Assembly (NCBI RefSeq): GCF_000331735.1 | Contig: NC_020126.1 | Location: 4,526,001-4,590,000 of the forward strand | Reading direction: 5' to 3' | Source: Myxococcus stipitatus DSM 14675 | GTDB taxonomy: Bacteria; Myxococcota; Myxococcia; Myxococcales; Myxococcaceae | Length of the DNA: 64,000 bases | In this document: positions 1-64,000 of the stretch, one piece after another | How positions within the stretch are numbered: the stretch's first letter is position 1 | Layout: each line of letters opens with the position of its first letter | Notes under the pieces: model-generated | What the model was told of the DNA's origin: nothing | Database searches by the model: none | What the model saw: only the letters and a program-made list of their open reading frames with translations | Program-made: the position numbers and the translations under genes

Positions 1-1450
1 GGCCTGGCCTTCGAAGCGCAGGGCCGTGGCGTGCGGCGTGCGCGCGGCCTGGGCCTCGAAGAGGGCGTGCGCGGTGGCGTCGCGCGGGAAGTCGCGCTCG
101 CTCTGGTTCCAGTCCACGAGGACCTGACGCTGCTCCCCGTCGGACATCAGCGACAGGGTGGAGACCGGCACCTCGGGGCGCGCCGCCGCTTGCGCGAGCA
201 GGGCTCCGAGGTGGACCAACATCCGGTCCGCGCTCTCCGCGGAGAAGAGGTCGGTGCGGTACTCGACGCTGCAGGCCAGGCCTTGCTCCGACTCGAGGAC
301 GGAGAAGGTCAGGTCCAGGCGCGCGGCGCCCGTGTTGGAGGGCTGCGCGCGGAACGTGAGGCCCGGCAGCTTCAGCTCGGACTCGGGCTGGTTCTGGAGC
401 ACCAGCGCCACCTGGAAGAGCGGCGCGTGCGCGAGGCTGCGCTCGGGGTTGAGCGCCTTGACCAGCTCCTCGAACGGCAGGTCCTGGTGCGCGTAGGCGC
501 CCAGCGTGTCCTTCCTCACACGCGAGAGCAGCTCGCGGAAGGACGGCATCCCCCCCAGCCTCGCGCGCAGGGCGAGCTGGTTGACGAAGAAGCCGATGAG
601 GCCCTCCGTCTCCGCGTGATGCCGGTTGGCGATACCGGTGCCGACGACGAAGTCCTCCTGACCCGAGTAGCGCGAGAGCACGGCCTGCAGGCCCGCCATG
701 AGGGCCATGAAGAGCGTGGTCCCCTCCTTGCGGCACAGCGCCTGGAGCGACTCGGCCAGCTCACGAGGCAGCACTCGCGAGACGATGGCACCCTGGACTC
801 CTCGCACCGCGGGGCGCGGGAAGTCCGTGGGCAGATCCAAGAGCGGCGGCGCACCGGAGATGTGCTCCTTCCACCAGGAGACCTGTGCCTCGAGCGCCTC
901 GCCCTGGAGCCAGCCGCGCTGCCAGGTGGCGTAGTCGGCGTACTGGATGGGCAGCTCGGGCAGCGGCGAGGGCTGTCCCTCGCGGAACGCGGCATAGAGC
1001 GCCGCCGTCTCACGCACGAGCACATCCATGGACCAGCCGTCCGTGACGATGTGGTGCATCGTCAGCAGCAACACGTGCTGCTGCTCACCCAGCCGTAGCA
1101 GCGTGACGCGCAGGAGGGGGCCGTTCGCGAGGTGGAACGGACGACGCGCCTCCTCGTCGGCGTGGCGCTGGACCTCGGACTCGCCCTGCGCGGACAGGTC
1201 CACCACGGGCACCGTCACGGGCGCGGGCGCATGGACGACCTGCTCGTTGCCCGCGCGGAACGTGGTGCGGAGCACCTCATGGCGCCTCACGACCTCCGTG
1301 AAGGCGCGCTCCAGGGCGCTCGTGTCCACCTCGCCCTCGAGCCGCAGCGCGATGGGCATGTTGTACGACGGGCTCCCCGGCTCCAACTGGTCCAGGAACC
1401 ACAGGCGCTGCTGCGCGAAGGACTGGACGAAGGACCACGGCGCCTGGCCC
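1..1450 (-). other. NRPS module 10: C and first residues of A
   Basis: C10 about 1440-130 with HHIVTDG, then the linker and first residues of an A domain (LRFEGQA) in frame at base 1. C10 and the A10 start resemble module 8 closely (1-80 against about 6357-6430; 450-560 against about 6810-6900), so module 10 may be a copy of module 8. Substrate not visible. Confidence 0.8.
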
Positions 1451-4400
1451 TCGCGGGGCAGGAGCGCGAGCGTGGGCCTGTTCAGCCCGGTGCCGGCGCT
1501 CAGCGCGACGTCGATGCGTCGGGCGAGGCCCTGGACCGTCGGCGCCTCGAACAGCTCGCGCAGGGGCAGCTCCACCTGGAAGGCGGAGCGCACGCGCGAG
1601 ACGAGCTGCGTGGCGAGGAGCGAGTGGCCCCCCATCTCGAAGAAGTTCGTGCTGACCGCGACTCGCGACACGCCCAGCACCTGCGCGAAGAGGCCCGCGA
1701 GCAGCGCCTCGGTGGGCGTGCGCGCCTCGAACGAGGACGCGTCCTCGACGAGCACGGCCTGCTCGGGCACCGGCAGGGCCTTGCGGTCCACCTTGCCGTT
1801 GGTCGTGAGGGGCAGGGCCTCCAGCACCTTCCATGCGGTGGGGACCATGGCGTCGGGCAGGCGCTTCGCGATGAAGGCTCGCAGCGTCGCGAGCTCCAGC
1901 GTCGCGGGGGCGACGACGTAACCCACCAGCCGCTTGTCTCCGGGCCGGTCCTCGCGGACGAGCACCACGGCCTCGCGCACCTCGGGATGCGCGAGCAGGG
2001 CGGACTCGATCTCCGCCAGCTCGATGCGCAAGCCGCGCACCTTCACCTGGGCATCCACGCGGCCCAGGAACTCCAGCACGCCGTCATGGCGCCAGCGGAC
2101 CTGGTCCCCCGTGCGGTACAGCCGGGCCCCAGGCACGGAGGAGAACGCATCCGGCACGAAGCGCTCGGCCGTCATCGCGGGCTGGCCCGTGTAGCCCCGG
2201 GCCACGCCTTCGCCGCCGATGAACAGCTCGCCGGTCACTCCCACGGGCACCAGATGTCCATGCTCATCCAGCACGTACACCTGGGTGTCGCCAATGGGGC
2301 GGCCGATGGGCGCGGTGGCTCCCTCGATGGTGCCCTCCACCGTCCACGACGTGGCGTCGACGGTGGTCTCGGTCGGGCCGTAGCAGTTGACCAGCCGCGT
2401 GGCCGGCCACTCGCCTCGGATGCGGTGCGCCAGGTTCGCCGGGAGGGCCTCACCACCGGAGACCAGCACGCGCAGGCCCAAGGGCCGCTCGGACCGCGCG
2501 GCCTCCACGAAGAGGCTGAGCTGTGAGGGCACGAACTGGAGCACCGTCACGCGCTGCTGCTCCACCGTCGCGTGCAGGGCCTCCATGTCCAGGTCCGCCG
2601 CCGAGGGCGGGAGCACCAACGTCGCTCCACTGACGAACGTGGCGACGAACTCCGGCACCACGGGGTCGAAGCCCGGTGCGGTCTTCTGGAGCACGCGGTC
2701 CTTGGGACCCAGCTCCAGGCTCGTGGTGAACCAGGCCGTGTGCCGCGACAGCGCGCGGTGCGGCACCACGACTCCCTTGGGCCGGCCCGTCGAGCCGGAC
2801 GTGAACAGCACGTAGGCCGCGTTCTCCGCGGCGAGCGTCGGCGCCCGGAACTGGCTGCTCGCCACCGGGTGCGCGGCCGCCACATCCTCGAGGGCGAGGA
2901 CACCCGCGGTCCCCGCCGGCAGCGAGGCCCGGAGCTCCCGCTGCGCGAGCACCACGGCGGGAGAGGTGTCGTCCAACATCATCGCCAGTCGCTCGGACGG
3001 CGAGGATGCATCGAGCGGAACCCAGACGCCTCCCGACGCGAGGATGCCAAGGACACCCGCGACCAGCTCGGGCGAGCGCCGCGCGAGCAGCGCCACGCGC
3101 ACCTCGGGGCCCACGCCGTGCTGACGCAGCACCTCCGCCAGGGCGAGGGCCCTGCGCTCCAGCTCCCGATACGTGAGCTGTCCGTCCGTCCATTCCAGCG
3201 CCACGGCGTCCGGAGACAGGGCCGCGCGCGACTGGAACCACGAGAACACGGAGGTCTCGCGCGAGTGTGCCGAGCGGGTGTCGTTCCACTCGACCACCAG
3301 ACGGTGGCGATCCTCGGGCGAGAGCAGCGGCAGCTCGGCGAGCGCGAGGTCCGGTGTGGACACCGCCGCCTCGAGCAGGCGCGTGAAGTGGCCCGTCATC
3401 GCCTGGATCGTCTCCAGGTCGAACAGGTCCGTGTTGTATTCGAACGAGCCCGCCAGTCCCTCGGGCGACTCCTGGAGGACGAGGGACAGCGAGTACTTCG
3501 CGATGCCCGGGTCCACGTCGGCGGGGGCCAAGGTGAGCTCCGACAACGTCAGCGAAGGCACGGGCGTGTTCTGCAGCGCGAACATCACCTGGAACAGCGG
3601 TGAGTGGCTCAGGCTGCGCGCGGGCTGGAGCTCCTCCACCAGGTGCTCGAACGGGACATCCTGGTGCGTGAGCGCGCCGAGCGACGCCTCGCGGGCCTGC
3701 TCGACGAGGGCGCGGAACGTCATCGCCCCGGACATGCGGCCCCGCAGGACCAGCGTGTTGATGAACACGCCGATGAGGCCCTCGGTCTCCGGGCGGGTGC
3801 GGCCCGCCACCGGCGTGCCCACGAGCAGGTCATCCTGGCCCGTGGAACGGTACAGGAGGGCCTGGAACGCGGCGAGGAGCACCATGAACGGCGTGGCGTT
3901 CATGCGCTGTCCGAGCGCCGTCACCGCGGCGGAGAGCTCCGCCGTCAGCTTCACGGGATGGCTCGAGCCCGCCTGGGTCTGCATCGCGGGCACCGGACGG
4001 TCCGTGGGCAGCGCCAGCACGTGGTTCGCGCCCTCCAGCTGCGTCTTCCAGTACGTGAGCTGTCGTTCCAGCTCGCCCGCTTCCAACCACTGACGCTGCC
4101 AGGCCGCGTGGTCGGCGTACTGCACACGCAGCTCCGGCAGGGACGCGGGGCGTCCCGCTCTCGCCGCCGCGTACAGCTCCGCGGCCTCGCGCACCAACAC
4201 GCCCGTGGACCAGCCATCCGAGATGATGTGATGCATCGTGAGCAGCAGCACATGCAGCCGCTCATCCAGGCGCAGCAACGTCACGCGCAGCAGCGGGCCC
4301 TGGGCCAGGTCGAACGGACGCCGGGCCTCCTCGAGTGAGCGCCTGTGGGCTTCGTCCTCGCGACGCTCGGGCGGCAGCGCGGAGAGGTCCACGCGCACGA

Positions 4401-7400
4401 GGTTCAGCTCGAGCGTCGGCGCGATGGCCTGCCGCGGGCTTCCATCCGCGTTGGCGGGGAAGGTCGTGCGCAGCGACTCATGCCGCCAGGCCAGGGCACG
4501 GAAGGCGTGCTCCAGCGCATCCGCGTCGACCGTGCCCGCCAACCGGATGGCCGCGGGGAGGTTGTAGAGCGGAGTTCCCGGCTCCAGCTGATCCAGGAAC
4601 CAGAGCCGCCGCTGCGCGAAGGACAGCGGGAGCTCTCCCGACCGGGACACCGGCACCAGCTCCGGCGCCTTCGCCTTCGGAGGGCCTGCCCGCCTGAGCG
4701 CGTCGATGCGCGCGGCGAGCTTCTCCACGTTGGGCGCCTCGAACAGCTCGCGCAGCGGCACGTCCACGCCGAACGTGGCCTGGAGGCGGGACGTGGACTG
4801 CGTGGCGAGGAGCGAGTGGCCGCCGAGCTCGAAGAAGTCATCGGTGACGCCGACGCGGTCGACGTGGAGGAGCTCGGCCCAGAGGGTGGCGAGCTGGAGC
4901 TCGGTCTCGGTGCGAGGCGCGATGTACTCGCGTGCGCTCGTGGAGAGCGAGGCATCCGGCGACGGGAGCGCGTTGCGGTCGAGCTTGCCGTTGGGCGTGA
5001 GCGGCAGCGCGTCCAGGCGGGCGATGGCGGACGGCACCATGTGCTCGGGGAGACGGCGCTTGAGGAACTCACGCAGCGGCGTGGGGTCGAAGTCCGTCTC
5101 GTCCGAGACGACGTAGGCGACCAGGCGCTTGTCGCCGGACGACTCGACGCGGACATTGGCGGCGGCCTCCTGCACGGAGGGGAAGGCGAGGAGCGCCGTC
5201 TCGACTTCGCCGAGCTCGATGCGGAAGCCGCGCAGCTTCACCTGCGAGTCGATGCGGCCCAGGAACTCGAGCGTCCCGTCGTGGAGCCAGCGGGCCTTGT
5301 CTCCGGAGAGATAGAGGCGCGAGCCCGGCGTCGTGGCGAACGGGTGCGGGACGAAGCGCTCCGCGGAGAGGTCCGCGCGATGCAGGTATCCCCGCGCGAG
5401 GCCGACGGAGGCGATGCAGAGCTGACCGGGGACACCGACCGGGACGGGACGGAGCGCCTCGTCGAGGACGTAGACCTGGACGTTGTCCCAGGGCTTGCCG
5501 ATGGACGGGGACTGCCCCGGGAGCAGCGGCTCGGAGATGGACGCGCAGACGGTGGCCTCGGTGGGGCCGTACGCGTTGAGGAAGTGCAGGCGCGCACCCC
5601 AGCGCTGGATGAGCTCGGGCGAGCAGGCCTCGCCCGCGGAGATGAGCGTGGTGAGCGAGGGGAAGTCCTCGGGGTCGAGCTGCGCGATGACCGAGGGCGT
5701 GAGGGTGACGGCGGAGATGGACTCGTCGCGGAGGAGGTCGCGCAGCGGCGCGCCCGGGAGGAGACGGTCGCGGGGCGCGAGGACCAGGGTGGAGCCCGCG
5801 AGGAGCGCGCCGAAGATCTCAGCGACCGAGGCGTCGAAGGCGAAGGACGCGTACTGGAGGACGCGCGAGGTGGGCGTGAAGCCGTGGGCGCGCCCGGCGG
5901 TGAGCGCGGTGTTGGCGAAGCCTCGGTGCTGGAGGAGCGTGCCCTTGGGCGTCCCCGTGGAGCCGGACGTGTAGATGACGTAGGCGAGGTTGTCGGCGCA
6001 GGCGCCGGACTCCGGCGCGGTCTCCGGTTGGGCGGCGATGATGCTCGCGTCGACATCCAGCAGCACGAGCTGCATGGCCCCCGCGGGGAGCTCGTCGGCG
6101 ATGGCCTCCGTGGTGACGAGGACGGGCGCCGCGCAGTCGCGGAGCATGAAGGAGAGCCGCTCGGCCGGGTACGAAGGATCGAGCGGGACCCAGGCGCCGC
6201 CCGCCTTGAGGATGCCGAGGATGGAGACGACGAGGTCCAGCGAGCGCTCCAGCGAGAGCGCGACGGGGACCTCGGGCCTGACGCCGAGCGAACGCAAGTG
6301 GTGCGCGAGGCGGTTGGCGCGTGCGTCGAGCTGCGCGAAGGAGAGCGACTGGCCCTCGAAGCGCAGGGCCGTGGCGTTCGGCGTGCGCGCGGCCTGGGCC
6401 TCGAAGAGGGCGTGGACCGTGGCCTCGCGCGGGAAGTCGCGCTCACTCTGGTTCCACTCGACGAGCAACCGGTGCTGCTCATCGCGCTGCATCAGCGGCA
6501 GCGTGGAGACGGGGGCCTCGGGACGTACGGCCGCGGCCTCGAGCACGCTGCCCAGGTGCCCGATGAGCTGCTCGATGGTCGCCGCCGAGAAGAGGTCGGT
6601 GCGGTACTCGGCCGAGCAGCTCAACCCCTCGGCCGTCTCCGTGACGGAGAGCGTGAGGTCGAGCCGCGCCGTGCCCGTGGCGGCTTCCAGCAGACGGAAC
6701 GTGAGGCCCGGGACCTTCAGCTCGTTGTCCGGCTGGTTCTGGAGGACCAGCTTGAGCTGGAACAGCGGCGCGAAGCCGAGTCCTCGGCCCGGGTTGATGT
6801 CCTTGACCAGCTCCTCGAACGGCAGGTCCTGGTGCGCATAGGCACCCAGCGTGTCGTGCTTCACGCGCGTGAGCAGCTCGCGGAAGGACGGGTTGCCTCC
6901 CAACCGCGCCCGCAGCGCGAGCTGGTTGATGAAGAAGCCGATGAGGCCCTCCGTCTCCGCGCGGTTGCGGTTGGCGATGTCCGTTCCCAGGACGAAGTCC
7001 TCCTGACCCGAGTACCGGGAGAGGACGACCTGGAAGCCCGCGAGCAACGCCATGAAGAGGGTGACCTCCTCCTGGCGGCACAGCGCGTGGAGTGAATCGA
7101 CGAGCGCTCGCGGCAGCATGCGGCCGGCGCGCGCGCCCTGGAAGCCCTGCGCCGACGGGCGCGGGAAGTCCGTGGGCACGTCCAACTGCGGCGCCGCTCC
7201 GGACAGGTACTCACGCCACCAGGCGAGCTGGCCCTCGAGGACCTCTCCCTGGAGCCACCCGCGCTGCCATGCGGCGTAGTCCGCGTACTGGAGGGGCAGC
7301 TCGGGCAGCGACGAGGGCAGCCCCGCGGCGAACGACTCGTAGAGCGCCGTCGACTCGCGCACGAGCAGCGCCATGGACCAGCCGTCCGTCACGATGTGGT

Positions 7401-10400
7401 GCATCGTCAGCAGCAGCACGTGATGCGTGGGCGTGACGCGCAGCAGGACGGTGCGCAGCATCGGCCCGTGGACGAAGTCGAACGGACGCTGGGCTTCGTC
7501 CCGGATGCGGCGCTGCAGCTCCGCGTCGAGCACCGCTCCCGAGAGGCCGGTCAGGTCCTCCACCGGCATCGGCACGGGCGCCGCGGGATGGATGTGCTGG
7601 ACCGGGCCCTCGTGGAAGCTCGTGCGCAGCACCTCATGGCGCCGCACCAGCTCCGTGAAGGCCTGCTGAAGCGCCGCTTCCTTCAGCGTGCCCTCGAGCT
7701 GGATTGCCAGCGGCATGTTGAAGGTGGCGCTGCCCGGCTGGAGCTTGTCGAGGAACCAGAGGCGCTGCTGCGCGAAGGAGAGCGGCAGCGGCTTCGTCCT
7801 GTCGGCCCGGACGAACGGCGGCGGCCCCAAGGCGAGCGACGTGTCGAGCTGGGCGATGCGCTCGGCGAGGCGGGCGACGGACGGCGCCTCGAAGAGGACG
7901 CGGAGCGGGAGCTCGAGGTCGAGGGCCGCGCGGATGCGGGAGACGAGCTGCGTAGCGAGGAGGGAGTGGCCGCCGAGCTCGAAGAAGCTGTCCGAGACGG
8001 AGAGCGTGTCGAGATGCAGGACGTCGCGGAAGAGGGCCGCGAGCGTCTCCTCCGTGGCGCTGCGAGGCGCGACGAACTCCGAGACCTCCTGCGTCGCGGG
8101 CCGCGGGAGGAGCCGACGCGCGAGCTTTCCGCTGGGCGTCAGCGGCAGGGCCTCCAGGGAGACGAAGGCGGACGGCACCATGTACTCGGGCAGCCGCTGG
8201 AGGAGGTGGGCCCGGACGTCGGCGAGGGAGGGCGCCTCGGCCGCGGACGCGGGGATGAAGTAGCCGACGAGGCGCTTGAGGCCGGGGACATCCTCTCGGA
8301 CGTCGGCCGCGGCGTCGCGGATGCCGGGGATGGAGCGCAGCGCGGCCTCGACTTCACCGAGCTCGACGCGGAAGCCGCGCAGCTTCACCTGGCCATCGAG
8401 ACGGCCGAGGAACTCCACGGTGCCATCGGCCTTCCAGCGCGCGGAGTCGCCGGTGCGGTAGAGGCGCGCGCCGGGGGTGGTGCTGAACGGATGCGGGACG
8501 AACTTCTCCGCCGTGAGCTCGGCCCTGCCCGGATACCCGAGCGCCAGGTGCGCGCCGCCGATGAAGAGCTCGCCGGGGACACCGACGGGCGTCGGCTGGC
8601 CGAGCGCATCGAGGACGAAGAGCTGGGTGTGCGGCAGCGGCGCGCCGATGGACGGCAGCCGGGGCCAGGAGGCGGGTGCCCCCTGGAGGCGGAGCGCGGA
8701 GACGACGTGCGTCTCGGAGGGACCGTACTGGTTCTCGAGGACGCAGCCGGGGAGCTTCTCGAAGAAGGCGACGAGCGCGGGCGTGACTTGGAGCTGCTCA
8801 CCCGCGGTGACGACCTCGCGCAGCGCGGTGGGCAGCGTCGCGCCATGGGCGGCGGCGTCGGAGATGGCCTGGAGCGCGACGAAGGGCAGGAAGAGACGCT
8901 CGACCCGCTGGCGCCGCATGAAGTCGAGCAGGGCCGGGATGTCCTGGCGCAGTCCACCCGTGGGGAGGACGAGGGTTCCGCCCGCCCACCACGTGGAGAA
9001 GAGCTCCTGGCAGGAGACGTCGAAGGACAGCGACGCGAACTGGAGCGTGGTGGCCTTCGCGTTCTGCGACTGGCGGAGCTGCCACGCGAGCAGGTGGCTC
9101 AGCGCGCGATGCGGCAGCGCGACGCCCTTGGGCCTGCCCGTCGAGCCGGACGTGTAGATGACGTACGCGGCGGACTCGGGCGAGACGGAGACGGTGGGGG
9201 CCTGCGTGGACTGGGACGCGAGGGCCTCCGCTTCCTCATCCAGGAAGAGGCACCGCGCCTGGGACGAGGGCACGGACGCGCGCAGCGACGTGTGGGAGAG
9301 GACGACCGGCGCGGCGGAGTCCTCGAGCATGAAGGTGAGGCGCTCGGCGGGGTAGTGGGGGTCGAGCGGGAGGTACGACGCCCCGGCCTTGAGCGAGGCC
9401 AGCACGGCGACGGCCATGTCGAGCGACTTGTCGAGGCAGATGCCGACGGACATGCCAGGCGCGACGCCGAGCGTCCGCAACCTGTTCGCGAGCTGGTTCG
9501 CACGCGCGTCGAGCTGCGCGTAGGTGAGGCTGCTCACGCCATCGGTGACGGCGATGGCATCGGGCGTGTGCCGCGCCTGCGCCTGCACGGGCACATGGAT
9601 GGGCGTCGCCGCATGCGACTCCCGCGCGGTGTTGTTCCAGTCGACGAGGAGGACCTGCCGCTCCCTCGCGCTCAGCAGCGGGAGCTGGGAGAGCGACTGG
9701 CTCGGGTCCTCGATGGCGGAGGAGAGCAGGAGCTGGAAGTGCTCCGCCATCCGCTGCGCGGAGGCCGTGTCGAAGAGGTCGGTGTTGAACTCGAGCTGAC
9801 CGTGGATGTCGTCGCCTGAATCCGCCAGCAGGAGCGAGAGGTCGAACTTGGCCGTGCGGCTGTCGACATCGAGCGGCCGGAGGACCGTCGACGCGTCGGC
9901 GGCCGCGCTCGTGCTCTGGGCGACGGACTGGAACGCGAGCAGGGCCTGGAAGAGCGGCGAGCGGCTGAGGTCCCGCTGCGGCTGGAGCTCCTCGACGAGC
10001 TTCTCGAACGGGACGTCCTGGTGCTCGTAGGCGGCGAGCGTGCTGCCACGCACCTGCGCGAGCAGCTCCCGGAAGGAGAGCTCCGGCGGGAGGTGGGTGC
10101 GCAGCGGGAGCGTGTTGACGAAGAAGCCGATGATGCCTTCGAGGTCGGCCTGCCGACGGTTGGCGATGGGCGAGCCGACGACGATGTCCTCCTGACCGGA
10201 GTACCGCGAGAGGAGGACGTTGAAGGAGGACAGGATCACCATGAAGGGCGTGACGCCTTCATGGAGGCAGAGCGCGCGAAGGGCTCGGGTGAGGTGGGCG
10301 CCGAGGTGGAGGGGGAGCGACGCGCCGTGAGCAGACTGGACGGGAGGACGCGGCCTGTCGGTGGGCAGGTCCAGCGAATGGGGCGCACCGGCGAGGTGCT

Positions 10401-13400
10401 GGCGCCACCAGTCGACCTGCTGGGCGAGGACGTCGTCGCGGAGCCACGAGCGCTGCCACGAGGCGAAGTCCGCGTACTGGAACGGAAGCGCCGCGAGCGG
10501 CGAGGGGAGGCCCCGGGAGAAGGCCTCGTAGAGGGCGCCGACCTCACGCCCGAAGATGCCCGAGGACCAGGCGTCCGAGACGATGTGGTGGAGGGTGAGG
10601 AGGAGGAAGTGACGCCGCGGCGAGACGCGGACGAGCGTCGCCCGGAAGAGCGGAGCGCGCGTCAGGTCGAACGGACGCTGCGCCTCGGCGGAGGCGAGAC
10701 GGAGGGCCTCCGGGTCACGTGAGGACTCCGGGAGGTGCGTCAGGTCGACGAGCGCGGGCGCCCAGTCGACCTGGTCGTGGATGACCTGGACGGGCGCACC
10801 ATCGCCGCGGGAGTGGAACGACGTGCGCAGGGACTCGTGGCGGCGGACGAGCTCGAGCAGCGCGCGGGAGAGCGCGTCGGAGTCGAGCGGCCCCTCGACG
10901 ATGAGCGCGGAGGGGATGTTGTAGAACGGGCTGTCGGGCTGGAGCTTGTCGAGGAACCAGAGGCGCTGCTGCGCGAAGGAGAGCGGCAGCTCTTCGGAGC
11001 GGGCGACGCGCGCCAAGGGCGGGAGCTGGAGGCCCGACTTCGTCAGACGCGCCGTGTCGATGCGCTCCGCGAGGCGCGCGATGGACGGGGCCTCGAAGAG
11101 GGCGCGGATGGGGAGCTCGACGCTGAAGGCCGAACGCACGCGCGACACGAGCTGGGTGGCGAGGAGCGAGTGTCCACCGAGCTCGAAGAAGCTGTCGTGG
11201 ATGCCGACGCGGTCGACCTCGAGGATGTCGGCGAAGAGCGCGACGAGGAGCGTCTCGGAAGGCGTGCGGGGCGTCGCGAACTCGCGAGAGGACGCACGGA
11301 AGTCGGGGGCCGGGAGCGCCTTCCTGTCGACCTTGCCGTTGGGAGACAGCGGCAGGGCCGGGAGCACCACGAAGGCGGACGGCACCATGAACTCGGGCAG
11401 GTGCGCCGAGAGCGCCGTGCGCAGGGCCTGGGTGTCGACGTCGGACGAGGCGACGAGGTAGCCGACGAGGCGCGGAGACGACCCATCCTCGCGCAGGACG
11501 ACGACGGAGTCGGAGACGCCGGGGTAGGCGAGGAGCGCCGCTTCGATTTCACCGAGCTCGATGCGGAAGCCACGCAGCTTCACCTGGAAGTCGGCGCGGC
11601 CGATGTACTCGATGGAGCCGTCGGGCAGCCAGCGCGCGACGTCACCGGTGCGGTAGAGGCGCGCGCCCGGCGTGGCCGAGAAGGCGTCCGGGATGAAGCG
11701 CTCGGCGGTGAGCGAGGGGCGGTTGAGGTAGCCGAGGCCCACCTGGATGCCGCCGATGAAGAGCTCACCGGGGACACCGACAGGCGTCGGGCGTCCCGCG
11801 TCGTCGAGGACGTGGAGCTGGGTGTTGGAGACGGGGCGGCCGATGGGGACGAAGTGGCGCGTGTCTCCGCGAGCGCAGTGCCAGTAGGAGACGTCGACGG
11901 CGGCCTCGGTGGGGCCGTAGAGGTTGTGGACCTCGGCGGAGACGGGCAGGCGCGAGTGCGCGCGGCGAACGAGCTCCGCGGGGAGCGCCTCGCCACTGCA
12001 GATGACCCTGCGGATGGACGTGAGGAACTCCAGGCCCGGCTCCTCGAGGAACACGCGGAGCATGGAGGGGACGAAGTGCAGCGTGGTGACGCGTGCCTCG
12101 GAGATGAGGCGGGCGAGGTACGCGGGGTCCTGATGCCCACCGGGCTTCGCGAGGACGATTCGCGCGCCCGTCATGAGCGGCCAGAAGAACTCCCAGACGG
12201 AGACGTCGAAGGAGAACGGCGTCTTCTGGAGGACGGTGTCCTCGGATGACAGGCCGTACTGCTGCTGCATCCAGAGGAGACGGTTGACGATGCCTCGGTG
12301 GCCGTTGATGGCGCCCTTGGGACGACCCGTCGAGCCGGACGTGAAGATGACGTAGGCGGGTGCGTCAGCGCCGGCGAGAAGCGGGAGGGCTTCGGAGGAG
12401 TGTGCCGCGACGGCATCCCACTGCGTGTCGAGGCAGACGATGTGAGCGGAGGCCGCGGGCAGCGCCGTGAGGAGGTGCTCGTGGGTGAGGAGGACGGGGG
12501 CCTGCGTGTCCTCGAGCATTCCAGCGAGGCGCTCGCGCGGGTACGCGGGGTCGAGCGGGACGTAGGCCGCGCCGGACTTGAGGACGGCGAGCAGTGAGAC
12601 GACGAGGTCGAGTGAGCGCTCGAGGGAGATGCCGACGAGAGAGCCCGGGCGAGCGCCGAGAGCGCGCAGATGGCGGGCGAGCTGGTTGGAGCGAGCGTCG
12701 AGCTGCGCGTAGGTGAGCGAGGTCTCTTCGAAACGAAGCGCTTCCGCGTCGGGCGTACGACGGGCCTGGGCCTCGATGAGGGAGTGCAGGCAGACATCGC
12801 GGGGGAAGGAGTCGTTGCGGCCCTGGAAGTCGGAGAGGAGCTGGCGCTTCTCCTCCTGGGCGAGCATGGGCAGCTCGTCCAGACGCGCGTCGGGATTCGC
12901 GGCGATGGCGGCGAGCAGGGTGCAGAGGTGCCCGCGCATCCGCTGGATGGTCTCGGCGTCGAAGAGGTCGGTGTTGAAGTCGAGCGTGGCGAAGAACTGC
13001 CCCTGGGACTCGCTCATGCCGAGGGCCAGGTCGAACTTGGCGGAGAGCAGCTCGGAGCCGAGGACGTCGAGGGAGAGGCCCGGGAGCTGGAGCGTGCCCT
13101 CGGGGTTGTTCTGGAAGACGAAGAAGACTTGGAAGAGAGGAGAGCGGCTCAGGTCGCGCTGAGGTTGGAGCTCGTCGACAAGCTTCTCGAAGGGGACGTC
13201 CTGGTGCTCGTAGGCGGCGAGCGTATTGAGGCGCACCTGTGCGAGCAGCTCACGGAATGAGCCGATGCCCTGGAGGCGAGAGCGGAATACGAGGGTGTTG
13301 ACGAAGAAGCCGATGAGGCCTTCGGTCTCTGAGCGGTTGCGGTTGGCGATGGGAGAGCCGACCGAGATGTCGTCCTGGCGGGAGTAGCGGGAGAGGAGGA

Positions 13401-16400
13401 GCTGCCAGGACGCGAGCAGCAACATGAAGGGAGTGGCGCCCGAGTCGTGGGCGAGCTCCTTCAGGGCACGGGAGATTTCAGGCGACAGAGAGAAGGCGAG
13501 CAGCTGTCCACGCGTGGACTGGACCGCGGGGCGAGGCCTGTCGGTGGGCAGGTCGATGGAGGGCGGCGCGCCGGCGAGCTGATGGCGCCACCAGCCGATC
13601 TCAGAAGAGAGGACGTCACCGGAGAGCCACTGGCGCTGCCAGACGGAGAAGTCGGCGTACTGGATGGGAAGCGCGGGGATCTGGGCGGAATCGCCACCGG
13701 AGAACTGACGGTAGAAGGAGGCGAGCTCGCGAGCCATGACGGAGATGGACCAGCCGTCAGAGGCGATGTGGTGGACGGTGACGAGGAGGTGGTGCTGAGC
13801 CTCGGAGAGGCGCAGGAGGGTGGCGCGGACGACAGGGCCGCGCGCGAGGTCGAACGGACGCAGAGCCTCGACGGAAGCGAGGCGGAGCGCCTCGGCGTCG
13901 CGGTCCTTCTCGGAGAGAGAGGAGAGGTCGACGAGCGGCATGTCCAGGAGGAAGCGGTCCTGGATGAGCTGGACGGGTTGGTCGTCAACGAGGGCGAAGT
14001 GAGTGCGGAGGACTTCGTGGCGCTGAATCAGGGCGCGGAGGGACTGAAGGAGAGCGTCTGGGTTGAGAGAGCCGGAGAGCTTGAGGACCCAGGGGATGTT
14101 GTAGGTGGAGTTGCCGGGCTGGAGCTGGTCGAGGAACCAGAGGCGCTGCTGAGCGAAGGAGAGCGGGAGCGCCTGTGTCCTGTCGGCGGGAACGAGAGCA
14201 GGGACACGAGAAGAGGAGAGGCTCTCGAGGCGCTCGGCGAGAAGAGCAACGGTGGGAGAAGAGAAGAGCTCGCCGAGGGGGAGCTCGACGTTGAAGGCCG
14301 AGCGGATGCGGGAGACGACTTGAGTGGCGAGGAGGGAGTGGCCGCCGAGCTCGAAGAAGTCCGCGTGGACGCTGACGCGAGGGAGGCCGAGGACGTCGGA
14401 GAAGATGGAAGCGAGACGCTCTTGGGCCTGAGAGGAGGGAGGAGTGAAGTCCTCTGAAGCAGAGGCTGAGGCGAAGTCGGGAGGGGGGAGGGCCTTCCTG
14501 TCGAGCTTGCCGTTGGCGGAGAGAGGGAAGGACGGGAGAGAGACGAGAGCGGCCGGCACCATGTACTCGGGCAGGCGCTGGAGGAGGAAGGAGCGAAGGG
14601 AGGAGGAGTCGACGCCCTGGCCTTCGGAGGAAGTGAAGTAGGCGACGAGGCGCTTGTCGCCGGGGATGTCCTCACGAGCGAGGACAGCGGCCTCGCGGAT
14701 GCCGGGGAAGAGGCGGAGAGCAGCCTCGACTTCACCGAGTTCGATGCGGAAACCGCGGACCTTCACCTGGAAGTCGGAGCGACCGAGGAACTCGAGGGAG
14801 CCGTCGGGGAGCCAGCGGACGAGGTCGCCGGTGCGGTAGAGGCGAGCGCCGGGAGTCACCGAGAAGGGGTGAGGAATGAAGCGCTCAGCGGTGAGGTCAG
14901 GACGGTTGAGGTAACCCCAAGCGAGGCCGTCACCGCCGACGAAGAGCTCACCGGGGAGTCCAGGAGGAAGAGGGAGGAGAGAGGAGGAGTCGAGGACGAA
15001 GGCGGAGGAGTTGGAGAGAGGGGCGCCGATGGGGACGGAGCGGGAGAAGGAGTCGCCGTGGCGGAGGGGGAAGGTGGCGGAGAAGGTGGTGTTCTCGGTG
15101 GGCCCGTAGCCGTTGACGAAGAGGTGGCCAGGGGGGAGGCGAGAGAGGTGCTCGCGGACGCGGGAGGGAGGAAGTGCGTCACCACCAGCGAGGAGCTGGG
15201 AGACGGAGGCGAGAGCGGAGGGCTGGAGAGAAGCCATCTGCTCGAAGAGAGCGGCCGTCAGCCAGAGAGAAGAGATGCGCTCCTGGAGAAGGAGAGAAGC
15301 GAGCTCGTCGAGAGAGAGGGCGTGGGGAGGAGCGAGGACGAGCTTGGAGCCGTGGAGGAGAGCGCCCCAGATTTCGAGGGTGGAGGCGTCGAAGGCGACG
15401 GGGGCCGCATGGAGCCAGACGTCGGAGGGGGAGAAGCGGATGAAGGAAGAAGAGACGAGGCGAGTGACGCCGCGGTGAGGAATGCAGACACCCTTGGGCT
15501 CGCCCGTGGAGCCCGAGGTGAACATGACGTAGGCGAGGTCCTCACCGGAGCCCAAGTGTGCGAGAGGCGAAGAGGGCTGACGTGAGATGAGGCGAGCCTG
15601 CTCGTCGAGGAGGAGAAGGACGGACGAGGAGGAAGGGAGGTCGTCAGCGACGTCGGAGTGGGAGACGAGGACGCCGGCGGAGGACTCGCGGAGGACGAAG
15701 GAGAGGCGCTCGGAGGGCCAGGCCTTGTCGAGGGGGACGTAGGCGGCGCCCGCCTTGAGGATGGCGAGAAGCGAGACGATGAGGTCGGGCGAGCGGTCGA
15801 GGCGGAGAGCGACGCGAGAGCCGGGGAGGACGCCCAATGAACGCAGGTAGTGGGCGAGCTGATTGGAGCGGGAGTCCAGGGCGGAGTAGGTGAGTGACTC
15901 ACCGCCGGAAGAGACAGCGATGGAGTCAGGAGACCGAGCGGCCTGCTGAGCGAAGAGCGCGTGGATGGAGGAGTCGCGCGGATAGGCCGAAGCGGTGTCG
16001 TTCCAGGAGGAGAGGACCTGCTGCTTCTCGGAGGAAGTGAGGAGCGAGAGGGAGGCGAGCTGAAGATCTGGCTGGGCGACGACGGCTTCGAGCAGGCCGG
16101 AGAAGTGGGCGAGCAGCCGCTCCATGGAGGCGGCGTCGAAGAGGTCCGTGTTGTAGTTGAGCAGGCCGACGAGGCCCTGGCTCGCCTCTTCAAGCAGGAG
16201 GCTGAAGTCGTACTTCGAGGACTCAATCGTGGGCGGGAGTCCGCTCAGGGTGAGGCCCGGGAGAGAGAGTTCTCCTTCAGGGGCGTTCTGGAGCGTGAGG
16301 GTGACCTGGAAGAATGGGGAGCGACTGAGGTCACGCTGAGGCTGGAGTTCCTCGACGAGCTTCTCGAAGGGGACGTCCTGGTGCTCGTAGGCGGCGAGAG

Positions 16401-16504
16401 TGTTGAGGCGCACTTGCGCCAAGAGTTCGCGGAACGAGCGGACGCCCTGGAGGCGAGAGCGGAAGACGAGGGTGTTGACGAAGAAGCCGATGAGGCCTTC
16501 GGTC
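1..16504 (-). CDS. Giant NRPS, distal part (modules 5-10), open at left edge
   Basis: This is the downstream part of the giant non-ribosomal peptide synthetase that starts at 31585. One minus-strand frame is open from base 1 to about 16504; I checked the phase at the C-domain start motif near 14166, 10986, 7785, 4629 and 1416 and it is constant. Domains in coding order: rest of C5, A5-T5, then C-A-T modules 6, 7, 8 and 9, then C10 and the first residues of A10 at the edge. Each T domain has the LGGHSLL (or MGGHSLL) phosphopantetheine motif, and each complete C domain keeps HHxxxD. No epimerisation, methylation or thioesterase domain is seen here. Same-frame reading continues upstream to a stop at 17014-17016, but C-domain homology ends near 16504 in a frameshifted stretch. 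It is very probably not a separate gene but the continuation of the NRPS at 31585. Both ends are therefore not native termini. Confidence 0.9.
1530..4640 (-). other. NRPS module 9: C-A(unassigned)-T
   Basis: C9 about 4630-3320 (HHIISDG), A9 about 3270-1790, T9 about 1740-1530 with MGGHSLL. The code is DPPQVGCVDK, taken from FDPVVPEF, VLQFVPS, VSGGEALP and [11 protein letters not shown]. Pro at both 236 and 239 is unusual and I know no matching substrate. The domain is otherwise complete. Confidence 0.75.
4730..7790 (-). other. NRPS module 8: C-A(aromatic)-T
   Basis: C8 about 7790-6480 (HHIVTDG), A8 about 6400-4980, T8 about 4930-4730. The code DAATIAAVCK differs from the GrsA phenylalanine code DAWTIAAICK at two positions (W239A and I330V). 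An aromatic side chain is likely; it does not match the usual hydroxyphenylglycine codes that contain HLGLLCK. Confidence 0.75.
7880..10990 (-). other. NRPS module 7: C-A(Pro-like)-T
   Basis: C7 about 10990-9680 has HHIVSDA, with Ala in place of the usual Gly after the catalytic motif. A7 about 9610-8110 gives DVQFVAQVVK, similar to the proline code DVQFIAHVVK but with Gln for His at position 322. T7 about 8070-7880. Proline or a related cyclic or small residue is a reasonable but unproven guess. Confidence 0.75.
11080..14170 (-). other. NRPS module 6: C-A(Ser)-T
   Basis: C6 about 14170-12860 (HHIASDG), A6 about 12790-11310, T6 about 11270-11080 (LGGHSLL). The code DVWHISLVDK is a standard serine code. 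The A-domain flanks are nearly identical at DNA level to those of module 1 (for example 11570-11740 against 28830-29000), yet there is no E domain after T6, so an L-Ser is expected. Confidence 0.85.
14014..16398. repeat. Val-module repeat, copy 3 (module 5)
   Basis: Near-identical tandem block covering C-A-T sequence. Anchors: TTCGTGGCGCTGA at 14014 and CTGGTGCTCGTAGGCGGCGAG at 16378. Period to the next copy is about 3163 bp. This copy is the only one without indels in the A domain. Confidence 0.85.
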
Positions 16505-17320
16505 TCTGGCGATTGCGGTTGGCGATGGGGAGCCGACCGAGAGTCGTCCTGGCCCGAGTAGCGGGAGAGCAGGACTGGAAGGCCGCGAGGAGGACCATGA
16601 AGGGAGTGGCCCCTTCGCGCTGAGCGAGGGCCTTCACGGAATGAGACAGCTCCCGAGGCAATGAGACGGGAAGGACCGAGCCGCGGTAGGTCTGGACGGC
16701 GGGACGGGGCCTGTCGGTGAGCAGTTCGAGAGAGGGCGACGCCCCGTCGAGGTGCTGACGCCACCAGGCGATTCGAGGACGTCGTCGGCAAGCCACTTGC
16801 GTTGCCAGACGGCGAAGTCAGCGTACTGGATGGGCAGAGGAGCGAGCTGTGCCTGCGCGCCACCCACGTACTGGCGATAGAACGCGGCGATCTCGCGAAC
16901 GATGACGGAGATGGACCAACCGTCGAGACGATGTGATGCACGGTGGCGAGCAGGAGGTGCTCGTCGTGACCGTGGCGAACCAGCGTCGCGTGGACGAGCG
17001 GCCACGAGACAGGTCAAACGAGTGCGCGGCCTCATCACGGATCAACCGCTGGGTCTCCGCGGTCCTCTCCTGCTCGGAAAGCGCGGAGAGGTCGACGAGC
17101 GGCATGTCAGGAGCGCGTGGTCCTGGATGACTTGAACAGGCCGGTCGTCAACGAGGGCGAAGTGGGTGCGGAGGACTTCGTGGCGCTGAGTCAGGCGCGG
17201 AGGGACTGAAGGAGCGCGTCTGGGTGAGGAGCCGAGAGCTTGAGGACCCAGGGGATGTTGTAGGTGGAGTTGCCGGGCTGGAGCTGGTCGAGGAACCAGA
17301 GGCGCTGCTGGCGAAGGAGA
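14240..17320 (-). other. NRPS module 5: C(broken)-A(Val-like)-T
   Basis: The N-terminal two thirds of C5 lie in the deletion-rich stretch 16505-17311. The rest of C5, A5 (about 15970-14480) and T5 (about 14440-14240) are intact and in one frame. A5 is the only undamaged copy of the Val-like A domain and gives DALWLGGTFK directly: FDASTLEIWG core, WLTAALF, AGGDALP and [11 protein letters not shown]. Confidence 0.8.
16505..17311 (-). pseudogene. Frame-broken C domain (C5) of the NRPS
   Basis: Homology to the neighbouring C domains is continuous at DNA level, but the reading frame jumps repeatedly. Compared with the sister copy at 19.4-20.5 kb, bases are missing near 16508, 16528, 16542, 16574, 16772 (about seven bases), 16923, 17003, 17115, 17194, 17225-17235 and 17308. 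Short correct pieces appear in different minus frames: the region after the first C motif, the segment around the DGWSIS core, and the latter half with the [12 protein letters not shown] stretch. Nearly all changes are deletions and substitutions are few, which looks more like raw sequencing error in a repeat than old decay. If real, this would split the synthetase. Confidence 0.75.
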
Positions 17321-18398
17321 GCGGGAGGGCCTGAGTCCTGTCGGCGGGGACGAGAGGCAGGACGCGAGAAGAGGAGAGGCTCTCGAGGCGCTCGGCGAGA
17401 AGAGCAACGGTGGGAGAAGAGAAGAGCTCGCCGAGGGGGAGCTCGACGTTGAAGGCGGAGCGGATGCGGGAGACGACTTGAGTGGCGAGGAGGGAGTGGC
17501 CACCCAGCTCGAAGAAGTCGGAGTGGATGCTGACGCGAGGGAGGCCGAGGACGTCGGAGAAGATGGAGGCGAGCCGAGCCTGCGCAGGAGAGGAAGGCTC
17601 GACGAAGTCCGCGTCGGAAGAGGCCGCAGAGGCGAAGTCGGGAGGAGGGAGGGCCTTCCTGTCGAGCTTGCCGTTGGGTGAGAGGGGGAAGGACGGGAGA
17701 GAGACGAGAGCGGCCGGCACCATGTACTCGGGCAGGCGCTGGAGGAGGAAGGAGCGAAGGGAGGAGGAGTCGACGCCCTGGCCTTCGGAGGAAGTGAAGT
17801 AGGCGACGAGACGCTTGTCGCCGGGGATGTCCTCACGAGCGAGGACAGCGGCCTCGTGGACGCCTGGGAAGAGGCGGAGAGCAGCCTCGACTTCACCGAG
17901 CTCGATGCGGAAGCCGCGGACCTTCACCTGGAAGTCGGAGCGGCCGAGGAACTCGAGAGAGCCGTCGGGGAGCCAGCGGACGAGGTCGCCGGTGCGGTAG
18001 AGGCGAGCGCCGGGAGTCACCGAGAAGGGGTGAGGGATGAAGCGCTCAGCGGTGAGGTCAGGACGGTTGAGGTAGCCCCAAGCGAGGCCGTCACCGCCGA
18101 CGAAGAGCTCACCGGGGAGGCCGGGAGGAAGAGGGAGGAGAGAAGAGGAGTCGAGGACGAAGGCGGAGGAGTTGGAGAGAGGGGCGCCGATGGGGACGGA
18201 GCGGGAGAAGGAGTCGCCGTGGCGGAGGGGGAAGGTGGCGGAGAAGGTGGTGTTCTCGGTGGGCCCGTAGCCGTTGACGAAGAGGTGGCCAGGGGGGAGG
18301 CGAGAGAGGTGCTCGCGGACGCGAGAAGGAGGAAGAGCGTCGCCACCAGCGAGGAGCTGGGAGACGGAGGCAAGAGCGGAAGGCTGGAGAGAAGCCAT
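17148..18398 (-). CDS. NRPS fragment: end of A4, carrier T4, start of C5
   Basis: A stretch of intact NRPS in its own frame, 416 codons from an internal Met. It covers the second half of a Val-type adenylation domain ([34 protein letters not shown] and [10 protein letters not shown] motifs), a complete carrier domain with LGGHSLL, and the first residues of the next C domain. Correct homology ends at about 17312 with a one-base deletion in the codons after PLSFA; the remaining residues to the stop at 17148 are out-of-frame. The start is not a real gene start: upstream homology continues in another frame. It should be joined to 18017..31585 and 1..16504 as one synthetase. Confidence 0.7.
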   Translation of the reverse strand: MASLQPSALASVSQLLAGGDALPPSRVREHLSRLPPGHLFVNGYGPTENTTFSATFPLRHGDSFSRSVPIGAPLSNSSAFVLDSSSLLPLPPGLPGELFVGGDGLAWGYLNRPDLTAERFIPHPFSVTPGARLYRTGDLVRWLPDGSLEFLGRSDFQVKVRGFRIELGEVEAALRLFPGVHEAAVLAREDIPGDKRLVAYFTSSEGQGVDSSSLRSFLLQRLPEYMVPAALVSLPSFPLSPNGKLDRKALPPPDFASAASSDADFVEPSSPAQARLASIFSDVLGLPRVSIHSDFFELGGHSLLATQVVSRIRSAFNVELPLGELFSSPTVALLAERLESLSSSRVLPLVPADRTQALPLSFASSASGSSTSSSPATPPTTSPGSSSSRLLTQTRSFSPSAPDSAPRSPPHPLRPR

Positions 18399-19552
18399 CT
18401 GCTCGAAGAGGCGCCGTCAGCCAGAGAGAAGAGATGCGCTCCTGGAGAAGGAGAGAAGCGAGCTCGTCGAGAGAGAGGGCGTGGGGAGGAGCGAGGACGA
18501 GCTTGGAGCCGTGGAGGAGAGCCCCCAGATTTCGAGGTGGAGGCGTCGAAGGCGACGGGGGCCGCATGGAGCCAGACGTCGGAGGGGGAGAAGCGGATGA
18601 AGGAAGAAGAGACGAGGCGAGTGACGCCGCGGTGAGGAATGCAGACACCCTTGGGCTCGCCCGTGGAGCCCGAGGTGAACATGACGTAGGCGAGGTCCTC
18701 GCCGGAGCCCAAGTATGCGAGAGGCGAGGAGGGCTGGCGGGAGATGAGGCGGGCCTGCTCGTCGAGGAGGACGAGGACGGACGAGGAGGAAGGGAGGTCG
18801 TCAGCGACGTCGGAGTGAGAGACGAGGACGCCGGCGGAGGACTCGCGGAGGACGAAGGAGAGGCGCTCGGAGGGCCAGGCCTTGTCGAGGGGGACGTAGG
18901 CGGCGCCCGCCTTGAGGATGGCGAGAAGCGAGACGATGAGGTCGGGCGAGCGGTCGAGGCGGAGAGCGACGCGAGAGCCTGGGAGGACGCCCAATGAGCG
19001 CAGGTAGTGGGCGAGCTGATTGGCGCGGGAGTCCAGGGCGGCGTAGGTGAGTGACTCACCGCCGGAAGAGACAGCGACGGAGTCAGGAGACCGAGCGGCC
19101 TGCTGAGAGAAGAGCGCGTGGATGGAGGAGTCACGCGGGTAGGCCGAAGCGGTGTCGTTCCAGGAGGAGAGGACCTGCTGCTTCTCGGAGGAAGTGAGGA
19201 GCGAGAGGGAAGAGAGCTGAAGCTCGGGCTGAGAGACGACGGCTTCGAGCAGGCCGGAGAAGTGTGCGAGCAGCCGCTCCATGGAGGAGGCGTCGAAGAG
19301 GTCCGTGTTGTAGTTGAGCGTGCCTGAGAGATGGGCACCCTCTTCGAGGACGAGGCTGAAGTCGTACTTCGAAGACTCGATGGTGGAGGGCAACCCGCTC
19401 AGGATGAGACCAGGGAGCGAGAGTTCTCCTTCTGGCGCGTTCTGGAGCGTGAGGGTGACCTGGAAGAGCGGGGAGCGAGAGAGGTCACGCTGCGGCAGCA
19501 GCTCCTCGACAAGCTTCTCGAAGGGGACGTCCTGGTGCTCGTAGGCGGCGAG
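17177..19552. repeat. Val-module repeat, copy 2 (module 4)
   Basis: Same block with left anchor at 17177 and right anchor at 19532. Period to the next copy is about 3168 bp. It is shorter than its sisters because of small deletions near 17194-17235, 17308, 18411, 18522 and 18537. Confidence 0.85.
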
Positions 19553-20510
19553 CGTGCTGAGGCGAACCTGTGCGAGCAGCTCACGGAACGAGCGGATGCC
19601 CTGGAGGCGAGCGCGCAGGACGAGGGTGTTGACGAAGAAGCCGATGAGGCCTTCGGTCTCTGAACGATTGCGGTTGGCGATGGGAGAGCCGACCGAGATG
19701 TCGTCCTGGCCCGAGTAGCGAGAGAGCAGGAGCTGGAAGGCCGCGAGGAGAACCATGAAGGGCGTAGCACCCTCGCGCTGGGCGAGGGCCTTCACCGCCT
19801 GCGTCACTTCACGAGACAGAGAGAAAGTCAGCAGTGCGCCGCGATAGGTCTGGACGGCGGGACGGGGCCTGTCGGTGAGCAGCTCGAGAGAGGGCGACGC
19901 CCCGTCGAGATGCTGACGCCACCAGGCGATCTCTTGCTCCAGGACATCGCCGGCGAGCCACTGCCGCTGCCAGACAGAGAAGTCTGCGTATTGAATGGGC
20001 AGCGCAGGAAGCTGCGCGGACTCACCACCGCAATACTGACGGTAGAAGGCCGCGAGCTCGCGGACGATGACGGAGATGGACCAACCGTCAGAGACGATGT
20101 GATGCACGGTGGCGAGCAGCAGGTGCTCGTCTTGACCGTGGCGCACCAGCGTCGCGTGGATGAGAGGTCCGCGAGACAGATCAAACGAGTGCAGGGCCTC
20201 CTGACGGATCAATCGCTGCGTCTCGGTGTTTCTCTCCTGCTCGGAAAGAGCGGAGAGGTCGACGAGAGGCATGTCCAGGCGAGCATGGTCCTGGATGACC
20301 TGCACGGGACGGCCGTCGAGGACGCTGAAGTGGGTGCGGAGGACTTCGTGGCGCTGAATCAGGGCGCGGAGGGACTGAAGGAGCGCGTCTGGGTTGAGGG
20401 AGCCGGAGAGCTTGAGGACCCAGGGGATGTTGTAGGTGGAGTTGCCGGGCTGGAGCTGGTCGAGGAACCAGAGGCGCTGCTGGGCGAAGGAGAGCGGGAG
20501 GGCCTGAGTC
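17400..20510 (-). other. NRPS module 4: C-A(Val-like)-T, frameshifted in A
   Basis: C4 about 20500-19190 with HHIVSDG is intact. A4 about 19140-17650 has the same DALWLGGTFK code after correction of two one-base losses near 18522 and 18537 and a two-base loss near 18411. T4 about 17620-17400 is intact. The DNA is near-identical to modules 3 and 5. Confidence 0.75.
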
Positions 20511-23500
20511 CTGTCGGCGGGGACGAGAGGCAGGACGCGAGAAGAGGAGAGGCTCTCGAGGCGCTCGGCGAGAAGAGCAACGGTGGGAGAGGAGAAGAGC
20601 TCGCCGAGGGGGAGCTCGACGTTGAAGCCGGAGCGGATGCGGGAGACGACTTGAGTGGCGAGGAGGGAGTGGCCACCCAGCTCGAAGAAGTCGGAGTGGA
20701 CGCTGACGCGAGGGAGGCCGAGGACGTCGGAGAAGATGGAGGCGAGACGCTCTTGGGCCTGAGAGGAGGGAGGAGTGAAGTCCTCTGAAGCAGAGGCCGA
20801 GGCGAAGTCAGGAGGAGGAAGGGCCTTCCTGTCGAGCTTGCCGTTGGTGGAGAGAGGGAAGGACGAGAGAGAGACGAGAGCGGCCGGCACCATGTACTCG
20901 GGCAGGCGCTGGAGGAGGAAGGAGCGAAGGGAGGAGGAGTCGACGCCCTGGCCTTCGGAGGAAGTGAAGTAGGCGACGAGGCGCTTGTCGCCGGGGATGT
21001 CCTCACGAGCGAGGACAGCGGCCTCGTGGACGCCTGGGAAGAGGCGGAGAGCAGCCTCGACTTCACCGAGCTCGATGCGGAAGCCGCGGACCTTCACCTG
21101 GAAGTCGGAGCGGCCGAGGAACTCGAGAGAGCCGTCGGGGAGCCAGCGGACGAGGTCGCCGGTGCGGTAGAGGCGAGCGCCGGGAGCTCCGTCCCCATCG
21201 GCGCCCCTCTCTCCAACTCCTCCGCCTTCGTCCTCGACTCCTCCTCTCTCCTCCCTCTTCCTCCTGGACTCCCCGGTGAGCTCTTCGTCGGCGGTGACGG
21301 CCTCGCTTGGGGTTACCTCAACCGTCCTGACCTCACCGCTGAGCGCTTCATTCCTCACCCCTTCTCGGTGAGGGAGAAGGAGTCGCCGTGGCGGAGGGGG
21401 AAGGTGGCGGAGAAGGTGGTGTTCTCGGTGGGCCCGTAGCCGTTGACGAAGAGGTGGCCAAGGGGGAGGCGAGAGAGGTGCTCGCGGACGCGAGAAGGAG
21501 GAAGAGCGTCGCCACCAGCGAGGAGCTGGGAGACGGAGGCGAGAGCGGAGGGCTGGAGAGAAGCCATCTGCTCGAAGAGGGCAGCCGTCAGCCAGAGAGA
21601 AGAGATGCGCTCCTGGAGGAGGAGGGAAGCGAGCTCGTCGAGAGAGAGGGCGTGAGGAGGAGCGAGGACGAGCTTGGAGCCGTGGAGGAGAGCCGCCCCA
21701 GTATTTCGGAGGGTGGAGGCGTCGAAGGCGGACGGGGGCCGCGTGGAGCCAGACGTCGGAGGGGGAGAAGCGGATGAAGGAAGAAGAGACGAGGCGGGTG
21801 ACGCCACGGTGGGGAATGCAGACACCCTTGGGCTCGCCCGTGGAGCCCGAGGTGAACATGACGTAGGCGAGGTCCTCACCGGAGCCCAAGTGTGCGAGAG
21901 GCGAAGAGGGCTGACGTGAGATGAGGCGAGCCTGCTCGTCGAGGAGGAGAAGGACGGACGAGGAGGAAGGGAGGTCGTCAGCGACGTCGGAGTGGGAGAC
22001 GAGGACGCCGGCGGAGGACTCACGGAGGACGAAGGAGAGGCGCTCGGAGGGCCAGGCCTTGTCGAGGGGGACGTAGGCGGCGCCCGCCTTGAGGATGGCG
22101 AGAAGCGAGACGATGAGGTCGGGCGAGCGGTCGAGGCGGAGAGCGACGCGAGAGCCGGGGAGGACGCCCAATGAACGCAGGTAGTGGGCGAGCTGGTTGG
22201 AGCGAGAGTCCAGCGCGGCGTAGGTGAGGGCTTCGCCAGCGGAAGAGACAGCGATGGAGTCAGGAGACCGAGCGGCCTGCTGAGAGAAGAGCGCGTGGAT
22301 GGAGGAGTCACGCGGATAGGCCGAAGCAGTGTCGTTCCAGGAGGAGAGGACCTGCTGCTTCTCGGAGGAAGTGAGGAGCGAGAGGGAAGAGAGCTGGAGC
22401 TCAGGCTGTGCGACAACCGCTTCGAGAAGGCCGGAGAAGTGGGCGAGCAGCCGCTCCATGGAGGAGGCGTCGAAGAGGTCCGTGTTGTAGTTGAGCGTGC
22501 CCGAGAGCCGGTCGCTCTCCTCGAGGATGAGGCTGAAGTCGTACTTCGAGGTGTTGATCTCGACGGGCAGGGATTCGAGGACGAGCCCCGGAAGCGTGAG
22601 CGAAGGCTCTGGAGTGTTCAGCAGCGTGAGCGTGACCTGGAAGAGCGGAGATCGGCTCAGGTCGCGCTGCGGCTGGAGTTCCTCGACGAGCTTCTCGAAG
22701 GGGACGTCCTGGTGCTCGTAGGCGGCGAGCGTGTTGAGGCGAACCTGAGCAAGCAGCTCACGGAACGAGCGGACGCCCTGGAGGCGAGAGCGGAAGACGA
22801 GGGTGTTGACGAAGAAGCCGATGAGGCCTTCGGTCTCCGCGCGATTGCGGTTGGCGATGGGAGAGCCGACCGAGATGTCGTCCTGGCCCGAGTAGCGGGA
22901 GAGCAGGAGCTGGAACGACGCGAGGAGGACCATGAACGACGTGGCACCCTCGCGCTGGGCGAGAGCCTTCACGGCCTGCGTCACTTCCCGAGACAACGTG
23001 AAGGGAAGGACCGAACCTCGGTAGGTCTGGACGGCGGGACGGGGCCTGTCGGTGAGCAGCTCGAGAGAGGGCGAAGCCCCCTCCAGGTGCTGACGCCACC
23101 AGGCGATCTCCTGGTCGAGGAGGTCACCCGCAAGCCACTGCCGCTGCCAGACGGAGAAGTCCGCGTACTGGATGGGCAGCGTCGGAAGCCGCGCGGACTC
23201 GCCCCCGCTGTGGTGCTGGTAGAAGGCCGCGAGCTCGCGAACGATGATCGGAATGGACCAGCCGTCCGCCGCGATGTGGTGGACGGTGACGAGCAGTAGG
23301 TGCTGTGACTCGCTCAGCTTGATGAGCGAGGCTCGGAGCACCGGGTCTTGTTCCAGATTGAACGGGCGCAGTGCTTCGGCGGCCGCGAGCCGCAGCGCCT
23401 CGGCGTCCCGGTCCTGCTCGGGGAGAGACGAGAGGTCGATGACGGGAAGCTCCAGGGGGAACTGCTCCTGGATGAGCTGAACGGGCTGTCCCTCGTGGAC

Positions 23501-26500
23501 GGCGAATCGGGTCCGCAGGGCCTCGTGGCGCTGTCCCAAGGCACGGAGGGATTCACGAAGCGCGTGCGTGTTCAGCGCGCCGCTGAACTTGATGGCCCAG
23601 GGGAGGTTGTAGGCCGAGCTCCCCGGCTGGAGTTGATCCAGGAACCAGAGACGCTGCTGCGCGAAGGAGAGAGGGAGCGGCCGGGCCCTGTCGGCTCGCG
23701 CGATGGGGGCCACGTCGACGGCCGCGGACGAAGCGAGCCGCGTGATGCGCTCGGCGAGGAGCGCGACCGTGGGGGCCTCGAAGAGGACTCGGAGCGGGAG
23801 CTCGAGGTGGAACGAGGCACGGACGCGCGAGACGAGCTGCGCCGCGAGGAGCGAGTGCCCCCCGAGCGCGAAGAAGCTGTCCATTGCCCCCACGCGCTCC
23901 ACACCCAGCACCTGCGCGAACACCCCCGCTAGCAGCTCCTCGGTCGGCGTGCGCGGCGCGACGTAGCGCGGTCCCGAGTCCGTCTGCACGGGCGCGGGAA
24001 GCGCCTTGCGGTCGACCTTGCCGTTGGGCGTGAGCGGGAGCGACGGGAGGGAGAGGAGGACGGACGGCACCATGTGCTCGGGCAGGTGCCGTTGGACGAA
24101 GTCGCGGAGCGCGGAGGACTCGAGCGTGAGGCCCGGCTGCGGGACGAGCCACGCGACGAGACGTCCGTCACCCGAGGCGTCGAGGTGGACGCCGCAGACC
24201 GCCTGCAGGACGGACGGGTGGCGTGAGAGGACCGCTTCGACTTCACCCAGCTCGATGCGGAAGCCGCGCAGCTTCACCTGGAAGTCGACGCGGCCGAGGA
24301 AGTCGAGCGAGCCATCGGCACGCCAGCGAGCCAGGTCGCCCGTGCGGTAGAGGCGCGCGCCCGGGACTCCGGAGAAGGCATCCGGGAGGAACCGCTCGGC
24401 GGTGAGGTCCGGACGGCCAAGGTAGCCCCGGACCACGCCGTCGCCGGAGATGAACAGCTCGCCCGGTGCGCCGATGGGCAAGGGCTGTCCCGACGGGTCG
24501 AGGACGAAGAGGCGGTTGTTCGCGAGCGGCGTGCCGATGGAGAGCGTGGACACGCCCTCGTCCGCGGCCGACGCGGTGTGCGCGGACGACCAGACGGTGG
24601 TCTCCGTCGGGCCGTACATGTTGAGGAGCGCGGACTGCGGAAGCGAAGCGCGGAGCTGGGACGCGAGCGGCCCGGGGAGCGCCTCACCGCCGACGAGCAG
24701 GAAGCGGAGGGCGGAGAGCGCGGGGACACACTCCGGGTCGAGCACCTTGGAGCGGGCGAACGACGGCGTGCACTGCAGATGCGTCACGGGGTGACGGTGG
24801 AGGACTTCCGGCAGCGTGAGCGCCGTGCCGAGGCGGGAGGCGGCTCGCTCGTCGTGGAGGACGACGTGGAAGCCTCGGCAGAGCGTCCAGAGGAGCTCGA
24901 GGACGGAGATGTCGAATGAGATGGAGGTGACGGCGAGCCAGGTGCCGGACGCCGCGCCGAGGCGGTCATCCATGGCGGCGAAGAAGTTGGCCGCGGTGCC
25001 GTGCGGCACCATGACGCCCTTGGGCCGTCCGGTGGAGCCCGACGTGTAGATGACGTAGGCGAGGTGGGCGGAAGACGCGTTGCCCGGGGCCCGCGCCGCC
25101 GTGTCGCCGGTCTCCTCGATGAGGAGGACACTCGCGTCGGAAGACGGGAGCGAGTCGACGAGCGCGCGGGACGTGAGGACGAAGGGCGCTCGCGAGTCCT
25201 GGAGCATCCAGGAGAGCCGCTCCGTGGGGTAGTCGGGGTCGAGCGGCAGGTAGGCGCCGCCCGCGTGGAGAATGCCGAGCATGGCCGCGACCATGTCGGT
25301 GGAGCGGTGGAGGAAGAGGCCGACGGGCGCGTCCGGGCGGAGGCCGAGCGACTGGAGCCGGTGGGAGATGCGGAGGACGCGCTCGTGGAGCTGTCCGTAC
25401 GTGAGCGACTCGTCGCCGAAGGAGAGCGCGACGGCGTCGGGCGTACTCGTGGCCCGGGCGGCGAACTGGAGGTGGAGGCAGGACGGGTCGACCGGGCGTG
25501 CGGACGTGTTGAACGTGCGGACGACCTGCTCGCGCTCCTCACCCGTCAACAGGGAGAGCGTCCCCAGGCGGGCATTCGGATTCGAGACGAGGGTCTGGAG
25601 CGCGACGCCCCAGTGCCGCAAGAGGCGCTCGGGCGTGGAGGACTCGAAGCGGGCGGCGTCGAAGAGCAGACGCAGCTCCATCGAGTCACCTGGGATGACG
25701 TACGCCTCCAGCGGGGTGTCCGCCTGCTCCCGCGCGCTGAAGTCGCGGATGCCCAGCTCCGCGCTGGCCGAGTTGACCGCGGCGTCGACGGGGAAGTTCT
25801 CGACGATGAAGAGGGACTCGAAGAGGGGCGTGCCGCGCGGCACGTCGCTCCACCCGTGCAGGCGCACCAGGGGCGTGTGCTCGAACTGGCGCAGCTCGAG
25901 CTGTTGCGTGTGGAGCTGCTGGAGCCACGAGAGGACGGTGGTGTCCTCGTCGACGAAGAGGCGGACGGGCAGCGTGTTGATGAAGAGGCCGACGGCCTGC
26001 TCGATGCCGGCGATGTCGGCGGAGCGGCCCGACGTGGTGCCGCCGAAGAGGATGTCCCGCTCGCCGGTGTGACGTGAGAGCACCAGGGCCCAGGCGGCCT
26101 GGACCAGCGCGTTGAGCGTGAGGTGATGCTGACGGGCGAAGGACTGGAGCGCGGAGGTCGTCTCCGCCGGCACCCAGAGGTTCAGGTTCTGACGCCGAAG
26201 CGCGGCCTGCGTGTTTCGAGGGAGCGCACCGGGCAGTGGCGTGGGCGCCGTGAACCCGCGCAGCGCCTTGCGCCAGTAGGTCTCCGCGGAATCCAGCGAC
26301 TGGCGCTGGAACCAGGCGATGTAGTCGCGGAAGGAGGTCGACTCGCTCCTGGACGTGAGCCTGTTCGAGCGCACCTGCTCGTAGGTGGTGAAGAGCTCCT
26401 GGAAGAGGAGGCCCAGGCTCCATCCATCCACGATGAGGTGGTGCAGCGTCCACAGGACGCGCCACGTGGTGTCCTCCGTCCGGATGACGGTCAGACGCAA

Positions 26501-29500
26501 CAGCGGCGGCGTGTGCAGGTCGAAGCCACGGGCGCGGTCTTCGGCCACGAGGGCGTCGAAGCGGCCTTGCCGCGTGGCCTCATCCACGCCGCGCCAGTCG
26601 TGCTCCTCCCACGGGAGGGTGGCTTCCGGGTGGACCCACTGGAGGGGCTCGTCGGCGCCCTCGGCGATGAAGGACGTGCGCAGCAGCGGCTGACGCTCGA
26701 TGACCACTTCCCATGTGCGGCGGAAGGCGGCCATGTCCACGGCGCCGCCGAAGGTCCACGACAGCTGCGTGACATAGACGCCGGAGCCCGGGGCCGCGAG
26801 CGTGTGGAAGAGCATGCCCTGCTGCATGGGCGACAGCGGGTAGAGGTCATCCGCCCCTTTCCCCGAGGGCAACACCTGGTCCAGCACGGACTGAGACAGC
26901 CGCGCCAACGGGAAGTCCGTGGGCGTGAAGCGGCGAGCATCGGCGGAACCCCGCGCATCGATGAGCTGCCGCAGCGCGTGCATGCAGCGCTCGGCGAGGG
27001 ACTGGATGGTCCGCGCCTGGTGCGCGGCCTCGCTGTACGTCCAGACCAGCGTCAGTCGGCCCTCGAAGACGTAGCCGTTGATCTCCAGCAGATGCGAGAG
27101 CGGGGCCGTGGGAGCACGCAGGGCGCCCAGGGGCTCACGCGTCGCGGTGAACGGGTTCAGCACGGAGCCATCACCGGAGGGCTGATGGAACTGGCCCAGG
27201 TAGTTGAAGAGCACCTGGGCACGCGGAAGCGCACGGAGCTCGAGGCCCTGCTCCTCGCCCGCGAGGTGGCGCAGCAGGCCGTAGCCCAGACCCTTCCGAG
27301 GCAGGCGCCTCATCGAGTCACGCACCGCGCGCAGCCTGTCACCCAGGCTCGCGGCGCCCGAGACATCCAACGTCACGGGGTACAGCGTGGTGAACCAGCC
27401 CACGGTGCGGGACAGGTCCACGTCGTCGGAGAACGGCTCGCGGCCGTGACCTTCCAGGTCCACGCGCACGCGCGGCTGGCCCATCCAGTCCGTGAGGCTC
27501 TCGGCCAACGCCGTCAGCAGCACGTCGTTGATGTGCGCGCGCCAGGCCGTCGGCGTCTCCTGCAACAGCAGGCGCGTCTGGGCCTCGTCCAGCGAGACCT
27601 CCACCGTGCGCGCGGAGGCCACGGACGTGTCGCCGCCGGGCCCATTCGTGGGGAGGGCGGGGACCTCGCGTCGGCCCTCTTCCAGCCAGTAGGTGCGCTC
27701 GCGCGCGATGTCCTCGGAGCGCGCGAACTCGGTCAGCTTCGACGCCCACGTCTTGAACGACGTGGACTTGGGAGGCAGCGACACCGGACGGCCCTGACGC
27801 GACTGCACGTAGGCCGTGCCCAGGTCCTCCAGCAGCGTGCGCCACGAGACCCCGTCCACACCCAGGTGATGCACGGACAGCAGGAGGCGGGAGCCGCGCT
27901 CCGCGCCGAGGTGGAGGAGGGCGGCACGCAGGAGCAACCCTTCCTCCAGCGTGTGGCTGGCGTGGAGTCGGGAGCCCGCGGACTCGAGGGCCGAGGGCAG
28001 CTCCGCGTCGGACACGGACGCGAGGTCCACCTGCACCAGGCGGACGGCGGTCTCCGGTCGAGCGAACTCCTGATGCCAGGTGCCATCGGACTGGCGCATG
28101 AAGCGCAGCCGCAGCGTGTCGTGATGGGAGACGACGGCGCGCAGCGCGGTCTCCAGGCACGGGACGTCCACGGGCTCGCTCGACGCGAGCATGAACGCCT
28201 GCGCGAAGTGGTGCGGCTGGGGCCGCTCACCCTCGAAGTAGTCGAGCTGGATGGGCGTCAGGAGCGACGTGCCGAGCTCCAAGGACTGCGCGGCCTGCGG
28301 CCCGTCGGCCTGCTTCGCGACGCGGGACAGGGCCTCCAGCGTCTGGTGCTGGAAGAGCTGGTTGGCGGACAGGTGCAGCCCGGCCTGGCGTGCGCGCGAG
28401 ACGACCTGGATGGCGAGGATGGAGTCGCCGCCCAGCTCGAAGAAGTTGTCGTGGAGGCCAACGCTGGACACGCCCAGCAGCTCCGCCCAGATGGTGGCCA
28501 GGGTCTGCTGCGGCGCGGTCTTGGGCTCGAGGTAGTCCGATGCGTCGCGCGCCTTCAGCTCCGGCGCAGGCAGGGCCCGCCTGTCGACCTTGCCGTTGGG
28601 TGACAGCGGCAGGGCGGGCAGCGTCACGAACGCGGACGGCACCATGAACTCAGGCAGGCGCACGGCGAGGGAGGCGCGCAGGGCCTGAGGGTCGATGTCG
28701 GAGGAGGCGACGAGATAGGCGACGATGCGGGGAGCGGCGTTGTCCTCGCGCAGGACGACGACGGAGTCGGAGACGCCGGGGAAGGCGAGGAGCGCCGCTT
28801 CGATTTCACCGAGCTCGATGCGGAAGCCGCGCAGCTTCACCTGGAAGTCGGCGCGGCCGATGTACTCGATGGAGCCGTCGGGCAGCCAGCGCGCGACGTC
28901 ACCGGTGCGGTAGAGGCGCGCGCCCGGCGTGGCCGAGAAGGCGTCCGGGATGAAGCGCTCGGCGGTGAGCGAGGGGCGGTTGAGGTAGCCGAGGCAGACC
29001 TGGATGCCGCCGATGAAGAGCTCACCGGGGACACCGACAGGCGAGGGGCGCCCCGTGTCGTCGAGGACGTGGAGCTGGGTGTTGGAGATGGGGCGGCCGA
29101 TGGGGACGAAGTGGCGCGTGTCTCCGCGAGCGCAGTGCCAGTGAGAGACTTCGACGGCGGCCTCGGTGGGGCCGTAGAGGTTGTGGACCTCGACGGAGGC
29201 GGGCAGGCGCGAGTGCGCGCGGCGGACGAGCTCCGCGGGGAGGGCCTCACCGCTGCACATCAGGCGGCGGAGCGAAGTGAGGGACTCCAGGCCCGGCTCG
29301 TCGAGGAAGACGCGGAGCATGGAGGGGACGAAGTGGACCGTGGTGATGCGTGCCTCGGCGATGAGCCGTGCGAGGTACGTGGGGTCCTGGTGTCCGCCTG
29401 GCTTCGCGAGGACGAGCCGCGCGCCCGAGATGAGCGGCCAGAAGAACTCGAAGACGGAGACGTCGAAGGAGAACGGCGTCTTCTGGAGGAGGGAGTCCGA

Positions 29501-31585
29501 GGGCGCGAGGGAGAACTCGCGCTGTCCCCAGAGGAGCCGGTTGACGACACTCTTGTGGGAGTTGATGGCGCCCTTGGGGCGACCCGTCGAGCCGGACGTG
29601 AAGATGACGTAGGCGGGAGCGTCCGCGCCGGAAAGAAGCGGAACGGCTTCGGCTGAGTGCGCGCCGACGGCGTCCCACTGCGTGTCGAGGCAGAGGATGT
29701 GCGCGGAGGACGCGGGCAGCACCGCGAGGAGGTGCTGGTGGGTGAGGAGGACGGGGGCCTGGGTGTCCTCGAGCATCCCGGCGATGCGCTCACGGGGGTA
29801 CGCCGGGTCGAGCGGGACGTAGGCCGCGCCGGACTTGAGGACGGCGACCATCGCGACGACGAGGTCGAGTGAGCGCTCGAGGGAGATGCCGACGAGGGAG
29901 CCCGGACGGGCACCGAGCGCGCGCAGGTGGCGGGCGAGCTGGTTGGAGCGCGCGTCGAGCTGGGCGTAGGTGAGCGAGGCGCCTTCGAAGTGAAGGGCCT
30001 CCGCGTCGGGTGTACGACGGGCCTGGGCCTCGATGAGGGAGTGCAGGCAGACGTCGCGCGGGAAGTCGTCCCCGTGTCCCTGGAACTCGGAGAGGAGCTG
30101 GAGCTGCTCCTCCTGGGTGAGGATGGGCAGCTCGGACAGCCGCATGTCCGGGTTCGCCGCCACCGCGCCGAGCAGCGTGTAGAAGTGCCCGCGCATCCGC
30201 TGGACGGTCGCGACGTCGAACAGGTCGGTGTTGTACTCGAGCCAACCGAAGATCTCGTCCGGCCGGTCCTCGCGCAGCTCCAGGAGCAGGTCGAACTTGG
30301 CGGAGCCCGGGTCCACGAGCAGGTACGTGGACTGCAACCCCGGCATCGACAGGTCCTGCCGGGGCGTGTTCTGGAAGCTGAACATCACCTGGAAGAGCGG
30401 GTGACGGCTCAAGTCGCGCGGCGGGCGCAGCTCCTCCACCAGCTTCTCGAACGGAAGCTCCTGGTGCGCGTACGCCGCCATGCACACGTCCTTCGCGCGG
30501 CGAAGCAGCTCGCGGAAGGTGGGGTTGCCGCCCAAATCGTTGCGCAGCACCAGCGTGTTGACGAAGAAGCCGATGAGCGGCTCCAGCTCCGGCACGTTGC
30601 GGCCGGCGATGGGCGAGCCGACGGTGATGTCCGTCTGCCGCGAGTGCCGGTGCATCAACGTCTGGAAGACGGACAGCAGCGTCATGAAGAGCGTCGCGCC
30701 CTCCTGCTGGCTGACCTCCTTGAGGGCGCGCGTGAGCGACACCGGGAAGGTGACGAACTGGCGGGAGCCTCGGTACGTCTGCTCGGGAGGACGGGGCCTG
30801 TCCGTGGGCAGCTCCAGCGGCGCGGGCAGCGTGCGCAGGTGCTGCTTCCAGAACTCCAGCTCCTTGCGCAGCCGCTCGCCCTGCATGCGCTCGCGCTGCC
30901 AGACGGCGAAGTCGGAGTACTGGATGGCGGGCACGGGCAGGTCGGGCGACTGGCCGGTGACCTCAGCGGCGTAGAAGGCCATCAGCTCGCGGACGAACAC
31001 GCCCAGCGACCACCGGTCCGTCACCAGGTGATGCATGGTGACGAGGGCCACGTGGTTGTCGGGCCCCAGGCGCAACACCTTGCCGCGCAGCAGCGGCCCA
31101 CGCGCCAGGTCGAACAGGCGCTGGGACTCCTCGGTGGTGCGGCGATCCACCTCCGCGTCCTGCTCCTCCTTCGGCAGGTGCGAGATGTCCTCGACGGGGA
31201 CCGACAGGTGCATCTCCGGCACGACCACCTGCACGGGGATGCCGTCCTCGCGCGCGGCGAACACGGTGCGCAGCGACTCGTGGCGCCGGGCGACCTGGTT
31301 CACACACCGCTCCAACAGGGCGATGTCCAACGTGCCGGTGAACTGGACGGTGATGTGGACGTTGTACGCGAAGGCGCGGCCGCCCTCGAGCTGGTCCACC
31401 ACCCACAGGCGTTGCTGGGGGAATGACGCGGGCGCGGGTGCCGTATCGGTGCGGCGCGGAATGGTCCGCTCCACGGCCTTCGTCGACGCTTCCTGGAGCT
31501 GTCCCTTCTTCTCCTTGAGGAGGAGCTCATACAGCGCACGCTGCTTGGGGGAGAGCTTGTCGAGATTCTTGGAGCTGCCGCTCAT
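18017..31585 (-). CDS. Giant NRPS, proximal part (modules 1-4)
   Basis: Start of the large peptide synthetase. I chose ATG at 31585, with TGGAG about nine bases upstream, over an in-frame TTG at 31669 that lies in the hairpin region. Order: a short helical N-terminus, C1-A1-T1-E, C2-A2-T2, C3-A3-T3, C4 and the first half of A4. The E domain carries HHLGVDG, EGHGRE and NYLGQF motifs, so residue 1 should be the D-isomer, and C2 is the matching DCL type. The frame stays open for 4522 codons, but two parts are not meaningful protein. From about 21730 to 21187 a one-base insertion and an inverted segment replace the A3 core; below about 18537 two lost bases shift the frame until the stop at 18017. 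An annotator working by ORF would report this as one protein, which is wrong at both places. Confidence 0.85.
20345..22729. repeat. Val-module repeat, copy 1 (module 3)
   Basis: Same block with left anchor at 20345 and right anchor at 22709. It holds the inverted 185-bp segment and small insertions near 21700-21730. Confidence 0.85.
20580..23690 (-). other. NRPS module 3: C-A(Val-like)-T, A domain damaged
   Basis: C3 about 23680-22380 (HHIAADG) is intact. A3 begins normally through the [10 protein letters not shown] motif, then frame is lost at about 21730. Reading the correct frame by hand gives the code DALWLGGTFK, close to the valine code DAFWIGGTFK. The part with the A6 motif lies in the inverted segment 21187-21371. 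Frame is correct again from the YRTGDLVRW motif through T3 (about 20780-20580). First copy, in coding order, of the Val-module triplet. Confidence 0.75.
21187..21371 (+). repeat. Inverted 185-bp piece of an A domain
   Basis: Here the A-domain peptide with [19 protein letters not shown] and [11 protein letters not shown] reads on the plus strand, while the flanks read on the minus strand. By eye its reverse complement equals 14856-15040 of module 5, including variants not shared by module 4. The left junction is CGGGAG then CTCCGTC; the right junction is GGTGA then GGGAGAAGG, with one C missing compared with the other copies. Confidence 0.9.
23750..26880 (-). other. NRPS module 2: C(DCL)-A(Gly)-T
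   Basis: C2 about 26870-25560 opens with the [12 protein letters not shown] motif typical of C domains that follow an E domain and has HHLIVDG. A2 about 25490-24010 gives the code DILQLGMVWK, matching the known glycine code DILQLGLIWK at eight of ten positions. T2 is about 23960-23750 with LGGHSLL. All core motifs appear intact. Confidence 0.85.
26930..31460 (-). other. NRPS module 1: C-A(Ser-like)-T-E
   Basis: C1 about 31450-30130, A1 about 30060-28540, T1 about 28530-28330 (LGGDSIL), E about 28290-26930. Specificity residues read from the A4-A5 region give DVFHMSLVEK, close to the serine code DVWHMSLVDK but with W239F and D331E. C1 has HHLVTDR instead of HHxxxDG, keeping the catalytic second His. 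It is the module that should accept the polyketide from PKS 3. The substrate is Ser-like at best; confidence in the exact amino acid is low, confidence in the domain order is high. Confidence 0.85.
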
Positions 31586-31635
31586 CTCTGTACTCCAGGG
31601 GCTCCGGTGACCGGGGATTGCCCAGGGCGGAGGCG

Positions 31636-31675
31636 AAAAATGGGGCGGGCCGGTGAAGGAGTCCTCCACCGGCCC
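31636..31675 (-). terminator. Hairpin plus T-run between PKS 3 and NRPS
   Basis: On the minus strand, arms at 31667-31675 and 31647-31655 (GGGCCGGTG with CACCGGCCC, nine pairs; inner AGGA/TCCT can pair too) are followed after a few bases by TTTTT (31640-31636). This has the form of a factor-independent terminator, placed 20 bases after the PKS 3 stop and about 50 bases before the NRPS start. It could stop or attenuate transcription into the NRPS, or the NRPS may have its own promoter in the remaining 50 bases, where I see no clear boxes. Confidence 0.6.
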
Positions 31676-31694
31676 CGTGGCGAATCAGGGCCGG

Positions 31695-34600
31695 CTACTG
31701 CGAGCGTCGCGCGAGCTCGGCTTCAATCTCTTCGTCACTCAGATTCGCCAGCTCATCGAGGGCCGCCTGACTGGCGGCGTCCTCCAGCGAGGACTGGTGG
31801 TCCGCCACCAGCTTCGCCAGGGCCGCGACCGTGGCGGCCTCGAAGAGCTTCGCGAGGGGAATGTCGAAGTTGAACTGGGTCCGCAGGCGTCCCGCCACAC
31901 GCGTGGCCAGCAGCGAGTGTCCGCCCAGGTCGAAGAAGTTGTCGTTCAGGCCCACGCTGTCCACGCCGAGAATCTCCTGCCAGAGCGTGGCGAGCTGCTT
32001 CTCCAGGTCCGAGGCGGGAGGAACGAAGGGCGTCTTCGAGCGGCGTGGCTTGCCCGCGGTGCGCGCGCCCTGGGCGGGCTTGGACGTGTCGCGCTGAATC
32101 CACAGCCGCCAGCGCTGCGCCAGGTCACCCGTGGCGACCACCACGTGTCCGTCCACGCCGAGCGTCACCAGTCGCTGCACCGCCTCGGCGCCTTCCCGGG
32201 GCGTCATCGCGTACTGGTCCATGCTGGTGCGCACGTTCGTGTGCTTCGTCTCCTCCGGCCACGGGTCCCACGACGCGCTGACCCAGCGCGTTCCCGTGTG
32301 GCCCGCGCGGGCCTGCGCGAAGGCATCCATGAACAGGTTGGACGACGCGTAGGTCAGGTAGCCGAGGCCACCGAGCACCGCGGCGTTGGAGGAGAACAGG
32401 AGCACGAAGTCCGCGGCGCGGCGGCTCAGCACCTTCTCCAGCGCATACGTGCCGTAGACCTTGGGGCCGAACTGGGTCTCCGACTCGCTCCGGCCAATGT
32501 CCGTCAGCGGGTTGTAGAGCGACGAGCCATGCGTGACACCGGCGCAGTGGAGCACGCCGTTCAGCGCGCCGAACCGTGCCTCCACCTGGGCCACGGCCGC
32601 CTCGAGCTGCTCCGCGTTCGCGACGTCCGCGTGCACGACCATCACCTGCGCGCCGGCCTTCTCCAGCTCGCGCACCCGGAGGATGCGCTGGGCCATCGCG
32701 TCGTCCTTCGCGTGCGTGGCCAGGTAGCCATCCCACTCGGTCGGAGCGGGCATCGCGGTCCGGCCCAGCAGCGCCAGCCGCGCCTTGAACGTGCGCGCCA
32801 GATGGTCGGCCAGCATCAGGCCCACGCCGCCCAGGCCACCGGTGATGAGATAGACGCCCTGCTCACGCAGCGGCGCGGGGGCGTCACCGGACGGCTCCAG
32901 CCGCAGGGGCGAGAGCGCCTGGGCGAAGCGGAGGTTGCCTCTCCAGGCCACCACGGCGTCCTTCGAGCGCTGGCTCAGCTCCGACAGCAGCCGCTCCGCC
33001 AACTGCTCCACGCCCGCGCTGCGCGGCTCGGGCGCCACCAGGTCGATGCAGCGGGTGCTGACGTGCTCCTGCTCCTGCGGAATCACCTTGCACGGTCCCA
33101 GCAGGGTGGCCTTCTCCGGGAGCGCGGTGCTCTCTCCGGCCACGTTGGCCAGCCGATCCGTCACGACCTCCAGCCGCACGGGACGCGACGCGTCTCCCGT
33201 CGCGAGCGCCTGACCCAGGTGCAAGAGGCTGTAGTAGCCCAGGTCCTGCACGTCGCGGAACAGCTCGGGCCCGGTGCGCCCCGCGCCCGAGGCGCCGAGG
33301 CTCCACAGGTGGACCACCACCGACGGGCTCAGCTCCTGGTCCGCCAGGTCCTTCCACAGCGTGGCGTAGTCGCCGCGAACACGCGGGTCCAGCGCGTAGC
33401 GGCGCGCGGCGTCGCGCATGAAGGCGCTTCCCTGGCGGATTCGCACCACGTCCTGGCCGGAGTCCTCCAGCCGACGGCACAGCGCCTCACCGACGCCGAG
33501 CCCGTCCACGAACACCACCCAGCAGCGGCGCTCGGCCAGGGCCTTGCGGTCCAGGGCGATGGGCGCCGTGCGCTGCCAGGTGGGCGTGTGGAACCAGTCC
33601 GCCATGTCCACCAGCTTCCCCTGCGGAACCTGGCCTTGCGCCTGCGACGCCTCCACGCGTGCCGCGGGAGGGACCCAGTAGCGCTGACGCTCGAAGGGGT
33701 ACGTGGGCAGCGGCACGCGCCGTCGCTCGCGCCCTTCGTTCACCGCCTCCCAGTCCACTTCCACGCCGTCCAGCCAGAGCTGGCCCAACGTCTCGAGCAT
33801 CGCCACCAGCGCGGGCGGGTTGTCTCCGGACGCGGGCACACACGTGCGCAGCGCACGCGTCCCCGCGGTGCCCGCATGCGTGCGGGCGCTCTCGACGAGC
33901 GCTCCCGGCGCGCACATCGCGAGCACGACCCGCGTGGGCTCCTTCATCAGCTCGCGAAGCGCGTCGTCCATGCGAGGCGCGGGACTCGCCGCGTCCCGCC
34001 AGGTCTCCGCGCGCAGCGCCTCGGCGGCCGTGACGAGCGCGCCCGTGGCCGCGAGGTACAGCGGCACCTCCGGGGCCTTCAGGCTCGCCGCCTCGGGCAT
34101 CGCCGTGCGGCCTTCGCTCCGGGCCAGCGTCAGGTTCAGGGCCTCTTCCAGCGGGAGCACCCCCGCGAGGCAGGCGGCGATCCACGCGCCAAGGCCTTCG
34201 CCCAGCAGCGTCTCCGGGTGGATGCCCCACGACATCCAGAGGCGCGCCAGTGCATACGGCTCCACGAAGCGCGCGGCCGCGTCCACCGCTCCCGCGCGCG
34301 CGGGACGGCCGCCATCCTCGGGATACAGCACGGCGCGCAGGTCCGCGCCCAGGCGCGGCTGGAGCAGCTTCGCGCAGCGGTCCACCTCGTCGCGGAAGGC
34401 AGGCTCCGCGCGGTACAGCGCCTCCAGCGACGTCGCCACTCCGGCGTCGGAGAAGAGGAACGACACGGGACGATTGCTCGTCTCATGCGTGCCCGAGAGG
34501 ACGCGGCGGGGCTCCGCCATGCGCAGGACACGCACGGCATCGCGCGTGTCGCGGGCCACCACCACGCGGCGGTGGGCGTGCGCCTTGCGGCCGACCTGGA

Positions 34601-36071
34601 GCGTGTGCGCCACATCCGCCAGCGAGAGCTCCGGATGCGACTCCAGGTGCTGCGCGAGCCGCGCGGTGGCGCTGTCGAGCGCCGTGTGGCTGCGCGCGGA
34701 GAGGACCAGCAGCTCCCACGGCCGACCCGCGGCTGAGGGCTGAGCGGCGGGAGCCTCTTCCAGGATGACGTGGGCGTTGGTGCCGCCGATGCCGAACGAG
34801 CTGACGCCCGCACGGCGAGGCGTCCGTCCCCGCGCCCACGGCTGGAGCGTGGTGTTCACGAAGAAGGGGCCGCTGTCGAAGTCGATCTGCGGGTTGGGGG
34901 ATTCGAAGTGGAGGCTGGGCGGGAGCTGCTGGTGCTTCATCGCCAGGATGGCCTTCAGCAGGCTCGCGCTTCCGGCCGCCGCGTCCAGGTGGCCCACGTT
35001 CGTCTTCACGGAGCCGATGGGCACCGTGCGGCGCCCCAGGCTCTTTCCACCGAACGCCTTGGTCAGCGCGCGCAGCTCGATGGGGTCTCCCAGCGCGGTG
35101 CCCGTGCCGTGCGTCTCCACGTAGGAGATGGAGTCGGCGGAGACCTCCGCGGCGGCGAGCGCGTCCTTGATGACGGTGGCCTGGCCCTGCACGCTGGGCG
35201 CGGTGAAGCTGGCCTTCACGGCGCCGTCGTTGTTGATGGCGGAGCCCTTGATGACGGCGTGGATGGTGTCGCCATCCTCGAGCGCGTCCTCCAGGCGCTT
35301 GAGGACCACGAGCCCGATGCCGCTGCCGAAGATGGTGCCCGCCGCCTTCGCGTCGAACGCGCGGCAGTGGCCATCCGGCGAGGCGATGCCGCCGTACTGG
35401 TACAGGTAGCCGACCTTCTGCGGGACGTTGATGGCCACGCCGCCCGCGACGGCCATCCGGCACTCATCCGCGAGCAGGGCCTGTCCCGCCAGGTGCAGCG
35501 CGACCAGCGCCGTGGAGCACGCGGTGTGGACCGAGTACGCGGGCCCGCGTAGGTTGAGCCGGTGCGCCGCGCGCGTGGTGAGGAAGGCCAGGTCGTTGCC
35601 CAGGCCAATCTCGAAGGGGTCCAGTCCCCCGACGGCAGCAGGGTTGGAGAAGAGGTTGAAGAGGTACGTGTCCGTGCGAGCGCCGGCGTAGACGCCGATG
35701 CGACCCTTGAAGCGCTCGGCGTCGTAGCCCGCGTGCTCCAGGGCCTCCACCGCGCACTCCAGGAAGACGCGCTGCTGTGGGTCCATCACCTCCGCTTCCT
35801 TGGGGGTGACGCCGAAGTAGCCCGCGTCGAAGAGGTCCGCGTCCTCGAGGATGGCGGCGGCCTTCACGTAGTTGGGGTCCGAGCGGATCGCCGCCGTGTC
35901 GAGCGCGCTGGGCTCCAGGTCCTCGTCCGTGAGGAACTGGATGGACTCCACGCCGTCCTTCAGGTTGCGCCAGAACGCTTCCAGGTCCTTCGCCCCCGGG
36001 AACCGCCCCGCCATGCCGATGACAGCAATCTCCAGACCCGTGGTGTCCGTGTCGGACGAATCCGTGGCCAT
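31695..36071 (-). CDS. PKS 3: KS-AT(inactive)-KR-ACP
   Basis: Type I polyketide synthase module of 1458 aa. I prefer ATG 36071, with GGAG six bases upstream, over the in-frame TTG at 36095. KS is complete: Cys about 185 in HTACSTALV, His in THGTGTALGDP and in KTNVGHLDAA. The AT region is short and lacks the nucleophile: the usual GHSxGE motif reads GEGLGAW (about residue 622, near 34190), and the part that should hold the substrate motif is missing. The KR has GGLGGVG and an intact Ser-Tyr-Asn set (SSNAAVLGGLGYLTYASSN). The carrier has LGGHSLL. The N-terminus is short and acidic and may dock to an upstream partner. Its product should pass to C1 of the NRPS. Without a working AT the ACP must be loaded in trans, or no extension occurs. 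Confidence 0.93.
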   Translation of the reverse strand: MATDSSDTDTTGLEIAVIGMAGRFPGAKDLEAFWRNLKDGVESIQFLTDEDLEPSALDTAAIRSDPNYVKAAAILEDADLFDAGYFGVTPKEAEVMDPQQRVFLECAVEALEHAGYDAERFKGRIGVYAGARTDTYLFNLFSNPAAVGGLDPFEIGLGNDLAFLTTRAAHRLNLRGPAYSVHTACSTALVALHLAGQALLADECRMAVAGGVAINVPQKVGYLYQYGGIASPDGHCRAFDAKAAGTIFGSGIGLVVLKRLEDALEDGDTIHAVIKGSAINNDGAVKASFTAPSVQGQATVIKDALAAAEVSADSISYVETHGTGTALGDPIELRALTKAFGGKSLGRRTVPIGSVKTNVGHLDAAAGSASLLKAILAMKHQQLPPSLHFESPNPQIDFDSGPFFVNTTLQPWARGRTPRRAGVSSFGIGGTNAHVILEEAPAAQPSAAGRPWELLVLSARSHTALDSATARLAQHLESHPELSLADVAHTLQVGRKAHAHRRVVVARDTRDAVRVLRMAEPRRVLSGTHETSNRPVSFLFSDAGVATSLEALYRAEPAFRDEVDRCAKLLQPRLGADLRAVLYPEDGGRPARAGAVDAAARFVEPYALARLWMSWGIHPETLLGEGLGAWIAACLAGVLPLEEALNLTLARSEGRTAMPEAASLKAPEVPLYLAATGALVTAAEALRAETWRDAASPAPRMDDALRELMKEPTRVVLAMCAPGALVESARTHAGTAGTRALRTCVPASGDNPPALVAMLETLGQLWLDGVEVDWEAVNEGRERRRVPLPTYPFERQRYWVPPAARVEASQAQGQVPQGKLVDMADWFHTPTWQRTAPIALDRKALAERRCWVVFVDGLGVGEALCRRLEDSGQDVVRIRQGSAFMRDAARRYALDPRVRGDYATLWKDLADQELSPSVVVHLWSLGASGAGRTGPELFRDVQDLGYYSLLHLGQALATGDASRPVRLEVVTDRLANVAGESTALPEKATLLGPCKVIPQEQEHVSTRCIDLVAPEPRSAGVEQLAERLLSELSQRSKDAVVAWRGNLRFAQALSPLRLEPSGDAPAPLREQGVYLITGGLGGVGLMLADHLARTFKARLALLGRTAMPAPTEWDGYLATHAKDDAMAQRILRVRELEKAGAQVMVVHADVANAEQLEAAVAQVEARFGALNGVLHCAGVTHGSSLYNPLTDIGRSESETQFGPKVYGTYALEKVLSRRAADFVLLFSSNAAVLGGLGYLTYASSNLFMDAFAQARAGHTGTRWVSASWDPWPEETKHTNVRTSMDQYAMTPREGAEAVQRLVTLGVDGHVVVATGDLAQRWRLWIQRDTSKPAQGARTAGKPRRSKTPFVPPASDLEKQLATLWQEILGVDSVGLNDNFFDLGGHSLLATRVAGRLRTQFNFDIPLAKLFEAATVAALAKLVADHQSSLEDAASQAALDELANLSDEEIEAELARRSQ

Positions 36072-36091
36072 GCTCTTCTCCGAAATCCCGC

Positions 36092-37390
36092 TCAAGTGTC
36101 GACCTTCCTCGCCCTTTGCTGCTTCAGCGCGCTCCTGCGGCGCTGGCGCCGTTCCTCGTCTTCTGTCTCTTCCGGGGCCTCGGGCCCTTCGCTCGCTGGC
36201 GAGGCCAGTCCCACTCGACGGACCAGGTCCTCGATGAGGTGACGTGCCTTCGCCGCGCCGTGCTCCGCGCGCAGTTGCTCACCCACGCGCGCCGCGGAGG
36301 CCCTGGGCTCCTCGTGGCTCAGCGCCGCGCCGAGTGCCTGCGCGAGCCGCTCCACGCTCAGCTCACCGATGGGGACCGCCGCTCCGCCGCAGCGGAGCTC
36401 CTGGACGACCTCGCCCCAGGTGAACTGGTCATACGTGTGCGGCACCACGACCTGCGGAACCCCCGCGCGGAACGCCGCGCCCGTGGTGCCCGCGCCGCCG
36501 TGGTGCACCACGCACGACACGCGCGAGAAGAGCCACGAGTGAGGCACCTGTCCCACGACGCGCACCGTGGAGGGGAGGGCGCGCTGGCCCAGTCCACTCC
36601 ACCCTTGCTGGATGAGGGCCCGTCGTCCCGCGCGCACCGTGGCGTCGACCAACGTGTTCGTCAGCGCGACCGGGTCGCCGTGGGTCATGCTGCCGAAGGT
36701 GATGCAGACCGGGGCCTCGCCCTCCGCGAGGAACGCCGCCAGGTCCGCGTCGGGCGTGAAGGCCGGCTCCTCGAGCAGGCAGTACCCCACGGTGTGGTGG
36801 TGCGGCGGGAGGTCCGCCGCGGGCGGCCGCACGTGGCGGCTCAGCGCCGTGAGCACGAGCTGCGGTGAGAGCCCATCCACCAGCGGGTTGTCGAGCGGCG
36901 GCAGGCGCAGGGACTCGCGCAGGGGGTTGACCAGTCCTCGCACGGCGGCCTGGAACGCGGGGCCACCGCCGCCACTGCCGCTGTGCTCCACGAGCACCGT
37001 CACGAAGGGGACGTGTGTCAGGTCGTGCACCATGCGCGCGGCCGGCTGGACGCGTCCGCTGATGAGCACGTCCGCGCCCCGGCACGCGGCGCGAAGGTCC
37101 TCCAGCATGCGCGGGAGGGACTCCACGAGCGGCTGGAAGAGCTGGAGCATCCCGCTGGCGTCGTGGATGACGTCGGGGCTGCCCATCATCGCCTGCGTGA
37201 TTCCGCTCTGGGCCGCTCGCAGGTCCGGGCCCACGGGCAGGAACTCGAGGCCATGCTGCTCCGCGAGCGAACGGTACGACGGCGCGGCGGCGAGCACGGG
37301 GTGATGCCCGTGCCGACGCAGCTCGACGGCCAGCGCCACGAAGGGCTGGACGTCTCCGAGCGTGCCGAAGTTGGTGAGGATGGCGCGCAT
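36092..37390 (-). CDS. GT1-family glycosyltransferase with a docking-like tail
   Basis: 432-aa glycosyltransferase of the GT1/MGT type (macrolide and sterol glycosyltransferase relatives), which transfers sugar from a nucleotide donor. The N-terminus has the FGTLGDVQPF acceptor-domain motif and residues 296-303 read HHGGAGTT, the donor-binding signature. The ATG shares one base with the stop of PKS 2 (TGATG), with GGAGGAAGG about eight bases upstream, so translation should be coupled. The next PKS starts 20 bases downstream. The last 35-40 residues are not typical of the family: an acidic stretch, then basic RRQRRRSALKQQRARK. The hexamer QQRARK also ends the starter NRPS, and PKS 2 ends with a similar basic helix. 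The acceptor is unknown; the position suggests sugar is added to the growing or finished lipopeptide. Confidence 0.93.
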   Translation of the reverse strand: MRAILTNFGTLGDVQPFVALAVELRRHGHHPVLAAAPSYRSLAEQHGLEFLPVGPDLRAAQSGITQAMMGSPDVIHDASGMLQLFQPLVESLPRMLEDLRAACRGADVLISGRVQPAARMVHDLTHVPFVTVLVEHSGSGGGGPAFQAAVRGLVNPLRESLRLPPLDNPLVDGLSPQLVLTALSRHVRPPAADLPPHHHTVGYCLLEEPAFTPDADLAAFLAEGEAPVCITFGSMTHGDPVALTNTLVDATVRAGRRALIQQGWSGLGQRALPSTVRVVGQVPHSWLFSRVSCVVHHGGAGTTGAAFRAGVPQVVVPHTYDQFTWGEVVQELRCGGAAVPIGELSVERLAQALGAALSHEEPRASAARVGEQLRAEHGAAKARHLIEDLVRRVGLASPASEGPEAPEETEDEERRQRRRSALKQQRARKVDT

Positions 37391-37392
37391 CA
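37388..37392 (-). promoter_or_regulatory. TGATG stop-start overlap, PKS 2 to glycosyltransferase
   Basis: The TGA of PKS 2 (37392-37390) and ATG of the glycosyltransferase (37390-37388) share one base. A strong GGAGGAAGG lies inside the end of PKS 2. This indicates coupled translation. Confidence 0.85.
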
Positions 37393-40300
37393 GCTGCCTT
37401 CCTCCGCGTCCTCATCCTCCGCGCGCCGGCGCGAGCGCTGACGCTGGAGGTTCTGCTTGCGGCGCTGGACGGTGGACTCGCGCTCGTCCGCTTCGCCCTG
37501 CGCCGCGCCCGGGTTCGCGTCGGGCGGCTGAATCAGCGCCGCCAGCGCCTTCACGGTGACGCCTTCGTAGAGGCTGGACGCGGGCACGCTGAGGTTGAGC
37601 CGACGCTTGAGCTGGTCGGTGAGCTGAACCGCGACGAGCGAGTCGCCGCCCAGCTCGAAGAAGTTGTCCTGGATGCCGATGGGCGTCACGCCCAGCATCT
37701 GCTGCCAGAGGTCCGCGAGCAGCCGCTCCAGCTCCGTCGTGGGCGCCACATAGGCACTGCGAAGGTTCGACGGACGGGGGTGCAGCGGACGCGCCACGAC
37801 CTCCGCTTGCGCGGGCAACGGCTGCGGCGGTGCTTGTCGCGCCTTCACGTCATGCGTGGAGATGACCAGCCACGGCCCGGCCGCGTGCGCGAGCATGCGG
37901 TCCAGGACCTCCGCGCCTTGCTCGGGCGCGACGGCGAGTCGGTCGATGGCCTCGCCGCGTGCCCCCAGGTGCGCGCCGTAGTCCTCCACTCGCACCACGT
38001 CCCAGCCCACGCTCGTCCAGCGCCGGCCCGCTCGGGTCGCCGCTTGTGCGAAGGCGTCCTGCCAGGCGCTCGCGGCGGTGTGCGCGACGGTGGAGATGCC
38101 GCCCAGCACCGCGGAGATGGACGACGCCACCACGCGGAAGTCCAGGGGGCGATCCCCGAGCACGGTGTCGAGCAGCGCCAGGCCGCGGACGCGAGGGTCG
38201 AAGTGCCACGCCGTCTCGTCCGGCCCTGTCTCGGAGACGAGGCGGGCGACCTTCTGTCGCGGCAGCCACGCCGCATGCACCACGCCGTGGAGCGCGCCCC
38301 ATCGCGTGACAGTCGAGTCCACGGCCGCGCGAAGGGCCTCCTCGTTCGTGAGGTCGACGGAGACGACGTGGACCTCCGCGCCCATCGCCTCGAGCTCACG
38401 CGCGCGGCGGATGCGCTGGGCCTGGTCCTCGCCCGCGTCGGGCGTGGACACCGGTGCGTCCCAGGCGTCACGGGCGGGGAAGCCCACGGGCTCCAGGCAC
38501 ACGAGCTTCGCACCCGGGGACAGCTTCGCGAGCGCCCTCGCGTTCATGGCTCCGACACCTCCGAGGCCATGCACGAGCAGATAGACGCCGCCCGCGCGCG
38601 CGGTCGGATGCGGCGCGGGAGCTTCGGGCAGCGGCAGCGATTCCAGGACCGGGACCCAGCGGTGGGCTCCACGCAGCGCCACCACCGCCTCGCGAGGCGC
38701 GGCGCGCAGCTCGGTGCGGAGCGCCTGGAGGCTCGCGGGCGACAGTCGAACCCCGGCCTCCGTCACCACATCCACGTGGTGGAAGCGCAGGTGGGGGTGC
38801 TCCTGCGGGATGACGCGGCAGGGGCCGAGCACCGTCGCCTTGTCGGCGGAGAGGACCTCGTCACCGGTGACGTCGTGGACGTGGTTGGAGACCACGAAGA
38901 CGGTGCAGGGGCGCTCGGGAGTGAGCTCGACGAGGACGCGCGAGAGGGCCACGAGCGTGTGGTAGCCGCTGGCCTGGGTCTGCGCGAAGGACGCGGACGG
39001 CTCCGCGGTGAGGCTCCACAGATGCAGCACCGCGTCCGGGAGTCGGCCTGACTCGCGCAGCGTGGTCACCAGCTCGCGCAGGTCCGCCTGGGAGCCGGGC
39101 GCCATGGTGAAGTCCGTGTCGTTGTGGCGCTGGAACCCGGTTCCGGGCTTCACACGCACCACCCCCTGCTCAGCGCCGGGCTCGGGAGCCAGGAGCGAGT
39201 CGGCGGTCGACGCCGCATCCTCGAACACCAGCCACACGCGCGGACCCGGAGACTTGGAGGTGCTCGCGGGGGCGAGCGGCGCGCGCTTCCAGGAGGGCGC
39301 GTGGAACCAGTTCTCCAGCGGGGCCTGCGCTTCGGGCGCTGGGAGGCTCTCGGACGTAGCCGGGGCGACGGTGGCTCCACCGCGCGGGCTCTGCTCCTCG
39401 GGCTCCACCCAGAAGCGCTGCCGCTCGAAGGGGTAGGTCGGGAGCGGGAGGCGCTGGCGCCGCTCGTCGCCGTGGAAGCTCCGCCAGTCGATGTTGACGC
39501 CCGCGAGCCACAGGTTGCCCAGCGTCGTGTACGCGAGCGGCGGCGTGCCGTCGGCGACGGTGTCCTGGGGCATCGGCATGGAGCCGAGGACGGGGCGCGA
39601 AGGCGTGGACGCCGGATGACGCCGCGCCAGACGGCTGAGCACCTGACCCGGCCCCGCCTCCAACAGGACGCGCTTGGGGTCGGAGAGCAGGGCGTGCAAG
39701 CCATCCGCGAAGCGCACCGCGCCGCGCAGGTGCTGCGCCCAGTACCGAGGGCTCGTCGCCTGCTCGGTGGTGATCCACGTCCCCGTCACGTTGGAGATGA
39801 AGGGGAGGGTGGGGGGACGCAAGGGCATGGCCGCCGCTCGCGCCGTGAAGGCGTCGAGGATGGGGTCCATCATCGAGGAGTGGAACGCATGCGACGTGAC
39901 GAGCACGTGGCAACGCACACCCGACTCCTCGAGCTGCCGACGCAGTCGCTCGATCGCCTCCGTGGGCCCGGAGGCGACGCACTGCATGGGGGCGTTCACC
40001 GCCGCGAGGCTCAGCTCGGTGCCGAGCGAAGGCCGCAGCTCCTCCTCGCTGAGGGGCACCGCGAGCATGGAGCCCGCGGGGAGGGACTGCATCAGCCGGC
40101 CCCGCGCCGCCACGAGCTGAAGCGCGTGTTCCAGCGTGAAGACCCCCGCGAGGCAGGCGGCCACGTATTCGCCAATGCTGTGCCCCAGCATGGCGGCGGG
40201 CTTCACGCCCCACGACATCCAGAGGCACGCGGTCGCGTACTCGAGCGTGAAGAGCGCGGGCTGGGTGAGCTCCGTGCGCGCCAGCGCCTTCTCGTTCTCC

Positions 40301-42078
40301 GCGGCGTCACCCGACCTCGGGTACAGCACGTCGCGCAGATCCTTGCCGCCGAGGTGCGGCTTGAGCAGCTCCGCGCACCGGTCCACCTCCGCGCGGAACA
40401 CGGGCTCCGCGTCGTAGAGCGCGCGACCCATGCCCACGTGCTGCGAGCCCTGGCCAGGGAAGAGGAACGCCACGGGGCGCTCCACGCCGTCCTCCGTCGC
40501 GGTGTGCACGCGAGGGCTGTCCGGCTGGGAGAGCACCGCCACCGCGTCGCTCACGCCTCGCGCGAGGACGAAGCGGCGCTGGCCGAAGCGCTGACGTCCC
40601 ACCTGGAGCGTCCACGCCACGTCCGCGAGGGCCTTGTCGGAGGTGCCCTCGAGCGCCCTCGCCAGGCGGCCCGTGCTGGACTCCAGCGCGGACGACGTGC
40701 GCGCCGACAGCGGGAGGAGCTGCCACGCGCGCCGCGAAGGAGCGCTGTCGGCCGCGCGCGGCGGCTGCTCCAGGACGACGTGCGCGTTGGTGCCACCGAC
40801 GCCGAAGGAGCTGACGCCCGCGCGCCGGGGCAGCGCGCTCGTGGGCCAGGGCTTGAGCGTCGCGTTGACGTAGAAGGGGCTGCCGTCGAAGTCGATGGCC
40901 GGGTTGGGCCGCTCGTAGTGGAGGCTGGGCGGCAGCTCACCGTGCTTCAACGCGAGGGCCGTCTTGATGAGGCCGGTGATGCCCGCAGCCGCGTCCAGGT
41001 GACCGACGTTGCCCTTCACCGAGCCGAGCGCGCAGAAGCGCCTGCGCTGGGTGCTGGAGCGGAAGGCCCGCGTGAGCGCCTCCACCTCGATGGGGTCCCC
41101 CAGCGGCGTCGCGGTGCCGTGGGCCTCCACGTAGCCGATGGTGTCCGCATCCACGCCGGCCGCGGCGAGCGCCTCGGCGACGACCTGGGCCTGTCCCTCC
41201 ACGCCCGGCGCCGTGTAGCCCGCCTTGAGCGAGCCATCGTTGTTGATGGCCGAGCCCTTGATGACCGCGTGTACGGTGTCGCCGTCGCGCACGGCGGCCC
41301 GCAGCTTCTTGAGCACCACCACGCCCGCGCCGCTGCCGAACAGCGTGCCTCGGGCCTTCGCGTCGAACGGGCGGCAGCGCCCGTCCGGGGACGCCATGCC
41401 GCCCTCCACGTGGCGGTAGCCGTTGAGGAAGCTCACGTTGACGGACGCGCCACCCGCGAGCGCGATGTCACACTCCCCATTGAGCAGGCTCTGGCAGGCC
41501 TGGTGCACGGCGACCAGCGACGTCGAGCACGCGCTCTGCACGGCGTGACTCGCGCCGCGGAGGTTCAGCTTGTACGAGACGCGCGTGGCCAGGAAGTCCG
41601 TGCCGTTGCCGATGTTGACCTGCACGGGCTCCACGGAGCCCAGCACGCGAGGATTCCTCGCCAGGTTCATCAGCAAGTAGGTGTTGAGCGTGGCGCCGCC
41701 GTACACGGAGATGGCGCCGGAGTAGTCCCGAGGCGAATAGCCCGCGTGCTCCAGGGCCTCCCAGCAGATCTCCAGGAAGACCCGGTGCTGGGGGTCGGTC
41801 AGCTCCGCCTCGCGAGGGGGCATGTCGAAGAACGCGGCATCGAAGGACTCGGGCTCCGGGAACACCGCGGAGGCGCGCACGAAGTCGGGGTCCTCGACCT
41901 GCTCTTTCGACGCGCCCGCGGCGCGACACTCCTCGGGTGAGAGGAACCGGATGGATTCCACGCCGCCCCGGACGTTGCTCCAGAGCTCCGCCGTGTCCCG
42001 AGCACCCGGGAAACGCCCTGACATGCCGATGATGGCGAGGTCTGCGTCGTCGATGTCTGGAGTCTGCTTCTCGTCCAC
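37390..42078 (-). CDS. PKS 2: KS-AT-KR(inactive)-ACP
   Basis: Type I PKS module of 1562 aa. Start is GTG 42078 with AAGGAG eight bases upstream; a nearby ATG is out of frame. KS is intact (QSACSTSLVA). The AT has GHSIGEY and the malonyl-type SHAFHS motif. The KR keeps the GLGGVG cofactor loop but the catalytic Tyr position reads His (TVAHTAASAW, residue about 1333), so the beta-keto group is probably not reduced. The carrier has LGGDSL. The C-terminus is a charged tail (RRKQNLQRQRSRRR then acidic), like those of the neighbouring proteins and probably for docking. It lies 21 bases after PKS 1 and overlaps the glycosyltransferase by one base. Confidence 0.94.
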   Translation of the reverse strand: MDEKQTPDIDDADLAIIGMSGRFPGARDTAELWSNVRGGVESIRFLSPEECRAAGASKEQVEDPDFVRASAVFPEPESFDAAFFDMPPREAELTDPQHRVFLEICWEALEHAGYSPRDYSGAISVYGGATLNTYLLMNLARNPRVLGSVEPVQVNIGNGTDFLATRVSYKLNLRGASHAVQSACSTSLVAVHQACQSLLNGECDIALAGGASVNVSFLNGYRHVEGGMASPDGRCRPFDAKARGTLFGSGAGVVVLKKLRAAVRDGDTVHAVIKGSAINNDGSLKAGYTAPGVEGQAQVVAEALAAAGVDADTIGYVEAHGTATPLGDPIEVEALTRAFRSSTQRRRFCALGSVKGNVGHLDAAAGITGLIKTALALKHGELPPSLHYERPNPAIDFDGSPFYVNATLKPWPTSALPRRAGVSSFGVGGTNAHVVLEQPPRAADSAPSRRAWQLLPLSARTSSALESSTGRLARALEGTSDKALADVAWTLQVGRQRFGQRRFVLARGVSDAVAVLSQPDSPRVHTATEDGVERPVAFLFPGQGSQHVGMGRALYDAEPVFRAEVDRCAELLKPHLGGKDLRDVLYPRSGDAAENEKALARTELTQPALFTLEYATACLWMSWGVKPAAMLGHSIGEYVAACLAGVFTLEHALQLVAARGRLMQSLPAGSMLAVPLSEEELRPSLGTELSLAAVNAPMQCVASGPTEAIERLRRQLEESGVRCHVLVTSHAFHSSMMDPILDAFTARAAAMPLRPPTLPFISNVTGTWITTEQATSPRYWAQHLRGAVRFADGLHALLSDPKRVLLEAGPGQVLSRLARRHPASTPSRPVLGSMPMPQDTVADGTPPLAYTTLGNLWLAGVNIDWRSFHGDERRQRLPLPTYPFERQRFWVEPEEQSPRGGATVAPATSESLPAPEAQAPLENWFHAPSWKRAPLAPASTSKSPGPRVWLVFEDAASTADSLLAPEPGAEQGVVRVKPGTGFQRHNDTDFTMAPGSQADLRELVTTLRESGRLPDAVLHLWSLTAEPSASFAQTQASGYHTLVALSRVLVELTPERPCTVFVVSNHVHDVTGDEVLSADKATVLGPCRVIPQEHPHLRFHHVDVVTEAGVRLSPASLQALRTELRAAPREAVVALRGAHRWVPVLESLPLPEAPAPHPTARAGGVYLLVHGLGGVGAMNARALAKLSPGAKLVCLEPVGFPARDAWDAPVSTPDAGEDQAQRIRRARELEAMGAEVHVVSVDLTNEEALRAAVDSTVTRWGALHGVVHAAWLPRQKVARLVSETGPDETAWHFDPRVRGLALLDTVLGDRPLDFRVVASSISAVLGGISTVAHTAASAWQDAFAQAATRAGRRWTSVGWDVVRVEDYGAHLGARGEAIDRLAVAPEQGAEVLDRMLAHAAGPWLVISTHDVKARQAPPQPLPAQAEVVARPLHPRPSNLRSAYVAPTTELERLLADLWQQMLGVTPIGIQDNFFELGGDSLVAVQLTDQLKRRLNLSVPASSLYEGVTVKALAALIQPPDANPGAAQGEADERESTVQRRKQNLQRQRSRRRAEDEDAEEGS

Positions 42079-42099
42079 GTCATCTGCTCCTTCGGTGCA

Positions 42100-45000
42100 T
42101 CACTCGCGGCGACTCCGCCGCTCCCTGCGTTGCGCGCCTCGGTTCTGACTCGTCTCGAAGCCGGGGGGCTGGGCCGCGGTGGCCGGCCCTCCCAGCTTCT
42201 TCGCCAGCGTGGCGACGGTGGGGGCCTCGAAGACGGAGGTGAGGGGAATGTCGCGCCCCAGCTCCCGCTTCAGCCGACCCACGATCTTGAGCCACAGCAG
42301 CGAGTTCCCGCCGAGGTCGAAGAAGTTGTCGTGGATGCCCAGCTGCGCCAGTCCGAGCTGCTCCTGCCACACCTTCGCCAGCGCCAGCTCCACGTCATCC
42401 GTGGGCGCCACGTACTCGGTGCCGAGCTGAGGCCGCTCATGCACCGTGCCCGTGGGGGCTTCCGCGCTCGCACCTTCCTTCCGCACCCAGCGCGCCACCC
42501 GCGCGGGCAGGTCGCCGGTGGAGACCACCACCTGGCCACCCTGCGCGGACTCCACGACGCGGCGGAACGCCTCCACGGCCTCGGTCGAGGACATGGCGAA
42601 CGCGTCCAGGCTCGTCTTCGCGCCCGGCGTGCCTTCCTCCGCGACGGGCCAGCCATCCCAGTTGGTGCTCAGCCAGCGCGTCGTGCCCGCCTGGGTGCGC
42701 GAGGCCGCGAACGCATCGAGGAAGGCGTTGGCCGCGCCGTAGGCCCCAAGCCCCAGGCCCCCGAGCACGGCGGCGTTGGAGGACACCAGCAGCACGAAGT
42801 CCAGCGAGCGTCCGTCGAGTGCCCGCTCCAGCGCATAGGTGCCATGGACCTTCGCGCGGAAGTGGGGCGCGCAGGCCGCCGCGTCCAGGCCGGCGAGCAG
42901 CGCCACCGCGCCCTCACCCGCGAGGCCCGCGGCGTGGATGACACCGTGCACCGCTCCGAAGCGCGCTTCCGCCTCCGCGAGCACGCCGCGCAGCCGCGAC
43001 TCGTCCGCGACGTCCGCGCGCACCACGAGCACTTCCGCGCCCGCCGCTTCCAGCTCCCGCACCGCGCGCTGCTTGTGGCCTCCCGGGTCCACCTCCAACC
43101 CGGAGCGGCCCACGAGGACCAGCCGCGCTTGATGGCTCCGCGCGAGCTCACCCGCGAGCAGCAGCCCCACGCCGCCCAAGCCGCCGGTGATGAGGTACAC
43201 GCCGCGCGTCCGGAGGGGCTGCGCGGCCATGGCGTCCTGCTCGAGCCGCAGCGGCTCATGCGTCTGCACGAGGCGCTGGGCTCCCCGCAGGGCCACCACC
43301 GGCTCGGCGGAGTCGGAGAGCAGCTCTCGCGCCAGCGCGCTCACGGTGGACAGGCCCGTGCCACGGCCCAGGTCGACGTACCGGCACGCGACGCCGTCGT
43401 GCTCCTGGGGAATCACCTTGCACAGCGCGGGGACCGTGGCGAGCGCGGGCTGGACCTCGTCCGTGCTCTCCACCTCCAGCGCCATGCGCCCCACGACCGT
43501 CAGCTCGACGCGCTTGGGCAGTGACGCTTCCACCAGCGCACGCGTCAGCCGGAGCACGGAGTGGAAGCCGCGCTCCTGGGCGCTGTCGAAGTCGGTGGTG
43601 CTGGAGCCATCCAGGCTCCACAGGTGGACCACGCGCTCCACGTCGAGGCCCTTCGCCTTCAGGGCGTTGAGCAGGAAGAAGGTCTCCTCGGGGGCCGTCG
43701 GGTCCAGGCTGAAGTGGTGCTCACCCAGCTCCTGGAGATGGGTGCCCGGCGTGACGCGTACGACGCGCTGGCCCGCGCGCACCAGCTCGTTGACCAGCGC
43801 CTCGCCAGGTCCCGTCGAGTCCTGGAACACGACCCAGGTTCGCGCGGTGACGGCGCCCGCCTTGGGAGGTGACAGCGGGGCGCGCCGCCAGGAGGGGACG
43901 TAGAACCAGCTGGCCACGTCCGCGTTCTTTCGCGCGCTGCCACGCCGCGCGGCGGAGGGCGCCTCGGGAGCGAGCCAGTAGTCCTGTCCCTCGAAGGGAT
44001 AGGTGGGCAGGGGAACGCGCAGCCGTCGCGCGTCTCCACGCACCGCGGCCCAGTCCACGCTCACACCCGCGGCCCAGAGCTTTCCAAGGGTGCCCGCGAG
44101 CAGCTCCTCGTCGGCCACCGGGTCCTGCGGATGGCGGAGGGACGGAAGCACGGGCGGCGCGTTGGGGCCGGTGAGCTGCAGCCGCGCCAGCGTGCCGAGC
44201 GTGCGGCCCGGGCCGACCTCCAGATAGACGCGGTGAGGCTGCTCCGCGAGCGTGCGGATGCCATCGCCGAAGCGCACCGTGTGCCGCAGGTGCCGCGTCC
44301 AGTAGGCCGGGTCCACGGCCTCCTCGGGTGTCATCCACGTGCCGGTGACGTTGGACATCAGGGGCAGGGTGGGGACGTTGCGCTTCAGCGTCCCGATGAA
44401 CTCCTGGAAGCGCGCGAGAATCGGCGTCACCAGGTGCGAGTGCGCCGCCACGTCGATGGGGATGTGCCGGAACTCCACCTCGCGGCGAGCCAGCTCCGCG
44501 GCCAGCGCCTCGACGGCTTCGACCGTGCCGGCGACCACGCACTGCGAGGGGCCGTTCACCGCCGCGAGCGACAGGGAGTCGCCGAGCAGCGGCCGCACCT
44601 CCGCCTCGGGCATGGGCACGCTGAGCATGCCGCCACCGGGCAGCTCCTCGAAGAGCTTGCCGCGCAGCACCACCAGCGCCAGCGCATCCTCCAGCGAGAA
44701 GACGCCCGCGAGGCACGCCGCCGTGTACTCACCCAGGCTGTGGCCGATGACCGCCTCGGGCTTCAGGCCCCAGGACTCCCACAGGCGCGCCATCGCGTAC
44801 TCGACGGTGAACAGCGCGGGCAGGGCCAGCGAGGTCCGCTTGAGGCGCTGGCCCGCGTTCGCGGCGGAGTCCGCGTCCGGGTACATCAGGGGCTTCAGGT
44901 CGAAGCCCAGGCGAGGACGCAGCAGCGCACAGCACTGGTCCACCGCTTCGCGGAAGGCGGGCTCGGCGGCGTAGAGCCCTCGGCCCATGTCCGGATACTG

Positions 45001-46635
45001 CGCACCGCCGCCGGGGAACATGAAGACGGCGGACGGCGTCGAGGAGCTCGGCGCCAGCGTGAAGAGGCGCTGAGGGTCTCTCGACTCCAGCACGCGCACG
45101 GCATCGTCCCGGTCCTTGCAGACCACCACGCGTCGGAGGTCCAGCGCCTTGCGCCCCGATTGCAGCGTCCACGCCACGTCCGCGAGCGGCTGCTCCGGAT
45201 GCTCCTTCAGGTGCGAGAGCAGCGACGCGGTCAGCGCCTCCAGCGCCGTCGGAGTCCGCGCGGAGAGGACCAGGACCTGCCACGCGCGCGACGCATCACC
45301 CGGGGGGATGAACGGCGACTCCTCCAGGATGACGTGCGCGTTGGTGCCGCCGATGCCGAACGAGCTCACGCCCGCACGGCGCGGCGTCGCGCCCACCGGC
45401 CAGGGCGCCAGCGTCGCATTGACGTAGAAGGGGCTGTTCGCGAAGTCGATGCGCGGGTTGGGCGCCTCGTAGTTCAGGCTGGGAGGAAGCTCCGCGTGCT
45501 CCAGCGAGAGCGCCGTCTTCACCAGCCCCGTCACGCCCGCGGCGGCGTCCAGGTGGCCCACGTTGGTCTTCACCGAGCCGAGCCCGCAGAAGGCGCGCTT
45601 GTCGGTGCCGGCGCGGAACACGCCATCGAGTGCCTGCACCTCGACGGGGTCTCCCAGCGGCGTGGCCGTGCCATGGGCTTCCACGTAGGAGATGGAGTCC
45701 GGCGTCACGTCCGCCATGGCCTGGGCCCGGGCGATGACCTCCATCTGGCCTTCCACACCGGGCGCCGTGAAGCCGACCTTCACCGCGCCGTCGTTGTTGA
45801 TGGCCGAGCCGCGGATGACGGCGTGGATGGTGTCGCCGTCCTTGAGCGCGTCGTCCAGGCGCTTGAGCACCACGACCCCCGCGCCGCTGCCGAAGAGCGT
45901 GCCCTGGCCCTTCGCATCGAACGCGCGGCAGTGGCCGTCCGGCGAGGTGATGCCGCCTTCCTGGTACGTGTAGCCCGTGCGCTGGGGCACGTGCACGGAC
46001 ACGCCGCCCGCGAGCGCGACGTCACACTGGTAGCCGAGCAGGGACTGGCAGGCCAGGTGCGTGGCGACCAGCGACGTGGAGCAGCCCGTCTGGACCGTGA
46101 GGGCGGGGCCCTTGAAGTCCAGGTGGTAGGCCACGCGCGTGGCGAGGAAGTCCTTGTCGTTGGCCACCATGGCCGGGAAGGTGTCCTCGGCCTGCTGGAA
46201 CTCCGCGCGCGAGAGCAGGTTGAAGAGCAGGTAGCTGCTGAGGCTGGAGCCCGCGAAGATGCCCGTGGTGCCCGGCACCTTCCCGGGGGCGTAGCCCGCA
46301 TGCTCCAGCGCCGTCCACGCGCACTCCAGGAAGACGCGGTGCTGCGGGTCCAGCAGCTCGGCCTCGCGCGGGGCGTAGCCGAAGAAGGCCGCGTCGAAGC
46401 GGCCTGGCCGCTCCAGGACGGGAGCGGCACGCACGAAGCTGGGATTGGCCAGGAACGCCGGGTCCACGCCGAGGGACTTCAGCGCCTCGTCGGAGAAGAA
46501 GGTGATGCCCTCCACGCCCGCGCGCAGCATGCGCCAGAACGCCGCCACGTCCCGTGCCCCAGGTACACGCACCGCCATGCCCACGATGGCCACAGCCAGT
46601 CCTGAGTCCCCCTGGTACTCCACATGACTCCCCAT
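42100..46635 (-). CDS. PKS 1: KS-AT-KR-ACP
   Basis: Type I PKS module of 1511 aa starting at ATG 46635, seven bases after the starter NRPS. KS active-site Cys sits in QTGCSTSLVA, with intact HGTATPLGDP and KTNVGHLDAA. The AT has GHSLGEY, and the second motif reads AAHSHLV, closest to malonyl-type enzymes. The KR is intact (GGLGGVG; SSNAAVLGGLGLGAYGAANAF). There is no DH or ER. The carrier has LGGNSLL. Predicted reaction: two-carbon extension of the acyl-glycyl thioester and reduction to the beta-hydroxy product, giving a 4-amino-3-hydroxybutyrate-like unit. The C-terminus is a basic tail (RRERRSRRE). Confidence 0.94.
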   Translation of the reverse strand: MGSHVEYQGDSGLAVAIVGMAVRVPGARDVAAFWRMLRAGVEGITFFSDEALKSLGVDPAFLANPSFVRAAPVLERPGRFDAAFFGYAPREAELLDPQHRVFLECAWTALEHAGYAPGKVPGTTGIFAGSSLSSYLLFNLLSRAEFQQAEDTFPAMVANDKDFLATRVAYHLDFKGPALTVQTGCSTSLVATHLACQSLLGYQCDVALAGGVSVHVPQRTGYTYQEGGITSPDGHCRAFDAKGQGTLFGSGAGVVVLKRLDDALKDGDTIHAVIRGSAINNDGAVKVGFTAPGVEGQMEVIARAQAMADVTPDSISYVEAHGTATPLGDPVEVQALDGVFRAGTDKRAFCGLGSVKTNVGHLDAAAGVTGLVKTALSLEHAELPPSLNYEAPNPRIDFANSPFYVNATLAPWPVGATPRRAGVSSFGIGGTNAHVILEESPFIPPGDASRAWQVLVLSARTPTALEALTASLLSHLKEHPEQPLADVAWTLQSGRKALDLRRVVVCKDRDDAVRVLESRDPQRLFTLAPSSSTPSAVFMFPGGGAQYPDMGRGLYAAEPAFREAVDQCCALLRPRLGFDLKPLMYPDADSAANAGQRLKRTSLALPALFTVEYAMARLWESWGLKPEAVIGHSLGEYTAACLAGVFSLEDALALVVLRGKLFEELPGGGMLSVPMPEAEVRPLLGDSLSLAAVNGPSQCVVAGTVEAVEALAAELARREVEFRHIPIDVAAHSHLVTPILARFQEFIGTLKRNVPTLPLMSNVTGTWMTPEEAVDPAYWTRHLRHTVRFGDGIRTLAEQPHRVYLEVGPGRTLGTLARLQLTGPNAPPVLPSLRHPQDPVADEELLAGTLGKLWAAGVSVDWAAVRGDARRLRVPLPTYPFEGQDYWLAPEAPSAARRGSARKNADVASWFYVPSWRRAPLSPPKAGAVTARTWVVFQDSTGPGEALVNELVRAGQRVVRVTPGTHLQELGEHHFSLDPTAPEETFFLLNALKAKGLDVERVVHLWSLDGSSTTDFDSAQERGFHSVLRLTRALVEASLPKRVELTVVGRMALEVESTDEVQPALATVPALCKVIPQEHDGVACRYVDLGRGTGLSTVSALARELLSDSAEPVVALRGAQRLVQTHEPLRLEQDAMAAQPLRTRGVYLITGGLGGVGLLLAGELARSHQARLVLVGRSGLEVDPGGHKQRAVRELEAAGAEVLVVRADVADESRLRGVLAEAEARFGAVHGVIHAAGLAGEGAVALLAGLDAAACAPHFRAKVHGTYALERALDGRSLDFVLLVSSNAAVLGGLGLGAYGAANAFLDAFAASRTQAGTTRWLSTNWDGWPVAEEGTPGAKTSLDAFAMSSTEAVEAFRRVVESAQGGQVVVSTGDLPARVARWVRKEGASAEAPTGTVHERPQLGTEYVAPTDDVELALAKVWQEQLGLAQLGIHDNFFDLGGNSLLWLKIVGRLKRELGRDIPLTSVFEAPTVATLAKKLGGPATAAQPPGFETSQNRGAQRRERRSRRE

Positions 46636-46642
46636 GACAGAC

Positions 46643-49600
46643 CTACCCCTGTTTCCTGGCGCGCTGTTGCTGCCGCTTCATGCTCTCGAGCTGGCGCTTC
46701 GCCCGGTCCTGAGCAGACTCGACCGGGGTGACATTCGATGCGGGACCCTGCCGCAGGTAGCGCGCGAGGGCGCTGACCGTCGGGTGCTCCAGCAGCTTGA
46801 GCAAGGGCAGCTCCGAGCCCAGCACCGCCTTGAGCCGCGCATGCACCTGCACCATGAGCAGCGAGTGCCCACCCAGGTCGAAGAAGTTGTCGTCCACGCC
46901 GACCTGCTCGACGTTGAGCACCTGCTTCCACACGTCGGAGATCTGCAGCTCGAGCTGGCTCTGCGGCGCCACGTAGGCCGCGCGCGAGGCGCGGGCCGCG
47001 GTGGGGGCGGGGAGGGCCTTGCGGTCCACCTTGCCATTGGGCGTGAGCGGCAGCGCCGGCAGCGTCACCAGCAGCGAGGGGACCATGTGCTCCGGCAGCC
47101 GCAGCGCCACCGCGTCTCGCAGCGCCGTCGCGTCCACCGTCTGCCCGTCGCGCGCCACCACGTAGGCCACCAGCCGCACGTCGCCCGGCGAGTCCTCGCG
47201 GGCCACCACCACCGCCTCGCGCACCTCCGGCCTCGCGCTCAGCACCGCTTCGATTTCACCGGCCTCGATGCGGAAGCCCCGCACCTTGAGCTGGTGGTCC
47301 ACGCGGCCCAGGAACTCCACCGTGCCGTCGTCGCGCCAGCGCGCCCGGTCTCCCGTGCGGTACACGCGCGCGCCCGGCTCTCGCGAGAACGGGTCCGGCA
47401 CGAAGCGCTCCGCGGTCAGCTCCGGCCGCGAGAGGTAGCCCCGCACCACGCCCGCTCCACCGATGAAGAGCTCGCCCGGGACTCCCACCGGCACCGGCCG
47501 CAGCTTCGCGTCGAGCAGGTAGAACTGCGTGCGGGAGAACGGCGAGCCGATGGACGCCACCGGGCTGCTCTCGTCACGCACGTCGTGCGTCGAGGACCAG
47601 ATGGTCGTCTCCGTGGGGCCGTACATGTTGAGCAGCCGGGCCCCTTCGCCCAGGGCCTGACGCAGCGTCGTCCCCAGCGACGACGGGAGCGCCTCGCCGC
47701 CGACCATGAGGCGGCGCAGGCCGGACAGCGCCTCCACGGACTCGGGCTCCGCCATGAGCGCGCGCGCCAGCGACGGCGTGCACTGCAGATGCGTCACGGC
47801 GTGCTCGCGCAGGTTGAGCGGGATGGAGCGCGCGGTGCTCGCGCGGCGGCCATCGCGGTCCGCCTGGCACTTCACCTCGTGCAGGCGGGGCAGGCTGGCC
47901 AGCACCGTCTCCGCGGGGATGCCGAAGTCGATGAGGCAGCCGACCTCGTCCACGCCCAGCGCGCGGAGTTGCTCCATCCGCTCGCGCACGGAGCGCGGCG
48001 TGCCGAACAGGCCGCTCGTCTCGAAGTAGCGCTCGAAGGCCTGCGCGGCGAGGCGGTCCAGGTCTGCCTCCGTCGCGGTGTCCAGGTCCACGCCCAGCGT
48101 CCGCCCCAGGCCGCGCATCAGGTCGGCGGAGCTGCGCAGGTAGTCGCGGAAGGGCTTCTCCACCACCGCGCGCACCTGCGCGGCGTCCTCGCCGATGAAC
48201 GTGTGGAGCATCAGCGTGACGTGTCCGTCACCCGCGTGACCGGCCGCGCGCCAGGCGTCGCGATAGAGCGCGAGCTTCTTCTCCAGGTCTTCCCACGTCT
48301 GGCCGAGCAGGTGCGTGAGGACATGGCAGCCCATGCGCCCCGCGGTGATGAACGTGTCGGGATTGCCCGCCGCCGTGAGCCACACCGGCAGGTCCTTCTG
48401 GAGGGGACGGGGCCGCAGCGTGACGTCCACCTGCGCGCCCGCGCCGCCCTGCATCCGCAGCGTCTCTCCGCGCCAGAGCCGGCGCACCGTCTCCAGCCCC
48501 TCCATCATCAGCTCGCGGCGCTTCTCGTAGCGCTCGGGTGCGAAGACGAAGTCATTCGCGTGCCAGCCGGAGGCCACGGAGATGCCCACGCGGCCCTTCG
48601 ACAGGTTGTCCACCAACGCCCATTCCTCGGCGACGCGCACCGGGTGGTGCAGCGGCAACACGACGCTGCCCGCGCGGATGGCCACGCGCTCCGTCACGGC
48701 GGCGATGGCCGCGCTCGCGACGGCGGGGCTGGGGTACAGCCCACCGAAGGCGTGGAAGTGACGCTCCGGCGTCCACACCGCCGCGAAGCCATGGCGGTCG
48801 GCGAACTTCGCACCCTCCATCAGCAGGCGGTAGTGGTCCCCCGTCGACTTCTCCGCGTCGTCCGCGAAGTAGAAGAGGCTGAGCTCCATCGGCTTGCGCC
48901 GCGCCGCCGCGACGCGGGACGGAGCCTTGAGCAGCGCGCCTTCTCCCTGCACCACGACCTTGAAGCCGCGCGTGAGCGTCCACAGCAGCTCCAGCACGGA
49001 GATGTCGAAGGAGATGCTGGTGACGGCCAGCCATGAGCCCACGGGCTGATGGCCCAGGCGCGCATCCATCGCGGTGAAGAAGTTGGCCACGCCCCCGTGC
49101 GGCACCATGACGCCCTTGGGACGTCCCGTGGAGCCGGAGGTGTAGATGACGTACGCGAGGCTCGCCGTGCTCGTGCCCGACGCGGGCGGCACGTCCCGCG
49201 CCTCGCGAGCATCCACGGAGGCATCGTCCAGCAGCACGACGCGCGCGCGCCCGGGAGGAATGGAGCCCTGCAGATGCGTCTCGGTGAGCAGCACCGCGGC
49301 GCCCGAGTCCTCCAGCATGAAGGCGAGCCGCTCGCGGGGATAGTCCGGGTCCAGGGGCACGTACGCGCCGCCCGCCTTGAGCACGCCCAGCATGGCGACC
49401 ATCATGGCCGCCGAGCGCTCCAGGCACAGGCCCACGCGCACCTCGGGGCCGACCCCCGCGTCCCTCAGCCGCCAGGCCAGCGCGTTCGCGCGACCCTCCA
49501 GCTCCGCGTACGTGAGCGTCGCGTCGTCACCCGCCACCGCCACCGCGTCGGGCGTGCGAGCCGCCTGCGCGCGGAACTGCGCATGGATGCACAGCGCCGC

Positions 49601-52600
49601 GTCGTCGGCCTGCGCGGGGGTGAGGTCGTTCCAGTCCACCAGCAACCGGCGCGTCTCCTCCGCGCCCAGCAGCGGCAGGTCGTCCACCTTCAGCTCCACG
49701 GCGTCCACCGCCGCGCGCAGCACCGTCTCCAGGTGGGTGGCGAGCCGCGCCACCGTCGCGGGAGCGAAGAGGTCCGTGCGGTACTCGAGTGCCCCGGACA
49801 GTCCGTCCGCCGTCTCGACGAGGGAGAGCTGGAGGTCGAACTTCGACGTGCCCTCCACCGCGCCGTCCGGCACGGGGAGCACCGGGCGCCACTCCATGCC
49901 CGGCACCGTCAGGTCCGTGGGCGGGAGCGCCTCGAGCAGCAGGGCCGTCTGGAAGAGCGGGTTGTCCGCGCCGCCACGGGGCACCCGCGCGGAGGCCACC
50001 ACGTCCTCGAACGGGAGGTCCGCGTGGGCCAGGGCCTCGTGGAACGTCCGCCGCGTGCGGGTGAGCAGCTCACGGAAGCTCGGCTGGCCCGCGAGGTCCG
50101 CGCGCAGCGCGAGCGTGTGCGCGAAGAAGCCCAGCACGTCGCGCAGCTCCGGCCGCTCGCGGTTCGCCACCACCGTGCCCACGGCGAAGTCTTCCTGGCC
50201 GCTGTAGCGGTGGAGCAGCGCCGTCCACGCCGCCGTCAGCGTGATGAAGAGCGTGCAGCCCTCGCGGCGGCCCAAGGCGCGCAGCGACTCCACCAGCGAG
50301 CGGTCCAGCGTCAGGCGGTGCAGCGCGCCCTGGACTCGCGGCTCACGCGGCCGCGTGAAGTCCGTGGGCAGCTCCAGTCGAGGCAACCCCGCGAGCTGCT
50401 TCGCCCAGTACGCACGCTGCCCATCGAGCAGCGGGCCCAGGCCCTGCTGCCAGCGCGAGTAGTCCGCGTAGTGGAGGCGGGGAGGGGGGAGGTTCGCGGT
50501 GCCGCCAGCGACCTGCGCGCGGTACAGCGCGGCGAGCTCGCGGCCCAGCACGCCCACGGACCAGCCGTCGGTCACGATGTGGTGCTGCGTCATCAGCAGC
50601 CGGTGGTCGTTCTCGCCCAGCCGCACCAGCGACGCGCGCACGGTGGGGCCCTCCATCAGGCGGAAGGGCTCGCGCGCCTGCTCCAGCGCCAGCCGCCGCA
50701 GCGCCGCGTCCCGCGCTTCGGGCTTCTCCGAGCGCAGGTCCACCTGCGGCAAGGGCAGCGACGTGGGCGCGCGGACGACGAGGCGCGGCTGGCCCTCCAC
50801 CTCGGGGAAGGACGCGCACAGCAGCGGGTGGCGCGTGAGCAGCGCATCCAGGCCGCGGCGCAGGGCCTCCACATCCAGCGGCCCGCCGAGGTGGAGCTGG
50901 AAGTGGACGTTGTACAGCGCGCTGTCCGGCACCAGCCGGTCCAGGAACCACAGCCGCAGCTGGCCCGACGACAGGGGCAGCTCACCGTCGCGGGGGCCCG
51001 CCGTCAGCGGGGGCGCCGCGAGCGAGAAGTCCGGCCGCACGCCCTGCCACGCCTCCAGGAGCTTGTCGGCCGCGGCCTCCAGCGTCTGGCTCATCCAGAG
51101 GAAGGCGGCGGGGAGCGCCACGCCCAGCTCCGACTCGAGCATGCCGTGGAGCTCCAGCACCATCAGCGAGTCCAGGCCCAGGCTCGCCAGCGACGAGTCT
51201 CCCTGGAGCTTGCGGACATCCACGCGCAGCGTCCGCGCCACGGCGTGCTTGAGGAACTCCTCCACGTGCGTGCGGCGCTCCGTCTCGGACGCCGTGACGA
51301 GCAGCTCCTTCAGCGGGAGCGTCGGAGCCACGGGCGCCGCGACGGGCTCGGTCTCCGCCACCGACAGCTCGACGACCTCCAGCTCGCCGGCTAGGTACGC
51401 GGCCTTGGTGGCCCGGCGCTGGATCTTCCCGCTCGACGTCTTGGGGATGCTGCGCGCCTGGAGCAGCACGATGCCATGCGCGTGTACGGTGTGCTGCTCC
51501 GCGAGCCGCTGCCGCACGGCCGCCACCACCGCGGACGCGTCGAACCCGTCGCGCACGTCCACTTCCAGGGCGATGACGAGCCGCTCCTCGCCCTCCACGT
51601 CCACGCTGAAGGCCGCGCTGCAGCCCGCGCGCACCGCGCGGTGCGCCCGCTCCGCGTCCATCTCCAGATCCTGCGGATACAGGTTGCGGCCCCGGATGAT
51701 GAGCAGGTCCTTCAAGCGGCCGGTGACGAAGAGCTCGCCCGAGGCCGAGAGGAACGCCAGGTCGCCCGTGCGCAGGAAGGGCCCCTCGCCCGAGGACAGC
51801 TTCGCGTCGAACGCGTGAGCCGTCTCTTCCGGACGCGCCCAGTAGCCCTGCGCCACGCTGGGGCCGGAGACCCAGATCTCTCCCACGGAGTTCGCCGGGA
51901 GCACCTCGCGCGACTCGGGGTGGACGATGAGCACGCGCTGATCCGGCGCGCTGATGCCCGCGCCCACCAGCGTGCGAGTCCCAGGCGCGTCCGCGTCCGC
52001 TTCCTGGGCCCGGCCCTGCTCCATCGCGTCCGACACGAACTGGCCATGGACGTAGGGCTGGCCCTTCGTTCCACCCGTGACGATGAGCGTCGTCTCCGCC
52101 AGGCCGTAGCACGGGTAGAAGGCCGTGCGCCGGAAGCCGCAGGGGGCGAAGGTCTCCGCGAAGCGCTCCAGCGTCTCGCGCCGCACCGGCTCCGCGCCGT
52201 TGAAGGCCAGGTCCCAGCTGTGCAGCTTCAGCTTCGCGCGGTCCTCCTCGGTCGCCTTCCTCACGCACAAGTCGTACGCGAAGTTGGGACCTCCGCTGCA
52301 CGTGGCCTGGTAGTGGGAGATGGCCTCCAGCCAGCGCAGCGGACGCTGCAGGAAGGAGATGGGCGACATCAGCGTGCAGGGGAAGCCCAGGTAGAGCGGC
52401 TGGAGCACCTTCCCGATGAGGCCCATGTCATGGAACATGGGCAGCCAGCCCATGCCCGACGAGCGCGACGCATCCAGCCCGAAGCCTCGGGTGATGAACG
52501 CCTCGTTGTGGAGGATGTTGGCGTGGCTCACCATCACGCCCTTGGGGTTGCCCGTGGAGCCGGAGGTGTACTGGAGGAACGCCAGCGTGTTCCCCTCCAG

Positions 52601-53110
52601 CTCCGGACGGCGCCAGTCCGCCGCCAGGTCCTCCGGCACCGAGTCGCTCGCCAGCCACTCGAGCTCCGCGAGCTCCGGCGCCTGCGGCTTGAACAGCTCC
52701 GACATGTCCACGATGAACTGCGTGGTGAGCACGTAGCGCGCGCCGCAGTCCTGCGCGATGGCGCGAAGGCGGGGCAGGGTGCGCTCCAGCCGCGTCGGGT
52801 CCGGCGGATAGCACGGCACCGCGATGACGCCGCCGTACAGGCACCCCATGAAGCCCGCGACGAACTCCATCCCGGGCGGATACAGCAACAGCGCACGCTC
52901 ACCCGTCGCACCCGAAGCCCGCAGCCGCGCGCCCAACGCCCGCGCCCGCGCGTCCAGCTTCGCGTAGCTCCACTCTTCCACCGGGCCGTCCACGTCGCCC
53001 GACTCCAGGAAGCGGTAGAGCAACGCGTCTCCGCGCACCTGCGCGCGATAGCTCAGCAGGTCGACGAGGTTGTGGAAGTCTCCCACGGACTTTTCGTTGC
53101 GCTGATTCAT
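46643..53110 (-). CDS. Starter protein: FAAL-ACP-C-A(Gly, monooxygenase)-PCP
   Basis: 2155-aa protein starting at ATG 53110 with GGGGAG seven bases upstream. A fatty acyl-AMP ligase (about 53100-51360; YTSGSTGNPKG and LPMFHDMGLIG motifs) activates a fatty acid and loads the ACP (LGLDSLM, about 51160). The C domain (about 50990-49680, HHIVTDG) joins it to the amino acid. The A domain is split: the first half ends after [12 protein letters not shown], then a luciferase-like monooxygenase is inserted (about 48900-47840), and the second half resumes before HLQCTPS. The code DILQMGMIWK indicates glycine. The last domain is a PCP (LGGHSLL). The tail ends in KRQQQRARKQG, probably a docking segment for PKS 1. 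It opens the operon and sets a lipid start. Confidence 0.95.
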   Translation of the reverse strand: MNQRNEKSVGDFHNLVDLLSYRAQVRGDALLYRFLESGDVDGPVEEWSYAKLDARARALGARLRASGATGERALLLYPPGMEFVAGFMGCLYGGVIAVPCYPPDPTRLERTLPRLRAIAQDCGARYVLTTQFIVDMSELFKPQAPELAELEWLASDSVPEDLAADWRRPELEGNTLAFLQYTSGSTGNPKGVMVSHANILHNEAFITRGFGLDASRSSGMGWLPMFHDMGLIGKVLQPLYLGFPCTLMSPISFLQRPLRWLEAISHYQATCSGGPNFAYDLCVRKATEEDRAKLKLHSWDLAFNGAEPVRRETLERFAETFAPCGFRRTAFYPCYGLAETTLIVTGGTKGQPYVHGQFVSDAMEQGRAQEADADAPGTRTLVGAGISAPDQRVLIVHPESREVLPANSVGEIWVSGPSVAQGYWARPEETAHAFDAKLSSGEGPFLRTGDLAFLSASGELFVTGRLKDLLIIRGRNLYPQDLEMDAERAHRAVRAGCSAAFSVDVEGEERLVIALEVDVRDGFDASAVVAAVRQRLAEQHTVHAHGIVLLQARSIPKTSSGKIQRRATKAAYLAGELEVVELSVAETEPVAAPVAPTLPLKELLVTASETERRTHVEEFLKHAVARTLRVDVRKLQGDSSLASLGLDSLMVLELHGMLESELGVALPAAFLWMSQTLEAAADKLLEAWQGVRPDFSLAAPPLTAGPRDGELPLSSGQLRLWFLDRLVPDSALYNVHFQLHLGGPLDVEALRRGLDALLTRHPLLCASFPEVEGQPRLVVRAPTSLPLPQVDLRSEKPEARDAALRRLALEQAREPFRLMEGPTVRASLVRLGENDHRLLMTQHHIVTDGWSVGVLGRELAALYRAQVAGGTANLPPPRLHYADYSRWQQGLGPLLDGQRAYWAKQLAGLPRLELPTDFTRPREPRVQGALHRLTLDRSLVESLRALGRREGCTLFITLTAAWTALLHRYSGQEDFAVGTVVANRERPELRDVLGFFAHTLALRADLAGQPSFRELLTRTRRTFHEALAHADLPFEDVVASARVPRGGADNPLFQTALLLEALPPTDLTVPGMEWRPVLPVPDGAVEGTSKFDLQLSLVETADGLSGALEYRTDLFAPATVARLATHLETVLRAAVDAVELKVDDLPLLGAEETRRLLVDWNDLTPAQADDAALCIHAQFRAQAARTPDAVAVAGDDATLTYAELEGRANALAWRLRDAGVGPEVRVGLCLERSAAMMVAMLGVLKAGGAYVPLDPDYPRERLAFMLEDSGAAVLLTETHLQGSIPPGRARVVLLDDASVDAREARDVPPASGTSTASLAYVIYTSGSTGRPKGVMVPHGGVANFFTAMDARLGHQPVGSWLAVTSISFDISVLELLWTLTRGFKVVVQGEGALLKAPSRVAAARRKPMELSLFYFADDAEKSTGDHYRLLMEGAKFADRHGFAAVWTPERHFHAFGGLYPSPAVASAAIAAVTERVAIRAGSVVLPLHHPVRVAEEWALVDNLSKGRVGISVASGWHANDFVFAPERYEKRRELMMEGLETVRRLWRGETLRMQGGAGAQVDVTLRPRPLQKDLPVWLTAAGNPDTFITAGRMGCHVLTHLLGQTWEDLEKKLALYRDAWRAAGHAGDGHVTLMLHTFIGEDAAQVRAVVEKPFRDYLRSSADLMRGLGRTLGVDLDTATEADLDRLAAQAFERYFETSGLFGTPRSVRERMEQLRALGVDEVGCLIDFGIPAETVLASLPRLHEVKCQADRDGRRASTARSIPLNLREHAVTHLQCTPSLARALMAEPESVEALSGLRRLMVGGEALPSSLGTTLRQALGEGARLLNMYGPTETTIWSSTHDVRDESSPVASIGSPFSRTQFYLLDAKLRPVPVGVPGELFIGGAGVVRGYLSRPELTAERFVPDPFSREPGARVYRTGDRARWRDDGTVEFLGRVDHQLKVRGFRIEAGEIEAVLSARPEVREAVVVAREDSPGDVRLVAYVVARDGQTVDATALRDAVALRLPEHMVPSLLVTLPALPLTPNGKVDRKALPAPTAARASRAAYVAPQSQLELQISDVWKQVLNVEQVGVDDNFFDLGGHSLLMVQVHARLKAVLGSELPLLKLLEHPTVSALARYLRQGPASNVTPVESAQDRAKRQLESMKRQQQRARKQG
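47840..48900 (-). other. Luciferase-like monooxygenase inserted in glycine A domain
   Basis: Begins near MELSLFYFADD and ends shortly before the resumption of A-domain sequence. Internal motifs such as FAAVWTPERHFH, LPLHHPVRVAEEWA and SVASGWHANDF match the flavin-dependent natural-product luciferase-like family. In the myxothiazol and melithiazol pathways, domains of this kind inserted in a glycine A domain are thought to hydroxylate the alpha carbon of the bound glycine. Confidence 0.9.
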
Positions 53111-53487
53111 ACGTACTCCCCGGCGGACGGCTCGAGATGATGGTGCCGTGTGCTCAGGGAGTTGTTTTCTCCCCAAGCGACTTCACGAAAGAAATGCCTG
53201 TGAAGTCCTCGTTCCCCTGGCAGCGCGAGACTCCGGCAAACCACCTCATCGAGAGGTTGGCCGAGCATCTCTCCCTCGTCTGACGCGAGTGGCCCGCTGC
53301 CGCACGAAGTCACGTCGCTGTATTCCAGAGCCGCGAACAAAGAAAATAAGGTCGAAGTTGCGGCATGCCCTATAGCTTCATCTCTTGTTTTATCGTGATT
53401 GTCCAGTGAGCCCAAAATTGGAGCAAGCCCGTGGTTTTCACGCCTCCGGGGCTTCACTGAAATGAAGTGAAACGCTCGCGAGACCCC
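53111..53487. promoter_or_regulatory. Divergent intergenic region, operon and P450
   Basis: 377 bp between the starter NRPS and the P450, with an AT-rich core (about 53335-53425) unlike the rest of the window. It must hold the promoter for the 53-kb operon and probably the one for the P450. I see no convincing -35/-10 pair. A minus-strand ORF spanning it (53107-53514) shows no recognisable protein. Confidence 0.55.
53453..53471. promoter_or_regulatory. Dyad TTCACT-N7-AGTGAA before the P450
   Basis: Perfect six-base arms with a seven-base spacer, 17 bases before the chosen P450 start. It could be an operator or a small RNA hairpin. No regulator gene is in the window. Confidence 0.35.
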
Positions 53488-54837
53488 ATGGATTCGACTC
53501 AAGTTCCGTCGCACCCGCCCAGCCCTTGGGGGCTACCGCTCTGGGGCCACCTGTTGCGCCATGATCGCGACCCCCTGGGGTTCGCCGTCGAGAGCTTCCG
53601 CAAGCATGGCGATGTGGTCCGTCTCAAACTCGGGGGTGAAACGACCTATCTGGTGAGTCATCCGGATCACGTCCGGTATTTCCTCACGGAGAACGCCAAC
53701 AACTACTCGAAGCCCCCGCTGGTGAATGACCCCTTCCTGGGTAACGGGCTGTTCGTGAGCGAGGGCACCTACTGGCGCCGGCAGCGGCGGCTCGTCCAGC
53801 CCTCGTTCCACCGGGAGCGGCTCAACGGCCTGCTGTCGGGCATGGCGGCGCTCATCGACGGGATGTTGAAGTCGTGGGAGGAGCGCACGCGGGCCGCGCA
53901 GCCGCTCGATATCGCGGAGGAGATGGGCATCCTCTCCCTGCACATGACGACGCGCGCGCTGTACTCGGAGGTGCCCGACGCACCGACGACCGCGGCCGTC
54001 CGGCGGATGATGCACACCTTCAACGCGCGCGAGAGCTTGCTGGCGCGGGTGCTCCGGCTGGAGCGGCTGCCGCTCTACCGGCGCAAGTGGGCGGACTTCT
54101 TCGACACGCAGCGGCTGATGCGCCGCAAGGCGAAGGAGGTCGTCGAGCGGCGCCGCGAGGGCGGCCCCGAGGACGACATCATGGCGATGCTCGTCGCGGC
54201 GAGAGACCGCGACACGGGCGAGGCCATGACGGAGAAGGAGCTGCGGGACGAGTTCATGAACCTGTTCTCGGGCAACGAGGGACCCGGGGCCGCGCTCGCG
54301 TGGGGCTGGCACCTGCTGTCACTCCACCCGGAGATCGCCGACCGCCTGGCCTCCGAGAGCGCCGCGGTGCTGGGCGGCCGTGCGCCGACGCTGGAGGACC
54401 TGCCCCGGCTGCGCTACGCCACCCAGGTGTTCGAGGAGTCGCTCCGGCTCTATCCCACGGCCTGGAAGCTGGTGCGGGTGGCGGGCGCGGCGGACACGCT
54501 GGGCACGTATCCGGTGGCGCCCGGGACGGTCTTCATGGCCATCTCGTACATCATCCACCGGCATCCGGAGTTCTGGTCCTCGCCGGAGGTCTTCGACCCG
54601 GACCGCTTCGCCCCCGGGGGCCCCGCACGGCACAAGTTCGCCTACCTGCCGTTCGGTGGAGGCCAGCACATCTGCATCGCCAACAACCTGTCGCTGATGT
54701 TCGGCGCGCTGGTGCTGGCCATGGTCTCCCAGCGCTTCCGCCTCCGCGGCATTCCGGGTCGGCGGGTGGACATCCATCCGGGCATCTCACTGCTGCCCCG
54801 GGGCGGGCTCCCGATGACGCTCGAGCCCCGGCCCTGA
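53488..54837 (+). CDS. Cytochrome P450
   Basis: 449-aa haem monooxygenase. ATG 53488 is chosen; an in-frame GTG at 53467 is possible, and neither has a strong ribosome site. The ExxR motif is EESLR and the haem loop is FGGGQHICIA with Cys about 396. The I-helix reads SGNEGPGAAL where most P450s have AGHETT, so the usual Thr after the acid is Gly. It reads away from the lipopeptide operon, sharing its promoter region, and meets the dioxygenase gene tail to tail. It is likely to oxidise the peptide, its lipid chain or a precursor, but the substrate cannot be read from sequence. Confidence 0.92.
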   Translation: MDSTQVPSHPPSPWGLPLWGHLLRHDRDPLGFAVESFRKHGDVVRLKLGGETTYLVSHPDHVRYFLTENANNYSKPPLVNDPFLGNGLFVSEGTYWRRQRRLVQPSFHRERLNGLLSGMAALIDGMLKSWEERTRAAQPLDIAEEMGILSLHMTTRALYSEVPDAPTTAAVRRMMHTFNARESLLARVLRLERLPLYRRKWADFFDTQRLMRRKAKEVVERRREGGPEDDIMAMLVAARDRDTGEAMTEKELRDEFMNLFSGNEGPGAALAWGWHLLSLHPEIADRLASESAAVLGGRAPTLEDLPRLRYATQVFEESLRLYPTAWKLVRVAGAADTLGTYPVAPGTVFMAISYIIHRHPEFWSSPEVFDPDRFAPGGPARHKFAYLPFGGGQHICIANNLSLMFGALVLAMVSQRFRLRGIPGRRVDIHPGISLLPRGGLPMTLEPRP

Positions 54838-54838
54838 A

Positions 54839-54863
54839 GCGCGCCGCTCAGCTCGCGGCGCGC
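54839..54863. terminator. Hairpin between convergent P450 and dioxygenase genes
   Basis: Arms GCGCGCCGC (54839-54847) and GCGGCGCGC (54855-54863) with a seven-base loop, beginning just after the P450 stop and overlapping the end of the dioxygenase gene. It is very stable but has no T-run on either side, so its role as a shared terminator is uncertain. Confidence 0.45.
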
Positions 54864-55921
54864 ACGGCCTCCTGCTCCTTGGCCGCGTAGAGCGCCTGGA
54901 TGTTGGCGCCACCGAAGCCGCGAGCCTGGTGGCGCTGGATGACCTCGAAGAAGAGCGTGCGCCGGGCGTGCTGCGAGCGGGTGAAGACCTGCAGCAGCGC
55001 GCCCCACGCGTCGCGGTCCATCAGGATGTTGCGCGCCTGCAGCGGCTCGCGCTCGAAGGGGCTCAGCGTGCCCAGCCGCGCCTCCAGGCTCTCGTAGTAG
55101 CCCTGGGGCGCGTCCAGCAGGCTCACCCCGTGCTGACGGAGGGCGTCCACCGCGCGGGCGATGTCGTTCGACAGGAAGGCGATGTGCTGCACGCCCGCGC
55201 CGCCATGGGCGCCGAGAAAGTCCTCCAACTGTCCGCGCCGCGTGCCGCTGACCGGCTCCTGCAGCGGGAAGCAGACGCGGCCCCCGACGGACTGCACCAC
55301 GCGCGAGCTCATCCCGCTGTACTCGGTGCGCACGTCCTCGCGGTGGGTCTGCTCGAAGCCGAGGACCGACTCGTAGAAGCCGACGGTGTCCATCAGCGTG
55401 TGCGGGCGCAGCGCGAAGGCGAAGTGGTCCACCGCGGTGAAGAGGGACGCGCCACCTGACGGGCCCGCCTCCACCGGCAGGTAGACGCCCGGCAGGACGT
55501 CGGACGAGGAGGCGTCGCGCTGGATGAACGAGTGCACCCAGTCCCCGGGCCCCGCGATGGTGGCCTTCACCACGCGCTGGCCGTGGGACTCGTACGTGAC
55601 GGGCTCCGCCACGGGCCTGGCGCCCCGGCGCACCGCCTCGGTGAAGGCCGCGTGCGCGTCCGGAGTCCCCAGCGCGATGTCTCGCACGCCGTCTCCATGC
55701 GTGCGGACGAAAGCCGCGACCTCGCTGTCCGCGTCCAGGGCCGAGGTGACGACGAGCCTCGCGGCGCCCTGCTCGAGCACGAAGGAGCGCCGGCCCGGCA
55801 ACCCTGTCTCCGGCCCGCCGCTGGCCACCATCCGGAAGCCCAGCGCATGGCAGAAGAAATAGGAGGAGAGGACCGCGTCACCCACGAACAGCTCGGCATG
55901 CTCCACTCTCGAGAACTCCAT
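54848..55921 (-). CDS. 4-Hydroxyphenylpyruvate dioxygenase family, hydroxymandelate synthase-like
   Basis: 357-aa Fe(II) enzyme acting on 4-hydroxyphenylpyruvate. ATG 55921 has GAGG eight bases upstream and is preferred over TTG 55927. The iron ligands are His166 (VDHFAF), His246 (GVQHIAF) and Glu326 (FFEVIQ). Two features favour hydroxymandelate synthase over homogentisate-forming enzymes: Ile341 in GGANIQALY, where dioxygenases have Phe (the Phe-to-Ile change is reported to switch product), and the VVQS motif at 208-211. The length equals that of known hydroxymandelate synthases. That product is the first step to 4-hydroxyphenylglycine, but no hydroxymandelate oxidase or aminotransferase is seen here. 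Position between P450 and exporter suggests it serves the lipopeptide. Confidence 0.88.
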   Translation of the reverse strand: MEFSRVEHAELFVGDAVLSSYFFCHALGFRMVASGGPETGLPGRRSFVLEQGAARLVVTSALDADSEVAAFVRTHGDGVRDIALGTPDAHAAFTEAVRRGARPVAEPVTYESHGQRVVKATIAGPGDWVHSFIQRDASSSDVLPGVYLPVEAGPSGGASLFTAVDHFAFALRPHTLMDTVGFYESVLGFEQTHREDVRTEYSGMSSRVVQSVGGRVCFPLQEPVSGTRRGQLEDFLGAHGGAGVQHIAFLSNDIARAVDALRQHGVSLLDAPQGYYESLEARLGTLSPFEREPLQARNILMDRDAWGALLQVFTRSQHARRTLFFEVIQRHQARGFGGANIQALYAAKEQEAVRAAS

Positions 55922-56068
55922 GCTCAAGACCTCGAATCACGGGGACATGGCCAGCCAGGAATCTCTGGGCGGGCGCGCCAGATATCTATTTCAAGCTAGA
56001 TTTGAATAGCACGACTTTCTGTATAGACATCTTGTTACGGAGAGGCTGGACAGCCGTCTTGTATGGAG
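55922..56068. promoter_or_regulatory. AT-rich gap between exporter and dioxygenase
   Basis: 147 bp with a clearly AT-rich centre (about 55980-56040). It contains an imperfect dyad, CTATTTCAA (55986-55994) and TTGAATAG (56002-56009), which may be an operator or part of a promoter for the dioxygenase. No confident promoter boxes. Confidence 0.4.
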
Positions 56069-57775
56069 TCACCCAACCTGCATGGTGGGTGTGACAGCAG
56101 GCGTGGCGACCTGGTCCGACACGAGCTGCCCGGACTCCAACTTGAGGATGCGGTCCGCCAGGTGGAAGTAGCGGTCATCGTGGCTGATGACGAAGACGAG
56201 CTTCCCCTGCTGCTTCAGCGAGGGCAGCAGCTCCCGGTAGAACAGCTCACGGAAGACGGGGTCCTGGTCCGCGGCCCACTCGTCGAAGACGTAGATGGCG
56301 CGGTCCTCCAGGACGGAGGTGAGCAGGGCCAGGCGCTTGCGCTGTCCCTGGGAGAGCGCCACGGTGGAGAGCCGGCCGTTCTCCACGCGCACCTTCTTCT
56401 CGAGCTGCAGCCGTGACAGGTAGGCGCGGGCCTGGTCCTCCATGCCGGGATGCTCCAGACCGAGCATTCGTTCAAAGAGGTGGAAGTCGAAGAAGACGGC
56501 GGAGAAGAGCTGCCGGTAGGCGCGCCGCGTGGCGGCCTCGACGGGGACTCCGTCCACGCGCAGCTCCCCCTTCTCCGGCACGTACAGCCCGGTGAAGAGC
56601 TTGGCCAGCGTCGTCTTGCCGCTGCCGTTGCCGCCGACCAGGAAGACGAGCTCGCCCCGGCGCACCGTCGTGTTGATGGGGCCCAGGGTGAAGGTCGCGC
56701 CGTCATGCTCGCGGTAGTAGCTGTGGGCGATGTCCGCCAGCTCGATGCGCTCGAAGCGCGGGTTGATGACGGCGTCGCGCGACGGGGGCTGCGGGTCCTG
56801 CAGCGACAGGCCCAGCTTCTCCAGCTTCTTCATCGCGATGTGGCTGCGCGACAGGTTCGGCCACTGGTGCATCAGCCCGTCGAGCGGCTGCTGGAGGTAG
56901 AGCACCACCAGCGCGTACGCGGCCAGGGTGGGCATGTCCACGGGCTGGAAGCGGGGGACGACGAACAGGATGATGCCGATGACCACCATCACCATGAAGC
57001 CGCCCCAACCTCCGGCGATGATGAAGAGGTTGTTGGTGACGCGCGAGATGCGGGAGACCTCCTCCGCGGTGGGCTGGAGCTCCTTGTTGAAGAAGTCCTC
57101 GCTGCGCGCCTGGTGGAGCTGCAGCTCCTTGGACCCGTCGATGAGGGTCTGGAAGTGGGAGTAGAGCGCGTCGTGGCTCTCGCGGCGGCGGAAGAACTGC
57201 GAGTAGGCGTAGCGGTTGGGGAGGGCCACGCTCGCGAGCACCACCGCGACGACGCACAGGACCAACGCCAGCAGCGGGCCGGACAGCCACGCCAGGTAGA
57301 CGAGGCACCCGGCCAGCGTCGCCAGGGAGATGATGACGCTCGGGATGACGGCGATGGTGGTGTTGATGACGGCGATGTCCTCCGTCAGCGCCGCCATCAG
57401 CTTGTGCTGCCCGGACTCCTCCAGCTTGCGCAGCGGGGCCTCCAGGATGCGCCGGCACAGCGACAGCCGCAGGTCCAGGAGCGCCATCTGCTGAAGGGAG
57501 TTGAGCTGCATCTGCGAGACGATGCGCAGCACGAGCACCGCCGCGGCGAGCCCGGCGAACGCGGGCCCCAGCAGCAGGGCATCCGCCACCGTGCGGGACG
57601 TCAACGCCTGATTCATCACCGCGACGAGCGCCGCGCTGGAGGCACCCGTGAGGATGCCCAGCAGTGCCGCGAAGATGATGGGCAGCTTGGACTTCTGGAA
57701 GAGCAGGGCGAGCAATGACACGACGGCTCCAGGAGACCTGGATGGCTCGGAGATACGAGCCATCGCCGCTTTCAT
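56069..57775 (-). CDS. Cyclic-peptide-type ABC exporter (fused membrane and ATPase)
   Basis: 568-aa half transporter with six predicted membrane helices in the first 320 residues and an ATPase domain after. Walker A is GGNGSGKTT (about 381-389), the signature is LSQGQRKRL and Walker B is YVFDEW. This arrangement and sequence match the SyrD/PvdE-like family of exporters found beside lipopeptide and siderophore synthetases. ATG 57775 is used; ATG 57763 is an alternative and neither has a strong ribosome site. It probably moves the finished lipopeptide, or a precursor, across the inner membrane and may give self-protection. Confidence 0.92.
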   Translation of the reverse strand: MKAAMARISEPSRSPGAVVSLLALLFQKSKLPIIFAALLGILTGASSAALVAVMNQALTSRTVADALLLGPAFAGLAAAVLVLRIVSQMQLNSLQQMALLDLRLSLCRRILEAPLRKLEESGQHKLMAALTEDIAVINTTIAVIPSVIISLATLAGCLVYLAWLSGPLLALVLCVVAVVLASVALPNRYAYSQFFRRRESHDALYSHFQTLIDGSKELQLHQARSEDFFNKELQPTAEEVSRISRVTNNLFIIAGGWGGFMVMVVIGIILFVVPRFQPVDMPTLAAYALVVLYLQQPLDGLMHQWPNLSRSHIAMKKLEKLGLSLQDPQPPSRDAVINPRFERIELADIAHSYYREHDGATFTLGPINTTVRRGELVFLVGGNGSGKTTLAKLFTGLYVPEKGELRVDGVPVEAATRRAYRQLFSAVFFDFHLFERMLGLEHPGMEDQARAYLSRLQLEKKVRVENGRLSTVALSQGQRKRLALLTSVLEDRAIYVFDEWAADQDPVFRELFYRELLPSLKQQGKLVFVISHDDRYFHLADRILKLESGQLVSDQVATPAVTPTMQVG

Positions 57776-57879
57776 ATGTCATTGCCGCATGAAGTGATAC
57801 CCGGGGGACACGTTGTTTCCAGGAGCAACCGGGCACGACGCGAGTGGCGGCCGTGTCAGGGGTGGGCGATAAGGATGAG
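57776..57879. promoter_or_regulatory. Divergent gap, exporter and DUF4105 gene
   Basis: 104 bp between divergently read genes; promoters for both are expected but no boxes are clear. It probably marks the right boundary of the lipopeptide cluster. Confidence 0.35.
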
Positions 57880-58890
57880 ATGCGACTGCTTGTGACGATT
57901 CTCACCACCGCGGTGCTCTTGCTGGGGAGCGCCTGGGCTGGGCTCGGGCTGGCCTTGACGGGGGCGGGGCCCGAGGGGGCCCACGGGTGGCGGGCCCTGG
58001 GGGCGGGGGTGCTCCTGGCCGGGGCGTGCTTCGTCGCGTGGCGCAGGGGCTCCCGGTGGGGGGCGGTGGCGTGGGTGGTGGCCGGCTGCGTGGGTGTCTC
58101 GCTCTGGGGGCGCACGGTGAAGCCCTCCACGGAGCGTGACTGGGCGCCGGACCTGGAGAAGGTGGCGCGCGCCGATGTCGACGGCACCCGCGTGACGTTC
58201 CATGACATGCGGGACTTCCGCTACCGGAGCACGACGGACTGGGATGCGTCCTGGTTCTCGGGCACCTACGACGCGAACGCGCTGACGGGCGCGTGGTTCA
58301 TCGTCGAGCCCTTCTCGGGCTTCTTCGGCGCCGCGCACACCATGGTGAGCTTCGGCTTCGCGGACGGCCGCTACGTCGTCTTCTCCGTGGAGATCCGCCG
58401 GGAGAAGGGCGAGACGTTCTCCGCCTTGGGAGGGCTCTTCCGCCAGTTCGAGCTCGTCTACGTGGTGGGGGACGAGCGGGACCTGGTGCAGCTGCGCTCC
58501 AACCACCGCAAGGACGACGTGTACCTCTACCCCGTGAAGGCGTCGAAGGAGCGCGTCGCCGACTTCTTCATGGACATGGTGGCGCGGATGAACGCGCTGC
58601 ACGCGCGGCCGGAGTTCTACGACTCGGTCTCCAACAACTGCACCACCAACCTGGTGAAGCACTTCGAGAAGGTGAGCGCGGTGGACGTGCCGTATGACCA
58701 CCGCACGCTGCTGCCGGCCTTCTCCGACGCGCTCGCGTACGAGCTGGGGCTCATCGACACGGACGCTCCGCTGGAGGTGGTGCGCGCCCGGCACCGCATC
58801 AACGAGCGCGCGTGGGCGGCCTCGAACGCGCTGGACTTCTCCCAGCGCATCCGCGACCCGGAAGCGCCGCGCGCGGCCTCAGCCCCCTGA
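57880..58890 (+). CDS. DUF4105 (Lnb N-terminal-like) membrane protein
   Basis: 336 aa. ATG 57880 has AAGGA four bases upstream; a GTG at 57844 is less likely. Three hydrophobic segments lie in the first 75 residues (3-25, about 40-55 and about 62-78), followed by a large domain outside the membrane with the conserved AHTMVSFGF and NNCTTNL motifs of DUF4105. Its N-C-T motif is thought to be part of a papain-like catalytic site. The role is unknown; it may act on lipids or lipoproteins. No link to the lipopeptide is evident. Confidence 0.85.
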   Translation: MRLLVTILTTAVLLLGSAWAGLGLALTGAGPEGAHGWRALGAGVLLAGACFVAWRRGSRWGAVAWVVAGCVGVSLWGRTVKPSTERDWAPDLEKVARADVDGTRVTFHDMRDFRYRSTTDWDASWFSGTYDANALTGAWFIVEPFSGFFGAAHTMVSFGFADGRYVVFSVEIRREKGETFSALGGLFRQFELVYVVGDERDLVQLRSNHRKDDVYLYPVKASKERVADFFMDMVARMNALHARPEFYDSVSNNCTTNLVKHFEKVSAVDVPYDHRTLLPAFSDALAYELGLIDTDAPLEVVRARHRINERAWAASNALDFSQRIRDPEAPRAASAP

Positions 58891-59625
58891 CGCCTGGCCC
58901 TGGGCGGAGGCGAGCCGGGCCTCGAGGTGGCGCACGTAGTGGGCCTCCAGCGCCGTGAAGTAGCCGCGCTCCTCCCAGAGGATGGCGAGCAGCCGGTCCG
59001 ACAGCGACTTGACCTCCGCGCCCTCGCCGGCCTCGGGCGTGCGGGGCCCGGCGTTGCCTCGGGCGGCGAAGACGCGCAGGGCCTCCGCCATCAGCACGCG
59101 GCTGCTCTCGAAGATGCGGCGCAGGGCCTGGTTGACGGGCCGGGCATCCACCTCCGCGCAGGCGGCGACGATGGCGACGTGGATGGTCTCCGGCTTGTCC
59201 CCGGTGAGGCTGTGCGCGTCCAGGTCTCCTCGCGCGAGCGCATGGTGCAGGAGGTAGCCGTGGTGCAGGGACACGGAGGCCACGTCCACGCAGTCCTTCA
59301 CCCAGAGGACGAAGAAGACCTTGCGGAACATCTTCTTCACCGGAAGCAGCATCAGCCCCTTGAGGTAGCTGACCAGCCGGCCGCCCATCGTGCGGCCCAG
59401 GCCGGAGCCCGCCAGGGCCTCCACCGCCTTGTCGGGGGCACGCAAGCCCCGCTCCTCGAGCAGCGAGCGGACCAGCTGCTCGCGCACCTGGAAGAGCGCG
59501 TAGTCATCCAGGAAGGGCACCGGGATGAGCGGCGTCAGCCCGGCGGCGACGGCGTGGAAGGCCACCCGGCCCAGGGGAGGGGACGAGGGGGCGCTGGGCG
59601 GGGAGTGAGGGCCTGGCTCGGTCAT
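58879..59625 (-). CDS. Conserved-looking protein of unknown function
   Basis: 248 aa from ATG 59625, with a GAGAGAG ribosome site. It overlaps the end of the DUF4105 gene by 12 bases, tail to tail. A Pro-rich start is followed by a hydrophobic segment (TPLIPVPFLDDYALFQ) and a second one (KKMFRKVFFVLWVKD) that may sit at a membrane, then a helical C-terminal half. I do not recognise the family. Codon use is normal for this genome. Confidence 0.7.
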   Translation of the reverse strand: MTEPGPHSPPSAPSSPPLGRVAFHAVAAGLTPLIPVPFLDDYALFQVREQLVRSLLEERGLRAPDKAVEALAGSGLGRTMGGRLVSYLKGLMLLPVKKMFRKVFFVLWVKDCVDVASVSLHHGYLLHHALARGDLDAHSLTGDKPETIHVAIVAACAEVDARPVNQALRRIFESSRVLMAEALRVFAARGNAGPRTPEAGEGAEVKSLSDRLLAILWEERGYFTALEAHYVRHLEARLASAQGQASGG

Positions 59626-59675
59626 TGACTCTCTCTATGCGAAATCCCGCGCCCCATTGCATGGGAACGAGGACG

Positions 59676-60632
59676 TCAGCCCTGGCGCGTGCCCCGGGCG
59701 TGGGGAATCAGGACGGAATAGAGCGTGCTCATGACGGGGGTGGGGATGCCCAGGGCATGGCCACGCCGGGCCACCGTGCCCTGGAGGTACTCGACCTCCA
59801 AGGTCTTGCCCGCGTCGAAGTCCACCATCATCGACGGCCGCATCTCGCGGGGCAGGTCCTCCATGAAGCGCACCACGTCCTCCGCGCGGGTGGTGGTGAC
59901 GACGCCCTCCGCCGCGGCCACGCGCAGCACCTCCGACACGGCCTCGCGGAACATCTCCCGGAAGAAGGGCCCCTCGCGCAGCACGCCCACCGCCGAGCGC
60001 CCCGCCGTGCAGAACCCGGACATCGACGCGAGGAAGGCCAGCTTCTCCCAGAGGGGCCCGCGGATGTCCGCCACCGCCTCCACGTTGAGCCCCGCGCGGG
60101 CCAGCTCCTCCTTGAGGACCCGCACGCGCTCGGAGACGCGGGACGTGTCGCCGAAGGCCTCGCCTAGCACGATGCGGTGGAGCGTGCCCACCTGGCGGAT
60201 GACGCCGGGCTCGTGGATGGCGGTGGACATGTACGTCGTCCCTCCGACGACCGTGAGCTCGCCCACGGCGGCGGCGACCTCCGACGGGCTGTCCACGCCG
60301 TTCTGGAGCGTGACGACCACGGCGCCGGTGCCTCCCAGCGCGGGCCGCTCCGACGCGGCGACCAGGGCCTTCACCTGCGGGAGCACGCTGGCGACGTCGT
60401 AGTTCTTCACCGCGAGGACCACCACGTCCACGGGCCCCAGCCGGGCGGCGTCCTCCTCGGCGCGGACGGGGACGGTGAAGTCTCCCTCCACGCTCAGGAT
60501 GGTGAGCCCACGCGAGCGCATGGCACTCAGGTGCGCCCCTCGCGCGAGGAAGCGCACGTCATGTCCCGCGCGCACCAGCCGCGCGCCGTAGTAGCCGCCC
60601 ACTCCACCTGAGCCCACGATGGCGAATCGCAT
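59676..60632 (-). CDS. panE: 2-Dehydropantoate 2-reductase family protein
   Basis: 318-aa NADPH-dependent reductase of the ApbA/PanE family, which reduces ketopantoate to pantoate in coenzyme A synthesis. The N-terminus has the GSGGVGGYYGARL nucleotide-binding loop, and KNYD with a downstream NGVDS stretch fits the central motif; the catalytic Lys region is WEKLAFLASMS. ATG 60632 is the only sensible start. Paralogues with other substrates are common, so the symbol is tentative. It lies 50 bases before the unknown gene on the same strand and could form a small operon with it. Confidence 0.85.
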   Translation of the reverse strand: MRFAIVGSGGVGGYYGARLVRAGHDVRFLARGAHLSAMRSRGLTILSVEGDFTVPVRAEEDAARLGPVDVVVLAVKNYDVASVLPQVKALVAASERPALGGTGAVVVTLQNGVDSPSEVAAAVGELTVVGGTTYMSTAIHEPGVIRQVGTLHRIVLGEAFGDTSRVSERVRVLKEELARAGLNVEAVADIRGPLWEKLAFLASMSGFCTAGRSAVGVLREGPFFREMFREAVSEVLRVAAAEGVVTTTRAEDVVRFMEDLPREMRPSMMVDFDAGKTLEVEYLQGTVARRGHALGIPTPVMSTLYSVLIPHARGTRQG

Positions 60633-60742
60633 GGCCGGAGAGGATAGCGGAGCGGCGCCGCCACGCCACGGGGCTTCCGGGGGAGGACCTGGACTTCTCG
60701 CGAGCGCCCTCGCGCCAGGGGTCCTCCCGCGTCAGGCCGGGC

Positions 60743-62050
60743 TCAGCCCGCGAGCGGGCGGATTCGCGTGCCCGTGTCCCAGCCGAGCGCGCCGCTGGCG
60801 GCCAGCAGGTCCGCGCGGGGCGTCCGGGCCTCGGAGATATAGGCGGCGGTGGCCTCGGGGGAGGCGCAGATGGGGAGGATGCGCTCGGGAATCATCATGT
60901 CGCTGACGAAGGCATCCGCCACGAACGTGTCGCGGCTCGCGGTGACCAGCAGGTCGATGAGGTGCGCGGGAGGCGGCTCGAGCAGCGCGTTGCTCCAGTG
61001 CGTCGTCGGCGCGACGGCGGCCCACATGCGCGCGTCGGTGTCGCGGCAGAAGGCCTCGTCGAAGGGACGCTCCGCGAGGAGCGCGTCCGTGATGGCGTGG
61101 GCCAGGGCGAAGGCGGACGCGGAGGCGCCGTTGGCGCCCTGTCCCGCGACGGGGTCGTTCGTCACGTGCGTGTCGCCCACCGCCATCACGAAGCGGCCCT
61201 CGCCCAGCGGCGCCCACGCGCGGCGCACGGCGGGCGTGAAGCCTCCCTGGAGGAAGTCCAGCGGACCGCGCACGCCGAACTCCGTCGGGTCGATGCGCTC
61301 ATACGTGGCGGGCGCGAAGCGGCGCATGACCTCCAGCAGCGACGCGTCGAGCGCGGCCGGGTCGTCGTCGCGCTTGCGGGAGATGAGCGCCGCCAGCTCC
61401 GTGCCGGGAATCGCCTCGATGAGGGTGCTGGGGACGCGGCCGTGGCGCGTGATGATCTGCGACTCGAAGACCTCGCCCTGACCCGGAATCAGGTTCGTGT
61501 GCATGCTCGTCGGCTGCGGCATGCGCAGGCCCTCGAGCAGCGCGGCGAACAACACCCTCGGCGGCTTCGTGTGCGGCGACAGCTCCGGGATGCGCGGGAA
61601 CAGCCCGGTGAGACCATTGCGTCCGGTGGCGACGACCATCAGCGTGTGGCGGCTGGCCAGCTTCTCCAGCATGACGGCGTCCACCGGCAGGATTTCGAGC
61701 CGCCCCCCGCGCTCCACGAAGGCCTCCGCGAGCCGAGGCTGATAGACGCGATAGTCCACGCACAGGCTCGGGTCGCTCAGCCGGCCCTGCACGGAGAAGG
61801 GCTGCGGGGCATGCACGTGGATGCTGAGCCGCTTCATCGCCAGCTCCGGCACCCCCCAGAAGTCCACCCACACCTCCCGCTCACGTGCTCGCGTGGGCGC
61901 ATGGTGCGTCACGGTGTTCAGGAGTCGTCCGGTGCGGACCGCGTCCGGCTCCTGTTCCGAGTAGAGGGTCACCGGAATCCCCTGGGCGAGAAGCTTCAGA
62001 CCCAGGTGCAGACCCGCGGTGCCGGCTCCAACGATTCCAATGCTCGCCAT
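60743..62050 (-). CDS. Styrene monooxygenase-like FAD protein
   Basis: 435 aa. ATG 62050 has AAGGAG eight bases upstream; a longer frame to 62191 is not favoured. The N-terminal GIVGAGTAGLHLG is the FAD Rossmann loop, and GDTHVTNDPVAGQGAN near the C-terminus matches the second FAD motif of StyA-like two-component flavoprotein monooxygenases, which epoxidise or hydroxylate aromatic substrates. The partner flavin reductase (StyB) is not in the window. There is no direct link to the lipopeptide, though its distance from the cluster edge is small. Confidence 0.85.
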   Translation of the reverse strand: MASIGIVGAGTAGLHLGLKLLAQGIPVTLYSEQEPDAVRTGRLLNTVTHHAPTRAREREVWVDFWGVPELAMKRLSIHVHAPQPFSVQGRLSDPSLCVDYRVYQPRLAEAFVERGGRLEILPVDAVMLEKLASRHTLMVVATGRNGLTGLFPRIPELSPHTKPPRVLFAALLEGLRMPQPTSMHTNLIPGQGEVFESQIITRHGRVPSTLIEAIPGTELAALISRKRDDDPAALDASLLEVMRRFAPATYERIDPTEFGVRGPLDFLQGGFTPAVRRAWAPLGEGRFVMAVGDTHVTNDPVAGQGANGASASAFALAHAITDALLAERPFDEAFCRDTDARMWAAVAPTTHWSNALLEPPPAHLIDLLVTASRDTFVADAFVSDMMIPERILPICASPEATAAYISEARTPRADLLAASGALGWDTGTRIRPLAG

Positions 62051-62289
62051 CTGCCTCTCCTTCACTTTTTCCAAGTCGAAAGACCGAGGTCGGGGAAGCG
62101 TCTCCCCGGGATGTGGGGTTCCCCAGGTGTTCCAGGGTGTGCGGGGCTGCATATCACAATGCGGGTGGAGTTCTTTAATTTCCCCATACACTGAGTCTCA
62201 GGACCAGACGGGTCCCCCTGTACCCGTTCGCGACCGGATGGAGTGCTTCCAGGTTGGGGGCGGAGCGTCGGGGACCGTACAGTCGAGGG
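62051..62289. promoter_or_regulatory. Divergent gap before the macro-like gene
   Basis: 239 bp between divergent genes, with lower GC around 62155-62195. It should hold both promoters; I could not assign boxes. Confidence 0.35.
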
Positions 62290-63297
62290 ATGAGCGCGGC
62301 CCTGGATGTGGTGTTGGAGGTCGGTGACGTCACCGAAGTGACGGCGGATGTCGCCCTGTTCAAATATGCACAAAGGCTGTACGGCGCGGCCGAGTCGGTG
62401 GCGCGGCGGCTGGAGGTCGTGGGGGTTCCGCCCGCGCAGGTGATGGTGGAGCCGGGGGAGTTCCGCTTCGTGGAGACGCGGGGCGTGGTGGGCTCGCCGC
62501 TGGCGCTCTTCCTGGGCACGGTGCGGCTGGGTGCGTTCGGCTACCACGAGATTCGCCAGTTCACGCAGCGCGCGCTGAAGGCGATGGAGTCACGCCCGGG
62601 GCTCAAGCACGTGGTGAGCACGGTGCACGGGCCCAACTACGGCCTGGACGAGGACGAGGCGGTGCTGGCGCTCGTCGGCGGGCTCATCGAAGCCTTCCAG
62701 CGAGGCACTGGACCTCAGGGGTTGGAGCGCTTCACGCTGGTGGAGCTGGACAATCGCCGCGCGCTGCGACTGCGGCGCGCGCTGGAGAAGGGCCTGGGGG
62801 GCACCGCGGGCGTGGAGCCGTTGCAGGGAGGCGGCTTCCGGGTGCGCAGGGACCGGGCCTTCGTGCAGGCGCCGGTGATGGCCACCGCGGGCGCGGTGTC
62901 GATGGCGAAGCCCCATGCCTTCGTCGCCATGCCCTTCACGCCCGAGCTGGAGGACACGTACCACTACGGCATCCAGGGGCCGGTGAAGTCGGTGGGCCTG
63001 TTGTGCGAGCGCGTGGACCAGGCCGTGTTCGACGGGCCCATCATCCAGCGCATCAAGGAGCGCATCGACACCGCGAAGGTCGTCATCGCGGACCTGTCGC
63101 TGGCCAACCCCAACGTGTACCTGGAGGTCGGCTACGCGTGGGGCAAGGGCCGGCCCACGCTGCTGCTGGTGCGGGACGTGAAGGAGCTGCGCTTCGACGT
63201 GGCCTCGTACCGGTGCATCGTCTACCGCAACATCCGGGAGCTGGAGACGCTGCTGACGCGGGAGCTGGAGCGGATGGACTTCGGCCGCCCCGCGTGA
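62290..63297 (+). CDS. Macro-like domain fused to deoxyribosyltransferase/TIR-like domain
   Basis: 335 aa from ATG 62290 (a TTG at 62254 is possible). The N-terminal half resembles a macro-type fold: LEVGDVTEV at the start, then a long helix-strand-helix ending VVSTVHGPNYGLDEDEA. The C-terminal half from about residue 209 (HAFVAMPF) to NPNVYLEVGYAWG has the nucleoside 2-deoxyribosyltransferase-like or TIR-like pattern, with Glu in YLEVG at the catalytic position. Such domains act on nucleosides or NAD and occur in stress and phage-defence proteins. It stands alone and meets the next gene tail to tail with five bases between. The function is unproven. Confidence 0.7.
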   Translation: MSAALDVVLEVGDVTEVTADVALFKYAQRLYGAAESVARRLEVVGVPPAQVMVEPGEFRFVETRGVVGSPLALFLGTVRLGAFGYHEIRQFTQRALKAMESRPGLKHVVSTVHGPNYGLDEDEAVLALVGGLIEAFQRGTGPQGLERFTLVELDNRRALRLRRALEKGLGGTAGVEPLQGGGFRVRRDRAFVQAPVMATAGAVSMAKPHAFVAMPFTPELEDTYHYGIQGPVKSVGLLCERVDQAVFDGPIIQRIKERIDTAKVVIADLSLANPNVYLEVGYAWGKGRPTLLLVRDVKELRFDVASYRCIVYRNIRELETLLTRELERMDFGRPA

Positions 63298-63302
63298 CGT
63301 GA

Positions 63303-64000
63303 CTACCAGCCGCGCGCCGCGACGGCCCAGGTGTCCGTCACGGTGCCGCCGCGCAGGACGTGCAGCCGCTCGTGCAGGTTGACGGAGGCGCAGACGTGGT
63401 TGGGGACGACCCGCACCAGGTCTCCCACGCGCGGGCGCCACGACATGGCGGAGACGTCCAGCAGGCCATGCTCCTCGGAGACGTTGCGGACGACGATGTC
63501 CGGCCGGTCCAGGAGCGCGCCGTAGCCTCCCTCGGGGGCCAGGCCCTCTTCCTTGGCCAGCGCCTTGGAGCCCGCGTCGATGACCACCTGTCCGGGCACG
63601 GCGGTGCTCACCACGGTGGCCAGCACGGAGAAGGCGCAGTCGTCCCACGCACACGCGCCGATGGACGCGGTGTTGCGGTCATTCAGCACGTTGATGCCCG
63701 GGCGGATCTCCGTCAGGCCCTTCACCTCATGCGAGCGCCAGAGCATCGGCGTGGAGCCGCCGCTGACGACCTCGGGCTTCAGCTGCGCGCGCGCCAATGC
63801 CTCCAGGAACGCGCCCAGCCGCGTGTTCTGCTCGCGCACGGCTTCGGCTTGTTGGTGCAGCGGCGCGCGCACGTGCCCGGGATAGAAGATGACCCCGCGC
63901 CAGGTCAGCGCCGGGGAGGTCTGGATGGCTCGCGCCAGCGCCACGGCCTGCTCGGGAGTCTCGACGCCCACGCGGCGCATGCCCAGGTCCAGCTCCACCA
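63303..64000 (-). CDS. D-serine dehydratase/D-threonine aldolase-like PLP enzyme, cut at right edge
   Basis: About 232 C-terminal codons; the start and the PLP-binding Lys lie beyond the edge. The fragment has the DLGMRRVGV barrel strand, SGGSTP and the C-terminal metal site NHVC. The His-x-Cys pair matches zinc-dependent D-serine dehydratases (DSD1 type) better than D-threonine aldolases, which use His-x-Asp. Predicted role: breakdown of D-hydroxy amino acids. Since the NRPS makes a D-residue, a link is possible but speculative. Confidence 0.85.
   Translation of the reverse strand, partial: VELDLGMRRVGVETPEQAVALARAIQTSPALTWRGVIFYPGHVRAPLHQQAEAVREQNTRLGAFLEALARAQLKPEVVSGGSTPMLWRSHEVKGLTEIRPGINVLNDRNTASIGACAWDDCAFSVLATVVSTAVPGQVVIDAGSKALAKEEGLAPEGGYGALLDRPDIVVRNVSEEHGLLDVSAMSWRPRVGDLVRVVPNHVCASVNLHERLHVLRGGTVTDTWAVAARGW

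Follow-up and report, generated by a model that had tools for sequence, protein, structure and literature searches.

A hydroxymandelate synthase-like gene of Myxococcus stipitatus as candidate for a dispersed supply of hydroxyphenylglycine

In Amycolatopsis, HmaS makes 4-hydroxymandelate, Hmo oxidises it and an aminotransferase yields hydroxyphenylglycine (Hpg) (PMC11376024, PMC4048454). A gene table for vancomycin places hmaS and hmo next to each other and hpgT four genes away (PMC4048454). Hpg genes also occur outside the actinobacteria: in Herpetosiphon aurantiacus, the pathway is described as adjacent to polyketide synthase (PKS) and nonribosomal peptide synthetase (NRPS) genes, and the title of an enzyme paper cited there names gene duplication and catalytic divergence (PMC3368417). 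Searches of the literature, mainly of openly accessible papers, showed among the papers listed no report on Hpg biosynthesis in myxobacteria. In myxobacterial genomes we found comparable blocks in Corallococcus (L055, L071), ordered HMS-HpgT-Hmo with the aminotransferase gene between the hydroxymandelate synthase-like gene (HMS) and an FMN oxidase gene, and in Hyalangium (L059), ordered HpgT-HMS-oxidase.

The genome studied here has homologues of the same genes in another arrangement. Its HMS is 53% and 48% identical to those of the Corallococcus and Hyalangium blocks, its HpgT 73% identical to that of L071 and its oxidase 70% identical to that of Hyalangium; the genes are clustered in those two genera and dispersed in Myxococcus and Pyxidicoccus genomes with HMS of the type described below. 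With the vancomycin-type set it shares the three enzyme families, the key Ile of the solved structure 2r5v and the proposed order of steps. In vancomycin-type clusters the genes lie close together, whereas here the three are ~1.2 Mb apart, and none was seen clustered with an Hpg-like adenylation (A) domain.

The HMS gene and its relatives

The window, the whole stretch of 64,000 nucleotides that we analysed, corresponds to C1:4526001-4590000 in a one-contig genome of 10,350,586 bases. The original prediction of an HMS-like gene at 54848-55921 was borne out, with the minus strand as the coding strand: the plus-strand frame is broken by a stop, and on the minus strand translation from the ATG at 55921 to the stop at 54850-54848 gives a protein of 357 aa. 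Pfam assigns it glyoxalase/dioxygenase domains and the N-terminal domain of 4-hydroxyphenylpyruvate dioxygenase (HPPD). It passes the NCBIfam model TIGR01263 4HPPD (331.3 bits, cut-off 277), a call that does not settle whether it is an HPPD or an HmaS. HPPD shares family, iron triad and substrate with HmaS and differs in its product. Among solved structures, the best match is 2r5v (236.6 bits; named PCZA361.1), which we take to be HmaS of A. orientalis, followed by 3zgj (234.6 bits) and the HPPD 1t47 (225.3 bits), so that the total score barely separates HmaS from HPPD.

H166, H246 and E326 align with the iron ligands of 2r5v and are invariant across 11 aligned sequences, the window's included. 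Residue 341 is Ile, as is the aligned residue in 2r5v and 3zgj; 1t47 has Phe there, as does a second HPPD-like gene of the same genome. An Ile in place of the HPPD Phe near the C terminus is, on our assumption, an HmaS trait; a literature search on the role of this residue gave nothing useful. HMS thus has the 2-His-1-Glu iron site and the Ile of HmaS and lacks the Phe341 of HPPD. Its FPLQEP has the Pro but not the Asn of FPINEP, the HPPD motif. The original prediction had deduced hydroxymandelate as product from Ile341 and VVQS; both are present as described (VVQS at 208-211), and the argument holds for Ile341 only, as close orthologues read VVAS, VVQA, VVQT or VMQT and VVQS was rejected as a diagnostic motif. 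The predicted product itself is supported by Ile341, the iron triad, the linkage of the family to Hmo and HpgT in relatives, and strong co-occurrence with an Hpg-like A code.

The linkage was assessed in 80 named loci, some of them cut by contig ends. Position 341 is Ile or Val in 56, and Hmo and/or HpgT lie within ~10 kb in 42 of these (both in 27, neither in 14), compared with none of the seven loci with Phe; a further 17, four of them with both genes, were not classified at this position by the script. Among distant named hosts, actinomycetes included, HpgT homologues at 46-61% identity lie no more than 10 kb from HMS. Six Myxococcus/Pyxidicoccus loci of the window type (L152-L157) have neither gene within ~10 kb. 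Linkage is therefore usual; this lineage departs from it, and is not alone in doing so.

The neighbouring NRPS and its separation from HMS

HMS lies between a cytochrome P450 gene (53467..54837, plus strand) and a gene for a cyclic-peptide-export ABC transporter (TIGR01194; 56069..57775, minus strand). The transporter gene, looked for in all these loci but that of G057, adjoins HMS in the window, L040-L047 and L051 and is not beside it in L074 or in four loci with a solitary HMS. The P450 gene adjoins HMS in the window and its eight close relatives L040-L047, and is not beside it in L051, L074 and the solitary loci; as a replacement oxidase it was set aside once an unlinked FMN oxidase turned up. 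At 58879-62191, ketopantoate-reductase-like and styrene-monooxygenase-like genes are neighbours of HMS in most loci of the window type, solitary ones included, and are not tied to the NRPS.

To the left, on the minus strand, an NRPS start (46643..53176) encodes a FAAL-like AMP-binding domain, a carrier protein, a C domain, a Gly-like A domain with a luciferase-like monooxygenase insert, and a PCP. It is followed by a PKS/NRPS line (1..46635, minus strand) that runs beyond the left edge of the window and includes three PKS modules (42100-46635, 37390-42078 and 31695-36095) and a glycosyltransferase (36092-37390), all on the minus strand. We judged both parts to be context outside the pathway. 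The acyltransferase of the module at 31695-36095 matches Pfam over only ~100 residues (33.1 bits) and is possibly degenerate.

Including the continuation past the left edge (L038), the line has 13 A domains for amino acids, 11 of which could be read by eye. Their codes are Gly-like (with the monooxygenase insert), DVFHMSLVE, Gly-like, Val-like, Ser-like, Pro-like, DAATIAAVC, DPPQVGCVD, DAATIAAVC, DLESIGSVV and Pro-like, where the substrate names follow known codes. All 11 keep Asp235. The absence of an Hpg code, noted in the original prediction, holds for these 11 of 13 domains, and a search for one in the window or beyond its edge ended with their reading; the suggestion that module 10 and beyond may use Hpg found no support, as the modules past the edge carry DAATIAAVC, DLESIGSVV and a Pro-like DVQ code. 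The two unreadable domains are frame-broken, and the relative G072 has Val-type modules there in one unbroken frame. Hydroxymandelate as a direct building block, also raised in the original prediction, is disfavoured because the readable domains retain Asp235; the four genomes in which HMS has no NRPS beside it, and the two HMS-free genomes that have a relative of the NRPS start, also speak against it.

Two irregularities of the line were seen. Reading-frame breaks at 16900-18400 and inside the ORF 18017-31669 fall in near-identical tandem Val-type modules; G072 has four such modules in an unbroken frame and another relative, G061, is broken too, and the breaks may be either errors in repeats or real damage. 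Compared with G072 (L232-L234), the codes DVFHMSLVE and Ser-like DVW..SLVD (A domains at 29602 and 12345) have exchanged positions, the pattern that a swap of A domains between modules would leave.

Besides our genome, 15 others of the genus have an HMS orthologue of the window type (69-95% identity), and the frame is open in all 16. A FAAL-NRPS of the window type adjoins HMS in 12. In the other four (G064, G069, G068 and G054), HMS stands at the same site without the NRPS or the transporter, flanked by gene families that also bracket the window's cluster on both sides. When 500 residues of the NRPS start were used as query, G064 gave a relative at 64% away from HMS; in G069, G068 and G054, matches covering most of the query did not exceed 51%, and partial ones reached at most 59%. 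A relative at 66% is present in two of the three HMS-free genomes searched (G060 and G063, not G055). The solitary copies show dN/dS of 0.19-0.33 in five pairs, values that indicate evolution under constraint. In the HMS gene tree, solitary and NRPS-adjacent copies fall into one window clade of 15 rows with support 100/100; the tree took 18 of the 80 named loci, dropped L192 as too short and left out HMS of G019, G021, G023, G026, G027, G035 and G057. The program marked one join, that of L060 with L062, as long-branch, and some rows, including L177, L209 and L076, as very long.

Candidate partner genes and A domains elsewhere on the chromosome

Pfam and NCBIfam searches of the window ORFs, some small ones excepted, detected neither Hmo nor HpgT, and every match of genome-wide searches for the two lay outside the window. 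The expectation that partner oxidase and aminotransferase genes are lacking thus held within the window and failed on the chromosome as a whole: the genome search proposed with it brought up an HpgT-like gene and an FMN oxidase gene that is a strong Hmo candidate, both of them unlinked to HMS.

The HpgT-like aminotransferase is encoded at C1:5787835-5789037, 1.21 Mb from HMS, and is 73% identical to the Corallococcus gene between HMS and Hmo mentioned above (L071). Within the genus (27 genomes), HpgT is confined to the 16 that have HMS of the window type and is present in all of them. Across 96 genomes of the family, matches at E<=1e-95 are present in 25 of 36 genomes with HMS and in none of 60 without. 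The 11 HMS genomes without such a match are G003, G016, G019, G022, G027, G031, G032, G034, G035, G042 and G075; in some, another aminotransferase of the group lies near HMS (for example, L052, L059 and L072), and in the rest none was identified. Around HpgT (L083-L084, ~C1:5788000-5798000) are homologues of a CmlA-type diiron beta-hydroxylase, APS kinase, CysN, CysD, a thioesterase and a PPTase, a gene content that suggests beta-hydroxylated, perhaps sulfated Hpg peptides.

The FMN-dependent oxidase (C1:3387543-3389042), 1.19 Mb from HMS, is the only full-length FMN_dh protein of the genome (PF01070, 470 bits) and has the catalytic His motif SNHGGRQ. Among solved relatives it is not closest to Hmo (231 bits): lactate oxidase 7f22 (736-residue chain) scores 396 bits, glycolate oxidase 304 and S-mandelate dehydrogenase 278. 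This ranking still counts against the name Hmo, and we consider the protein a strong candidate whose likeness to Hmo lies in its context, not in its sequence rank. With the HMS-linked Corallococcus oxidase, too, another oxidase (355 bits) ranks above Hmo (340 bits), by a narrower margin, so the ranking discriminates weakly. A housekeeping glycolate or lactate oxidase was dropped as a reading because orthologues (62-100% identity) are confined to HMS genomes, 22 of 36 against none of 60 HMS-free ones; G081 and G082, both HMS-free, have FMN oxidases at 41-44% identity. The remaining 14 HMS genomes have a different full or near-full FMN oxidase, the linked-type Hmo, within ~1.5 kb of HMS in 13 and on another contig in G027; G021 has both types. 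In Hyalangium (G042, L059), a homologue of our oxidase (70% over 373 aa) directly adjoins HMS, with the aminotransferase gene on the other side. The oxidase gene lies 2-9 kb from A domains of the DAL?LGCLF type in G069, G073 and G068; no Hpg-like code was seen in the NRPS beside it in our genome or in the two A domains read near it in G079.

To find possible users of Hpg, we read A domains, located by their A3 motif, in regions covering all 112 Condensation-domain matches of the genome (E<=1e-20). Among the codes read (several were not), three are DALHLGCLF: one at C1:1.707 Mb and two at C1:5.605 and 5.615 Mb, in NRPSs 2.87 and 1.02 Mb from HMS. HpgT lies 183 kb from one of these domains. DALHLGCLF shares H278, L299, G301 and L330 with known Hpg codes and differs at 239, 322 and 331; it presumably equals no Hpg code already described, DAYHLGLLC agreeing at six of nine positions. 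The six papers in which the string DALHLG occurs are unrelated by title. A very long NRPS reading frame (15781 aa) was also seen at C1:2608001-2664000 (L099-L101).

A profile built from the three DALHLGCLF cores was run on the 96 family genomes, our own included; in our genome it returned no domains other than these three at E<=1e-45. At that threshold it matched 40 genomes; at E<=1e-60, a cut chosen after the gap was seen, it matched 33 of 36 HMS genomes and none of 60 HMS-free ones. The association repeats inside several genera (HMS versus HMS-free genomes: g1, 16/17 versus 0/10; g3, 4/4 versus 0/2; g6, 10/10 versus 0/6; g7, 1/3 versus 0/1; g8, 1/1 versus 0/6; g20, 1/1). Since the family genomes are related and the co-occurrence counts are not phylogenetically independent, we give no p-value. 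Weaker matches (9.0e-46 to 1.7e-52) occur in seven HMS-free genomes, and G032, G034 and G075 are the HMS genomes without a match. In the first look, only the best candidates were scored in each genome, at most 47 for A domains, 16 for the oxidase and 19 for HpgT; wider A-domain scoring (up to 150 candidates) in 11 genomes raised no best match above the cut. All 16 genomes with HMS of the window type have HpgT, the oxidase and the Hpg-like A domain.

Decisive codes were re-read by pattern or by eye, as automatic scripts mis-set or omitted some positions. Of the 33 matched genomes, 29 were read at one locus each, and all 29 gave DALHLGCLF; G042 reads DAL?LGCLF ~18 kb from HMS, and G019, G022 and G035 stand outside the 29. 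The controls were 11 genomes, eight of them HMS-free and three that have HMS without a strong match. They gave 36 weaker matches; the 30 whose codes were read, 29 from HMS-free genomes, include no DALHLGCLF. Of these 30 codes, 25 were read by pattern and are mostly Val/Ile-like with Trp or Tyr for His, two having His, and five, read by eye, have Met; the two with His (L266 and L268) are DGLHHGAVV and DGLHHGGIV, which are not Hpg-like.

Several genomes depart from the common pattern. G069 has at least 43 profile matches at E<=1e-45, counted among the 47 best of 326 candidates; 24 of the matches listed reach E<=3.7e-63, and of these the one in L125 is DALHLGCLF and two in L237 are the same but for one unresolved position. 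Besides their solitary HMS, G069, G064 and G054 have another with HpgT and CmlA as neighbours, which shares 52-54% identity with that of the window (L057, L063 and L067). G075 has a diverged HMS (L062, 45% identical) with its own linked Hmo and neither a DALHLGCLF A domain (best, DALWLGGTF) nor such an HpgT; this HMS perhaps serves another product.

A proposed Hpg supply and its alternatives

From the genes, residues, positions and co-occurrences described above, we infer both the enzymatic steps and the A-domain specificity of the following route. HMS would convert 4-hydroxyphenylpyruvate, from tyrosine or prephenate, to 4-hydroxymandelate; the FMN oxidase would oxidise this to 4-hydroxyphenylglyoxylate; and the HpgT-type aminotransferase would form Hpg, to be loaded by the three DALHLGCLF A domains and not by the NRPS beside HMS. 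We regard it as very probable that HMS, the unlinked oxidase and the unlinked HpgT constitute such a dispersed supply for NRPSs elsewhere. It would be a variant of the known Hpg pathway, familiar in its chemistry and new in the dispersal of its genes.

The position of HMS between an NRPS and a peptide-export transporter invites the reading that it serves the adjoining FAAL-NRPS-PKS line, with hydroxymandelate or a derived acid as starter for the FAAL-like domain or as a tailoring unit. Adjacency to this NRPS type in 12 of 16 genomes agrees with that, and the specificity of the FAAL domain is not readable from sequence here. Against it, four genomes keep HMS at the common site with no NRPS beside it; one of them, G064, has a relative of the NRPS start (64%) elsewhere, and in the remaining three no match over most of the 500-residue piece exceeds 51%. 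Such a relative, at 66%, is present in two HMS-free genomes out of three searched, and the line shows no Hpg-like code, with Asp235 kept in the 11 readable domains. We consider this reading improbable, and the neighbouring NRPS is probably not a customer of HMS.

It is still less likely that HMS is a second 4-hydroxyphenylpyruvate dioxygenase whose product, homogentisate, goes into tyrosine breakdown or a pigment. The 4HPPD model, the close scores of 1t47 and 2r5v (225 and 237 bits) and the Pro retained in FPLQEP, if not the Asn of FPINEP, would fit it, but Ile341 is that of 2r5v, the genome holds another HPPD-like gene with Phe, Hmo or HpgT is near none of seven F-type loci against 42 of 56 I/V-type loci, and HMS tracks the Hpg-like A domain across genomes. 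That HMS is a functionless relic of a lost Hpg cluster, as its solitary state in four genomes and its unlinked partners might suggest, is barely credible given an open frame in 16 of 16 genomes, the low dN/dS of the solitary copies, and the presence of HpgT, oxidase and Hpg-like A domain in every one of these genomes.

The proposed dispersed supply by HMS, oxidase and HpgT bears on how such clusters are read. Genome mining usually seeks building-block genes within the cluster that uses them; with Hpg supply split over three distant loci, reading cluster by cluster would assign HMS wrongly to its neighbour and miss the likely users. If the proposed route is correct, loss of any one of the three genes should abolish all Hpg-containing peptides at once. 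For myxobacteria, DALHLGCLF is a candidate Hpg code of A domains that can be put to the test, and it suggests that Myxococcus, Pyxidicoccus, Archangium and Corallococcus make peptides with Hpg. For Myxococcus and Pyxidicoccus, we lean, with some reserve, towards a broader picture in which Hpg supply would be a chromosome-wide utility: single unlinked genes, with HMS fixed at one site even where it is solitary, may serve many NRPSs, and DALHLGCLF may be the myxobacterial Hpg code.
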